Assembly (NCBI GenBank): GCA_947561395.2
Contig: OX387184.1
Location: 34,214,766-34,278,765, forward strand
DNA length: 64,000 nt
Direction of reading: 5' to 3'
Source of the DNA: Buxus sempervirens
Lineage: Eukaryota > Streptophyta > Magnoliopsida > Buxales > Buxaceae
Notes under the pieces: model-generated
What the model was told of the DNA's origin: nothing
The model's input: the letters and a program-made list of their open reading frames with translations, nothing else
Databases searched by the model: none
In this document: positions 1-64,000 of the stretch, in pieces
Layout of the letters: each line of letters starts with the position of its first letter
Position numbering within the stretch: position 1 is the stretch's first letter
Translations under genes and position numbers: made by a program

Positions 1-919
1 CTGTCTTTATATCGGAGATCGGTATTGCAAATGCATATCATGCTTGATCTCACTTATCTGTATGATGCTTTATTCGACGGATTACTTTTGGTTAATTTTA
101 AGCTAATTAGGGCTTAGCTCATTATGGATCCATAATTTAGCTAGTAAGTGAAGTCTGTCTAATTTGTTTGGCTAAAGTCTAGCTTCCTTCATGCGTTTCC
201 TTTATGTAGAGAGGCCTTCCATGAGGGAAGTGCTGCGAACTAAGAGGGATTTATTTTACGCGTTTCCTCTATATAAAGAGGCCTTCCATGAGGGATGTGC
301 TGCAGCAGCTTCGTTTCCACCCCATGAGGGGGTGAGGTCTATTATTGGCAGCAGTTACGATAGTGGTTCTCAGACTGGATTGATATCCGTTTCCACCCTT
401 GAGGAGGGTGAGGTCTTGTGATTTCCACCAAGAGACGATATATTGAAATCAGTTTACAGAGGTATCAGATTTGGCAGAGGTTCTCGGACTGGAACTGTTT
501 GGAGCTAGAACTTAACCTTACAAAGCGGTCAAATTTCACAAGTCCCATCTTATTATGTGATTTGATATTGTTTTGCCGGATTAGTCGGATTAATCGATTT
601 ATTTGTGGTTAGTCGTTGAGTATATTTTAATCGTGCATGTTTTAGAAGTTAAATTAAATATGTTTGAGCATGCATTGCTACTTGCTGAGATAGTCGTATC
701 TCATTCCTTTTGTTTTGTTTTGTTTTCAGATCGCAGAGAGGACGATACAGTCGGGTTTATGATTGGTTCAGGTGAGTTGGGGAAACTTTTAGTTGACTCT
801 GATTTTGTGATTGCCATTTCATGTTTTCCTTACTCTGATATAGCGATCTTGTGTATAAAAGTAACCCTTGGGGAACGAGTTACGGTTTTTACTACGTAAC
901 CCGGTTCCGGGGCGTTACA
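1..919 (+). mobile_element. 3' part of a TGTAA...TTACA type LTR, left end outside window
   Basis: The stretch ends in GGGGCGTTACA, the terminus shared by many LTRs in this window. Upstream are the same landmarks in the same order: a palindrome-like GAGATAGTCGTATCTC at 687-702, then 27 nt later a T-rich tract ending in CAG (729), then a short terminal segment with an ACGAGTTACGG box. No start is visible, so length and TSD cannot be tested; the next bases are CTAGT. It abuts an LTR in the opposite orientation and was probably inserted into it. Short open frames here are incidental. Confidence 0.75.
193..302 (+). repeat. Direct repeat of about 44 bp inside the LTR
   Basis: Two copies of a unit reading GCGTTTCC, then a TATA-like stretch, then GAGGCCTTCCATGAGGG and GTGCTGC begin near 193 and 261. 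They differ at a few positions. A related CCACCC...GAGG...GTGAGGTC pair follows at about 317-335 and 392-415. The tract is in the part of the LTR where related copies carry repeated hairpins, but I could not define stems with confidence. Confidence 0.6.
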
Positions 920-3552
920 CTAGTTAAACCAAAATTCAAACCACTCTAGAAAACATTTCACTTAATAGATACTCTAAAAGATTTTAAATAACCAAAATTC
1001 GGCTTTTAAACAGAGTTCTAGGTAGTTTAAACATCATGTTTGAATATTTTGAAAAGCATAAATTTAAAACTCCGTTAATTAATATATTTCTCCGGGAAAT
1101 CTCATTTTTCGATAAAATGCTCGTTTCTAGTCTTAAGTATTTCCTACAACACCCTTAAAACTAAACTTTTTTTTAAGAAAATCTATTATAATAGGCTTTC
1201 CTAAAATTCCACTATATTCTCATCAACAATTTGATCACTTTTCCTAAAATATAAAATCTAAATTTTCCTAAAATTAATAATTTAGACAGTCATCATAAAT
1301 TTCCTAGAGTTCACAATAATTCTTAAGCAAAATGATCATCCTCAAAACCTTGCCACTTCTCCCCGACATTAACTTAAATTCTGTAAGATGTAAATACGCT
1401 CAAATCTAGTTTCTTATTAATTTGATAATTTCTAGAATTCAAAACAAACCTAAATCCATCATAAAATATAGACTATTTAATTTCTATTGCATTTTAACCA
1501 TAACTATATCAATTCTGTATTTTCTGACCTAGTGGGATTCAAATCCCCATATCTCATTCATTTCTTAACCAAATAACATGAAATATGGTTTGTTAGGCTT
1601 CTAACTCAACGCACTAAAATAGCCTATAGCAGTTTTACAAAATTTCACCTGGTTAATTAATTATAAGTTTTCAAAATCTACTTTAATTCAAAATCCTGTA
1701 CAGACCAACAACAGTAACAATTAAGTTTAAAATTAGTAAACAGAGAAATATCACTTCTTTTATATTTTTAGGTTAATATAAACTCAAAAACAAACAACTT
1801 TCATGATATCATATTCTCTAAATATGCCATTTGGTATCTGTAAAAATTCCCTCTTATAGAAAAATTAGGTACAGTCCAATAAAACAGTAAAATACCCACT
1901 ATATAGTGCAACCACCAAGTACCCCTTTAAATTAGACTAATTCTGAAATTTTTTTTTAGCATAAATCACCCATGATATCTACCCATCTTATGTCCGAATA
2001 TAACGTATATACATATACTTCACATGCCAAAACAAAATCACTCCATCTAAATTTTTTTTTAACATAAAACATTAGTGCAGAAATTTGGGTGGCATTAAAT
2101 TTTTCAATACATCTGAAAAAATCATAACCACATAATATCATATCTCAATGTCCGATTTCTACCTTACAAATTCTGAAATTTTCTTTTGTAAACCAATATC
2201 AAAGTGCAACCAATAAACCGAAGAATAAAATTAAGTTTAAAACTACAGCAACACATGAAATTCATCGGTTCCATTTGAGTAACCCGAAATCCAAATTTTT
2301 ATGCAGATTTGAAGGGACTATTAACATGTTGATAGCAGGTCTAATCCACACCGAAAATCATACAAGAGACCCCTCTCGCAGTCCAACTAAAACTACACTT
2401 TACATACATAAAATAACCAAACTGAATTCAGTTCTTCCAGCAGCATAAACCTATCCAAATGAGGTTTTAAAACATGGGTTAAGGTCTGAATGTTCACCTT
2501 AGATCTAATCTAATGATCCCTCTCTCTTCTCTTCTCTTCAATCTGAGATAAACTTGCGCATAAAATATCACAATCAGAAAATTCTGATCACTATAGTTTA
2601 ATGTCAAGCCTAAAAAAAATGATTAGAAATTTTTTTTTGTCACATACCTGAACCCCACGTTTGGCCTTTACCCTCTTCTCAAATCAGATTGAGATCTCCC
2701 CACTCCTCTTATATTTAATCTAAGCAAAATACACAACACAAATGTTGAATCAGAATTTTTTTATCACATTCAAGTTAAAGCCAACCCAAAAAAAAAAAAA
2801 ATCTAAGAAATTTTTTTTTTTTTTGTTTACCTGATAGATCACACGACTAAGACTCTCCTCTCCCCAGGTTTGATCAGCTTCATCCAACAAAAGAAAATAA
2901 TATCTTGAAGGAAATCTAAATGGGAGAAGAATGGAATGTTTGGCCACCTATTTCTCTCTCTCTTTTTCTTTTTCTTTTTCTTTTTTCCTTCTTCTTCCTA
3001 CGACCAGCCCTCTCTCTTTTTAGGTCTGATCAGCAAATCCAAATAAGCAAAAAGGAGATCTTAAATTGAGAAATCTGGATGGGGAATAGAAAATCATGTG
3101 GCATGCCTCTCTCTTCTTCCCTTCTCTTTCTTGTTCCTTCTTCTTCTTCTTACTTGAACAACCACACACGCCCCCGTTCTTTTTGTGTTTTGTTTTTAGG
3201 TTTTTAGCAACTCAACATAACCCTAAAGAACCCTATAAGCCTCCCCTTAGACCTATGGTTCAACCCCAAAACTAAAACCTAACCAAACTCTAGCCGCTCA
3301 AGCCAAAGTTGGGTTTGGTTACCTAAACCTTTTATTTTTTTATTTTTTATTTAAAAATTTTGCACACCTTTTAAAATTAATTGAATCATTTAAATTAATG
3401 AGAAATAATTAATTAATTTCACTAACTTAGGTTTAAGTCTCCACTTGCATTAGGTCAACTGAAAAATCTCCGGGTTGGACCTGGTTCCTATTCTATGCAT
3501 AAATTAACAACACCTCAAATTATTTTATTTCCTAAAATTCTGAGGTTTTACA
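920..3552 (-). mobile_element. Partial reverse-oriented LTR, AT-rich
   Basis: Read on the minus strand the segment begins at 3552 with TGTAAAACCTCAGAATTTT, the usual start of this LTR group, and runs left to 920, where the forward LTR 1-919 interrupts it. Its 3' end would lie left of the window. Two donor-like boxes occur on the minus strand (CAGGTATGTGAC at about 2640-2650 and CAGGTAAAC at 2825-2833), each followed by poly-A/poly-T rich DNA. They lie within a degenerate tandem duplication of roughly 170 bp between about 2545 and 2880. No coding region is recognisable. Confidence 0.6.
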
Positions 3553-3609
3553 CTGTTATACACAGCAAACCTCAAAGTGGTAAACTAATATATAAAAAAT
3601 CTTAGGAGA
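3553..3609. other. Short unassigned stretch between two LTRs
   Basis: Between the reverse LTR ending at 3552 and the Ogre/Tat-like LTR starting at 3610. CTGTT (3553-3557) is the possible right TSD of the former and GGAGA (3605-3609) the possible left TSD of the latter. Neither partner is visible. Confidence 0.3.
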
Positions 3610-4016
3610 TGTAGACACCCCAAATTGCACTAAAAATGAGAAAATAATTGAAAATATTAATTGGGATTTAAAACAGGCCAAAAATGTATGAAAATGGATA
3701 ATTTGAGCCTGGACCGTATTGTATCTACGGGCTAAGCGCGCCCGAATTTTGAATACGGGCACGCAGCGCCCGTAATACATATACGGACATCGTGGGACCG
3801 TAAATCAGTTACGGGCATTCTAGACTCGTGCGAGTTTTATTCTTCTCTCGATTTCTGAGCCTTATCTTTAGTCCAATATCCCTTTAAATGAGCGAATTAT
3901 ATATTTTATTCGTGCGAAATATCTTTGTGGATAAAGGATTGGCATGATCTTGTGTTTAACTCAAACTGAAACTCTATCTTGCCAAACCTTGGACCAATCA
4001 TACCCCTGTGTTTGCC

Positions 4017-4024
4017 TATAAATA
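4017..4024 (+). promoter_or_regulatory. TATA box of the Ogre/Tat-like LTR
   Basis: TATAAATA is followed by purine-rich leader sequence and, about 100 nt later, by a donor-like CAGGTAAGT. This is the expected layout for an LTR promoter with transcription starting just downstream. It is inferred from position and motif only. Confidence 0.55.
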
Positions 4025-4224
4025 GAGGGCCTTTTCTCAAGCAAAAGGCCACGAAAATTTGAAGTCCAAGAAGCTCCAAGAGAAGAAGAGGAATCCCTGC
4101 TGCTCTGCTTGCTCAATCCAGGTAAGTCCCTTTTCCCTTTTATTTTCTGTCTTCAATTCTAGAAGTAATAGGATCATCTCTATTGCTGTAGAATAAGGCC
4201 ATCTTTTGTATCTAGTATTCCTAA

Positions 4225-4486
4225 ACTTGTCTCTAAGTACCTCAAGAGTCTCTTTAGCCGTAAAACGTGAAGAGAGAGCTAGGGGAAAAGAAAACAGGTG
4301 GATCCCTAGAATAGAACCCCATATCTGTTTTTCTCCTTTTTTTTCTAGAATAAAGCCTGTGATTGTGTTTGTATACCCAAACCTATCTCCAAGTACCTCA
4401 AGAGTCTCTCTAGCCGTAAAACGTGAAGAGAGAGCTAAGGGAAAAGAGAACAGGTGGATCCGTAGGGTAGACCCCCATGTGCTCAA
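4225..4486 (+). repeat. Tandem duplication, 156-bp period
   Basis: Two copies, each with AAGTACCTCAAGAGTCTC and GCCGTAAAACGTGAAGAGAG followed by an ACAGGTGGATCC box, begin near 4235 and 4391. They sit just downstream of the LTR's donor-like site. The copies differ at scattered positions, so the duplication is not recent. Overlapping open frames on both strands are a by-product of the duplication. Confidence 0.8.
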
Positions 4487-4744
4487 ATCTGTGAGATGTG
4501 ACTGCTTTGAATATCCTGGTCATGTTTTAATGCTTTTTATGATATATCTGAATGAATAACATGAATCCATGATGTTTATAGCATGAGATCCCCACTTTTT
4601 TATAAAATTTGAATTTTCCACATATTTGCACCTACAGCACTGTTTTCGTGATTTTTGTGGTTTTAGGCTAAGATCCTGGATTTATCATGATCAATATGGT
4701 AGATCTGAATCCAGAAGCCTGAAAATAAATTCTAGGGTTTCATG

Positions 4745-7529
4745 TGTAGAACCCCAGTTTTGTGTAGAAAAAAAAATATAATAAATAATAAAATAATAAA
4801 ATGAAATAATAATAATAGAATAAAAATAAACAAATGATAACAGTAGATAAAATAAAAGTATATGCACATATGGATGTATGTACAGGTTAAATCAACTTTA
4901 TTATTGCTAGAAATTTGTGGTCATTAGGGTTAAAGAAAATGAGGTGGAAATATTTATACGTAGGTCATATTCGGATCGGAAATAAATAAAAAATGGGTCA
5001 ATGGTTAAAATCCGGGAAAACCCTACACTAAGGAGGGGTAGAAAGGGGATTCCCAGGGTAAATGGTGAATTAGGTTAAACCCTCGCGGTGTATAAATAGG
5101 TAACTGATATAAATTTTCGGGGTTTTGGGGGAATGTTGTTGCTCTGAAATTAGGGCGGCTACTGTGGCGATTAGGGTTTCGCTGGGAAGAGATGAGAACC
5201 GCAAGAGTTGCTAGGAGTTTATTAGAGTCGGATTTCTGCGGGTTATCTCTCTCGCGAGCAGAGGAATTGTTCGGCTACCATTTCAACTTCGCGCGCACCC
5301 GGAAATCGCGATCGGCCGAATGGGGAAGAAGCTGTTTTTCTGGGATTAAGCGCATACGGTGAGTAGCACTGATTTACAACTGGGATTTGTGTTTTCTGTT
5401 TCTCTCGAGATTATTCTGATGCATGATTTATATATCACTGATAGTATGAGTTTTTCTGGTTTTCTGGTTTTCGGGAAATGACATGAACAGAGTCTCCGGA
5501 CTGAATTTTATCTTTAAGAATAAAAGTGTTTAGATTAAATCCAAATATGGTTGGGAAGTCTTCTGGGAGTATTAGGAGTGTACTGGAGTAGTTACAGACC
5601 TTCACAAACCGGCCAGTCATGTAGATCTCAAAATAACAGAGAAATGAAAACCACAGGGGGTATCCGCTCACCTCGCGCTCACCGGCGTTCACCTCGGAGG
5701 TAAGCGCCCCGTTAATAATGACCTACCGCCGATCCCGCGCCCACCTCGCGCTCATCTCGCGCGAAGTAGAAAACGAGGCGCCCATCTCGCGCGAATCTCG
5801 CGCCCACCTCACGCCCATCTCGCGCTCACCTAGCGTCGGGTGAGCGGCAGGTCGATTTTGCCCTTTTTCTTCACCGCCGACCGGCGCTCACCTCGCGCCC
5901 ACCTCAATAGGTGAGCGGCAGACCTATTTTGCTTCCCGAAATGGAATTTCTGATTTGACCAAGAGTATTTGCACTTCTTAGGGGTTAAACCACTTCACTA
6001 TTCACTTGGTTAGGAACCTGGGAAACCATTTTGCCTATGAAATTAATAGAGGAAAAATTTGTGAACCTCTTAAGAGTTTTTAAGTTGGGTTTAGGTTACT
6101 TATGAGTATTGTGCCGGACACCAAACTAGTAAGAGTTATCAGTTACTTTTCCTTGTTCTATACACTGTTTTGATTGAAAAGTTCTTGTATTTCTAGTTTC
6201 ACTTGTTGGAAACTTTATACGTATTGAAATGTTTTCTTTGGTATGAATGGATTGAGTTTTACTTTCATATGACTTGTGTTACGGAAATGAGAAATTACTG
6301 AATGTACTTGAGGTACTGCTTGGTCCAGAGGGACGGGTGATGAATTGTGATGAGAAATTACATGATGTGGAATGAATGGTTTTGTTTTGATATTGAAATC
6401 GAGATTATACGATGTTTACTGTTTTGGTCTAGCTTGTCCTGGATCCAGAGTCTAAGCTTAGTAATGTGATGTTATTGTTGGTTGTTGAAATTGCATGGCC
6501 TTGTGTGTTGCCACGACCGGTGTAGAGCAGCCAGAAACCCTGAGTAGGCCTGGTTGTCAATGCAGAAACCCGGGGAGTAGGCCTGCATTGGATGACGAAA
6601 CCCTGAGTAGGCCGTCATTTCAGAGTATCCGAAACCCTGAGTAGGCCGGAACTGTGTACATGGAGGTGTGGAGTGTCTACTTGGCATGTTTAATTTATCA
6701 ACTAAACGATAGTCATGACATTGACCAATGTTGGTATTTGATTTTGTTTGACGTGATATGTTTTATTCGCTGGTTGTTGGTATTTATGGTTCATGGAATA
6801 TTGTTTACCGATTATTGGGTATTGTTCTTCCCGCCGGTGTAGAGCAGCCAGAAACCCTAAGTAGGCCTGGTTGTCAATGCAGAAACCCAGGGAGTAGGCC
6901 TGCATTGGATGACGTAGTCATTTCAATATCAGAAACCCTGAGTAGGCCGGATATACATTTGGAGGCGTGGGCATGGTTATGAGAAGACTTTGTGTTATAT
7001 GACATTGGTGTATCTGGAATTACATCTTGAGATACGAAATTATGGTTATTCGCTATGTTGTTGTTAGTTAATCTTTATTTTATCGCATTCTTCGGGATTG
7101 GAAACAGATTGTTATTGTTTGACTTACCTGATGGTTTTCCCGCACTGATATGAATTGGATTATTGAAGTTTATTCGGCTTATTCGGAATATGCGTATTAT
7201 CGTCATTGTACATGGTTATAATCGTGGCATGTTTTAGAACTGAAATAAATGTATTTGTGCATGCATGTGCTGCTCACTGGGATATTCGTATCTCATTCCG
7301 TATTGTTTTGTTTTGTTTTCAGCTGCTCCTGGAGAGGACGATACTTGCGGGTAGTTACTTGGTCATGTGAGTTTTATTTTAGTTTGGGGAATATTTTAGC
7401 GCACTCTGTTATATAGTTATTGTTGTATTCATGTTTTTCCTTCACTCTGATATTGCGATCCCGTGTTTTATAATAACCTCTGGAGACGAGTTACGGGTTT
7501 TTCATGTGACTCGGATCCGGGGCGTTACA
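4745..7529 (+). mobile_element. Solo LTR (2785 bp) with TCATG target-site duplication
   Basis: It begins TGTAGAACCCC and ends GGGGCGTTACA. TCATG occurs immediately before (4740-4744) and after (7530-7534), so the ends are exact. In order it contains: an AAT-rich tract; TATAAATA at 5091-5098; a donor-like GGTGAGTAGCACTG at 5358-5371; a GC-rich tract of CTCGCGC/GTGAGCGGC microrepeats at about 5660-5925; two hairpin runs at 6527-6650 and 6844-6954; GGGATATTCGTATCTC at 7279-7294; and a T-rich CAG ending at 7322. It has no coding capacity. It closely resembles the LTRs of the element at 13334-21642, here in the opposite orientation. Confidence 0.93.
6527..6954 (+). other. Two runs of abutting hairpins with a conserved 17-nt loop
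   Basis: The loop GAAACCCTGAGTAGGCC recurs. Each copy is closed by a different stem and successive hairpins touch. Run 1: GCAGCCA/TGGTTGT (6527-6557), CAATGCA/TGCATTG (6558-6590), GATGAC/GTCATT (6591-6619), and a weak TCC/GGA (6628-6650). Run 2 repeats the first two at 6844-6907. The third stem has only GTA as loop (6908-6922), and the last is ATATC/GATAT (6926-6954). Wobble pairs fit the LTR sense strand. Related runs lie at 15730-15850, 16484-16600, 16790-16915, 19503-19610, 19806-19928, 23783-23904 and 57539-57629. Confidence 0.75.
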
Positions 7530-8109
7530 TCATGATATGGTTTTTAAATCGTTTTTCACTTTTGAGAGAAGACCCTACGGTCTAAATTCTCCCATTTTGG
7601 TGTTTTTCATCAATGTGGGTATTTTTGGATTTTATTTTCAGATTTAATGTGAAATTTGGGCTTTATCTATGTCCTGGACTATTCAAGTTCAATTTTGAAA
7701 TATTTTATAAAAATCATATTTTTCTAGATTTCTAGAATTTGACTTGAAGCCAGATTTTTGGATTTTTCACTTTAAATTGATTTTATCTCAATTTTATTTT
7801 GATCATGAAACCCTAGGAATGGTATGATCATATTTAAAAGTTCTGGATCAATCAGACTATTCGTATGAAAAAACCATAAAATTTTGTCTTTTTTATGATT
7901 TTTCATAATTTTTATAGCAAGCTTTTTCTTTTATTTTTAACATGAACAATACCTGGCAACCACCTTATGTGGATGAATAGGGGTGCCTAACACCTTCCCC
8001 TGTTCATAACCTAATCCCCTTACCCATCTCTGGTTATTTTTTTTAGATTGTTATTTTTACCCTAAATTTGCCTTTTTGTGCTTATTTAATATTTTGGTGT
8101 CCATTCACA

Positions 8110-8263
8110 CCTAAATTGAATGGTGGCGACTCTTTGTTCTATTTAATCCCGTGTGATGATTGAGGAAGTCAAAGGGATTTGATATTTTTTCCCATGTCTC
8201 ACAGGAGAAAAGTAAGATTGTCTAAAAACCTCAAGGGGATAAACTATAATTATCCCTAAAAAA
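8110..8263 (+). mobile_element. Primer binding site and start of Ogre/Tat-like internal region
   Basis: TGGTGGCGACTC (8121-8132) directly follows the LTR and matches the primer-binding region I know from Ogre/Tat elements. About 130 bp of leader follows before a Helitron-like terminus interrupts it. No gag or pol sequence is present. Confidence 0.6.
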
Positions 8264-10450
8264 TCTATACTACTATTAAAAGCACGAACTAGCTTAAGTG
8301 TTTTCAATTTTCACATACCTAAAATATCCTTCTTTGTAGTCTTTAATTATACATATTTATCTATTTAAAAACCTTAAGTAAAAATATTAAAGTTAATTAG
8401 TTACATATTCTCAATACGTATCTACTAAAGAATCTTAATAAAAAAAATATAAAAGTAAATTATGAATAGTTACATATATAATTTTTATTGTGTATTAACT
8501 AAGTAATTAACGTGCTGAGCATTAGAACTATAGATAATTCAATAAAATAATTAAATTAATTAAAGGAAAATTTAGATGTGAATTATTTTTATTTGATATT
8601 TATCAAGTTTAATACTAACAATTTTGGTTGTGTAAATCATGAAGTTATCGAACTAGAAATAAATTTATCTACTTAAAATTTACCCGATTATCCATTAAAT
8701 ACAATATTTATTAAACTCGTTAAATAATAATTATTTGATGAAAACAAATTAATTACCGTTTTCTTTATCACTAATAATTTTAAATGAGTAATTGTATTTG
8801 AATAATTTTACTATAAGGTGAGTGTGATAATAATTATTTTATGAGTAATCAATAAGGCTACATTCTTTATCACATAATTATTCAGATTATTCTACCAAAT
8901 TATCACATAGTGGATATTACCTATATGTATTCTATAACACAATTAATATTTATCTTTATCTGATCACAAAATTTAGTTTTTATAATTTATCTAGCTAAAG
9001 AATTTAAAGAGTTCTTGAACGATGAAAAGAGTTCTTTTATAATACTTATCTAGCTAAAAAAGAATTTTAATATTAGAACTAAAATCCTATTTATTCAAAC
9101 AATGGTACAATTCGATCAATATTAAAAGAATTTTAATATTAGAACTAAAATCCTATTTATTCCAATGGTACAAGTCGATCAGTATAAATAAATAAATATA
9201 AAAAAAGATAAGGACTAATAAACTTAGTCAATTAACTATATGTTGAAAATATAAAAATATATTAAAAAGACATTGACTAAAAAAATTAATTCAATTAGTT
9301 ATAAGAGGAAATTTGAGAAATTTTCTTATGTTGAATAAAATATTTATATATACCATGAGATATTTATTAATATTAACATGTCAAGATAAAAAAAAGTGAT
9401 AAATGGGAAGTATTTAGACTATTAATTAATGATGTAGGATGATCATGTTTATTTTATTCTTGTCTTATATTTTTACTAATAGTAATAATAATTTATTGCC
9501 CCTTTTTTAGAAATCTATTTTCATCAAAAAATCCTAAAGAGAAAAAAAATTAACACTTTTTGTATCTATTCATAATACCCATGATTAAAGAAATTTTTTT
9601 ATCCTTCTTAAATCCCACTTATTTAAATAAATCTTACTATAATCATCCCTAGTCCTTATCTAAGAAAAGGAAAAAGAGAGACCTACTATAATTTTAAATC
9701 TTATCTAACTAATAAGGGACATTAATTAATAATGTAGGAGGATTTTTTTTATTTTCTTCTTAATCGTAAATTATCTTATTATTAATAACTATTTGTTACT
9801 GTTTTTATAAATCTATCCAATTTATATTTCACAATATTTTTATTTAAAATCTTTATCCATTTTAGAGTCCCATATGATTGGAGCAACTCTTGAAGAAAAA
9901 GGGAATTCATTAGCTTTTTGGAATTCTGCCTAACTTTATATTATTTTTGTTAAACAATTTTATCCTTTTTAGAATGAAATGAAAGAAAAAAGTAATAGGT
10001 ATTATTTGTTCTTATTTTATATTTTTTCTATTCATAATAATAGTTTATTGTACATGCAATCTAATTTTTATCTTATTTTATTTTATTTCACTATAAAAAT
10101 CTTGTATATTTTATTTTCTAATTAACACATTATGGATCAAATTAAAAATTGAATTATAATATTATTAAAATTCCTTATCGGTGAGATTAGATTAAAAAAA
10201 AACACACAAAATGTTCTTTTATATTTAAATTCTCAAGAAAATAGAAAAAATAATGTTTTTTAATTTTTACAAATAGTTTTCTTGAACCCCTCAGTTCCCC
10301 TTGGACCTAAAATATGAACTACTATTTCCAACATTTTTAATTTTTGTTGTTGTCTGTTGAGTTTGTTGCTTTCAATTATCCCATTTTTTTTAATCCTTGT
10401 CCCTATATGATGCAATAGGATACACTTTACACATTTGTGATTTAGAGAGC
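8264..10450 (+). mobile_element. Helitron-like element, 5' end recognisable, 3' end not found
   Basis: TCTATACTACTATTAAAAGC at 8264, preceded by A, matches the 5' terminus of plant non-autonomous Helitrons, which start with TC at an A/T insertion point. The following 2.2 kb is strongly AT-rich with no open frame of note and no Rep/helicase domain. I could not identify the expected GC hairpin plus CTRR 3' terminus. The right boundary given is simply where the next LTR begins; the element may end earlier or continue past 12810. Confidence 0.5.
9058..9186 (+). repeat. Tandem duplication of about 62 bp
   Basis: Two adjacent copies contain GAATTTTAATATTAGAAC, TAAAATCCTATTTATTC and CAATGGTACAA-TCGATCA. 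They differ by a 3-bp indel and a few substitutions. The duplication lies in the AT-rich Helitron-like stretch. Confidence 0.75.
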
Positions 10451-12810
10451 TGTAAAACCCCGAATTTCCCTTAAATAATAAATTAAATTAGTAAATAATA
10501 TTACCCAGAGTTATAAATTGATAGAACCATTTTAATATTGTAGGGGGTGATCAACTTATCGGAGATCCAGAAGTAGACGCAGATCTGACCGTCCGATCGT
10601 GAGATATCGAGGTATGTATTCTGAGTGGGCAAGGTGTATAGAAGAGTTGCATGGGAGATGCATAGGATCAGGGGGTATAAATATGTATAAAGAATTAACC
10701 TAATTCATATACTTGTATTGTCGCTCGTATTGAAGAGCCGCAAGCGACGAGTTGTTCAAGCGACCAAGGGAAGAAGAAGGAGAAGAAGAAGGAAGGGCTG
10801 GGCGTGCGTTCATCCCCAGAGGATTCTTCAGTGCAAGAGTTCGTCATTGTGCATAATAGAGAAGGAGGAATCAGCGTAGAGAGGTAGGTGACACCGTTTT
10901 GGTTTTAAATTTCGGATTTACCTCTGTTTAATTGCAATGCATGTTTCTATGATATGTAAAGTTGTATTTAGTTAGCTAAGCATGTTATAAATACATTAGA
11001 ATGAGTTTAGACGTGAAAAATCATGATTTAGAACTGTTTCTGTTCGATTTGGTGAGACCGCCGACCTCGACTGTGCAAGGCGCTCATCGGCGATCTTAGG
11101 CGCTGGTTAAATACTCGAGGACGCCGTGGACCGCGGGACGACGGACCGTGGGCGCTCGTAATTGCACTACCGCCGACTGATGACCGCCCGGAGCGATCCT
11201 GAGCGATCCCAGGCGCTCTCAGCAGAATTTCCAATTTTTCATAATTTCGAACCTAATTCAATTCTAAACTATTTTTAGACAATTTTAATGATTAATTAAG
11301 GTGTTTTAAGACCAAAATAAACTACCTAAATCCCTGTTTTACAGAAAAACAAATTAGGGAGATATTTAGAACATTAGTTGCCTAGTTTTGAAGGTAAACG
11401 AGAAATGTGATTTTGGAAAAGCCCAACTACTATTTGACTATCTAAACACTTTTAAATGGCATTAAAAATCATAAGACATTATAAAGAGAGTTCATAATCC
11501 GCAGGACGGAATAATGAAGTGAATGTACAGATATAACCATTATATGCCGCTAGGCACCAACCCTTATAGAAATATGATACTTTAGGGAATTTTGGAGTCT
11601 AGTGGGCATAGCTGGTTATGGATCCATAGTCGTAGCTAGATAGCTGAGGGATATGTCATTTGGGTTGAGTTACTCCTATATGCGACGCGCTTCCTTTGCA
11701 AGTTAGTTTGTCTGGGAAGGTCCTATGTCTGGAGGGACACCCCGGTGAGCCGCTGGTGATTCCCTGTACATGTGGATAAGCAACCACCTCCATGTATTGA
11801 TTCTGGTGCTGCATGCTGGTGGTACATACCAACTTTGATGGGTACGTGTGCAATAAGTCGGTGACTACGGCTCTTGTCTAAGCTGCGCTGCATGGGGCTT
11901 GAGTATCATTAGTAGCATCGCTCCTAAGTCGCACGGTGGTATAGCAATTGGTTGAGAATCATCTCAAAAGGTTTATCTAACTTTGTGAGTCCTACAATGA
12001 CACTGAAAACATAACGCTTGATATGATTACTATTGTGCACGTGCGGGATGCATGTGATTGGGATATTGATTGGATGTGACTGCTTAGTACATCCTGGCAA
12101 TGCATGGATTATGCTATTGATTTGTCTATTGAGATCTTATATTAAAACTTGTTGAAAATCATTTCTAGAACTGTTTATCAAACTGTTTTGTGTTCATGAA
12201 TAGTATAAATGATTATGCGAGCCTGATTTATCGATGTTGCTTTATCGTGCATGAACTGTTACTTTCCGTATATTAACTGTTTAATCATGCATGTGTTACC
12301 TACTAAGATATTCGTATCTCACCCTACTTCTATTCCATTTTTTTCAGCTGATACGCGAGAGGGGGATCTTTTAGACTTCCAGGGAGAGATAGCCGAGTAT
12401 TCGCCGAAGGATTATTATTATCCAGATCTTGTCTGAGGTGGATTGATGTTATAGACTTAGCATTTTAATTGGTTTATTATCATTAATTGGATTTGATGTA
12501 TGAGAGAGGCAAGAGAGAGTTAGTAACCAGTTCATTCTACCAGACTTTGATAATATTGATTGATGGTCAAGCTTCATGCTTGTTTGATGATTTTAATCTA
12601 CACTTCCGCACATACTTGTTTCCGCAACTCTGATAGTTTAATATATGGATTGGATTTACTTTCTTTGGTCTGGTATGTTATTGATGTTGTAATTGATATG
12701 GGCCAGTAACACCTCGGATTTGGTTGTTGAACTAAATTCGGGTTGTTACAGTAGCGAACCGGGTTCGGGTCGGGTGCCGGTTTGGACTGACCCGGGTTCG
12801 GGGCGTTACA
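10451..12810 (+). mobile_element. Solo LTR (2360 bp) with AGAGC target-site duplication
   Basis: It starts TGTAAAACCCCGAATTTCCC and ends CGGGTTCGGGGCGTTACA. AGAGC flanks both ends (10446-10450, 12811-12815). Modules: TATAAATA at 10676-10683; donor-like GAGGTAGGTGACACC from 10881; a GC-rich tract of GAGCGATCC/GGCGCTC units at about 11060-11225; a palindromic TATGGATCCATA near 11616-11627; AAGATATTCGTATCTC at 12305-12320; a CAG at 12347 followed by CTGATACGCGAGAGGGGGAT. It is the same subfamily as 48830-53667 and 50406-52810. It lacks the GAAACCC-loop hairpin run but has a TACATG...CATGTA stem near 11770-11805. Confidence 0.93.
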
Positions 12811-12879
12811 AGAGCACTTTTGAAAATTTTCTTAATAATTTTTTTTAAATGAATATTTGTTGAACTTAGGACTAGATTG

Positions 12880-13134
12880 GTATTTTTTTTCTTTTATATA
12901 AATGTAAACAAAGCATAGGTTAAAAACCAATTTTAGTGAGTCAGGCCTTTTGTGAGCCTAACCTTTAATGAGCCGAGATTTTGTGAGCTGAACAACCTGA
13001 GCTCAAGATTTTTTAACAAACCTGAGCCCAAATTTTCTTAAAAGGCCTGAGCCAAGTCTGAGCCTTTCTCAAGATTTATGAGCCTAACCCAACTATGCAA
13101 AGTTTTGCTCCACTTGGCTCGTTTACAGCCCTAC
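12880..13134 (-). mobile_element. hAT-like non-autonomous fragment
   Basis: Read on the minus strand the segment starts TAGGGCTGTAAACGAGCC at about 13134, a terminus typical of small hAT-type plant elements. It continues as a degenerate repetition of GGCTCA/GAGCC words. The other terminus and an 8-bp TSD could not be identified, so the left boundary is approximate. It might also be a fragment of another small element with similar ends. Confidence 0.4.
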
Positions 13135-15152
13135 AAAATTCATTCTCTGTGTTCTGATTTTTGTCTTAAATTATTCTAGAGCAACATTTGTATCCTAGTT
13201 CTTCTTTGCAAGGTTTAAGACCTTTGTACTAATCACTATACAAATCATGGTTTATATTGAGTTGTATCGATTGATACGAACTAGTATTGGCTAGGGCTGT
13301 CAATGGGTCAAATATGGGTTATTGGGTTGAATATGTAACGCCCCGGATCCGAGTCACATGAAAACCCGTAACTCGTACCCAGAGGTTAACATAAACAACA
13401 GGATCGCAATATCAGAGTGAAGGAAAAACATGAATACAACAATAACTATACAACAGAGTGCGCTAAAATAATCCCAAACGAAAATAAACTCACATGACCA
13501 AGTAACTACCCGCAAGTATCGTCCTCTCCAGGAGCAGCTGAAAAACAAAACAAAACAATACGGAATGAGATACGAATATCCCAGTGAGCAGCACATGCAT
13601 GCACAAATACATTTATTTCAGTTCTAAAACATGCCACGATTATAACCATGTACAATGACGATAATACGCGTATTCCGAATAAGCCGACTAAACTTCAATA
13701 ATCCAATTCATATCAGTGTGGAAAACCATCAGGTAAGTCAAACAATAACAATCTGTTTCCAATCCCGAAGTGTAAAACCCCAGATTTGAGTAAAAACAAA
13801 ATAAAATAATAATACTAGAATAAACTAAACTAACAGTAACAGTAAAGAAAATAAACACATAATAACAGTAGATGAAAAAAAAAATAGTATATATATATAT
13901 ATATGCACATATAGATGTAGGTGCAGGTTAAATCAAATTTTATTATTGCTAGGGACTTGTGGTCATCAGGGTTAACAAAAAAAAATTGGAAATATTCGGA
14001 CCCGTAAATAAATAAGAAATGGGTCAATAGTTAAAATCCGGGAAAATCCCTACATTAATGAGGGGTAGAAAAGGGATTCGAGGGATAAGAGCGGGTTAGG
14101 TCAAACCCTGGCGGTGTCTATAAATACGAAGCTCTTATAAAATTTTCGGGGATTTTGGAGAAAGGTGGCCGCTCTAGAGAAAGTTAGGGCAGCAGTCCAG
14201 CGGGTTATCTCTCGAAATGGAATCCACCCAGGATGGCCGGAAGCTTGAAGAAGGTCTTCAACACGAGGTGAGTGGCATTGTTTTACAACCGAGGTTTCGG
14301 ATTATTTCGTATATTCATTGAATGATATCATGGTGTTGAATTTCATTGATATTGAGGTTTCTGCGCAACACAGTTACGGAGGGTTTTTGGTTTTGCACAG
14401 TGAAATTGGGGATAACTGGGAAATCATGTAGATTAAATTCAAATTAGGTTTGGATGTATCCTGGGAATGTTAGGAGGCTATATAAGTGGTTACAGACTGA
14501 AAAATTGCAGCCAGAGATGGATTTCTGGGATTAACAGAGACCTGGAACCGAGAATGACTTACCGCCTAGCTGGCGCTTACCTAGCGCCCACCTAGGAGGT
14601 GAGCGCCAAGAAAAACAGACCCGGCGCCGAGCTAGCGCCCACCTCGCGCCTAGCTCGCGCCTACCTCCAACTCTCGCGCCTATCTCGCGCTTTTCTCTCG
14701 CCCGTCTGGCGCTTAGCTAGCGCCCACTCGTCCACGGGTGAGCGCAAGCTTCATGTTAAACAAAGGGACTTACCGCCCACCTGGCACCCACCTCAGGGAA
14801 GTGAGCGCCCAGTAGTTTTCATGCAGAATCCTAAAATTTCGCAAGAACCAAGGGTGTTCTGGATAATAGGGGTTCTTCAACCACTTAACCAACAAATAGA
14901 TTTCGACATTAGAGGTAATAAATCTTGCTGGTAAGAACAATGGAGATAGGTACTAGTTTTAGTACAAGCTTATGAGGTAGGTGTGGAGAAATATTTCGAG
15001 GATGCTCGGGATGTTCACATACTAGGGCTTTATTCTAGTCCTCTTGAAATATGCATTGTTTGGTACCTGATTTGGTTTATTGAACCCTGTTTTGATGGCA
15101 AGTTTTGAATGAGGTTGTAATTATTATTTATTTGATTTCTTGTGTTAGTTTC

Positions 15153-15590
15153 TGTTCTGGTTGGAACACTTGTGAGTTTCTGTTCTGGTTGGAACACTTG
15201 AGTGAGTTTCTGTTCTGGTTGGAACACTGGTGTGAGTTGATGTTCTGGTTGGAACACTGGTGTGAGTTGATGTTCTGGTTGGAACAATGGTGTGAGTTTA
15301 TGTTCTGGTTGGAACACTGGTGTGAGTTGATGTTCTGGTTGGAACAATGGTGTGAGTTTATGTTCTGGTTGGAACACTGGTGTGAGTTGATGTTCTGGTT
15401 GGAACACTGGTGTGAGTTGATGTTCTGGTTGGAACAATGGTATGAGTTTATGTTCTGGTTGGAACACTTGTGTGAGTTGATGTTCTGGTTGGAACACTTG
15501 TGTGAGTTTATGTTCTGGTTGGAACACTGGTGTGAGTTGATGTTCTGGTTGGAACAATGGGGTGAGTTTCTGTTCTGGTTGGAACAACTT
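15153..15590 (+). repeat. 15-copy tandem array, 30-bp unit
   Basis: Each unit contains TGTTCTGGTTGGAACA followed by a variable CTTG/CTGG/ATGG and TGTGAGTT. The first unit is 28 bp and the rest are 30 bp. Because 30 is a multiple of three and the unit lacks stops in several frames, both strands show long open frames encoding repetitive peptides. There is no sign that these are genes. TTCTGGTTGGAA is near-palindromic. Three related units sit in the LTR at 23235-25480 (about 24053-24140). Confidence 0.95.
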
Positions 15591-15729
15591 GTGATGTGCA
15601 TGTCGACTGCGGTGTTTTATCGGTTTTAAACTTGATTTATCCTGAATCCAGAATTTAAGTCCAAGATGTGATGCCTTTGTCTATTGGGGAAATGGCATGG
15701 CCAGGAAGCGTTGCCACTACCCATGTAGA

Positions 15730-15850
15730 GCAGCCCGATACCGTGGGTAGTACTGGTTGTCAGTGTCGATACCCGGAGTAGGCCGGCACTGGATGACGAA
15801 CCCTGGGTGGTTCGTCATTTCAGAGTATCCGAAACCCTGAGAGGGCCGGA
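15730..15850 (+). other. Abutting hairpin run with covarying stems
   Basis: Same arrangement as in the LTR at 4745-7529 with different stem bases: GCAGCC/GGTTGT (15730-15760), CAGTGTC/GGCACTG (15761-15791, loop GATACCCGGAGTAGGCC), GATGACGAACC/GGTTCGTCATT (15792-15819, an 11-bp stem) and a weak TCC/GGA around GAAACCCTGAGAGGGCC (15828-15850). Against CAATGCA/TGCATTG of the other LTR, the third pair changes from A-T to G-C on both arms. Confidence 0.75.
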
Positions 15851-16913
15851 ACTGTGTACATGAGGTTGGGAGGCAGCTCTGGCATGTGGATTAACCAATC
15901 ACTCAATCGCAAAACATTGACCCGGTAGGAGCTCTGTGATATCCGGCTCGATATATACATCTATATACACATCTTGATGGATTGGGGTAGTATTAGGTTT
16001 TTCTTTTATCGGTCTCATCGAAGCCCCGTTTTACTTGTCGCGTGGTTATCCGATTCATAATTTAAATGGTAAAATGTAAATTTGAGCATGCATGTGTCAC
16101 TCGCTGAGATATTCGTATCTCATCCCCTCGTTATGGTTTGTTTTTCAGATGCGTTGGAGCGCAGGTACTTGCGGGTTAGTTCGGGGCCATGTGAGTTATT
16201 ATGTTGGGTTTTGTTTAGCGCACTCTATTGCATAGAAATATTTAGTTTCATGTTTTCTTTACTCTGGTAGTTTGATCCTGTTGTTTTATTAACCTCTGGA
16301 TACGAGTTACGGGTTTTCCATGACTCGCATCCGGGGCGTTACACGAAGAATGCGATAAAATAAAGATTAACTGACAACAACATAACGAATAACCATAATT
16401 TCGTATCTCAAGATATAATTCCAGATATACCAATGTCATATAACACAAAGTCTTCTCATAACCATGCCCACGCCTCCAAATGTATATCCGGCCTACTCAG
16501 GGTTTCGGATATTGAAATGACTACGTCATCCAATGCAGGCCTACTCCCCGGGTTTCTGCATTGACAACCAGGCCTACTCAGGGTTTCTGGCTGCTCTACA
16601 CCGGCGGGAAGAACAATACCCAATAATCGGTAAACAATATTCCATGAACCATAAATACCAACAACCAGCGAATAAAACATATCACGTCAAATAAAATCAA
16701 ATACCAACATTGGTCAATGTCATGACTATTGTTTAGTTGATAAATTAAACATGCCAAGTAGACACTCCACACCTCCATGTACACAGTTCCGGCCTACTCA
16801 GGGTTTCGGATACTCTGAAATGACGGCCTACTCAGGGTTTCGTCATCCAATGCAGGCCTACTCAGGGTTTCTGCACTGACAACCAGGCCTACTCAAGGTT
16901 TCTGGCTGCTCTC

Positions 16914-18916
16914 AACCCGTGCTAAACTCAATCCACCACTATGCGTGTTTCATTCTTCAATCTAGTATTCAATAATTTTAACAGAACTCACTGACAGGCC
17001 AATGAGAGTAGCTAATGGAGATATCCTTCCTGCAAAATTTCGTCGGGATCCTTAACAATTTCGAATTTAACCCTATTCAGAATGGTTTAGCTCATTTTAA
17101 GATCAACCAACAGATTTTTCCTTTTTTTTAAAAAAAACTTACCTTATGTCCTTACTTCTAAAATAAAACATATTTCTTCATTCAAAAACTTTCCATTCAC
17201 TTAAATGGAGACCCTAAATTCCACCTCTCTTATTTAACTTAGATTTCTACATTTATTCCTCAATACATTTTCAATTAACTCCAGACATAATTTTTCACAT
17301 AAGAAGAAATTCCTATAACTTATACCCTTGCAATACCAATGCACTAAGAAATAATTATACCTCCTCTAATATATTCTAAAACTCCCTTTAGGTTTAACCA
17401 TGTCATTTAAAATCTTTTTTTCAGCATCTATTTACTTGCTTTTATATTAAAGCACATCCATAAAATTTTCTGAAATAAATATCACTCATTCACTCCATAT
17501 TATATATTTATTTATTTTCCATCACCTGGCACACATACCCTACCTCCAAATCTTAATAAGCCATTCTTGAAATCAAGCTGCTAGTAGGCTTATCTCCTTT
17601 CCCTAATTCTCTGGTGTGCCTCAAGCTGAATTCGGTAACAATCTCTCCCAACTACGCTAGGTTAATTCTGACTTCACAGGCATTAAAGCTAAAATCCCAC
17701 CATCCCCATGTCTGGTAAATTCACAAGCTAATTTCTACTAGTACCCACAATATTCCACTAACCAACCATAACTGTAGTGATCTTATCCCATGGCACTTTT
17801 ATAACCTAATAATGATACATATAAAATGACTTGGATGTTTCAAGCTGGATAATAATAAATGTAAAAATATAATCTCTCCATAGATCCATTCATCCTCTTA
17901 TATTATAACTAGATACTGCGGAAAGTAAGATATCCTCCCCAACTATTGTAATCTGAAAATCTCTTAAACTTCAACCCAATAAGGTCATACCACCAAACTC
18001 AAGTGCACCTTCATGCTTACTTACATTCTATTCTGGTGGAGAAATTTTCCGAATGAAATCTCATCCTTGCCTTCTAAATTCACCACACTTCCGCTATGCA
18101 TTTAATAATTTTCCAAACTTACCCATGCATTCTCAATAATCCTTATGAGTATAACAACTTAAAATTTCTTATTCCCCATATTCATACCTACTAGTAAAAT
18201 AAAATAGCTCAGAAGAAAACAACATAACTTGCTGTCACCCACCCTTTCATATATGTGCACCTATATGAAGAATAGGAAAGAAATCATGCAAATTCCCTTC
18301 TAGTTTAAATTAAACAATATATCACACAACAGATTTCTTATACATATAAATAGTACAATACATACCCCATTTGTATAAAGCTTGATACCCAAGTAAATGT
18401 TCAGCATTGGCCGATGCCTCACACTACTAAAGTATGGCTATATACATCTGGCTCATCATCCAATTAAGCATACAATAGTTCGCATGCTTAATCAACCATC
18501 ACCAATTTCAAGCTTCAAATATATGAATTCAGCAATTAAAATCATCTCATAACTTCCACGTATTCATTTTAATGTTTATCTCAAAACTAACTACTTCTCA
18601 GAATCCTCAATTCCTTCTGAATGAAAATTCAATAACTTTTCCTTAATCATGCATAATTTATAATGTTAATAATAATAATAATAATAATAGTAATGCATTA
18701 TATCACAAATAACAAATCATATCACACCCTATATACAAAACATAGAAGATCCAGTATCTTACCATTAACCATATTGATTTACTGCTAGATCTAAAGAAAT
18801 AGCACTCTCAGCCTATATTTCCTATTTAAGGAATGCTATCTAACGAGCACACAACCCCCAAGTCCATCTTAGAGTTTCCTAGTCCTATGTCATGTTTCCT
18901 TTCAAAACTCTGATAT
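16914..18916 (-). mobile_element. Non-coding internal region of the LTR element
   Basis: About 2.0 kb of AT-rich DNA between primer binding site and truncated 3' LTR. No gag, protease, RT or integrase similarity is visible and there is no long open frame on either strand. It includes a short (AAT)n tract near 18666-18692. A polypurine tract next to the 3' LTR is not visible, consistent with loss of that junction. Confidence 0.65.
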
Positions 18917-18928
18917 TCTCTGATACCA
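18917..18928 (-). other. Primer binding site, initiator-Met tRNA type
   Basis: On the minus strand TGGTATCAGAGA follows the LTR terminus after two bases. TGGTATCAGAG is the usual complement of the 3' end of plant initiator methionine tRNA. This fixes the orientation and shows that the element is a genuine reverse-transcribed LTR element. Confidence 0.85.
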
Positions 18929-18930
18929 TC

Positions 18931-21642
18931 TGTAACGCCCCGGATCCGAGTCACATGAAAACCTGTAACTCGTACCCAGAGGTTAACATAAACAACAGGA
19001 TCGCAATATCAGAGTGAAGGAAAAACATGAATACAACAATAACTATACAACAGAGTGCGCTAAAATAATCCCAAACGAAAATAAACTCACATGACCAAGT
19101 AACTACCCGCAAGTATCATCCTCTCCAGGAGCAGCTGAAAAACAAAACAAAACAATACGGAATGAGATACGAATATCCCAGTGAGCAGCACATGCATGCA
19201 CAAATACATTTATTTCAGTTCTAAAACATGCCACGATTATAACCATGTACAATGACGATAATACGCGTATTCCGAATAAGCCGACTAAACTTCAATAATC
19301 CAATTCATATCAGTGCGGAAAACCATCAGGTAAGTCAAACAATAACAATCCGTTTCCAATCCCGAAGAATGCGATAAAATAAAGATTAACTGACAACAAC
19401 ATAACGAATAACCATAATTTCGTATCTCAAGATATAATTCCAGATATACCAATGTCATATAACACAAAGTCTTCTCATAACCATGCCCACGCCTCCAAAT
19501 GTATATCCGGCCTACTCAGGGTTTCGGATATTGAAATGACTACGTCATCCAATGCAGGCCTACTCCCCGGGTTTCTGCATTGACAACCAGGCCTACTCAG
19601 GGTTTCTGGCTGCTCTACACCGGCGGGAAGAACAATACCCAATAATCGATAAACAATATTCCATGAACCATAAATACCAACAACCAGCGAATAAAACATA
19701 TCACGTCAAATAAAATCAAATACCAACATTGGTCAATGTCATGACTATTGTTTAGTTGATAAATTAAACATGCCAAGTAGACACTCCACACCTCCATGTA
19801 CACAGTTCCGGCCTACTTAGGGTTTCGGATACTCTGAAATGACGGCCTACTCAGGGTTTCGTCATCCAATGCAGGCCTACTCAGGGTTTCTGCACTGACA
19901 ACCAGGCCTACTCAGGGTTTCTGGCTGCTCTACACCGGTCGTGGCAACACACAAGGCCATGCAATTCCAACAACCAACAATAACATCACATTACTAAGCT
20001 TAAACATCTGGATCCAGGACAAGCTAGACCAAAACAGTAAAACATCGTATAATCTCAATACCAATATCAAAGAAAAACCATTCATCTCATATCATGTAAA
20101 ACTCATCACAATTCATCACCTGTCCCTCTGGACCAAGCAGTACCTCAAGTACATTCAGTAATTTCTCATTTCCGTAACACAATTCATATGGAAGTAAAAC
20201 TCAATGCATTCATACCAAGGAAATCCTTTCAATACATTTAAAGTTTCCAACAAGCGAAACCAGAAATACAATAACTTCTCAATCAAAACAGTGTATAGAA
20301 CAAGGAAAAGCAACTGGTAACTCTTACTAGTTTGGTGTCCGGCACAATACTCATAAGTAACCTAAACTCAACTAAAAAAACTCATAAGATGTTCACAAAT
20401 TTTTCCTCTATTAATTTCATAGGCAAAATGGTTTCTCAGGTTCCTAACCCAGTGAATAGTGAAGTGGTTTAACCCCTAAGTAATGCAAATACTCTTGGTC
20501 AAATCAGAAATTCCATTTCAGTAAGCAAAATAGGTCTGCCGCTCACCTACTGAGGTGGGCGCGAGGTGAGCGCCGGTCGGCGGTGAAGAAAATGGGCAAA
20601 ATCGACCTGCCGCTCACCCGACGCTAGGTGAGCGCGAGATGAGCGCGAGATGGGCGTGAGGTGGGCGCGAGATTCGCGCGAGATGGGCGCATCGTTTTCT
20701 ACTTCGCGCGAGATGAGCATGAGGTGGGCGCGAGCTCGGCGGTAGGTCGTTATTAACGGGGCGCCTACCTCTGAGGTGAGCGCCGGTGAGCGCGAGTGAG
20801 CGGGATACCCCCTGTGGTTTTCATTTCTCTGTTATTTTGAGATCTACATGACTGGCCGGTTTGTGAAGGTCTGTAATTACTCCAATACACTCCTAATACT
20901 CCCAGAAGACTTCCCAACCATATTTGGAATTAATCTAAACACTTTCATTTTCAATTATAAAATTAAATCCGGAGACTCTGTTCATGTAACTTCCCGAAAA
21001 CCAGAAAACCAGAAAAACTCATACTATCAGTTGATATATAAACCATGCATCAGAATAATCTCGAGAGAAACAGAAAACACAAATCCCAGTTGTAAATCAG
21101 TGCTACTCACATGAATGCGCTTATTCCCGAATGGTAAAACCTCGGCCGATCACTTCTCCGGCCACGCACGCGAATGAAAAATCTACCGAAACAAATCTTC
21201 TCGAGCAGAGAGAAATAACCCACTGAACTTCAGCTCCAAAACCCTTCTTTTAGCCCTTGCGATTCTTGTTCTTCACGAGCAGAAACCCTAGTCGCCACTC
21301 CAGCCGAAATCGCTCAGTTACAAAAATACGATGCGAGCATTCGAAAACCAAAACCCTAATTTCCCTTTAGTATATATATATACCCTCCACACGCTCGCAT
21401 ACGTATGGCCGCACGACAACTTTTTAAAAGCCTTGATCCTGTGCATGCTCGCCCACTGAAAACCCTACATTTTCCCGCATCCACTTAAGCTTATTCTCTT
21501 TGACAACTAATGATCAAAAATCTCCAGCAATGAATAAATTTTGATTAAGCCTGCCCATAAATCCATGTGTTCATACTTTCGCATATATTTTATTTTATCT
21601 ACTATTTTATTTATTTTTTTTACTCAAAACTGGGGTCTTACA
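18931..21642 (-). repeat. 5' LTR of the non-coding LTR element (2712 bp)
   Basis: On the minus strand it starts TGTAAGACCCC and ends GGGGCGTTACA. Modules in LTR sense: a TATA-rich tract at about 21370-21382; a donor-like GTGAGTAGCACTGATTTAC at 21110 leftward; GC microrepeats at 20535-20800; hairpin runs at 19806-19928 and 19503-19610; GGGATATTCGTATCTC at 19179-19164; and a CAG upstream of the terminal segment. Comparison of 18931-19367 with the other LTR (13334-13770) shows only about four differences, all C/T or G/A, so the insertion is recent relative to its surroundings. Confidence 0.85.
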
Positions 21643-21799
21643 GAATATAAGTAAAATTAAATTCAAATTCGAATAGATTCGAACTCTAAACTCTTTAATC
21701 GAATTCGATCTGACGAATATAAATGAATATCCATATTCTACTACTCGGATAAAATACAGGTCAAATTTAGATCTAAAATTCAACCCATTGATAGCCCTA

Positions 21800-22313
21800 T
21801 TAATTACTAGCAAATATTTATCATTAATTATCTTATCTAACAATATTTTTATGATATTTGTAAAATTTATGGTATTGAGTTGTAGAAGTAGGTTTGACTC
21901 TACACCAGCCCACACTTAAAATAGTGCTTTTTGTGCTTTATAATATACCATTTAACTCAAAATCCATATATATGTCATTTATTTGAACTTTATACACGTG
22001 CACGCTCCCTGCTTTCCTTAAAAAAAGGCATAATTTGAAAAGAAAAAAAGGATATTTACATTTTATCCCACTTTCCCATGAGGTTTTTGAAATACTAGTT
22101 TACCACCTTAAGGTTTGCTATAAGTAACAGTCTCTCCCTACAAGAGGTTTGACTGTAAATTTTTTAAAAGTGTTGATTAGGTGGCAAGATAGAAAACATA
22201 TATTGATAATTTTGTGCCTTTTATCCTGATTATTTAAAACTAAATATCAAGATTACCCTTTTAGTGGGTTGGTTCAATGATTACAACATCAACTCAAATG
22301 AAAAATAACCTGT
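21800..22313. other. Unassigned AT-rich DNA
   Basis: About 500 bp between the MITE and the CACTA transposon. It includes a stretch around 22070-22200 (a CCCATGAGGTTTTTG box and GGTTTGACTGTAAA) that resembles dispersed plant repeats, but I cannot name a family. No gene is seen. Confidence 0.35.
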
Positions 22314-22404
22314 CACTACAAAAATACAAGGATACAGCGGCGGAGATTTGTGGACCTTTAGCAGTGGTCTTTTAATGACCGCCGCTAAAAATATCCAACT
22401 TAAC
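22314..22404 (+). repeat. CACTA left terminal and subterminal repeats
   Basis: The CACTACAAAAATACAAGG terminus is followed by CAGCGGCGGAG and GACCGCCGCTAAAA subterminal words. In En/Spm elements such words are binding sites for the element's DNA-binding protein; here that is inferred from position and repetition. Confidence 0.8.
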
Positions 22405-23234
22405 CCCGACCTATTGCTTCCCCCATCTATCTCTTTCGTCGAACGAACACTTGCCCTAATCTCTTTCTCACCCTAACCATTTACCCCCTCATTTGAGAAG
22501 CGATTTTAGGAAGAGGTGAGGCTTGTGAAAGTATTTCAGAAGCAACTCACATGTTCAGATCTTCTGTAAGCCGAAGCTATATTTGAATGCTCCCTACTTA
22601 TCCTGATTTCGATTTTGAGATTGTCCTCAAGGTATGCCACTTGATCTACTTTTCTTTAGACTTGTAGCGTACGGCATAAAAATATTGAATAATCATTTGT
22701 AAGAATCGAATTCGAAACGTTTTCCGTTTCCTCTTCCTTTTATATACTTTGGGCATTTAGGGCTAACAACATCCCCAAATTTCTTCTGCTGGATTTCTAA
22801 CAATATTTGATTTCTGTCGTTTTTGTTGACTTTAGTCACAACCGTGTTCCTTACCTACACAAGGAATTCTGCAGCTACTTGCAATTTATATAAAAAGGCA
22901 TTAAACAGCTACTTACCTACACTAGGCATGTAGAGATTTTGCTCTGTAAATGTTTGTGAACGATCGAATATTTATTCTAGTGTGCTCTGCTTGCAACCAG
23001 AGATCAACGATTGATTCTAGCTAACTTGGATTGGAGCTGCTAGACTGAAAACCAACAAGTGAGTCACCAAACAACCTGAACTGTGTTGGGATCTTCAAAG
23101 TTACATTTTCTGCACTTGCTTTTTCTCGAATGTTATTATTTTTTGACAATAATAACATTTTCATTATTTGAGTCAATAACTTGCTGTCAATACTATAATT
23201 AGTACTTGCCTTTCATGTGATATGGTTATATATC

Positions 23235-25480
23235 TGTAACGCCTCGGATCCGTGTTCTTCATTAAAGATATAACACGTCTCCAAGGGGGTTAGTTAAGGA
23301 TCTCAATAATGGTGATCGCTGGATAATCACCCACATTTTATATCACATCAGAGTGCACAATTCAAGATTCCTATCCAGGCAAGTTATGAAATCATCAAAT
23401 ACATCAAATGGTCCCAAGTTTACTATCTTATTACAATCCTCAAAATTCAACTTAACAGTTTAAGACCAAACAACCTGCTGGACTAAGGTCGGTAGTAATA
23501 ATCCTCCTCCCTATATGTATTAGCCGGATCTACCCCCGTAGGCACCTCACCACGAATATCTGAAAAACAAAACAACAACGAGGGAATGAGATACGAATAT
23601 CTCAGCGAGTGACACATGCATGCAGAAATAGTTAACACAGTTATAAGACATGCTTCGACAAATAACCAACGTTAATAACAACGTAATTCCGATAACAACT
23701 CAAACCAGGTCAATGTCATGCATATGGTTACATTGATTAATTTACATGCCAAGTAGACACTCCACACCTCCATGTACACAGTTCCGGCCTACTCAGGGTA
23801 TTGGACACTCTGAAATGACGGCCTACTCAGGGTATCGTCATCCAATGCCGGCCTACTCCGGGTATCAGCACTGACAACCAGGCCTACTCAGGGTATCTGG
23901 CTGCTCTACACTGGTCGTGGCAACACACAAGGCCATGCAATTACACCAATAAACACATACCATCACATTACTAAGCTTAACAAGGATCCATGGGAAGCTA
24001 AACCCAAACCGATAAATAATTGTTTAAAATTTTGCATTTAGTACACATCACTCGTTGTTCCAACCAGAACATCAAATCACACCAGTGTTCCAACCAGAAC
24101 ATCAACTCACACCAGTGTTACAACCAGAACATCAAATCACAAGAAATCAAGTAAATAATCTTTGCAATTCAATTCAAAACTTGCCATCGAAACAGGGTTT
24201 AATAAATCTAATCAAGTACCGAGCAGTGTACAATTCAAGAGAACTAACATAAAGCCCCAGTGTTTAGATATCCCGAACATCCTCGAATTATTTCCCAACA
24301 TCTACTTCATAAGCCTTTACGAAACCTAGGATCCATCTTTAATGTTCTCATAAGCAAATTTTTATCTCTAATGTCGTAAACGAATATTTTGGTAAGTGGT
24401 CAAAGACCCTCTAGCATCCAAAACCCCTTTATTTTACTAAATTATGGGATTCGGCAAGAAAACGAACTGGGCGCTCACATCCTGAAGTGGGCGCCAAGTA
24501 AGCGCCAAGTGAGCGGTGCTGGATTCATAAAAATAAGGGTGGTGCTCACTCGTGGATGAGTGGGCGCGAGCTCGGCGCCAAATGGGCACGAGGATTTTAA
24601 GTGGGCGCGAGCTGAACGCTGAGTGGGCGCTAGCTCGACGCCGGGTCAAACTTTCTGAGCGCCTACTTCCCGAAGTGGGCGCAAAGTGGGCGGTGACCCA
24701 CTGCGATTTTCAGTTCTCTGTTAATCCCAGAACTCCAACTCTAGCTGAATTTTTCCGGTCTGTAACTACTTATCTAGTCTCCCAATACTCCCAGGACACA
24801 TTCAAATCTATTTTGGATTTAATCTATCATGATTTCCAATTATCCCCAATTCCACTGTACAAACCCTCCGTAACTGTTTTTTGCCCAAAAAACACCGAGA
24901 ATACTTCAATCATAAACAATGCATTCATTCAACCAAATACATGAATAAACCCGAAAACTCGGTTGTAAAACAGTGCCACTCACCTTTCGATGCTCCCAAG
25001 TCCTGGAAACGAGAAACCCAGAAAACCCCAAACCCGATCGGCCGTCGGCTTGCTCTAGTCGAACAGGGGTTCTGCTTGCGAGGGAAAAAGCTCTTCCGAA
25101 CTTCTTCAAGTTCAACTAAACTTCCCGGCAGCAAGTTTTCCTCATCTCGCCTCTCCCACAGCACTTCTCCTGCTCCTCTCGAAGAGCCTTAAACGAAAAC
25201 CGCAGCCGCAACCCTCTCAATCTACTATACGCATATTCGGAACAAAACAAAAACCTAATTCTTAAATTATTTATACCTTCCGCAATACGCTTGGACTGCT
25301 CGACGAACCCTTGTATTTCTGATGTAGTGCACGCGCGACCACCGAAAACTCCTACATCCACACCCTATTTAGTAGATAGTTATTATGAAAATAACTTTAC
25401 AATTTTTATCTATTATATTATTATTATTTATTTTTATTATTTTTTTTCCATAAAACCTGAAAAATAAACGGGGTTTTACA
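23235..25480 (-). mobile_element. Solo LTR (2246 bp) with ATATC target-site duplication
   Basis: On the minus strand it starts TGTAAAACCCCG at 25480 and ends CCGAGGCGTTACA at 23235. ATATC flanks both sides (23230-23234, 25481-25485). Modules in LTR sense: GGTATAAATAATTT near 25274; donor-like AAGGTGAGTGGCACTG from about 24985 leftward; GC microrepeats at 24465-24715; three copies of the TGTTCTGGTTGGAACA unit at 24053-24140; hairpin run at 23904-23783; GAGATATTCGTATCTC at 23603-23588; CAG at 23562-23560. Open frames around 24880-25190 are incidental. Confidence 0.92.
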
Positions 25481-25485
25481 ATATC

Positions 25486-26320
25486 AATGTCTAATATCTT
25501 ATATATCCATGCTAGAGTTTGAATCGTCACAAATCACCCTTCATGTTATTCGGCTCAACTGTTTTTAAGTTTGCTTAGAGTTCTTTGCAAATTTGTTGAT
25601 TATTAGGTGCAATTTTGTTGATTATTAGGTGTAAATGTACTGCTTAGAGTCAGTGGCTTTGCTGGCCAGTCCTTATAAATCTGTTTGATGCTTTAATGTG
25701 TTGCTTTTTGTCTCTTCCGTTTGGAAACACAGAAAATTACAATCAAATCTCTTATTTTTCTAACAATCCAAGCAAACAATCCTGTTGTGGAATTGCTCCA
25801 AAACCAAGGAAAGAATATAAAAGAAAATTCCTAGCTGTGACATGGACGAAAGAAGGGGGAGAGAGAGATCATAGAGAAAGATCTATGTGGGTATGGGAAT
25901 ATGAGAAATATAAAATTGGATAATAATCAGTAGCTTTTCATGGTGGCATGTTAAGTAGACATTGACTAAGTAGGTTTGATTAGTGTAATTTCAGAAGCAT
26001 TAAGGGTAAGCATTTTTCTGTACTAAAGAATAAGAATTTTCCCTTAGAAAATGAAGGAACAAGTTAAAAAATAAAGAAGAAACCATCAAATATAATTTTT
26101 TTTATGGACTGTTATTTCTTTGTGGGTGAATAGAGCTTGTTTATGTTGAGGTTTTTGTTATTGACAATATATGAAATATCATATCTTGTCAATATGTTGA
26201 AATTAGATCATATTCAGCTTCTCAAAAATTGTCTAAACTTTTTTTTATTTTTTTAATTATTGTCTTTCACAGGATATTCGGCAAAACTATTTTAAATATC
26301 CAAATTCAGTTTCCTTCCTC
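25486..26320 (+). other. CACTA interior upstream of transposase
   Basis: AT-rich DNA leading to the transposase start codon. A small open frame at 25696-25923 has no recognisable domain. The stretch probably held the element's 5' untranslated region and introns. Confidence 0.4.
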
Positions 26321-27192
26321 ATGGATAAGAGTTGGATTCTAAAGTCAAGGTAACTTGATTAACAAATTTAAATATGTTACATTTATATGGCCTTATATAT
26401 TTAGGGCCATATATACGTACATACACACACACACATCAGGTTTTTTCCTTAGTTATTTCTTTGATAAATAGGGTGAGTCAGGAATATATTGAAGGGGTAA
26501 AGAAGTTCATTAATTTTGCATCGGCTAATGGAGCAACAGTTGAAGGAAAGTTGAAGTGCCCATGTCGAAATTGTAACAATGTACTGTATCATGACGAAGA
26601 GACAGCATACTGTAAGCACCTTATTTTTGCACCCTTGGAAGTGCTGAAAATAAAAACCCTGGCAGAAAGTCAAACCCCAAGGGGACAAGAAGTTGACTTT
26701 TTGATCAAGTGAAATTTGACTACCTTGCCCTATACCATTGGATAGGGAATCCTGACACGAGTCCAACGCAACTGAGTTTGCTGGAATCGGAGTCTGGATG
26801 AAGGTTCTGTGGGCGGTCAAACTTGAGGGAAGGCCAAAAGTTGACTTTTCCTCGAACCCCGTGCCAAGTGCTTAGCCCTATGTCATTAAATAGAGGGCTC
26901 CGATACGAGTTCAACGCAATTGAGTTTGCTCAAATCGGAGTTCAGATGAAGGAGATATGAGCTGTCGAAGTTTCCGAGCAGCAAAACCAGAAACTGCACA
27001 CGTGGCGCAGGAACTGCCCACGTGGCAGCCAATGCAGCAAAATATCTCAGGGACTAAATCTCAAATATCCAAAAATCATCAAATATCTCAGGGACTAAAC
27101 CAAAATTCGCAGGGGGCAATCCGTAGATATCCAAAAGTGTCAAATCGGTCGAATCAGTCAAGTCGAAGGGCAAATCCGTAATTTTTTGATTT

Positions 27193-27438
27193 GTATCCGG
27201 TCAAATATACCGGATACACATACCCTTGTGTATATCCGAACTTGAAGGCCGGATACAAGAAGATTTTCGCCCGAGATCCGCGCCAATCGCCCGACAAATT
27301 CGCGGCGGCATTTAATTTTCAAATGATTATGTTTTGTATCCGGACTTCAAGTCCGGATACAAAGGAGCCTTAGTGTATCCGGACTTGAAGTCCGGATAAA
27401 GGGAGGCCTTAGTGTATCCGGCATTAAATTCTGGATAC
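27193..27438 (+). other. Run of five GC-rich hairpins just upstream of the TATA box
   Basis: Stems: GTATCCGGT/ACCGGATAC (27193-27217); TATCCG/CGGATA (about 27233-27256); GTATCCGGACTT/AAGTCCGGATAC (27336-27360, a perfect 12-bp stem around one central base); TATCCGGACTT/AAGTCCGGATA (27376-27398); and a decayed GTATCCGG/TCTGGATAC (27414-27438). The TATA box follows 12 bp later. Near-palindromes this short-looped could form cruciforms or act as two-fold protein sites in the LTR promoter. Confidence 0.75.
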
Positions 27439-28365
27439 ATTAAGCTTTCTATAAAAAGGCAATAGCAGCCCCATTTCCGGGGTTGGCTGATTTTTTCTGG
27501 TTTCCACCCCTTTCTTCTCCACCTCCACTGGTTCGAGACCTCCTCCCTTGGCCCCTCCTTGCTCCCCAAAGCTAACCACTTCACTAAAGACCATTTTACC
27601 CTTCCCCCACCCCCTTCTCATCCTCACTCAAGAGCTTGAAGAAGGAAAAGAAGCCACGGTTGGTGGGTGGAGGTGCTGTTCCAGCAACTACTCCGGCTTC
27701 AAGGAAGTTCTCTACACAACTCCGGGGTTCAAGAACCCCCAGGTAAGATCCCTCCTCACATTTTATTGTACATATATTAAAATGAGCATATTCTAAAGAG
27801 TTTGCCCAGCTTGCTTTCTTCCTTAGCATAAATTTGTCTTCATGGTATGTTAGCATGTGTTGTTCTCTTCTTGCCACTGTTTTGACATGTGCTTGGTATC
27901 TTAAGAGGAAGCATGTTTCCTCATGTTATGATCCCATGTAACCCCTATGTAACCCCCCCTACTCCCTTCTGTAGACACCTTTTTAGCTAGGCGTGATTCG
28001 GTCTTGCATGGCTGTGGTTTGAGCAGCATGTGATGTATTTGTTTCTTTTTTTTACTTTCGTGCACATGAGCATTGTTGTGACCATGCATGTTGGGTTGCC
28101 GTTTGTGGCCGTGAACAACCGGAACAGAGGCACATGACCTCTGTTCCCCTGCTGGTTTCTACCCAAGGGAATGATCAAAGGGGGAAGCCCCCTCCATTTT
28201 CCCCTTTGTCCTTGTTAAGAAACCCCGAAGAGTGACCAAGATGAGGTGATTCCTCACCACCCGAACCAATGTGGGCTCACACAAGAGCCCACGCAACCTC
28301 TGGGACACCCTGGGAGGCTAAAAAACCCGACCCCCTTGCAGAGATCCGAAAATTTGGTTTCTGCA

Positions 28366-28475
28366 GGTTGATCCGGCAACTCAGGCCGGATCAACATAAG
28401 CCTGTGTGTAGCCGGCAAGAGATGCCGGATACACAGAGACCCATGTGTAACCGGCATCTCAGGCCGGCTACACTG
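28366..28475 (+). other. Second hairpin cluster of LTR A
   Basis: Three consecutive stems: GATCCGGC/GCCGGATC, TGTAGCCGGC/GCCGGATACA (one mismatch) and TGTAACCGGC/GCCGGCTACA (one mismatch). Loops are 5-6 nt. The stem core (ATCCGGC/AGCCGGC) resembles that of the upstream run at 27193-27438 in the same LTR. The cluster lies roughly 620 bp downstream of the donor-like site. Confidence 0.7.
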
Positions 28476-29759
28476 CCAGAATGTGTTTTTGCCATTTTCA
28501 TGATTTTGTACAATATTTTGAATTGTTTGATCAAATCCGGGCGAACCAGTAGGGTTTCCGGGTCACCCGGAAACCCAAGATGGGCCATGGACCAACCCGG
28601 TCCAAATTGATTCCCGGTGGGCCTTCCAACGGGGCCCACCAAGCCCGACCAATTTATTCATGCTTAACTAAGATAAATAAGAAATTTGAGTGGGCCGGAC
28701 CACTTGAGGCCCACCCAAGCCCTATTTGGGGCCATGCATGCTTAAAGTAGGTTGTGGTTTGGCCGAGACCACGGGTAGGGCCTATCGGGCCCACTAAGCC
28801 CATGAACCCAACCAACTTAGGGTTTTAGAACCCTAACTCGGGAAGTCTTGGGCTTTCAAACCCAAGCCTAGGTAAAGGGCCCACAAAGCAATCCCGGCCC
28901 ACTTTTGGCATGAAATCCATTTAAATAATCGAACTTAAAATATTAAAGTAAAATCAATTCATTTGAACCAAAGCCCAAAGGGCCTTTCAGGCTAGACTGA
29001 GGCCCACAAGGGACACGTGGGCTCAACCAAGCCCACCAAGGAATCCACGGGCCTTCCAACGGGGCCCGCCCACTCAGACTCGTCTCACTTTAAAGCTAAA
29101 AAGATAAAATCAAGTAAAGGGACCCACACCACTTTGGCGGCCCCGCCAGACTTAACCAAATTTGAATGCTGGAATAGGAATCAGGTGAGAGACCAAAGTT
29201 GACTCAAACCAAGGAAACTTATGGGACCCGTCATTTGACGGGGTGGACTGGGGTGTCTACGGACTTCCCCAGACCGCAACCGAGAACCTACTTAGAATCT
29301 CAAAGTCGCAGACCAAAAGCCTTAGTAGAAGAACTTAGGCACCCAGGTGTCTGCCTGCACCCCATCAGGCAGTGGCGACTCCAAACAAATCCCGAGGCAC
29401 GCATCGTTTTGCGTGCGCCTCGTCGTGCGACCGAAATTGGGTGCGCACACATACGATCACATGATTTGTGATGGATTCAACAATAATTATATGGAATGGA
29501 TATTTCATGGGGAGTATATATTAAATCGTGCATCTACGAGTGCAAATGTGGGAGATGATGTATTTGATGCACATTGTCATTGTGGTGATATGGAGGATTT
29601 GTTACATGAAACATGTAACATCCCTGATCTTGAGGGTGATAAGTTCTTCAAATTGGTGAAAGATGCAGAGCAAGAGTTGTATCCGGGGTGTAAGAAATAC
29701 ACCAAGTTGTCATTTGTAGTGACAATATTTCACATCAAGACTCTTTGTGGTGACTTTTG

Positions 29760-31519
29760 ATGCTTCAATGAATGCAACATTCTAGATGCGTGCAGCTTTG
29801 CTATGGACTATTAATGATTTTCCTGGGTATGCCATGCTTTTAGGATAGAGCATGACTCTCATATAATAATGCAACAGTTTCTACCGCTTGCTATAAGGAA
29901 AGCATTACCCAAGAATGTCAGTTTTGTCTTAATAGAATTGAGCAACTTTTTTTGGGAAATCTGTTCCAAAGTATATTGAGAGCATGAGTTGAGATGGTTA
30001 GAGGAACGTATTGTGCTAACTCTTTGTCACTTGGAGATGATTTTCTCTCTAGCTTTCTTCGATATCATGGTGCACTTGCCTGTTCATGTGGTTTCAGAGG
30101 CAAGGTTAGGTGGACCCATCCAATATCGTTGGATGTATCCCATTGAAAGGTATGCATAGTGTTTTTAGACTTACAAGAATTAATATTATAATTTTTATTG
30201 CAATAAATAATTTGTGGCACAATCGTATTCCCATAGGTATCTGTTCACACTAAAGTCCTATGTGCATAATAAAGCTCAGTTGGAAGGATCCATTGCTGAA
30301 GGCTACTTGGCTGAAGAATGTTTAACATTTTGTTCGAGATACTTGCGAAATGTTGAAAAAAGGTTCAATCGGCCAATTAGGAGTTATGACAAAAATGCAA
30401 TAGGAAGCATTGAACCATTTCAGCTTAGTGAGTTAGAATGGACACAAGGTCATCGTTATATATTGTTCAATTGTGAGAAGGCCACGGAGTACTTAGAGTA
30501 AGATATTTATGCATGTAATTACTAAATGTTTTATTTGATAAAATTTTGATTTTGAATGCTTTATAAATTTACTATTTATCTTTTCAGTCGACATGTTTGG
30601 TTACTTAAGATGAAGAATCCAAGAGCACGTCCACATGAAATTGATAAAATGCATAATGAGAATTGTTGGTTCATGCACTATGTAAGTAATGCTTACTTGA
30701 TTCTAGTGGACAACTAAATTTATATTTTGACAAATTTATAATCTTTTTTTTGTACTTATATGCCAAAAATAGGTTCCAACATTGAAACAAGCAAATATAG
30801 AGGTGCCGGATGAGATTACACAACTTGCCCAAGGTCCACTTTCAATGGCAAAACGACTTAAAGGATATATAATAAATGGATATAGGTTTCACACCATTGA
30901 AAAGGAGAAGGAAAGTAAAAGTCAAAATAGTGGTGTTGTAGTTACTGCAAAAATTAGAAGTTATGCAAGTGCTAGAGATAGAAGCCCTATTGCAAGTGAC
31001 TTAGCCTTCTATGGTCGCTTAACAGATATAATAGAGCTGACATATTCTGAGCACCTCCAATTTGTTTTGTTCAAGTGTGATTGGGTTGATGTGAGAGCAC
31101 ATGGTAGGGGAATTAAGACTGATGAGTTCGGTTTCACGCTTGTAAACTTTACGCGATTGTTATTTTCTTCTCAGCAAGTGAGTGATGAACCTTATGTTTT
31201 GGCAACTCAAGCAGAGCAAGTGTTTTACGTACAAGATCCAACCGAATAGGATTGGCATGTTGTCATTAAAACCAAACCGAGGGACTTATTTGATATGAAA
31301 GAGGAATATATTGAGGATGATTATGAACTTTTGGAGAATGAGCCCTTCGGTGATCAACACTTAAATGACATGGGAATTCATAGCGATGATGGTGTCAATT
31401 GGGTGCGAGAAAATGTTGCTGGAACAACTATTGATTTGCCTTCTCATATGCTATCCAGGGAATATGCTCCTACCGATAATCTTGTTGATGAAGTTGGATT
31501 AGACCTTGGTGAAGATTGA
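29760..31519 (+). pseudogene. CACTA transposase remainder: TNP2 tail, DUF4218, DUF4216
   Basis: 29788-29845 encodes MRAALLWTINDFPGY, the end of the TNP2 catalytic region, whose preceding core is deleted. From about 29885 come DUF4218 residues (CSKVY; LEMIFSLAFFDIMVHLPVH; RWMYPIER). GT-AG introns fit at 30150-30236, 30498-30587 and 30682-30772 and keep frame across each junction. DUF4216 follows (FYGRLTDIIELTY; LFKCDWVD; ATQAEQVFYVQDP), with a premature TAG at about 31247 in place of the usual continuation, then an acidic C-terminal tail to 31519. The domain order is that of En/Spm TNP2 proteins. The upstream deletion and stops make it non-functional. Confidence 0.85.
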
Positions 31520-33249
31520 GTGAATTACACTCTTCACTATTTTTATTTTATGTTGTGTTTACATCTTGTTCATGAAACAAGCATATCCATCTTGAGTTCA
31601 TTTTCTGCTATTGAAACAAGCATATCCATCTTGAGTTCATTTTCTGCAATTTTTCCCATTTATTCTTAGCTTTGGATGCTTTAAATATGAAATAGGATTT
31701 ACATTTTATTGTTCTAAACAGGACTTATCTGTAATTTTCGTCATGTTGGTGTGCGCACGTTGGAAACGCTGCACCGTGGGGCCCACGGATTCTCATGCGT
31801 GCCTCCAGGAGGGTAAAAAGGTAACTTGGAGTCGCCACTGCCTGATGGGGTGCAGGCAGACACCTGGGTGCCTAAGTTTGTTTATTGGGCTGGTCTGCGG
31901 CTTGAGATTCTAGGTAGGGTCTCGGTTACGGTCCGGGGAAGTTCGTAGACACCCCGGTCCGCTCCGTCGGGTGACGGGTCCCGTAGGTTTCTCCTGGTTT
32001 GAGTCAACTCATTGATTTCTCACCCGATTCCTAATCCAGCATGCAATTTGGTTAAGTCTGGCAGGACCACCTGAGTGGTGTGGGTCCCTTTAATTGCTTT
32101 TATCTTGCTTAATTTAAGTGATCTGAGTCTGATTGGGTGGACCCCGTTGGGAAGGCCCACGGTGTCCTTAGTGGGCTTGGTTAACCCCACATGCCTCTGG
32201 TGGGCCTCTGTCTAGCCTAGGAGGCCCTTTGGGCTTAGGTTAAGTGAATTGATTTTACTTAATTGTTCAATTTAGAGATTTAATTGGCTTTCATGCAAAA
32301 GTGTGCCTGCATTGGTTTGCGGGCCCCTGGGTGGGCCACACAAGTGTCGCCAAAATATTTTTAATTTGTCTTGCTTAGATTCGCCAAAATGGGCTGGACA
32401 TTGGGCTTGGGGCCCGTGGTCCAGATTTGGGCTTTGAAAGCCCGAGTTCTGTGAAGTTAGGGTTTTGGACCCTTACTTTCTAGGTTAATGGGCTTGGCGG
32501 GCCCGATAGGCCCTTGCCTTTGGTCTCGGCCAAACCATGCTATTTAACCATCATGCCAGCAAAACAAGTTCTCGGGTGGGCCGCATCAGGTTTGGCCCAC
32601 TCAGTTCGGTTGATTGCTTAAGTTGCTTAATTGCATGCACAAGGGATTATTGGGCTTGGTGGGCCCCGTTGGAAGGCCCACTGTATATCTATTTGGACCA
32701 TTGGTTCACTTGGTTCGGTTTGAAAATATCATTCCAATGCACCAAAGATCAAAGAACACACAAAAAATGGCATTTCTGCCATGTAGCCGACCTTCCTGGT
32801 CGGCTACACACAAGCCCTAGGTGATCCGACCTAAGTTGTCAGATTACCTTAAAATTGCATTTTCTTCGGCGTCTTGCAAGTGGGATGTTCCTATGAGCTT
32901 CCTAGGAAGTTTCTACAAGTTGTGTGGGCCCCTGAGAGGGCCCACATTGATTCAGATATGGGGGAGCATCCCCTTGGATTCCCTTTGGGATTTCTCAACT
33001 AAGGCAAAGGGGGAAAGGGGGAAGTATGAGGTTGCTGCCCCTCCTCATTTCTTTCAACAATGCCAGCAGCCTAGGGGCCTTGGCACCCCCAATTTCCATG
33101 GTTCTATGCTACCGACAATCAAGCAATTCAAGACCAACAGCCAGACATTTGTATACCATACAAGTTATTCACAAAACCAATATGTCATAAAGCATAGAAC
33201 AGCAACCGACAAGCCAAATTTTAATCGGGTCTCAACATGCAAACAAAGG

Positions 33250-34620
33250 TAAGCAATAAATGGGGGTTGACCTAAAGGGGTTGCCTTCATGGTGGTGCTA
33301 GGGGGTGACCCTGCTGGTACAGCAACTGTGGCAGGGGGATTAGGCAAGCCACATGATCTGGGAACAGTGTTGGGAAAGGGTGACGAACAGCCTTGGTGCA
33401 TGGTACTAAGGGGCTGGATTAAGCATGCAAGTAGGTGGTCAATTCTGCTAGGACAGCTGTTGTCCAAAGGGGGTTGCAGTCATGCTAAAGATCAGCAAGT
33501 ATACAGGGGGAGGGAATCATGCTCATGTACACAACAAAAAAACAGCAAGTTAATGAGGGAAAGGGAGCATGCTTCTTAGAACAACATAGGTGTTCCATGG
33601 AGGGTACGGCCACAACTAGGTCATGGGTGGGGATCATGTTAATGGCTGGATGGGTGGCATGTTATTACCAGAAAAAAAAAAAACAGCAAGTACAATTGGC
33701 ATGTTAACACCTCCAACAGTAGGTTAAGGGGTGAAGGGAACATGTACACATAACGGTGGCATGTCACATAAATGCTCATGAAAGGGAAACAAAACAAGCT
33801 GCACACAAGGGGGACAACAACTATTAAATTAAACTTTAGTGAAATTTAAACATGCTAATGGTGATGGGGGGTGCTGCTGCTGCTGCCTCCGGCAGCAACT
33901 CATGTGAGCCATAACAGTGGGCTACGGGGTGAGGGGAGCATGCTTGTAGGCACAAAACAGTGGACAAGACAAAGGCAAGCATGGAGGCCTTAATGCACAT
34001 AAAAACAGCAATTGAATGGGCAAAAGGGGGGGCTGTTGGTGGTAACAAAAAATAGCAACATGCTAAGGGGCTGTAAGGGGTAAGGGAGCATGCTTATATG
34101 TGCAAGAAAAACAGCAAGTAAGTGAGGCAAAGGAGGGGTGTGGAGCAGCAACAACAGCAGGTATTTGCTGCTGTCTCCAGCAGCACCTTGTGCACGTAAT
34201 AACAGGGAATCATTGGGGTAAAGGGGGCATGTTTCTTAGCATAAACAGATGCATGAAAATGGGGTACGACCACAGCAAATGAGGTGGGAAAGCATGCATT
34301 GGGTAATGTCGAAACAGCAAGTAAAGGGGGAGAAAGAGAGCAAGTATTCACATATAAGTGTGTGGGGTTAGGGGAGGGTGCACATGTATTTTAGGAGACC
34401 TACTGGAGGATGTGGGACAGCAACCAGTAGCCTGGGCTTGCTGCTGTCCCCAGCCGCAGCTTGCAGAGATGATAACAAAGGGATATAGGCTAAGAGGAAC
34501 ATGTTAAAATTCTCAAAGAAGTAATCTAAAGGAGGAAGGGAGCATGCTGCCATTACAGCCAAGAACAGCAAGCAACATAAAGGTATAGCCAGTAAGAGAA
34601 CACCAATAAAAGTATAAGAA
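33250..34620 (-). repeat. Degenerate tandem array, about 280-bp period, inside LTR B
   Basis: Three units are recognisable by a TGCTGC...GCAGCA hairpin followed by an ATAACA box at about 33875, 34165 and 34437. ACAGCAAGT and GGGAGCATGCT words recur between them. A fourth, more decayed unit may lie before 33800. LTR A has only one equivalent segment. The many short open frames reflect low stop density in the repeat, not genes. Confidence 0.7.
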
Positions 34621-35390
34621 AAAGTGAGAGGAGGGAAAAATCAAGAAGGGTAAAGGGGGGGTTATTACAAGGATACATTAGATGAAGATCAAGAGGGAAC
34701 ATATTCCTTCTTTTAAGTGAGAAGAAACTACTGCAGAAAACCAAGAAAAAGAGGAACAGCAGCATTACAATGACCTTTAACCCATTCTTAGACCAACTAA
34801 GAGGTCCCCTCTTCCGCACTTTAACCTACCGGGGGGTTATCTTTCGTGCCTTGGGAGAGCCACCACCCACAGAAGGCATGAAGAAGCAATAAAATAGAGA
34901 AAAGACTCATGCCTTGTGCAAAACACAACACCACAACAGCATAGGAACTTACATGCTTCAAACGAACCAACATTTATATATGTTAAATAGAATCTTATTA
35001 GAATGCTCACCTTGGGGTTTTAAACCCTTATAGAATGTGTGTGAAGCCTCCTTGAAGCTTGGACAGCTGCTGGAGCTCCCTTCTTCACCACCAACAACAA
35101 GTCTTCTTCCTTTTGATGGGATGAGGAAGAAGGGGAAGAAAGAAAAGGAGAGTTACAAGGCCTTAAGGTGGTGTGATGACGGTGTATGGGTGAAGAAAGG
35201 GTGAAAGGGAAGAGGGTTTTCTCCTTAGGGAAGAAAGGTGGAAGCTTGGAGAGAGGTGGGAGCCCTTGGAGAAGAAAATGGTGGGAGACAAAAGTGTCTC
35301 CAATCCCCTACATATGGGGCTCCATGGCGATTTTATTATGTGGATGATGATGGGTAAATGCATATGATGTATGCATGGGGAAAAGGTGTT

Positions 35391-35649
35391 TGGGAGAGAG
35401 AGAGAGAGGTGTTGCATGCATGGATGATGCATGGGGGATGCACATGGGGAACACTAATCATGAGAGAGAGAGAGAGAGAGAGAGAAATGCATGCATGGGT
35501 GATCATGGGGGGGAGAGAGAGAGAGAGAGAGAGAGAGGTGTATGCATGATGTATGCATGGATACTCATGAGGGAGAGGGAGAGAGAGAGAGGTGTTTGCA
35601 TGCATGATGCATGGAGATGCACATGGGGGACACTAATCATGAGAGAGAG
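35391..35649 (-). repeat. GA microsatellite tracts with ATGCATGCATG words
   Basis: Four (GA)n runs (about 35394-35408, 35462-35484, 35513-35537, 35573-35592) alternate with ATGCATGCATG/GATGCATGG segments and a repeated block CACATGGGG...ACACTAATCATGAGAG (about 35440 and 35620). The tract has spread by slippage and block duplication. Open frames across it are artefacts. Confidence 0.9.
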
Positions 35650-36311
35650 GTAGCAAATCCTGATATTTCCAGATTGGTCCCTGGGCTATTTTCTCATCAA
35701 TTTGATATTTACAAATTAATCCCCAAATAATTATAGATTCATCCTTGAGATATTTTAAAACTTTTGATATTTACAGATTCAGCCTTGAGATATTTTTAGC
35801 ATTTTGGATATTTACAGACTCATCCTTAAGCAATTACAGATATACCCTCAGATATTTTTAAATGTTCTGATTATTTACGGATTTGCCCCTAGACACCTTT
35901 TTCTGCTGTTTTTGCCACGTGGGTAATTTTTAGGGTTTCTTGTTTTGCTCATAACTTATTATCCGGGACTCCGATTCGAGCAAACTCAGTTGCGTTGGAA
36001 TCATGTCAGGATGCCCTGTTCACTAGGATAAGTTTGGGCAGTTGTTTTGGGTTTAGCAAAAAGTCAATTTCTGCTCCCCTTCAAGTTTGACCCGCCTGTA
36101 AATCCTTCATCCGGACTCTGATTTTAGCAAGCTCGGTTGCGTTGGAACCGTGTCGGGATTCTCTATCCACTGAGATAAAGCAAGGTAGTCAATTATCACT
36201 CGATCAAAAAGTCAAAAAGTCAAGTTTCGCCCCCTTAGGGTTTGACTTTCCAGCTAGGGTTTGCATTTCCGGGACTTCCGTGGGCGCAAAAAATGAGGTG
36301 TTTACAGTTGG

Positions 36312-36833
36312 GAAATCTGCTGCATGGTAATAGTAGCCTTCTTCTCTTATGGTTCATGCTCTGTTTTTAATTTTAAGGAACTCTCTTGACTATAAGTTCG
36401 ATCTCCTTTCACTTACATGTTTCTATTTTCTTGTTCCTCCTGCTTTATTATGTATTCACCCAATTTGTTGCAAGCCACGGAATTAATTTTCCCTTGAAAT
36501 AATATTTTTAACTTTATTAGCTTTTTTGGTTACAACCGAATCACCAACACTGTAAATTAAAGCCTGGGTTTGTTTGTGTTTCAGTGATGCAAGCAAACCT
36601 AGATGTTACGTAGCTTTCTTTCTAATGGGTTGAGGGCATATGTTGACCAACTATAAATCCATGTAAACGTAAGAATGGGTGGATCTAGCCTGGCTAAAGA
36701 TTGTATTCCTCCAATTGCCTCTAAATCGACCCAACAAGTTTACAAATGCTCTCTAGCTAGTTTCAGTTGGGCTATGGCCTGAAGAATTATAAATGGAAAT
36801 GTGTTAAGCTAACCTCTTTATTTGACATGATAG
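36312..36833 (+). other. CACTA interior between LTR B and the second protein fragment
   Basis: AT-rich DNA without a coding signal. It probably contains introns or untranslated sequence, as it runs up to the next recognisable CACTA coding fragment. Confidence 0.4.
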
Positions 36834-37196
36834 ATGGATTCGACAGAAGCATCTAGTAGTGCGGGGAATTCAAAAAAAGTTCGAGGTCGTCCAAGATGCA
36901 TAGATTTGTATAAGCTTCCACAAGGGCAGAAGCTTAAAGTATGCCTCAATGATATGGGACAGCCTATAGGGGAAAATGCCGCTAAACTTCAAAGCTACTG
37001 CAGCATCTTGGCACGTGATGGCCAATTATTACGTCTTTAAAGTATGCCTCAATGATATGGGACAGCCTATAGGGGAAAATGCCGCTAAACTTCAAAGCTA
37101 CTGCGGCATCTTGGCACGTGATGGCCAATTATTACGTCTTAGCATCTTTTTATGTAGGTTGGTAAACATTTTAGCCGACAAGAGGCTCCTACAGAA
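36834..37196 (+). pseudogene. CACTA second protein fragment (plant En/Spm-type transposase family)
   Basis: ATG at 36834 begins MDSTEASSSAGN, followed by RGRPRCIDLYKLPQGQKLKV and the GQPIGENAAKLQSY motif. That motif is shared by plant En/Spm-associated proteins (Ptta/En/Spm, Transposase_24 type), thought to bind element DNA. The frame is broken by an exact 103-bp tandem duplication (36934-37139), which introduces a stop at its junction; the second copy lies in a different frame. Only the N-terminal part of the family is visible; the rest is missing or too decayed to see. Confidence 0.7.
36934..37139 (+). repeat. 103-bp tandem duplication
   Basis: 36934-37036 is repeated at 37037-37139 with one difference (CTGCAGC versus CTGCGGC). 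As 103 is not a multiple of three, it shifts the frame and places TAA at the boundary. The near identity makes it young compared with the rest of the decayed CACTA gene. Confidence 0.92.
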
Positions 37197-37199
37197 CTA

Positions 37200-38019
37200 G
37201 GGAGGCGATCAAACGAGGTAATCATTATTATTAGATATTAATAGACTATTAGTTTAACTTTAGGCTTTACTATATTTTTTTTTTAGTAAATTAAAATACT
37301 TTTCACGAGGGCTCTAACAATGATCAATGAACCTTAACTAAGTATACTTAACACCATGTCATGGACAGGTATGTTCAAAGCAACTGGAGCATGTGCATTT
37401 AGTCACTTTATGTAGAGTTTTTTCATTACTCTACATAAAGAAATTTAATGCCAGATTTTCTTTATGTAGAGGATTTAATGCCAGATTTTCTTTATCCACA
37501 CTTGGTCTATATATATTGAAATTTGAATTATGCCTTTTTTGTTAAGTTTCATGATAATTGTACTGATTTCCTTATTTTAATTATAACTTCTCGTATTGTT
37601 CTTAATTTAATCTCTATGTTGGAAGGTTTAGATGAAGAAGACTGTTTTTGCAGTGGAGCTTGAAGGTTTGGAGATGGATTTGAAGCATCAAATCATGGTT
37701 GTGACCAGTTTGTTTTTCTGTTTTTGTTGATAAGGTTTGTAGATGAATTTTGAACCATCAAATGTCATGAAACAGGGCTTGGTACTAATATTGTAATGGA
37801 AAGTGCAAATTTCAAATTAATGTTTTTTTTAATCTGCAAATTAAATTTTTTTTAATTTTATTTGGTTTAATATGGTTTAATTTGGGGGGTTCCAGGTAAA
37901 AGGGGGGGGGATATGGGATGGGGTGTTGCACCCCAATGCATGCGCATGCAGGTTGGGGTTTCGTAGAAATTAAAAGAAATCGGGTAAATGGGCCGAATTG
38001 GGGTAAAAAAAAATGGGCT
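37200..38019 (+). other. CACTA 3' interior, no gene seen
   Basis: AT-rich DNA with a local duplication (a GGATTTAATGCCAGATTTTC block near 37446-37490) and a poly-G stretch near 37885-37907. No coding signal is recognisable before the subterminal repeats. Confidence 0.45.
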
Positions 38020-38157
38020 TTAGTGGCAGGCATGACCGCCGCTATATCCGTTGCTGAAAGAATCAGTGACAGATGAATCATCGGCGGACAAGTGTTGTTG
38101 GGTTGATCTTTTAGCGGCGGTCTTAGTCCGCTGCTAAAAGTCCCTTTTTTTGTAGTG
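38020..38157 (-). repeat. CACTA right terminal and subterminal repeats
   Basis: GACCGCCGCTATATCCG, TCATCGGCGG, TTTTAGCGGCGGTC and CCGCTGCTAAAAG words precede the terminal TTTTTTTGTAGTG. They mirror the left subterminal region in inverted orientation. Confidence 0.8.
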
Positions 38158-39892
38158 TGTGATATCCTAAATTTTCAGTAAATAAATAAAAGGGTATTTT
38201 GGTAAATTCTTAATTAGTCAAATTAATAATTTGATTTATCCAATAGTTATTACATATTAAAACTTTAATTACATGTGAGTTGGATTTAATTTAAATTTAA
38301 ATAGCAAGACTTATGGCCTAATAGGTGGGAAATGATATATTGATAATTATGTTTAATTAGGGGCCTTTAATTAGGAAATAAGTTAGGTTATGAGGTGATT
38401 AGGTAATAAAAATAGGACGAAAATTAATTAAATTAGGCACTTGCATGCATGATTGGATTGGGATTCTATATTGGACATGCGGGACAGTTAGATTGGGAAG
38501 TTGCTAAAATAGAGAGAGAGTTAGGGAGAAGCAAGGTTTCCAATTAGATTAGGTTTCTATTCTAACTTGGATTTGGGCGTGTGAGTTTAAAGGGAAAGTG
38601 AGAGAAGAGGTTGGGTTACTCTTGGTGTCACGACTGGAAAAGGAAAGAGAGAGAATTGACTGAAAGAAGAAGAAGGGGAAGAAAATAGAGAAAAGGGAAA
38701 GAGAAGGAAGAAAAATAAGGAGTTATTGAAGGCTTGGATTTTCTACCAAAAGGTAAGTATTAACGCTTCTAAAACTGAAAAGATTGCATGTTTTTCCAGA
38801 TTAATCATCAAACCATGTTTTAAGAGGATTTTTGGATCTGTTGGTGGGTTTTCAAAATGGTTTGTGAGGGTTCTAGAAGTTATTTTTGTCATTTGGAAAA
38901 GTTTAACAAATAAGAGCCTGTGAACATATTATTACTTGAAGTTTTGGGTGATTTCAATGGTTGATCTCATGACTCTCATGTTTTGATGAATTTAGAATTG
39001 TTTGGCACAATTTATTAGTGTTTCTACGTGTTTTCAAATTAATTTGGAGGATTAGATTGGAGTAAATTTGATTAGAATATTGAAAATAAAGCACATATCA
39101 AAAACCCAAAAAAAAATCTTGTTTTTGGCCTTGGCGCTCGATGTTTGCTTGAGTGCACAATCAAGCACAAAAGGCCAATTTCGGTCATGCTCGACCAGAG
39201 CTCGAGTGCTTGTTAATCAAGCTTAGAACCCAAGAGATGTTTTTTCCCGCTTGACCCTTGCTCGAGTGCCAGCTCGATTGTGACTTTCATGCCTGATGCC
39301 AGCCCGAGTACCACCTAGTGCACCAAGTACAAAAATAGAAGACTTCGTGTGGCACATGACCCTCGTTCAAGTGCCAAAACCTAGAAATCTGTATTTTTAA
39401 GAAACTGACATAGAATTCAACTGTAAAATGATTTTTAAATAATTCCAACTCAATGTTTAACAATATTTAGGTGTTTTTAAGGGGTTTTCAATAGTAAAAT
39501 AATTATGGGAATGATAGAAAAGAATTTGGGTACGTTTTGGTAGAAAGGAAGATTTTGGTTCTTTAAAGGATTTTTAAGGATGAATAAGTATTGGTTTTGC
39601 TTTAATCAGGATAAGTTGATGTATTTTAATTTGGTTTTGGCTTCTATGTATTTCTTGTGAATGGATTCTTCTTTTTTAGTGTATTTTAGCATGAGTTTGG
39701 TCTCTCTTTGTATCCTACATTATGGTCTTAGTGCTCACATGTGTCTTGGATGGGTTTCTCCTATATACTTTGGATGATTTGATTATAATGAGATTTCTGA
39801 ATTGGTACTTGGGTCAGTATTGACATGATTTTGGGTTTGAATTGATTGTGTAATCTCTTTATAGCATTTAATGATAATTATGACTGGAAGCA
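38158..39892 (+). mobile_element. 5' part of another LTR, entered by the CACTA element at its terminus
   Basis: After the CACTA TSD the sequence reads TGTGATATCCTAAATTTTC, the style of LTR start seen across the window. It has a donor-like AAAGGTAAGTATTAAC at 38750-38765, then from about 39130 to 39370 a tract of related words (GCTCGATG, CTCGAGTGC, CTTGAGTGC, CAATCAAGC) in the position where sister LTRs have GC microrepeats. The 3' end is not in the window because copia element 1 interrupts it at 39893. Confidence 0.6.
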
Positions 39893-40571
39893 TGTTGGAG
39901 ATTTTCTATGATATATCTTGTGGAATGTATTTCTTTTTCTTTTCACTAGGAATGTCTTACCCAATTAATGGAATTGTTTTAGCTAATTAATGGCATGCAT
40001 GTGAGCCAATTATTAGTTGTGCTCTTAGCCAATTACCGACCCATTCCTAGCCAGCTAACGACATGTACGTGTATAACCCATTGGGTCTGTTTGGGTGACC
40101 CAACTTGTCTGACCAACTCTCTAAAGAGGTATGAGTTGGTTGGGGTGTCCAATAAGGTGGATGCACCTTTTCGGAAAAGGCAAAATCACATGAAAGGGTG
40201 CTTTACATTGAAAGGTGACATACCCTTTAGAAAAAGCATGATCAAATGAAATGGTGTCTTTTTATTTGAAGAGGTGCAAAGCCTTTTGGGAAGAGGCACT
40301 CACTATATAATTAGGGTCTCCTCTTCCTCATGCGTATGTCAATTGTGTGTCAATTGAGTGTCAAGGGAGTGCCATTGAGTTTGGCGAAGGTTTCCTCTAC
40401 GTGAGTGGAATTCCTTCCATCTTTGTCTTAGGAGAGATTTAAGTTATGGAAATAGCGAATTCATCTTTGTCTTGAATTCCAACAACGTGAGTGTAGCAAT
40501 CTTTCTTCTGCTGCGAGTTTTAACTTGGAATTAGAGCATTTCCAGGTATGTTTTCTTTATTTAAATTCCAA
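39893..40571 (+). mobile_element. Ty1-copia element 1, 5' LTR (679 bp)
   Basis: The start TGTTGGA and end TCCAACA are inverted. A primer binding site, TTGGTATTGGAGC, lies one base downstream. A weak TATATAAT occurs near 40304, followed by a leader with repeated TCAATTGTGTGTCAATTGAG words. AAGCA (39888-39892) is the possible left TSD; its partner would lie beyond the window. Confidence 0.7.
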
Positions 40572-41059
40572 CAGTTGGTATTGGAGCATGTGGTTCTCTA
40601 CACTTAGTCTAGTTGGATTCAAGTGTGTTTGTGTTATATGATGAATATTATGTCAAAATGCTGTCGGATGCATGGTTTGGGGTTAAATGTGCAAAAGAAA
40701 AGTAGATATGTGTTAGGCACATTGGTCTGTACCGCAAAGGGTCTTGAGTGCGAACAGATGTGTCTTTCACGTCTAGGTGCACACAAGTGTACCCATGAGT
40801 CGATGGGTCATACAAACCCATACAAGGATACTCTAACACAATGGACCACATGAGTCCAATCACTTGGCCATTCGGGGCCATGCACCAAGGTTAGCGCAAG
40901 TGCCTAGACTTGTCAGTTCGGACCCATGCATCATATATTATAGTATATTTCTAAGTGAAATATCATGAGATGTTTGTGCTTTATGTGTATATATTTGATG
41001 TGCAAATACATGATGATGAGAGGCAAGTTTTGAGCAATTGCTCCTAGCTTAAGTTTTTG
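40572..41059 (+). mobile_element. Copia element 1 primer binding site and leader
   Basis: TTGGTATTGGAGC (40573-40585) fits the initiator-Met type with one or two changes. About 470 bp of leader follows, containing small stems such as GGTGCAC/GTGTACC (about 40776-40793) and CCCAT/ATGGG (about 40793-40808). A solo LTR then interrupts at 41060. The leader resumes for 28 bp at 44717 before copia element 2. No coding region of element 1 is in the window. Confidence 0.6.
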
Positions 41060-44000
41060 TGTAACGCCCCGGATCCAAGTTACGTAGAGAAACCGTAACT
41101 TATCTCCGAAGGTTAATATATAACCTAGGATAGCAATATCAGAGTGAAGGCAAAACATGAATAAATCAATAACTGGATAATCAGAGTGCACTATAACCCA
41201 AGCTCAACGATAAAAATACCATAACCAATGCTAACTCACATGAACCAATCATATACCCGCTAGTGTCGTCCTTACCAGAATCTGAAAACAAAACAAAACG
41301 GAAAAGAATGAGATACAAATATTCCAGTAAGCAGCACATGCATGCTAAAATACAGTTTATCAGTTCTAAAAACATGATACAGTTGTAAATCATGCAACAG
41401 TAGCAATAATACATCAATTCCGAATAATCTGAATAACCCAACAATAAAAACATCGCTCAGTACGAGATAACAAGAATAATCCAGTATAACGATTATATCT
41501 GTATCAATCAAAATGACAGTCGATAAGTCACTGCAGGACTCATGAAATAAGACTGCCTTTAACTAGTGTAAGACCATGCTCACTATGCCACCTCCCGGCT
41601 TATGAGCGAAGCCGAGCTAATCGGTCATCGACTTATTGTAGGAGAACCCATCCAGATACAGTAATGGGTTAGCATGTACCATCCTAACATAGCCGCAATC
41701 GACCAAATATAGAGAATGCCTCATCGAGATACACGATGGAACGCGTGCGTGAACAAAGTGTTACGACTAGCAAAGAAACAATCCTTTCCACTATCTACCT
41801 CCTAACATGGATCCATATCGAGCTATGCCTACTAGACTCTAAAACCAAAACCAACAGTGAAATCCAGTAAGCACAACCCGTCTCAATCTCAATCATATCA
41901 GCCCGAGCTACACGGGCATCTCTGAGATACACGGAGGCAACAATATCCCGATATACACAGGCATCAAAATCTGTCTCTCCAAGTACATGGAGGAAAACCA
42001 AATCCAAACCAGAAAACCAATAATTCATATTCAATTTAAAATCCTCTTTCCGTAGAATCCACATAAAACTAGTTCAAATGTAACAATTACATAATCATGG
42101 CAATCTCGCCTAATCCAAGCTGAAATCCAATAAGAATAATCAAATTTCAAATGTATTCATAGGTTCAGAAAATTATGGACACAAATTATTCTAAACAATA
42201 AGTTTTATAAGTGTTTCCTTTAGTTTCAGTATAAATCCCCTTTACAAGCCAACTAAGTAAAAGTGTCATTCTCTGTTAAACTGGCAAATTGATTCTTAAA
42301 AGTCAGAATTTAATCCTAATATTAAGTTCAGGTTGGATCTACTCATTTCGAATTCAAACAGTAACTTTTTTCTGTAGATAATTTCCTTATAGTTCAAAAT
42401 TTAGTAAGATTTTCAATTTCGGTTCAATCAGTAACTTTGAAGGTAAAATCTCAGAACAAATTCTTATTATGAATCTAGATATGCACTCCACATCTTTACA
42501 ACTTTAACTTAAATTTATTTTTTTCAACTAATCTCTATCATGATCCCAAGCAAATATGATCTGAACCTCAAAAGTAACATTCATATAACTCAATTTATAA
42601 TTTCATTGCACCTAGTTCACCCATATCCAAATCTGAAATATTCACCATGCTATTTAGGCTAAAACCCCTCAATTCTATACTCATATCGGTATCCATTTAT
42701 CCACTCCAATCTCCCTCTATTTTCTCTAATTTATCCTTTAGGTAATTTTCCCCAATTAAGTTTTGCCATGTAAAATTTGTATGTGCTAGAGAGGTTCAGC
42801 ACTCTAAAAATACCCAAGTTCTTAATTAGACCTGTTTCTAATTTCTTTTACTTATTACTATAGATATGTTCTCAAAAACCAGTGTTTCTTAGTCCTAGAA
42901 GTCCCTTAATAACTTCTCATTAAGCTCCCTAAATAACCCCCCACAGATTACTTAAAACCAAGATAAGTGTGCTGGTAGAAAGCTGGGCGCCAACCTCTAA
43001 GGAGGTAGGCACCACTCAGCACCAACCAGATTTGTGATGTAAAATGGTTAATACAATAACATCCAGGTACTTCAAATTTCATCTAAAATAGTTCCCAAAT
43101 GTAAACCCAAATTAGCTCTCAAAGTGGGTTTAATAGGAGTTTGCAAAATATGGGCTGCTGAGAGGGTAGGCGCCCCTCAGCAATACCCAGAACCAGAACA
43201 AATTCACCAGAATATATTGCTTTTAGGATTGACATATTCCTATTCTCAATTACATTCCCTAATAATCTTCAAGTAACCCCTTACAGCACTAACTAGATTT
43301 GCAAAGTTTAATTGGAAAACAGCTGGGCGCTGACCACTGGAGTGGTTGGTGCTGCCACAGCAATACTCAGCGCACCCTCCTATTTTCTTTAGGTTTAGGT
43401 GTTGTTGATATCATTCGATCAATACTGCCCTAATATTTCATGTTAAAACTTATTTCACTAAATTCCTAACACTCTAATAATGACTATAACATCCATTTGA
43501 AATTAATTAAGTCATAAATCAGTTGCCATAACCTTTGCTGCACATAGATCGTTGTAATAAAATTTTCTGCGACCAGCAACTTGAAATCAACTTCCAAAAT
43601 GGTTTAATCCAATTTTTCTCCTATATTTCCCCTTCCAACATTCTCCAAAGCTTCAAATAAAATAGTAACCATACTTGTGAATTCAATTAGATCAATATTT
43701 CTACTGCTCAAGTCCTAGGCGCCAAAAAAAAACCATTGAGAACAGGGTACAGCAGATTATGTTCGAACAAGACTGATCTACTAATTCACCTTGAATATAT
43801 TTCCAGCCAAATTCTAACCCCTTGAACAATCAATATACAAATTTTTGGTTTAATCCATCAATAAAATCAAATTCTAATAACTTAGTCGTCAGATCCATTG
43901 TAAAATAGAGTGCAGATTCCAATTTCGTTTATAGAAATTCCATAGTTCAAATCAATCATCCAAAACAAAAGTGAAAGTTGCTACTTACCTGACAGAAGCA

Positions 44001-44716
44001 ATTCCTCACTGGAAACCTCCTCCAATTACTCAAACAAAATCAGCTCTACTGATTCCAGAAATGGACGAAGGAGTAGATTTCTGTTGAATTTCAATTTCAG
44101 GTCAGATCTCCTTAGATCTGAATTACTCTTGATCGAATTCAACTAAATCAAATCTAATTAGCTAAACTTACATGAATTCGAACTCAGATTGACTGAGAAT
44201 TGCCGTTCTGATTAGCTTATAGTGTTGCCGCCAGGAACTCTTCAATTCCTACTAACAGAGATCAAACAGCAAGCAAATGAGCTCTCCGAATACCAGAAAT
44301 TCTCCCAAACTTAGCTCCAAACCCTAGCTTCTGATCTCATCTCCCATATGAGATTTCATCTTCAATCGTTCAATACCTCAAACAAAACCAGCGAACTAAA
44401 TTAACCTAGTATTTATAGTTGCCGCTCAACAGCAACTTAAATCACGATCCTATACTACTGCACTTCACCGAACTTCTTGCACCATCACCATCAGTTGCTT
44501 ATCTTCTCATGCATGACTCAACTTCCAGCCAACCTAATACCATCCAAACACTTTAAATAATTTTTATCACTTCATAAATAGAATTTTCCAAGTTGGTTCA
44601 CCCGAGCAAACTCGATTAACTCTTTTGATCTCATTTTCTGCAAAATTTTGCCAATAAGACTTATTCTACCTACTAAAATAATAAATTTTAATTACATTAA
44701 AATTTGGGATTTTACA
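41060..44716 (-). mobile_element. Solo LTR (3657 bp) flanked by TTTTTG
   Basis: On the minus strand it starts TGTAAAATCCCAAATTTT at 44716 and ends GGGGCGTTACA at 41060. TTTTTG lies on both sides (41054-41059, 44717-44722), so the TSD is 5 or 6 bp. Modules in LTR sense: TATAAATA at 44417-44410; donor-like CAGGTAAGTAGCAAC near 43990; three spaced TGGGCGC-type tracts at about 43380, 43190 and 43010; a run of hairpins with a TGTATCT loop at about 41995-41640; GGAATATTTGTATCTC at 41325-41310; CAG at 41283-41281. It is the longest member of its group here. Confidence 0.88.
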
Positions 44717-44744
44717 TTTTTGAAAAATGTAAAATTAGAAAAAA

Positions 44745-45281
44745 TGTAGTTTTCCAAATTATTTGGAGATGATCTCATACTTTGCTAGCGCCATGGCGTT
44801 GATTTCGACCCGAAAAGTGGGAGATTACTTTTTTGCTTATGTATATTTTGTGGGTCCCATGTGTGGTTGACCTTACCCACTATTTAATGCCCAGCATGAG
44901 TGGGCCAGGTAGTTAGAGATAGAGATGGGGTGTACATAAGAATCTCAAATCTGTGGGACTCTATCTCTTGCTCTCTCTATAAATAACACCCCGTGGCTCC
45001 TTATTTGGGTGATCGTAGTCATACATGAGAAGGAGTCAGAGCCCAGAGAAGAAGTGTTCCAGCCTGGATAGAAAGATCCTCTCCTACAGAGAGCAATGGT
45101 TCTATCCTAGAAGATCTAGGGATCACGTCCATCCTAGGAAAGGATTTACGTCGTAGAAAGCAAAGAGGATCCTGTTAATCAGGTTCTCTAGAGATGTGGG
45201 TGTAATCCAGTTCGTGATCCATTGATTCCGTTATGTATTTCGGGTTTGGATCTGCAACAGGTATGCATCTAAAACCCTACA
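44745..45281 (+). mobile_element. Ty1-copia element 2, 5' LTR (537 bp)
   Basis: It starts TGTAGTTTTCC and ends AAAACCCTACA, with TGTAG/CTACA inverted termini. TATAAATA lies at 44978-44985, followed by a purine-rich transcribed leader. The primer binding site TTGGTATCGGAGC follows at once. The left flank is A-rich (GAAAAAA), so the TSD cannot be judged; the 3' LTR is beyond the window. Confidence 0.82.
44978..44985 (+). promoter_or_regulatory. TATA box of copia element 2
   Basis: TATAAATA after a CT-rich tract, about 300 bp before the LTR end, which leaves a normal R-U5 length for a small copia LTR. Confidence 0.6.
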
Positions 45282-45294
45282 TTGGTATCGGAGC
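45282..45294 (+). other. Copia element 2 primer binding site
   Basis: TTGGTATCGGAGC directly abuts the LTR terminus ACA. It differs at one base from the usual initiator-Met complement TTGGTATCAGAGC. Confidence 0.85.
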
Positions 45295-45479
45295 CATTGT
45301 TGATTACATCCCATCAAGTTTTGGATTCCATCTTCACTGGATGTGGAAAAAGTTCCCCTTTGAGTTTGAGGAAGATGGGTGTTCATATTTTTCAAGAAAT
45401 ATGGAGGAAAAGCTACTGCCAAGCACCCTGGAAGATGCCAGGATGTTCATGGTCGCCCAGACTCGTCACCTAAGCATTG

Positions 45480-46215
45480 GGGGTCCCCTGGGCACACCAC
45501 CAAAGCATCCTGCAAAACCAAAGACGTTTCGGGCCTACCCAGGCACACAAAGAAGGCCAAAAAGACACCTGGGCGTGCACTAGGCTTGCTGCCTAGGCGC
45601 CTGGGCTTGATCAAATGAGCTGGGCACGCTAGGAGCGCGCGGCCCAAGCGCATATAAAGGCCCAAGCGCGCCACAACAGGCCCAAGCATCAGTGCGACTC
45701 GGGCAGAGGCCTGTGCGGGGCCTGGACCTCACCCACGTTCGCAAGCCCAGCTGCGCAATCCCATGTGCCCCAAAGGGCCCAGTGCGTTTGGGCGCTGTTG
45801 GGCCTAGGGCTTTGATAACCTAGCGTGCTAGGCTTCGGCCCCAGCACCTATGCAAGTGCGCGCTCTTGGGCAAGGTGCCCGGAGCCTGGGCTGCCTACCT
45901 GCATGCTGGGCAAAGGCCCAAGCACGCCGGCCCATTCACCCAGATGGGTTTGGGCGCGGCCTATCTCATCTGGGCTTTGGCCCAGTGCACTTGGGAGAAG
46001 GCCTATGCGCTTCTAGGGGTATCGGGCTCGGCCCAGCGCATGCCAAAGAAAGTCCAAGCGTGGCCTGAGACACCCAGGCGAGCCCAAATAGGGCCCAGAG
46101 TTGTCCATGCCACCCAAGGCGCCCCCAGGCGTGGCCCAAGTTGCAGCTAGGCACACCCAACTTCTTCCCAGTGCACCCAGGTGCAGTCCAAACGCATCCA
46201 GGCATGCCCAGACAC
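45480..46215 (+). repeat. GC-rich leader with reiterated GGCCCAAGC words
   Basis: Over about 700 bp the leader repeats variants of GGCCCAAGCGC, GCCCAGGCGC and CACCCAGGCG in a degenerate way, far richer in G+C than the flanking DNA. Open frames on both strands here come from the lack of AT-rich stops. The tract lies between primer site and gag, where packaging or dimerisation signals are expected. Confidence 0.7.
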
Positions 46216-46730
46216 TATTTTGGCCTTGTGGGGCCATAGGAGATATATGAGCATCTAATCTTGCTAATTAAGAGTATTATGCATGATTTTGGCCTTTTGT
46301 GGATATATGTATAAAACACAAGTGATTACCTCCTTGGGTAAACTTCTTGGCATGATATTTGAGGCACTGATGATCACCAACACAAGGCTAAAGCCTTAGG
46401 TGAACTCCTTGGCATGAAGATTGAGGCCAAATATGCTGGATAAGTACCCTTTAAAAGTGCTTTGTGCACCAACATTCCAGTTGTGTCCTGGAATTCTAGC
46501 ATAATCATATGTTGATTGTGTATTGGCAAGTGGTAGTGAAAACTCCTTGCAGGATTTCTATGGAAATTGAAGGATTGACAATAAGATAACAATTCTTTAT
46601 TTCTGGGCATGATTTCACACAACGGCCTAGGCCCTGTGGTATTTTCGACCTGGAATTTAGAATAGTATTTTATTGGTTAATTCAGAACAAATTCTCAAAA
46701 ATTTGGGGTGTGTGTATATGCATATTGAAC

Positions 46731-47640
46731 ATGTCTCGTAATGCGCACTCTTTTGTGAAAGTGATAATGGCTTCAAAGTAAATCGTTGCCGATCTCAACA
46801 AGGGAGAGAAACTGGATGGGAAGAATTATGATATCTGGCGCAGGAAGATCTAGTACTTGCTTGAAGAACAGGATGTGCTTGAGACCCTAACCCACAGCTT
46901 GACCTACCCTCAAGAGGCTGAGGGAATATCTACAGCTCAACACCGGAGGAATGAGGAGGCTTATTCAACCTGGGCCAAGAAAGACCGATGTGCCAAATTC
47001 ACCATGTTGAGTAGCATGCACAATGATCTCATTGGTGAGATCAAGGGTTATACAACAGCCCAGGACATGTGGAATTCCCTTCGCCTTGCATTCGCGGGAA
47101 CTTCAACCACTAGGTTGCAGGCATTGACTCTAAAGTTTGATACTTATAAGATGTCTCCCAAAGACACGATGATCGAGCATCTTAGGAAAATGTCTGTCAT
47201 GATTCGTGACCTGAAATTTGCTGGCAATAATCTTAGTGATGAGCAGTAGATCCTAGCAGTTTTGAGATCCCTTCCTGACTCTTGGGAGCATATGAAGCTC
47301 ACGATGACGCACAACGAAAGTATTAAGACTTTTGTCGACCTATAATGTCATCTAGAGCTGGAAGCAGAGAGGCGGGGTGCAACAGCCAAGCCATTCATTT
47401 ATTTGGCTGAACCGGTGCAGTGTAAAGGTTATAAACCTAAGTGCAAGTGTAGAGGCAATGCCCAGAATCAAGAGGGTAAGGATCCAAACTCCAAGAGGGT
47501 GGCAAGAAGAGGAAAGCAACACCAAGGCAAGCGAGGAAAGAAAGAAATCTCAAAGATCAAGTGCTTTAACTGCAAGACCTTTGGCCACTTCGCTCGGAAT
47601 TGTCCTGAGCAGAAGAAGGTTAGAATTGATTCTCTCTCTC
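46731..47640 (+). pseudogene. Copia element 2 gag
   Basis: An in-frame ATG at 46731 precedes LNKGEKLDGKNYDIWRRK, a copia gag start, then AQDMWNSLRLAFAGTSTTRL and LTLKFDTYKMSP of the UBN2-type domain. The zinc knuckle CFNCKTFGHFARNCP (CX2CX4HX4C) is intact near 47560-47610. In-frame stops at about 46776, 46851, 47248 and 47343 break it. At 46851 and 47248 the expected residue is glutamine, so a CAG to TAG change is likely. In a live element this protein forms the virus-like particle that packages the RNA. Confidence 0.85.
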
Positions 47641-47679
47641 ATCTACTAGTATGTACTGAAGTGCTAGTTACTCATTCAC

Positions 47680-48510
47680 ATTCTGTGTGGATTGTGGATT
47701 TAGGAGCAAGCAGGCACATAACGAGAGATCGAGGAGGGTTCGTAGACTACAGGCAATTACCATCTGGAAGTCAGAAGGTCTACATGGGGAACCGTTCGAG
47801 TGTGGATGTGCTTGGTGTTGGCATGTACCTACTTATGACTGGAGAAAATCAATCATTGATGCTCCATGATGTTCTCTATGCTCCTGAGATTCGTCATAGT
47901 TTGGTCTCAGTAGTTGAATTAGCTAGGCTTGATTTTGATGTTTCTTTCAGTAAGGATTCATTTGTTATTAGTTATGATGGTGTTAATGTTGCTAAAGGGT
48001 TTGTAAATGTTGGTTTATATTGTTTGAATATAGTTTCAGACTTTAATTCTTCTCTTTATTTGGTTAATTCTGATGATGATGCGACAACTTAGTCTTTACT
48101 ATGGCATGCTAGACTGGGCCATATTGGCCAAGATGGATTAAACAGGTTGGCTCAAGCAGGTCTTTTGGGATCACTCGCCAAAGTTAATCTTCCTCTTTGT
48201 GAGGATTGTCTAGCAGGGAAGTCAAATAGAAAACCCTTCGGCAAAGCAAAAAGAGCAACAGAACCCTTAGAACTGATCCATTTTGACGTGTGTGGACCAA
48301 TCAATGTCAAATCCCGACGAGGGGAGTCCTACTTCATCACATTCATAGATGATTACACACGATATGGATATGTTTTCTTGATCTCGCATAAGTTTGAAGC
48401 ATTAGATTGCTTCAGGAGTTTCTTGGCTGAGGTCAAAAATCAGTTAGAGAGGAACATTAAGTTCTTAAGGACTAACAGAGATCGCAAGTATTTGTCTGAA
48501 CTTCTCCAGG
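47680..48510 (+). pseudogene. Copia element 2 protease and integrase N-terminal part
   Basis: The protease region has WIVDLGASRHI: the catalytic D-S/T-G triad reads D-L-G, codon TTA at 47700-47702, so the protease would be inactive. The pre-integrase HHCC motif is complete: HARLGH, then CEDC about 30 residues on. The integrase core begins ELIHFDVCGP with the first D and YFITFIDDYTRYGYVF with the D-D pair region. The usual DRGGEY block is changed to TNRDRKYLS. A stop lies at about 48090. The gene is cut at 48510 by a Tat-like LTR; the segment with the catalytic glutamate is missing. Confidence 0.85.
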
Positions 48511-48829
48511 TGTGGGCGGGGCCGCACGGCGGGGCGCACGGGAGGTGCGTGCCTCCAAATGGGTAAATCAGGAAATCGGAGTTGCCACTGCCTGTTGGGG
48601 TGCAGGCAGACACCTAGGTACCTATGAAGGTCTATTTGAATGGTATGCAGCTTTTTGAGATTCTGACTAAGGTCTTGGTTACGGTCCGGGGAAGTCCTAA
48701 GACACCCCGATCCGCCCCATCGGTTGACGGGTCCCTCAGGTCTCCCTGGTTCGAGTCAACTTGATCTAACTCACCCTACTCCTAAGCCAATCATGCACAC
48801 TTTTTTTTAAGTCTGGGTGGGGACCATCT

Positions 48830-51800
48830 TGTAAGACCCCGAATTTTTCCGAATTAATAATTAATATTATTGAGGGTTTTAATTGATGGGAATAATTTAT
48901 TAATGTAGGTGATATCGTTATTAGTGGAGATTAGGAGTCTGGAGCAGATCCAACCGTCTGATTGGGAGTTATAACAGTAAGATCGATATTTTAATCTAAA
49001 TATATTTTAATTGGGTGATGTGCATCAAAATTGTTGTGCGTTAGTTGCGTGGGATCAGAGAGTATATATACATGTTAAATACCCTAATGAAATACAAGGG
49101 AAATACCTAAACGTATTTTTCTCATATTCGTCAGCCGCAACGACCAAGAGAGAGAGAGACCGAGAGCGACCAGCGAGTGGGAGAAGAGAAGAAGAAGAAG
49201 AAGAAAGGAAGACCAGGTTTCTTCTCGCTCTGAGACTTGTTTTGCAATCGTATAGAGGTGTGAGTGTTGCTGTTCAGAAGAGAAGTAGAGGAACGCACGT
49301 TCAAGAGGTGGGTAGCATCGATTTTACATTCGTTTTGTGATCGTAGGATTAATCGATTCGTGTTGCATGTTTTTGTATTGTATTTATATGTATTTAGCAT
49401 GATAAAGATCTTATATGTATGTTAGTACTGATTAGAACATGAAAAATCGAGTTTTTACACACTGTATGGCCGATTTTGGGAGACAGCCGACCTTTTTGTG
49501 CTCAACGATCCTCAGCGCTCCTAGGCGCTAGTACAAAGAGTTTGACCACCGTCGGAAACTAACTAATTTGTTGTCGGCACTGATTTTTGAACTACCGCTG
49601 ACCTAGACCGCCTGAGCGATCCTAGGCGATCCTAAGCGCTCAGTGCCGAAAATCCAATTTTTGCAAATTTAATCCCTGATTCAATTCTAAACCATTTTAA
49701 ACCAATTTTAATCATTAATTAAGATGTTTTAAGACCAAAATAAATTACCAATTACCTGTTTTACAGAAAAATAAAAATAGGGAAGTATTTAGGGTATTAG
49801 TTGTCGAGTTTTGTAACTAATGAGAAAACCTAAGTTTATATCCAATAGACTTACAAATTTGGAATAAATAACTATGAGACATGTAAATTTATATTATCAA
49901 CCAGATTATTATATTAAGGATTTCCAGATCAAAATTTCAAACCAAGTTAACCTGGTATTGAGAGAAATTACAGATTTAACCTTTATATGCCCCTAAGCAC
50001 TATTATTTACAGAAATATTAGTCCTTAGGGATTTTTGGTGTCTAGTGGGTATAACTAGTTATGGATCGATAGTTTTGGCTAGATAGCTAAGGGATATTTC
50101 ATTTGGGTTGAGTTATTCCCTTGTGTGAACACGCTTCCTTTGCATGTTGGGTTGCTCTAGAGGGTCCTATGTTTGGAGGGACACCCCGGTGTTCTGCTGG
50201 TGATTCCCTGTACATGTGGATAAGCAACCATCTCCATGTATTGATTCGGTGCTGCATGCTGGTGGTTCATGCCAACTCGGTTGAGTCGTGTGCAATAAGT
50301 CAATGACTACGGCTCTTATCTAAGGAGATGTCTCAAGTTTGAGTATCATTAGTAGCGTCACCCTTAAGCCGCACGGTGGTATAGCATATGGTTGAGAGTC
50401 GTCTCTGTAAAACCCCGAATTTTCCTTAAATAATTTAATAAATTAATAAATAATATCCTTGGGAGTTAGAATTGATGGAAATAATTTGTTAACGTATGTG
50501 AGCGTGATATCAGTGGAGATTAAGCGTTAGATGCAGATCCGACCGTCTGATCGAGAGATATCAAGGTATGATTAATATCTTAATTTTGAGGAGTATGATT
50601 GGGCATGTGTGTGGAGTCTTATGCAGGTAAGTTGCATGGAATCGTAGGTATATATATACACTAAAATAACCTAAAGGAATACATTTGGAATACTTACCGT
50701 ATAGAGTGGGTATTGAACAGCCGCAAGGAAAGGTCGCGCGACCGAGAGCAACTGGCAACCAGAGGAGAAGAAGAAAAAGAGAAGAAGAAAAGAGAGGAAG
50801 AGGGAGGTCTGTTCGTGTGATCTCCATTGACTCAGATTAGTTTTTCTTCCTTGAAGAAGAGCAGTTCGTTGGAGCAATCGTATAGAGGTAGGTGACACCG
50901 TTTTCTGTTCGTTTTGGTATTCACGATTGATTAATCTCCATTGTATGTTTTTATATGATATATTCATTTATTTAGTTTAATAACAATATTATATGTATGT
51001 TAGAATGATCTTGGACGTGAAAAATCAAGTTTTTAAACTGTTTATGTTCGTTTTTGAATGACCTCCGACCTTACTGTACTTGGCGATCCTCAGCGCTCTT
51101 AGGCGCTAGTACAAAATTTGAGACCGCCCTAGACCGCTAGACGACTTATCATCGGCGACCTAAATTGAACTACCGCTTACCTTAGACCGCCGAAGCGATC
51201 CTAGGCGCTCTGTGCAGAAAATGCAGAATTTCGTATTTTCAAACCCTGATTCAATTCCAAACCATTTTAGTCAATTTTAATCATTAATTAAGATGTTTTA
51301 AGACCAAAATAATTTATCAAATTTCCTGTTTTACAGAAAAATAAATTAGGGAGATATTTAGGACACTAGTTGCCAAACTTTGTATGAAACTGTGAAATCT
51401 AGTCTTTGGAAAACTTGACCTATTATTTGATTACCAGAACATCTCTAAATTACACTATAAACCAGATAATTATATAAAGAGATTTCATATCATAATTTCA
51501 ACTCAGTTAACCTGAATATTGAAGGAAATGTCATAGTTACCCTTTATATGTCGCTAGGCACCAACCCTTATAGAATTATTAGACTTTAGGGATTTTTGGA
51601 GTCTAGTGGGCATAGCTGGTTATGGATCCATAGTTGTGGCTAGATAGCTAAGGGATATTTCATTTGGGTTGAGTTTCTCCCTTGTGCGAGCGCGCTTCCT
51701 TTGCAAGTTGGTTTGTTTGGGAAGGTCCTATGTCTGGAAGGACACCCCGGTGAGCCGCTGGAGATTCCCTGTACATGTGGATAAGCGACCATCTCCATGT

Positions 51801-53667
51801 ATTGATTCTGGTGTTGTATGCTGGTGGTACATGCCAACTCTGATGAGTATGTGTGCAATAAGTCAGTGACTACGGCTCTTGTCTAAGCTGCGCTGCATGA
51901 GACTTGAGTATCATTAGTAGCACTGCTCCTAAGTCGCACGGTGGTATAGAGTTTGGTCGAGAGTCATCTCAAAAGGTTTATCTATCTTTGTGAGTCCTAC
52001 AATGACACTAAAATCACAAATAACATGTTGTTACTGTTGCATACATGCTGGAGGCATGTAATTGGTATATTGGTTGGATGTGACTGTTTAGTGCATCCTA
52101 GTAACGTATGTATTATGCTATTGATTCCTGTTATTGGATTCCTATAATAGAACTTGCTGAAATTTATATTTAGAACTGTTTATTATACTGTTTTTTATTC
52201 ATGATCGATACGAAAGGTTATACGAGCCTGTTTAGTCGAGATTGCTTAATCGTGCATGAACTGTTATTTTATTTATATGAACTATTTAAACATGCATGTG
52301 TTACCTAATAGGATATTTGTATCTCACCCTATCTTTATCTCATTTTTCAGCTGATACGCGAGAAGGGGATCATAGTAGTGATTTCCAGGGAGAGCTAGCT
52401 GATTATTCGCTGGAGGAGTACTATTATCCGGATTTGGTCTGAGGTTGTGGATTGATGTGGATTTAGTTATTTTGATCAGATTATTATTCATTTTGGTTTG
52501 ATGTATTAAAGAGATGAGAGATTAGTGACCCTTTTATTTTACCAGACTTTAATATTGATTTTGATGGTTAATTATATCTTAGTTTCTTGAGGATATTAGA
52601 CTATAATTCCACACATACATGTTCCGCACTCTAATAGTTAATTAATGAATGGATCATTTATTTCTTAGTCTGGTGTATTCTTGACGTTTATTTGATATGG
52701 GCCAGTAACATCTCGGATTTGGTTGATGAACTGAATTCGGGTTGTTACAGTAGCGAACCGGGTTCGGGTCGGATGTTGGTTTTGCATTGACCCGGGTTCG
52801 GGGCGTTACAGTCTCAAAGGTGTATCTTTTCTTTGTGAGTCCTACAATGATACTGAGATCACAAACACTTGCTATTGATACTATTCACATGCTGGAGGCA
52901 TGTATTTGATACTATGGTTGGATGTGACTGTTTAGTACATCCCGGTTTTATATTGGATTCTGTTGTTGATTTCTGAATTATGATCTTTGATATACATGAT
53001 ACTGTTCACTGATACTTAAACTGTTTTATATGCTGTTTTGTATTCCATGATCGTTATGAATGTTTATACGAGCCTGTTTACTCGAGACTACTTAATCGTG
53101 CATGAACATCTATTTTAGTATATATGAACTGTTTATAGCATGCATGTGTTGCCTACTGAGATATTCGTATCTCACCCTACTTATTTATCTTATTTTTCAG
53201 CTGATACGCGAGAGGGGGATCATAGTGGTGATTTCCAAGGTGATCTTGTTGACTATTCGCCGGAGGAGTTTTATTATCCTGACTTGATTTGAGGTTGAGG
53301 AGAGATGATTGATGAGACTTTAGACAATTTATTTTATTTATTCGGTTTTGATGTATCTGAGAGATTGAGTAATTAGAACCTTTTGATTATTACCAGACTT
53401 AAATGATAATTCGGATTGGATGGTTTATTTGACTTCTTTTTATGAGAATGTTAGACTACACTTCCGCATATTGATGTTTCCGCACTCTGATAGTTTATTA
53501 ATAAATGGATTATTTAATTCTTTAGTTTGGTTTATTATTGGTGATTGTTTGATATAGGCCCAGTAGCATCTCGAATTCAGTTGTTGAGCTGGATTCGAGT
53601 TGTTACAGTGGCGAACCGGGTTTGGGTTGGGTGCCGGTTTGCACTAACCCGGGTTCGGAGCATTACA
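48830..53667 (+). mobile_element. Solo LTR with CATCT target-site duplication, itself split
   Basis: It starts TGTAAGACCCCGAATTTTTC and ends GGTTCGGAGCATTACA. CATCT flanks it (48825-48829, 53668-53672). Without the nested LTR it is about 2.4 kb. Modules: TATATATA near 49056; donor-like GAGGTGGGTAGCATCG from 49305; GC tract with GATCCTAGGCG words at 49490-49650; GAGATATTCGTATCTC at 53158-53173; CAG at 53200 followed by CTGATACGCGAGAGGGGGAT. It is the same subfamily as 10451-12810. Confidence 0.92.
50406..52810 (+). mobile_element. Solo LTR (2405 bp) with GTCTC target-site duplication
   Basis: It starts TGTAAAACCCCGAATTTTCC and ends GGGTTCGGGGCGTTACA. GTCTC lies at 50401-50405 and 52811-52815. 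Modules: TATATATATA near 50648; donor-like GAGGTAGGTGACACCG from 50885; GC tract at 51060-51210; AGGATATTTGTATCTC at 52310-52325; CAG at 52350 followed by CTGATACGCGAGAAGGGGAT. It is the innermost and so youngest insertion of this stack. It closely resembles its host LTR 48830-53667. Confidence 0.93.
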
Positions 53668-55943
53668 CATCTGAAGAGGTGCGAGTCCCCTTTCCTTTTA
53701 GTTGATTTTATCTTTTTATTCCAAGTGATGTGGGTCTGTTATGGGCCCCGTTGGAAGGCCCTCTGGATGCTATGTTGGGCTTAAATCAAGCCCAAGTCCC
53801 GTTTGGGGTTACGTTGGATAACCCCATTTGTTGGGTTTGGTTATTTGGTTTTAGAGGTTAATTAAACATGTGAGATTAGTGGGTTCAGACTTTTAATCAG
53901 GCCCATTGGGCTTGGAATTGGCCCAAAGGATTTTCCAAGTTGCCCTTGGGGGCCCATCGTGGAATTGGACCTTGGTTCGGGCTGGTCGGGATGTGGGCCC
54001 CGTTGGGAGGCCCACAAAACCTTGTTGGGCCCAAGTCTCAAAGAGGAGGGCCTGGTTTGCCTAGAGGCCCTAAAGGGTTCAATCGATCTTATTTAAGGTG
54101 GGTCAGATGGGCCTAGGCCCGTGGAAATAGGATTCGGGCGTTTACCGGGTCTGTTCGCACATATAGTGCGGGCAGGCCTGATCCGCACTATGTTTGCGGA
54201 TCCAGCCCGAAACCCCAAAACACGAAAATCTGCAGGAGGTTATGGTCGCCTCTTCCCCTAGAGGCTTTGCGAACGGCCTTGGGTCTCTGAGTAGATCCAC
54301 AGTGGCTTCCACGCGCCATTCTTGGTTAGAAACACCATTTCTCTCTGATGTCCCAAGGAAGAAAAGAGTGGGGAAGCTTGGGGCTTCACCATCCTCCGAG
54401 AACAGGCACTTATGGTCAACGGTAGGGACTCTAGGCGTCCCTACTCCTGGGGTTAATGGAGAACCCCCTTTCTCCTTTGTGAAGGGGACAAAGCATGGCC
54501 CGAAAGGCCCTTATCACAATCCATTCGACCAGGCACGCAAGATACATGTAATCATCACATAGCCAAGCACCTTAAAACAGATAATAGAAATAGACAGGCA
54601 TGCAAGCAACCCTATGAGACTCCACACAACATGACATAGTGAAAGATGCTAAGTAATCTATCATCCTTTTATAATATGATTGGTGTGTGTGTGTGTAACA
54701 TGGATCAAACAGTAAGTGGGGCCACACTAAAAATGAGGCTATCTATTGCTTCCTACTCATGTCTACATGAAGACGTGTGTGTGCAAGTGATGCCCATATG
54801 CACACTCTAAAGGTAACAAAAAAAACAGTAGGTACAAGGCAAGGTGGTTGTGTGTGATACCTCATGCTTTCATGCAAAATCAACAAAAGGGTAAGGACTT
54901 CATGAAATAAATATGCATGCAAGAGGGGTAATAAATAGCACCCATTAAATGAAGGGAAAGAGGGGGAGACTTTAGGGGTACAACAAAGGCAATAAGAGGA
55001 CAAACCCCTCTTTATAAAGATAAATCAGCAAAAAGAAAGAGAAGAAAGTAACTATTTTGGATACACCCTTTCTTTCTGCATGATTGGAGCTCTCCTTTCA
55101 CGTTTTCGTACGGGGGTTCCCCTTACCATGGGGACTCCAGTGACATAAAAAATAAAGGAAATGGAGAGTAAAAGTAATAAAAGGAAGGCTTAAAATAGCC
55201 AAGAAAGAGACATGTTTAGAAAGACTTTATTTCAACATTATATTGAACAAAATACAGCAAATATTCTCACCTTGGTGTTACCTTTCCTCTTGGATGAGTG
55301 GTGGTTCTATTGTGGACGTAGAAAGCAGATTAATGATCTCCTTGGACTCCCAAAATAGCTTCCCCTTTTGTCCTCTTGTGAGTGGAGATGAGAGAAAATG
55401 AAGAAAAGTGAGGCTGGAAGGGTATTTTGGGTATTTGGGGAGGCTTAGGTGAATGGAGAATGGTTCATGGTGTTTTAGGTTACAGAGGGGCATGGGGAAG
55501 GAGGTGGAAGAGGAATCCCCCTCAAAGGGGGCTGTGGGCCCTATTTATAGAAACAAGGTCCGTCCGCATACTAAGTGCGGACGAATTTTCCTCATGCGCA
55601 ATCTCGGCGAATTTGCCAGCTGTTGATGTGGACGAATTTTCCTCGTGTAATGCGTCCGCACATGCTATGCAAACATGCACGTTTTAAATGTTTTGACTTG
55701 ATGTGACGTTTCCCTTATCCGATTTTTTATTTATTTTAAATTATAAAAGATGAGATATTTTTAGGAAAATTATTGTTTTATTCCCGATTTTTATTTGTCT
55801 GTCCTTTTTTGCTCCTTCGCCACGTGAGCAGTTTTTCCTGAAATTTTGAATTGCCATAACTCTCTCATCCGATGTCTGATTTTGGCAAACTCAGTGGCGT
55901 TGGAATCAGGACAAGATTCCCTATCCACTGAGCCAGCAGCATA

Positions 55944-56135
55944 TGTTCATGTACCTTCCCATCAGATTGGGAAATTAGGCCGTAGAGACTTAAAGTGCAT
56001 CTTTGTTAGGTACTCTGAGCACTCTAAAGGCTACGTGTTTGTACGTGAACGGGCTAATAGTGGTTTGACAAAGATTGAGTCTCGGGATGTGGATTTTATT
56101 GAGAATGATTTCCCAAGCAGGAAGAGATCTGTTGA
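55944..56135 (+). pseudogene. Copia element 2 integrase C-terminal fragment
   Basis: The frame resumes with AAYVHVPSHQIGKLGRRDLK and CIFVRYSEHSKGYVFVRE, the conserved block after the integrase core in plant copia elements, ending DFIENDFPSRKRS. Roughly 100 residues between this and YLSELLQ at 48510 are absent, including the catalytic glutamate region. It is cut at 56135 by the next LTR. Confidence 0.85.
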
Positions 56136-56879
56136 TGTAATGCCCCAAATCCGGGTCTTTTTTTTTTTTACTCGGATCAAGGCATTAACTTGTGGTACAG
56201 TACAATCAACTCAAAAGATAGAAAATAAAAGAAATAAGATTTATCAAAATTCTAGGAAGCTTAAATTATTCATTAGAACCTGAATCTTTCTATTACATCA
56301 ACTAATCAAATAAAAGGCAACTGCAATTTAACTAACTCTCAAACTCTACTAAATCACCTGATATTATACTAAGAAAATAAAAACACCTATATAAATATCC
56401 TACTCTTGCCTTCTGGATATTCTACACTTCAAGCCCACTATCAAACTAACCCAAAGCGTCCTCTCCAAGATCACCTGAAAACAAAATAAAACAAAACACG
56501 GGTGAGATACGAATATCTCAGTAGGTAACACTATGCATGAAAGAAAAACAGTTTATATATAAGGAAAATAACAATGGTTTCATGCTTGATAAGATAAGCG
56601 AGTAATCACAGTCGATAAGATAAACGAGTAATCACGGTACAAAATCAACATTAAATCAGTGTTCGAAATAAAGAAAGTTTATTATATAAATTCATTTCAA
56701 ATAGAGGGACAATGTATTATAAATCACTTCCACATGGTTTCCAATTTATTTCAATTAGTGTCTTCCAAGGAACAATTCTACATTTTATTCATGTTTCAAT
56801 AATATTCCATTTTAACAATTCTAATCAAGTCACAGTTACACCATTCAACCAAACTCTTCTTATTTAAATGAAATCATGT

Positions 56880-59779
56880 TGTAACGCCCCGGATTCGTGT
56901 TGTTCATTAAAGATATAACACGTCTCATGGAGGGTTATGTATGGGCCTATATTTCATTTATCAATACTAATTATCAACATGGGACATTCATTAGAGTGCG
57001 GAAATATATATTCTTTTATTTAAGCGTGGGAATTCTAATCAATTATGAATGTTAACAGTTCTAATCAAATTTGAATATCAATCTAAACCTTATTCAATAC
57101 AAGTTTACAAGTTCAAAACCATCATATAAACCTACTAAGATCTAAGGAACATAGTAATCCTCCTCCCTATAGTAATCTACTGGCTCTACCCCAATGGTCG
57201 GATCCTCATCGAGAGTATCTAAAAACAAAACAAAAACAAACGCAATGAGATACAAATATCTCAGCAAGTAGCACATGCATGCAGAAAACAATTTACTTCA
57301 GTTCTAAAACATGCCATGAATAATAATCGATCATGAATAAATAATAGGAATTATCATCAATTCGGAAATCAACAAGTTCTCAATGATAAAGTAGTACAAT
57401 TGTCCAAGCAACAATAATAAACCATTCACACCGTGGCCAATGTCATGTAGTTCACTAATATTGAGTAATTTTCATGCCGGAGCGACATCCAAGCCTCTTT
57501 GTACACAGTCCGGTCTAACCATAGACTAGGTACTCTGAAATGACTGCCTACCCAGGAACTTGTCATCCAATGTTAGCCTACTCCGGGTTTCGACATTGAC
57601 AACCCAGCCTATACGAGGATACGGGCTGCTCTACACTGGTCATGGCAATACTCATGGCCATGCAATTACCCCAATAAAGCCAACTCATTACATTACTAAG
57701 CTTAAGTCGAGGATCCGGGACAAGATAGACCAAAACTTAACTCAAAACCATTACCTCTAATCACAAAGCAACTTGCAAATAAAACCACCAACCTCTTGTG
57801 CAACCATACTAAAAACAAACCATCTTTATCATGGGTCACTCATGACCAAAACAATATCTCATAGAAATCCAAATGTAATTTCTAAATCAAAGGACAATAT
57901 TCAAACCAATCTTTGTAAGCAAATAACTCAAGAGAAACCTCTTTATAAAATCTGACCAACATGTAAAAGTTCAATAAATTCCAGCCCAAAAGTAATACCA
58001 GATCTGAAAACTCAGCAATTAAAAAATGACTTTAAAATACATTAAATCAACAAAGGTTCTACTCAATGAATGATATCAGTGTATGGAAGGGTTTTCTAAT
58101 TTTATTCCTTTATGATCATGTCTAATAGTTCTATTCTCACACCCTTATTGTAGCTGTAGAGATTCTTTTAATTAAACCAGTTCAGGTTCTGATTAAGCTT
58201 AGGTTAAGTTCTATGAACAATAATCAGGTGATAGGAATCAGACATTTAGATTACTAAGTGATCAGCCTCAACTCTCCAAATTTCATACACTTAAGTCTTA
58301 ATTTACTTCATTATTAACTATCACCACAACAAGTTTAGAACACTTAATTAGATGTCCTAAAGTAGCAATTAGAGTTAAAAGCTTGAATTAACTATCCCAT
58401 GAACTCAGCCGCACTAGGCTGTAACTAAACCAAATGGGTGCCAACCTCATCCAAGGTCAGCCATCCTTGGCGACCATGAGCAATCACTATAAATCCCAAC
58501 CTTTAATCACTTATATGCTCTCAATATTTATTGGTATGAATTCGATAGATCAAATTTACTTAGAACTAATGTGAACATCTTAATTAAACTCTTAGATAAG
58601 CCTTTGAACAATTAAACTAAAGAAATTAACTTAAAAATGATTAGCCGCTCCTCTCTTTGGTTTTTGAATGGGGTGCTGACCTTCTGTCAGTCAGCCGCGC
58701 TCAGTGCCCCTCAGTCCTCTCAAGTTTTTAACTACGGCTGAGTATCGCTGACCTCATGTTAGTCAGCCGTACTTAGCACCCAAGGCTATGTTCCTCCGAA
58801 AATCAATTTAAACACTGCTAATTCAAGCTAACCAGGACTGAACCAATTTTAAAACTCCACAACTATTTAATCCTGCTCATAATACTTCTAACAACCATCT
58901 ACAATAGATTTGGATTTAATTCCATCAAAACATGCTTCGATTCACTAAATAATTCTCAAAAACATTCTCAGTCGATTATACTAATTCACTGCATATAAAC
59001 TCCTTTCAAAACATGCATTAGATTGCAAATCTAACGTGAAAACTAGTGCTACTTACTTGCTTAGATGAACAATTCTTCTAACTCCGATTTCTCTGATCCA
59101 AACACCTCCGAAAGATCAAAACCAGTGACTGATTGTTTTCTGATTCATCACCAATACCAAATCTGAATTCTATCCTTGCTTCACACTTAATTTGCTCACA
59201 ATTGACGAATTAAACTGATCTTACCTGATCTCTTGTAGATCTGCTGCTGAAATGATCGCACCTCCACAAATTCCCAGTCTCTAAGATCTCTAATCAGCAA
59301 ACACTTCACCTCCGCTTAGCTCCAATCTCCTCCAACTCAAGCAAACCCTCAGAACTCCTCTTCTCACCAGCAGCTTGCTCTCAGAACAATCTCAAATCAA
59401 CAAACGAACCCGAAGCTTGAAATGAGCAGCCTATTTATAAGCTTCATTAGCGCTCAAATCCTTTCATGATCTGCTGGGTGCTCACCCACATATCCTCTCT
59501 ACACCAACACCTCTTAACCATTGATTATATACATTGCCACTCCAGCAACTGATTAATCTAGCACCAACATCCACTCATATAAATTAACATCATTCTATTT
59601 ATTCAATTTAATCTCTTATCAATCACTTGCCTTAAATTACCTCTCTTCTCATTAAATTTCCAGAATTTCCAAAATTTCCCTTGCTCCTCAGTTATCTGGA
59701 AGTTCACCAATACAACTTATTTAAAATAATTAAATAAATCCTCACAATTAATATTAGCAAAAATTTTGGGGTTTTACAC
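56880..59779 (-). mobile_element. Solo LTR (2900 bp); near-match TSD CATGT/CATGA
   Basis: On the minus strand it starts TGTAAAACCCCAAAATTTTT at 59779 and ends GGGGCGTTACA at 56880. Flanks CATGT and CATGA match at four of five bases. Modules in LTR sense: TATAAATAGG near 59440; donor-like AGTAAGTAGCAC from about 59057; a GC tract at 58800-58670; hairpin run at 57629-57539 (GCAGCCC/GGGTTGT, CAATGT/ACATTG, GATGAC/GTCATT); GAGATATTTGTATCTC at 57262-57247; T-rich acceptor-like tract ending TAG near 57219. It is inserted in LTR 56136-61684. Confidence 0.88.
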
Positions 59780-59929
59780 ATGACATTCTTAATTAATTAA
59801 TGAATAAAACTCACTATCCAATAGTAGCATACCTCTACTGTAGGATGTCAATAAAATTTTACACTATCATCGATGTCAATCAAATTCTACACAATCATCT
59901 CCCATGTAGGATGCAATCATGTAGTAATC

Positions 59930-60155
59930 ACATCTCCCCCACATGAGATAACACATCTCTCCCGCAAAAGGTAATCACATATCTCACTTGTGGGATGCAA
60001 TCCAATCTGGATCACATCTCCCCCAACAAGAGGTCACATCTCACTCGCAGGTGGTAATCACATATCTCCCCTGTGGGAAGCAATCCAATTTGGATCACAT
60101 CTCATCCGCAGGTGGTAATCACATATCTCATCCGCAAATGGTAATAAGTCTCCTA
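59930..60155 (-). repeat. Degenerate short tandem repeats
   Basis: About seven imperfect copies of a unit of roughly 35-45 bp are built on GGTAATCACATATCTC and TGGGATGCAATCCAA/GGATCACATCTC words. They lie in the 5' third of LTR 56136-61684 in its sense, a place where other copies show no such array. Confidence 0.65.
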
Positions 60156-61684
60156 TTGCCATCTTGGCAGTTAATCCACAATCCCAATTATATTTATTTA
60201 TATATAATAGTTCGTTCCTAATCAATCGATATTCCAAATCCTTGTTCCAAAACTAGTTCATCAGTTTGTAATCACAATGTCTGGGTCTAGTGATATACTA
60301 GTTAAGGTAATAGAAAACTCAAATGATTAAAGGGAATGGTGGGGTAGATTGAAGTACTTTAGAGGTTATTTTAAGTTTAGTGGTGGTCACATAAAGTGAA
60401 CAAAGTACTTACTATTTAGTGGAGAGGAATTTGAGTAAACATATTAATTAAATAATAGTTCCTAGTGGCATATAGGGTTTTGATACTTAATTTTTTCCAA
60501 AGTTAGATTCAGGAAAGTGGGTTCTGGTGTAAGGTCTATCTCTCTGTGAAAATCAGAATTCATGAATGTTTGTAAATTTATTTTCTCTAAGTGATAATTT
60601 CAATCAAATAGGTTTAAATGTTCAAAGTCCCAAAATCCCATTTTAATTGTTCAAGTTAGACCACTATCAGACCTAAATAAATCTTCAATTTGTTTATGTG
60701 ACAAACGGGTTATTTGAACAGTTGAAAGCATCTCAAATTAGTTGATTGAGATGTTAAAATCCACTAAAAATCATTTTGTTTCCAATTAGAAATTTAATTT
60801 TGTGAAATTCGGATTTTTGGTCTTGGTCACTCAGCCCCGTCGCCTAGGCGACCTAGCTGGGCAGCAGTTTAAATCACAACGAAAATTTCATGTCAACTGG
60901 CGCTCATGTGATCGCCCAAGCAACCTCCCTAAGCGTTCAATCAAAAACCCTGTCGCCTAGCCCATCGCCTAGGCGATGACTGGGTGACCTAATATTTTTG
61001 TGAATTCTAGGCAATCGTGCTAGGCGCTCATTCGATTGCGGCTAATCTGACGATTCGACACGGTGATTTCTCAATATCAAGCAACAACTACATATATAAT
61101 CAACCTCAATACAACAATACATACATATACATATGACTAAATCATGCATTACGATTAAAACACGAAGGAAATCAAAATCTCGACTAAAACGGGTTGTTAC
61201 CTACCTCTGATTGACCAAGTTTCCTTCTTCCTCTTCTTCTGTAGATGATGATCTCTCTCTCTCTACAGCAACACAGACTCCTTCAAGGATGAAGAATGCC
61301 TCAAGATCAACGAAGCTTTCTGACTCCTTCTCTTCTCTCTCAGTCTCTCGTTTCCCTTCTCTTTCTCAGCCGCCACTCTAACAATAGAGAGAATACAAAC
61401 GTAGGGATACGATTACCCTATTAAACCCTATTTTTTTAATCCCCCGATTCCGTGCATCTCCCTACTATCAAGTCTTATACTTATCCACCAATCAAATTAA
61501 AAATAACCTTTAATCCATACTTACCTTGATATCTCACGATCCAACGGTTGGATCTGCTTCTTATTTTAGATCTCCTTCTCCCATGTATTCATCTATATAA
61601 CCCAATTATAGATTTAGCGAAAATCACATTACATTTTAGATTTTTAATTAATTTAAAAATTCTGGAAATTTCGGGGTCTTATAG

Positions 61685-63494
61685 ATGATTGCCTTGAGCT
61701 CTATGAAACAGAAGAGCCCGGCCTAACTCTAGCAGAGATTCCAAAAGAACCTACTGAGACACCTATGGTAACTTCTTCAACTAGGGATGGAAGTAACCAA
61801 AGTGTTGAAGATAGTGGGAGGGATCGTTTGCTCAGTGGGAGCCTTCACTTGGAAACAGTCAGATACACTAAGCTTAAGGAAAAGTAAGCGTATGAAGATC
61901 CCCCGCCGTCGATTTGACATAGAGGGTGAATCGTTCATGATTGTTTCCTTGGAGGGTGATGAGCCCAGTTCGTACCAAGAGGCTTTGTCATCTCTAGCAT
62001 CCCATGAATGGATTCGCACCATGAAAAATGAGATTGCTTCCATGGAGAAGAACCGAGTTTGGGAACTTGTGGATCTTCTGCCAAGACGTAGGCCTATTGG
62101 GAACAAATGGGTTCTCAAGGTCAAACGCAAGGCTGATGGGAGCATTGAGAAGTACAAGGCCCGTCTAGTGGCGAAAGGCTATACTCAAAGAATGGGTATA
62201 AATGATGAGGAAACATTCTCCCCAGTAGTGAGATTTGCCTCGATTTGCCTGATTCTGGCAATAGTAGCCTGCTTGGATTTAGAGCTTTTCTAGTTTGTTG
62301 TAAAAACTACATTTCTCAATGGAGAACTGGACAAAGAGATCTACATGGATCAACCTGAAGGTTTTGTAATGAAAAGACAAGAGCGCAAAGTGTGCAAGCT
62401 TAAGTGTTCCACTTATGGCCTCAAACAATCGTCTAGGTAATGGTATTTACGATTTCATAGAGCCATCGTTCAGTACAGGTTCATGATGATCGAGGAAGAC
62501 CATTGTGTGTACATTAGATATAGTGGAAAAAGCTTCTTGATCTTGTCGTTATATGTTGATGACATCCTACTGGCTGGAAATGACATAAGGTTGATTGTCG
62601 CCACTAAAGAGTGGTAATCCTCAAATTTTGAGATGAAGAACATGGGTGAAGCAAATTACATTCTGGGAGTTAAGATCCATAGGGATTGCACCAAAAGGTT
62701 TCTTGATTTGTTTCAGGAAACTTATATAAAGAAAATTCTTGAGCGCTTCAACATGCAGAATGCCAAACCCATCAACACACCTATTGAGAAAGGGTTTGTA
62801 CTACATTCAAGTCTTTGTCTACAAAATGAAGCAGAAAAGACATAGATGACCTGCGTACACAATGGTGTACACTAGACCAGATATCAGTTATGCTGTTGGG
62901 TTGGTCAGTAGATTTCAAAGCAATCCTGGTGTCAAGCATTGGAAAGCCATTAAGACGATATTCTGATACCTGAAGGCTACAACTAATTAGATGTTATGCT
63001 ACAGAGGAACAAACTTGCAGCTAGCTGGATATAGTAACGCTCACTGGGCAAGTAGCACAGATGATCATATGTCAACGTCTGGATATGTTTTCTTGCTAGG
63101 TGGTGGGGCCATCTCTTGGTGTAGCAAGAAACAATCATGTGTCGCATTGTCAACCATGGAATCGGAATATATCGCATGCAGTGTTGCCGTCCAAGAAGCC
63201 GTATGGTTGAAATGGTTTTTGAGAGATCTTGCAGTGATAGCCAATCCAAAAAGACCGATTACTATCTATTGTGATAGTATGTCAGCATTGGTTTATGCGA
63301 AAGATCCCAAGTATCATGGAAGGATGAAGCACATTAACATTAGATATCACTATATTAGAGAAAGGGTGGCATAAGGAGACGTGATACTGACTCATATCCC
63401 TACAAATCCCATGATTGTTGATCCATTGACTAAGCCAATTCCTAGAAAGGCTTTCAAGTCACATGTTAGAGAGATGAGATTAACTCGGTTGTAA
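61685..63494 (+). pseudogene. Copia element 2 reverse transcriptase and RNase H
   Basis: The RT carries NEIASMEKNRVWELVDLLP, GNKWVLKVKRKADGSIEKYK, ARLVAKGYTQ, EETFSPVVRFAS and the catalytic YVDD (62552-62563). RNase H carries [28 protein letters not shown] and [15 protein letters not shown], but the first catalytic aspartate block (usually YSDADW) reads YSNAHW. The frame ends PLTKPIPRKAFKSHVREMRL, stop at 63492. In-frame stops at 62291, 62438 and 62964 fit CAG, CAA and CGA changed by C to T. A small deletion near 62845 shifts frame. Further stops occur at 62616, 62989 and 63372. It is not functional. Confidence 0.88.
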
Positions 63495-64000
63495 TTTATC
63501 AGTTTCTTCAATTGTACTTGAGACGTGTTCATTATGCTATGAGAATAAATTTTTGATTCATCTACTTATGTGCTTTCATGAATTATATGCATATACACAT
63601 TTATTGGATATGTCACCAGTCTAATGGATCAGCCACTCACACCGCTATCCGCCCTAGCACATAGTTTGCGAGCGGGATGAGACTTATGGAGGGCTTATGC
63701 CTATTAGGGAGGCATTTAGAGGACTCCGAAGGACATATCTTGGGATATTGTCTATATGTTACCTTGGATTAGTTCCAAGATGAGATTCTTAAGAGGAATC
63801 AAGCATTTTCTGTTTGAGTGGGAGACTTACAGAATTTGCATAACCTGATAGTTGAGCGTGAGTACTTTAGCCTTGGCGCAGTATGGATGCGACTTGGGCC
63901 AAGCACTTAGGTTAATTGCATATGTTGTGACTAGACTAAGGCTCGTACGGTGTTGAGGAGTTGACATACTCCCTTAGGTGAGCTCCACCGTAGCATGTAT
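63495..64000 (+). other. Copia element 2 3' non-coding region
   Basis: About 500 bp after the pol stop without coding signal. No copy of the 5' LTR start TGTAGTTTTCC appears before the window ends, so the polypurine tract and 3' LTR lie further right. The long 3' region would help identify the copia lineage if extended. Confidence 0.55.

Follow-up and report, generated by a model that had tools for sequence, protein, structure and literature searches.

Tandem hairpins that share a loop in the LTRs of a Ty3-type retrotransposon of Buxus sempervirens

Introduction

What does an array of hairpins that present one loop on a series of different stems do inside the long terminal repeat (LTR) of a plant retrotransposon? 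Ty3-type retrotransposons make up a large share of many plant genomes, and how they select RNA for packaging is, to our knowledge, largely open. The question is raised by a 64-kb window (64,000 nucleotides of contig OX387184.1 from Buxus sempervirens), in which an earlier note had described abutting hairpins with covarying stems and a preference for G-U pairs on the LTR sense strand. Here, we describe the array and its hosts, ask whether its stems have been maintained as RNA, and weigh what it may do.

Results

Four hairpins with one loop recur in Ty3-type LTRs

Each module comprises four near-abutting hairpins (H1 to H4), each carrying GAAACCCUGAGUAGGCC or a near variant of it on its own distinct stem, in a tandem unit of about 30 bp (Table 1). 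The loops and stems lie where the earlier note had placed them, and the LTR copies that it put at five or more amount to six, carrying nine modules. The window contains 18 occurrences of GAWACCCNGAGTAGGCC, versus none in 100 dinucleotide shuffles. As the note had it, the hosts are true, non-coding LTRs, with matching target duplications on three solo LTRs; the run at 16484-16915, which it had labelled as sense, is minus-sense. In A1, B, C and D, 616-1006 nt separate the start of the module from the downstream end of the LTR.

The hairpins were said to touch one another, and H1/H2 and H2/H3 do abut, but a few bases separate H3 from H4. The 11-bp third stem that had been reported is found in copy B, and the alternative first-stem pair GCAGCCC/GGGTTGT exists and belongs to copy D. 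In copy B, the H1 loop is divergent and a C-T mismatch adjoins it. In the second (b) modules, the third hairpin is without its loop, and its stem (GATGAC-GTA-GTCATT) is still paired. The four pairs of the outer closing stem are retained in 108-114 of 114 copies, 59 of which were retrieved via an anchor that fixes these bases.

Table 1. Positions of LTRs, modules, hairpins and analogous arrays in the 64-kb window.
Feature	Position	Strand	Remarks
Solo LTR A1	4745..7529	+	TGTAGAACCCC...GGGGCGTTACA ends; target duplication TCATG on both sides
Palindromic hairpin upstream of array	6431..6458	+	AGCTT / CTGGATCCAG / AAGCT; read by eye
Module a, LTR A1	6521-6660	+	
Outer closing stem, 5' side	6521..6524	+	TGTA; partner TACA at 6657-6660; seen in minimum-energy fold
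Hairpin H1	6527..6557	+	GCAGCCA, 17-nt loop 6534-6550, TGGTTGT
Hairpin H2	6558..6590	+	CAATGCA, loop 6565-6583, TGCATTG
Hairpin H3	6591..6619	+	GATGAC, loop 6597-6613, GTCATT
Hairpin H4	6621..6654	+	CAG..TCC, loop 6631-6647, GGA..CTG
Outer closing stem, 3' side	6657..6660	+	TACA
Module b, LTR A1	6838..6960	+	H1' 6844-6874; H2' 6875-6907
Module b, LTR A1, H3'	6908-6922	+	GATGAC-GTA-GTCATT; loop gone, stem retained
Module b, LTR A1, H4'	loop 6932-6948	+	Stem longer
Hairpin TGGGATA-TTCG-TATCTCA	7278..7295	+	Followed by U-rich tract and CAG
Solo LTR B	13771-16343	+	Target duplication CGAAG; nested in A3
Module, solo LTR B	15724..15860	+	Third stem 11 bp; divergent H1 loop
Module b, LTR A3	16468..16604	-	
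Module a, LTR A3	16767..16912	-	LTR A3 split by LTR B
Module b, LTR A2	19487..19623	-	
Module a, LTR A2	19786..19938	-	LTR A2 at 18931-21642
Solo LTR C	23235-25480		Target duplication GATAT
Module, solo LTR C	23783..23914	-	Loop variant GATACCC
LTR D	56880-59778		Flanks TCATG/ACATG, differing in one base
Module, LTR D	57497..57639	-	H1, H3 and H4 loops diverged
Analogous array, LTR family E	41590..42005	-	Seven hairpins written out; GGATCC palindrome inside
Probable analogous array, LTR family F	190..430	+	CTTCC-ATGAG-GGAAG, CACCCC-ATGAG-GGGGTG, CACCCT-TGAGG-AGGGTG; one copy

The array host is a Ty3-type LTR retrotransposon with gag, reverse transcriptase and RNase H. The LTRs have the TG...CA ends and 5-bp target duplications of this type (A1, B and C; D with a one-base difference). 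One element (C1:18728150-18731200) has, in separate pieces, Pfam matches to Retrotrans_gag, RVT_1 and RT_RNaseH; of its two gag pieces, the second scores above the cut-off. After the LTR end, both A2 and a further copy, L154, carry the primer binding site TGGTATCA(G/A)AG, which we take to be an initiator-Met tRNA site. At the integrase C-terminus, the Pfam match is to SH3_Tf2-1 only, and inspection by eye suggests an end resembling a chromodomain; presumably, the element belongs to the chromovirus/Tekay lineage.

Two further features flank the array. A GGATCC palindrome core lies near it in seven of the nine LTRs inspected, with variant forms elsewhere; the alignment of the upstream flank covering this palindromic hairpin yielded no structure, and the flank aligned poorly. 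Downstream, the hairpin at 7278..7295 and its U-rich/CAG block are found, with substitutions, in all ten LTRs compared, and the hairpin loop is UUCG in six, UUUG in three and another sequence in one.

Hairpin arms are complementary beyond chance

A search of the 676.5-Mb genome gave 14,419 exact matches to the loop pattern and none to the reversed control. We listed 13 distinct arm pairs, setting aside identical arms, H3 of B, H3 and H4 of D (other loops) and, in the second modules, the H3 that lacks a loop. Across the listed pairs, 80 of 91 positions are paired (66 Watson-Crick, 14 G-U), and one of the 11 unpaired positions is A-C. Pairing is at 42% between arms taken from hairpins at different positions. 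When the right arms were dealt out again at random, none of 100,000 trials reached 80 (maximum 76). Judged by arm pairing against these re-deals, the hairpins exceed chance.

Stem changes on deep branches keep pairing on the sense strand

We traced stem changes on a tree of 114 copies, all from one genome. Sixty modules were picked for variety among the first 100 of 3,809 places; ten rows were removed from a 105-row set ahead of the 114-row set (L001, rearranged; L002-L004, L006-L010 and L101, duplicates), and a chimeric copy, L034, which changes LTR family within the array, was left out of alignments, trees and loop counts. Read on the sense strand, 22 of 25 deep-branch changes retain pairing, two break it and one was unpaired at the start, whereas tip changes retain pairing in 97 cases and break it in 80, with 11 unpaired at the start (22:2 versus 97:80, Fisher p = 0.0003); this split by branch depth and by core or loop-proximal stem position was post hoc, chosen after a pooled null result, and the slid-register and antisense controls came later. 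The antisense reading retains pairing in 6 of the 25 deep changes. Across sixteen slid registers, 0-52% of deep changes are retained versus a fraction of 0.88 in the true register when all changes are counted; with deep changes that start paired only, slide +5 retains 11 of 12 (11:1), and in an earlier test that was not restricted to deep branches, slides -3 and +5 gave keep:break ratios no worse than that of the true register among changes starting paired.

Deep branches also show ten changes from Watson-Crick to G-U versus one to A-C (p = 0.012). Pooled over all internal branches, outer stems included, the excess of G-U over A-C is not significant (21:14 or 23:13), so the G-U preference claimed for the sense strand holds at the lineage level and not in the pooled count. 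The 408 G-U cells in the alignment are an inflated count, because the search anchor fixes four H1 bases in 59 copies. Similarly, the covarying stems stand as compensated stems at the lineage level, but no single pair is significant against a tree-aware covariation null (our own R-scape-like test, 114 copies; best structural pair at E about 46). Overall, the deep changes suggest selection on sense-strand RNA pairing, with the support for this strand coming from diverged subfamilies.

Major-allele frequency in 59 copies averages 0.94 within the module, 0.73 on its upstream side and 0.59 on its downstream side, where copies were retrieved by anchors within the module and gaps were scored as a state.

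Alignment folding supports the sense strand across diverged copies

Against column shuffles, RNAalifold on H1-H3 of the 114 rows gave a sense z of -7.75 (0/100 as low) and an antisense z of -1.08 (15/100 as low), and the consensus of these rows contains H1 and H2 and lacks H3. With the alignment limited to the 59 closest copies, the better score was that of the antisense strand (z -3.71, versus -1.98 for the sense strand). The check for equal antisense support thus came out divided: deep branches favour sense (22/25 versus 6/25), but the closest copies favour antisense in RNAalifold.

Single-sequence folding energy of the module is no different from shuffles (z -0.7 sense, -1.5 antisense), so we do not count stability as evidence. 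H1 to H4 are all present in the minimum-energy folds of A1a, A2a and B, as are the corresponding hairpins in those of A2b and A3b; the array is partial in A1b and A3a, and absent in C and D.

Other LTR families carry arrays with their own loops

An analogous array in LTR family E has six TGTA(T/G)CT loops in its window copy (for example CATCG-TGTATCT-CGATG) and one TGTACT loop, and across 30 copies the median is seven TGTA(T/G)CT and one TGTACT per copy. RNAalifold scored this array at z -2.98 on the sense strand (0/100) and -1.07 on the antisense strand (14/100), and the consensus is a more extensive structure in which some, but not all, hairpins of the array are present. A relative of family E, L168, has TGTACT five times in its array and neither TGTATCT nor TGTAGCT, and the E stem CATCG/CGATG is CACTG/CAGTG there, with pairing kept. 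Since E has mostly UGUA(U/G)CU and L168 has UGUACU throughout with compensated stems, loops tend to change in concert; the one E hairpin that retains a different loop (TGTACT) speaks against full concert. Across 64 modules, loop position 3 reads AAAA in 29, TTTT in 11 and ATTT in ten.

LTRs of families G and H (L155-L158, L161, L162 and L167) have the palindromic hairpin, and no clear single repeated loop was discernible in them. Kissing between A loops through GGCC was rejected as a general mechanism, because the loops UGUAUCU and AUGAG are without such a palindrome.

The array matches no Rfam family

Rfam 15 gave no match at the gathering cut-off over the whole 64 kb, and its three matches within 6480-7000 (E 1.2-4.4) overlap neither module; as the proposal of a new element implied, the module matches no Rfam family. 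A hammerhead or other ribozyme was rejected, having no Rfam support. A two-loop pattern had no matches in IMG/VR, the loop letters were not found in the literature, and literature searches by subject returned no such hairpin array among the matches listed. The LTR hairpin array is apparently an undescribed RNA element.

Discussion

The reading that we lean towards, with rather less than even confidence, is that the sense array forms a cis-acting RNA domain in many plant Ty3-type elements that make up a large group, a psi-like multivalent packaging site that is likely bound by Gag. The array would be carried in the element transcript, and its common loop is a candidate site for binding by a single trans-acting factor, for which the Gag/nucleocapsid of the element itself is the most likely choice, so that the tandem hairpins would offer several such sites. 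The nearby palindromic GGAUCC hairpin may serve as a dimerisation site, in which case the LTR would hold a psi-like domain. A domain of this kind within the LTR fits the short leader between LTR and gag (about 155 nt in L154, the sole copy inspected). An array located in U3, by comparison, would lie only at the RNA 3' end, which weighs against packaging.

The structural and strand evidence would be identical if the array bound a host factor or served RNA processing on the same sense strand (export, stability, splicing or 3'-end formation), with no part for Gag. Its place upstream of the conserved UUCG/UUUG hairpin, the U-rich tract and the CAG, which together look like either a 3' splice site or a poly(A) region, suits such a role, which we nevertheless hold to be somewhat unlikely. 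Within one genome, loops vary from family to family on a persistent array plan, a pattern that is better fitted by a factor diverging with the element than by one host factor, although it is not decisive. Alternatively, the array could act as DNA. The motif AAACCCTRA is similar to a plant telo-box, and in the 59 close copies antisense structure outscores sense. The tandem unit of about 30 bp could then be a U3 enhancer in which the core GAAACCCTGAGTAGGCC is a transcription-factor site and the inverted repeats are incidental or aid binding; the BII boxes of Tnt1, to which defence-induced factors bind (PMC3316501), would be a precedent. We consider this unlikely: the flanks differ from hairpin to hairpin yet stay complementary, which a DNA site does not need; changes at the lineage level show a G-U preference on a single strand; and H3 of module b retained its stem but shed its loop.

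It is also conceivable that short inverted repeats were multiplied by template switching or slippage in reverse transcription and then inherited, with no function of their own. The copies are indeed linked by descent, the structure is tandem and the L034 chimera switches family inside the array. Slippage, however, copies whole units and not different complementary stems around one loop. Moreover, deep changes keep pairing where tips often break it, and within the stretch compared across the 59 copies, conservation is highest in the array; we regard this explanation as very improbable.

Returning to packaging, coexisting families have family-specific loops that tend to switch together within an array, and the loops could therefore act as a barcode by which the Gag of each family picks its own RNA, a self/non-self sorting code in the LTR. 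We find this extension rather doubtful; if true, truncated or non-autonomous copies could carry the sorting code too. Thousands of LTR copies with a defined-loop array make a concrete, testable candidate packaging signal, and the loop differences between families are a natural experiment on specificity. For genome annotation, the array would serve as an RNA landmark within LTRs, and it points to structured RNA in a region of the element commonly regarded as promoter DNA.

Several known systems resemble the array in part. Tnt1 BII boxes have a tandem layout of about 31 bp, and we know of no R-region stem-loops of the TAR/polyA type that form tandem arrays with one repeated loop. The BII boxes in the U3 of tobacco Tnt1 are reported to bind defence-induced factors (PMC3316501), and conservation in long retroviral R regions has been linked to stem-loops (PMC3601003). 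Plant retrozymes have hammerhead ribozymes, a structured RNA, in retroelement LTRs (see PMC4918200). Like the BII boxes, our units lie in a plant LTR; unlike these DNA binding sites, their flanks are stems kept complementary, with a strand preference at the lineage level. The array shares with the TAR and polyA hairpins the presence of structured RNA within the LTR, and differs in being tandem with one repeated loop. From the retrozymes it differs in having neither a hammerhead nor a match to any Rfam family.

A further likeness is to the psi of MuLV, in which a palindromic stem-loop is followed by stem-loops with GACG tetraloops. In both alpha- and gammaretroviruses, GACG tetraloops are reported to contribute to packaging, and palindromes are reported to act as dimer linkages (PMC516450). 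Unlike MuLV psi, the array, known here from sequence, lies inside the LTR, has at least four hairpins and carries a family-specific loop of 17 nt (about 5-10 nt in other families). The GGATCC-core palindrome read near it may be a counterpart of the palindromic stem-loop. Like MuLV psi, the array consists of tandem hairpins with one common loop, as seen in the arms and loops and as recovered by RNAalifold for H1 and H2, not H3.

Anatomy of the hairpin array

We analysed an assembly of 676.5 Mb in 247 contigs, in which the window is G000:C4:34214766-34278765; its LTRs and transposons mark it as plant DNA. Each module of the array comprises four hairpins, H1-H4; the earlier note described successive hairpins as touching, which holds for H1, H2 and H3, with H4 a few bases further on. 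Most hairpins close the loop GAAACCCUGAGUAGGCC or a near variant, the more diverged loops being those of H1 and H3 in LTR copy B and of H1, H3 and H4 in copy D. G and C at the two ends of the loop are also able to pair and an inner CC/GG is conserved; the six such pairs in H1-H3 are each present in 106-110 of 114 copies. LTR copies A1, A2 and A3 carry two modules each (a and b), the second having lost the H3 loop and retained its stem.

Folded to minimum energy, A1a and A2a gain an outer stem in the TGTA/TACA region, which closes a junction bearing all four hairpins. The outcome is much the same for B, A2b and A3b; the array is incomplete in A1b and A3a, and it does not form in C or D, which adopt other folds. 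Genome-wide, exact matches to the loop pattern number 14,419 (7262 + 7157), with 0 for the reversed control, and the anchored module pattern matches 3,809 times versus 3 for its control. Among 13 distinct arm pairs from the window, 80 of 91 positions pair, a score that none of 100,000 trials re-dealing the right arms reached; as the arms are related by descent, this is not a strict probability. Since four unrelated stems directly flank one loop, leaving no choice of register, there is little doubt that the hairpins are what is kept.

An element on another contig (C1:18727150-18732950, in four pieces) runs from the LTR end through TGGTATCA and a leader of ~155 nt to the gag ATG, and individual pieces of it match Ty3-type gag, RT and RNase H in Pfam. 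Its pol end, where Pfam matches SH3_Tf2-1 only, resembles the chromodomain of the Tekay lineage, to which the element may belong. Directly 5' of the gag ATG, the leader contains the 3' splice-site-like TTTTGTGCTTACAG (C1:18728138-18728151; ~989-1002 of the fetched copy L154).

LTRs, arrays and associated features in the window
Feature	Position	Strand	Details
A1, solo LTR	4745-7529		duplication TCATG both sides
B, solo LTR	13771-16343		duplication CGAAG; inserted into A3
A3 with B nested	13334-16920		clean 5-bp CGAAG duplication; empty site visible in uninterrupted A2
A2, LTR	18931-21642		primer binding site follows
C, solo LTR	23235-25480		duplication GATAT
D, LTR	56880-59778		flanks TCATG/ACATG
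Family E array	41590-42005	-	at least 7 short hairpins writable: six TGTA(T/G)CT, one TGTACT
Family F, probable array	190-430		stems CTTCC, CACCCC, CACCCT; loops ATGAG or TGAGG; one copy
Candidate dimerisation palindrome, A1	6431-6458	+
Same, E	near 41810	-
Same, F	near 130	+
Same, G	near 11625	+
UUCG/UUUG-type hairpin	7278-7295	+	equivalents e.g. 12290-12340 (+), 57240-57275 (-)
30-bp minisatellite GTGTGAGTTTATGTTCTGGTTGGAACACTG	15142-15586		B, ~15 copies
Same	24056-24141		C, 3 copies
11-bp GC-rich repeats, GCGCCCATCTC-like	5778-5831, 14624-14727, 20626-20690		LTR 5' half; sense folding z down to -4.6 (A1), -6.1 (B)

Pairing is kept on deep branches

To the five window modules (A1a, A2a, B, C, D) we added 10 loci from pattern searches, 60 C1 modules chosen for variety, 30 found via the diverged L042 module and 20 D-like modules; removal of one chimera, one rearranged copy and nine duplicates left 114 rows. 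Changes in the H1-H3 stems were mapped by parsimony on a FastTree tree, with branches of four or more tips counted as deep. Deep branches kept pairing in 22 of 25 changes (two broke it and one was unpaired at the start). At the tips, where dead copies decay, 97 changes keep pairing, 80 break it and 11 start unpaired (Fisher p = 0.0003, deep versus tip), the splits by depth and by stem position having been chosen post hoc, after the count over all internal branches proved non-significant (21:14 or 23:13). When the right arm is slid 1-8 columns either way, 0-52% of all deep changes are kept, versus 88% in the true register; the 52% comes from a slide of +5, under which pairing survives in 11 of 12 deep changes with a paired starting state.

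Among the results against is the test of single pairs: under an R-scape-style tree-aware null none reached significance, and H1 position 7, which scored best of the structural pairs, ranked 13 of 22,578 with 46 false pairs as good expected.

Selection on the sense-strand RNA, proposed in the earlier note, draws evidence from both sides. Read as antisense, only 6 of the 25 deep changes keep pairing, and on deep branches Watson-Crick pairs turn into G-U in 10 cases and into A-C in one (p = 0.012). Stem positions 1-5 across the 114 copies hold 408 G-U versus 11 A-C cells, the 408 being inflated because 59 of the copies were retrieved with an anchor that specifies four H1 bases. Against column shuffles, RNAalifold scores H1-H3 at z -7.75 sense and -1.08 antisense, and the whole module at -4.45 and -1.64; its structure contains H1 and H2 without H3. 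Single-sequence folding of A1a is ordinary (z -0.7 sense, -1.5 antisense), and the 59 closely related C1 copies alone favour the antisense alignment (z -3.71 versus -1.98), so the case for the sense strand depends on the diverged subfamilies and the deep-branch count.

Loops differ between families

We examined 30 copies of the family E array, the window's own and 29 fetched by a genome search that scored 40 of 1,830 candidates. The median copy has seven TGTA(T/G)CT and one TGTACT, and the hairpin CATCG-TGTATCT-CGATG is intact in 25. RNAalifold gives the region z -2.98 sense and -1.07 antisense, with a larger structure that includes just part of the E hairpins. In the array of L168, a single relative of E, TGTACT occurs five times and TGTATCT and TGTAGCT are absent. 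The L168 stems have changed in compensation in the three hairpins that can be matched: CATCG/CGATG became CACTG/CAGTG by two double changes, AACCCATT/GATGGGTT became AACCCATC/GGTGGGTT, and a closing G-C became A-U. Among 64 A-family modules, all four hairpins agree at loop position 3 in 40 (29 AAAA, 11 TTTT), and 10 more read ATTT. This uniformity and the E and L168 loops show that the loops of one array tend to change together while its stems differ.

The fetched copy L034 (C1:18802457-18802990) is a chimera, passing from an A-type to a G-type LTR within the hairpin array as if by a template switch during reverse transcription.

Conservation and a nearby palindrome

Mean major-allele frequency in the 59 C1 copies is 0.94 over the module, 0.73 upstream and 0.59 downstream, a contrast somewhat exaggerated because copies were found by module anchors and the flank alignments are rich in gaps. 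Compared over 5000-7529, A1 matches C at 88% around the module, with 76% close to the 3' end of the LTR and 68% in a single earlier stretch; for D the values are 77% at the module and 83% towards the 3' end. Across ten LTRs, a common CATGCAT block is followed by a hairpin (loop UUCG in six, UUUG in three, other in one) and a U-rich tract ending CAG or TAG. This block, among the most conserved LTR parts, resembles a 3' splice site or poly(A) region.

Upstream of the array, A1 carries the palindrome AGCTT-...-CTGGATCCAG-...-AAGCT, and palindromes resembling TATGGATCCATA, with AGCT close by, occur in E, F and G. The palindrome lies upstream of the array in A-D and F and inside it in E. Its core is GGATCC in seven of nine LTRs written out (GAATCC in B, GGATCG in H). 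A tight pattern has 20 exact matches genome-wide versus 0 in the control, and 9 of 14 loci fetched from these matches start with GTCTAG, like E and G. This palindromic hairpin is a possible RNA dimerisation site.

Proposed function and relation to known systems

Comparison among copies establishes the hairpins, their common loop, the retention of pairing in live lineages, the tendency of an array's loops to change together and the difference of loops between families. Beyond this, the array would be transcribed and one factor would bind all of its loops. That factor could be a host protein, but Gag, which travels with the element, would fit better because the loop differs between families within one genome. 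The simplest and most likely function would be a multivalent packaging site near the candidate dimerisation palindrome.

In the Rfam search called for by the earlier note, the array matches no family. We found no paper containing the loop letters, and the top-ranked open-literature matches by subject, as far as their accessible text goes, hold no description of an LTR-borne hairpin array. In this literature we did not meet the layout itself, in which an LTR carries several hairpins that repeat a loop specific to its family. Structured RNAs acting in cis are nonetheless a known kind of thing in LTR elements. GACG tetraloops take part in packaging in alpha- and gammaretroviruses, and palindromes serve as dimer linkages (PMC516450). 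MuLV-type packaging domains likewise place a palindrome near tandem hairpins with the same loop.
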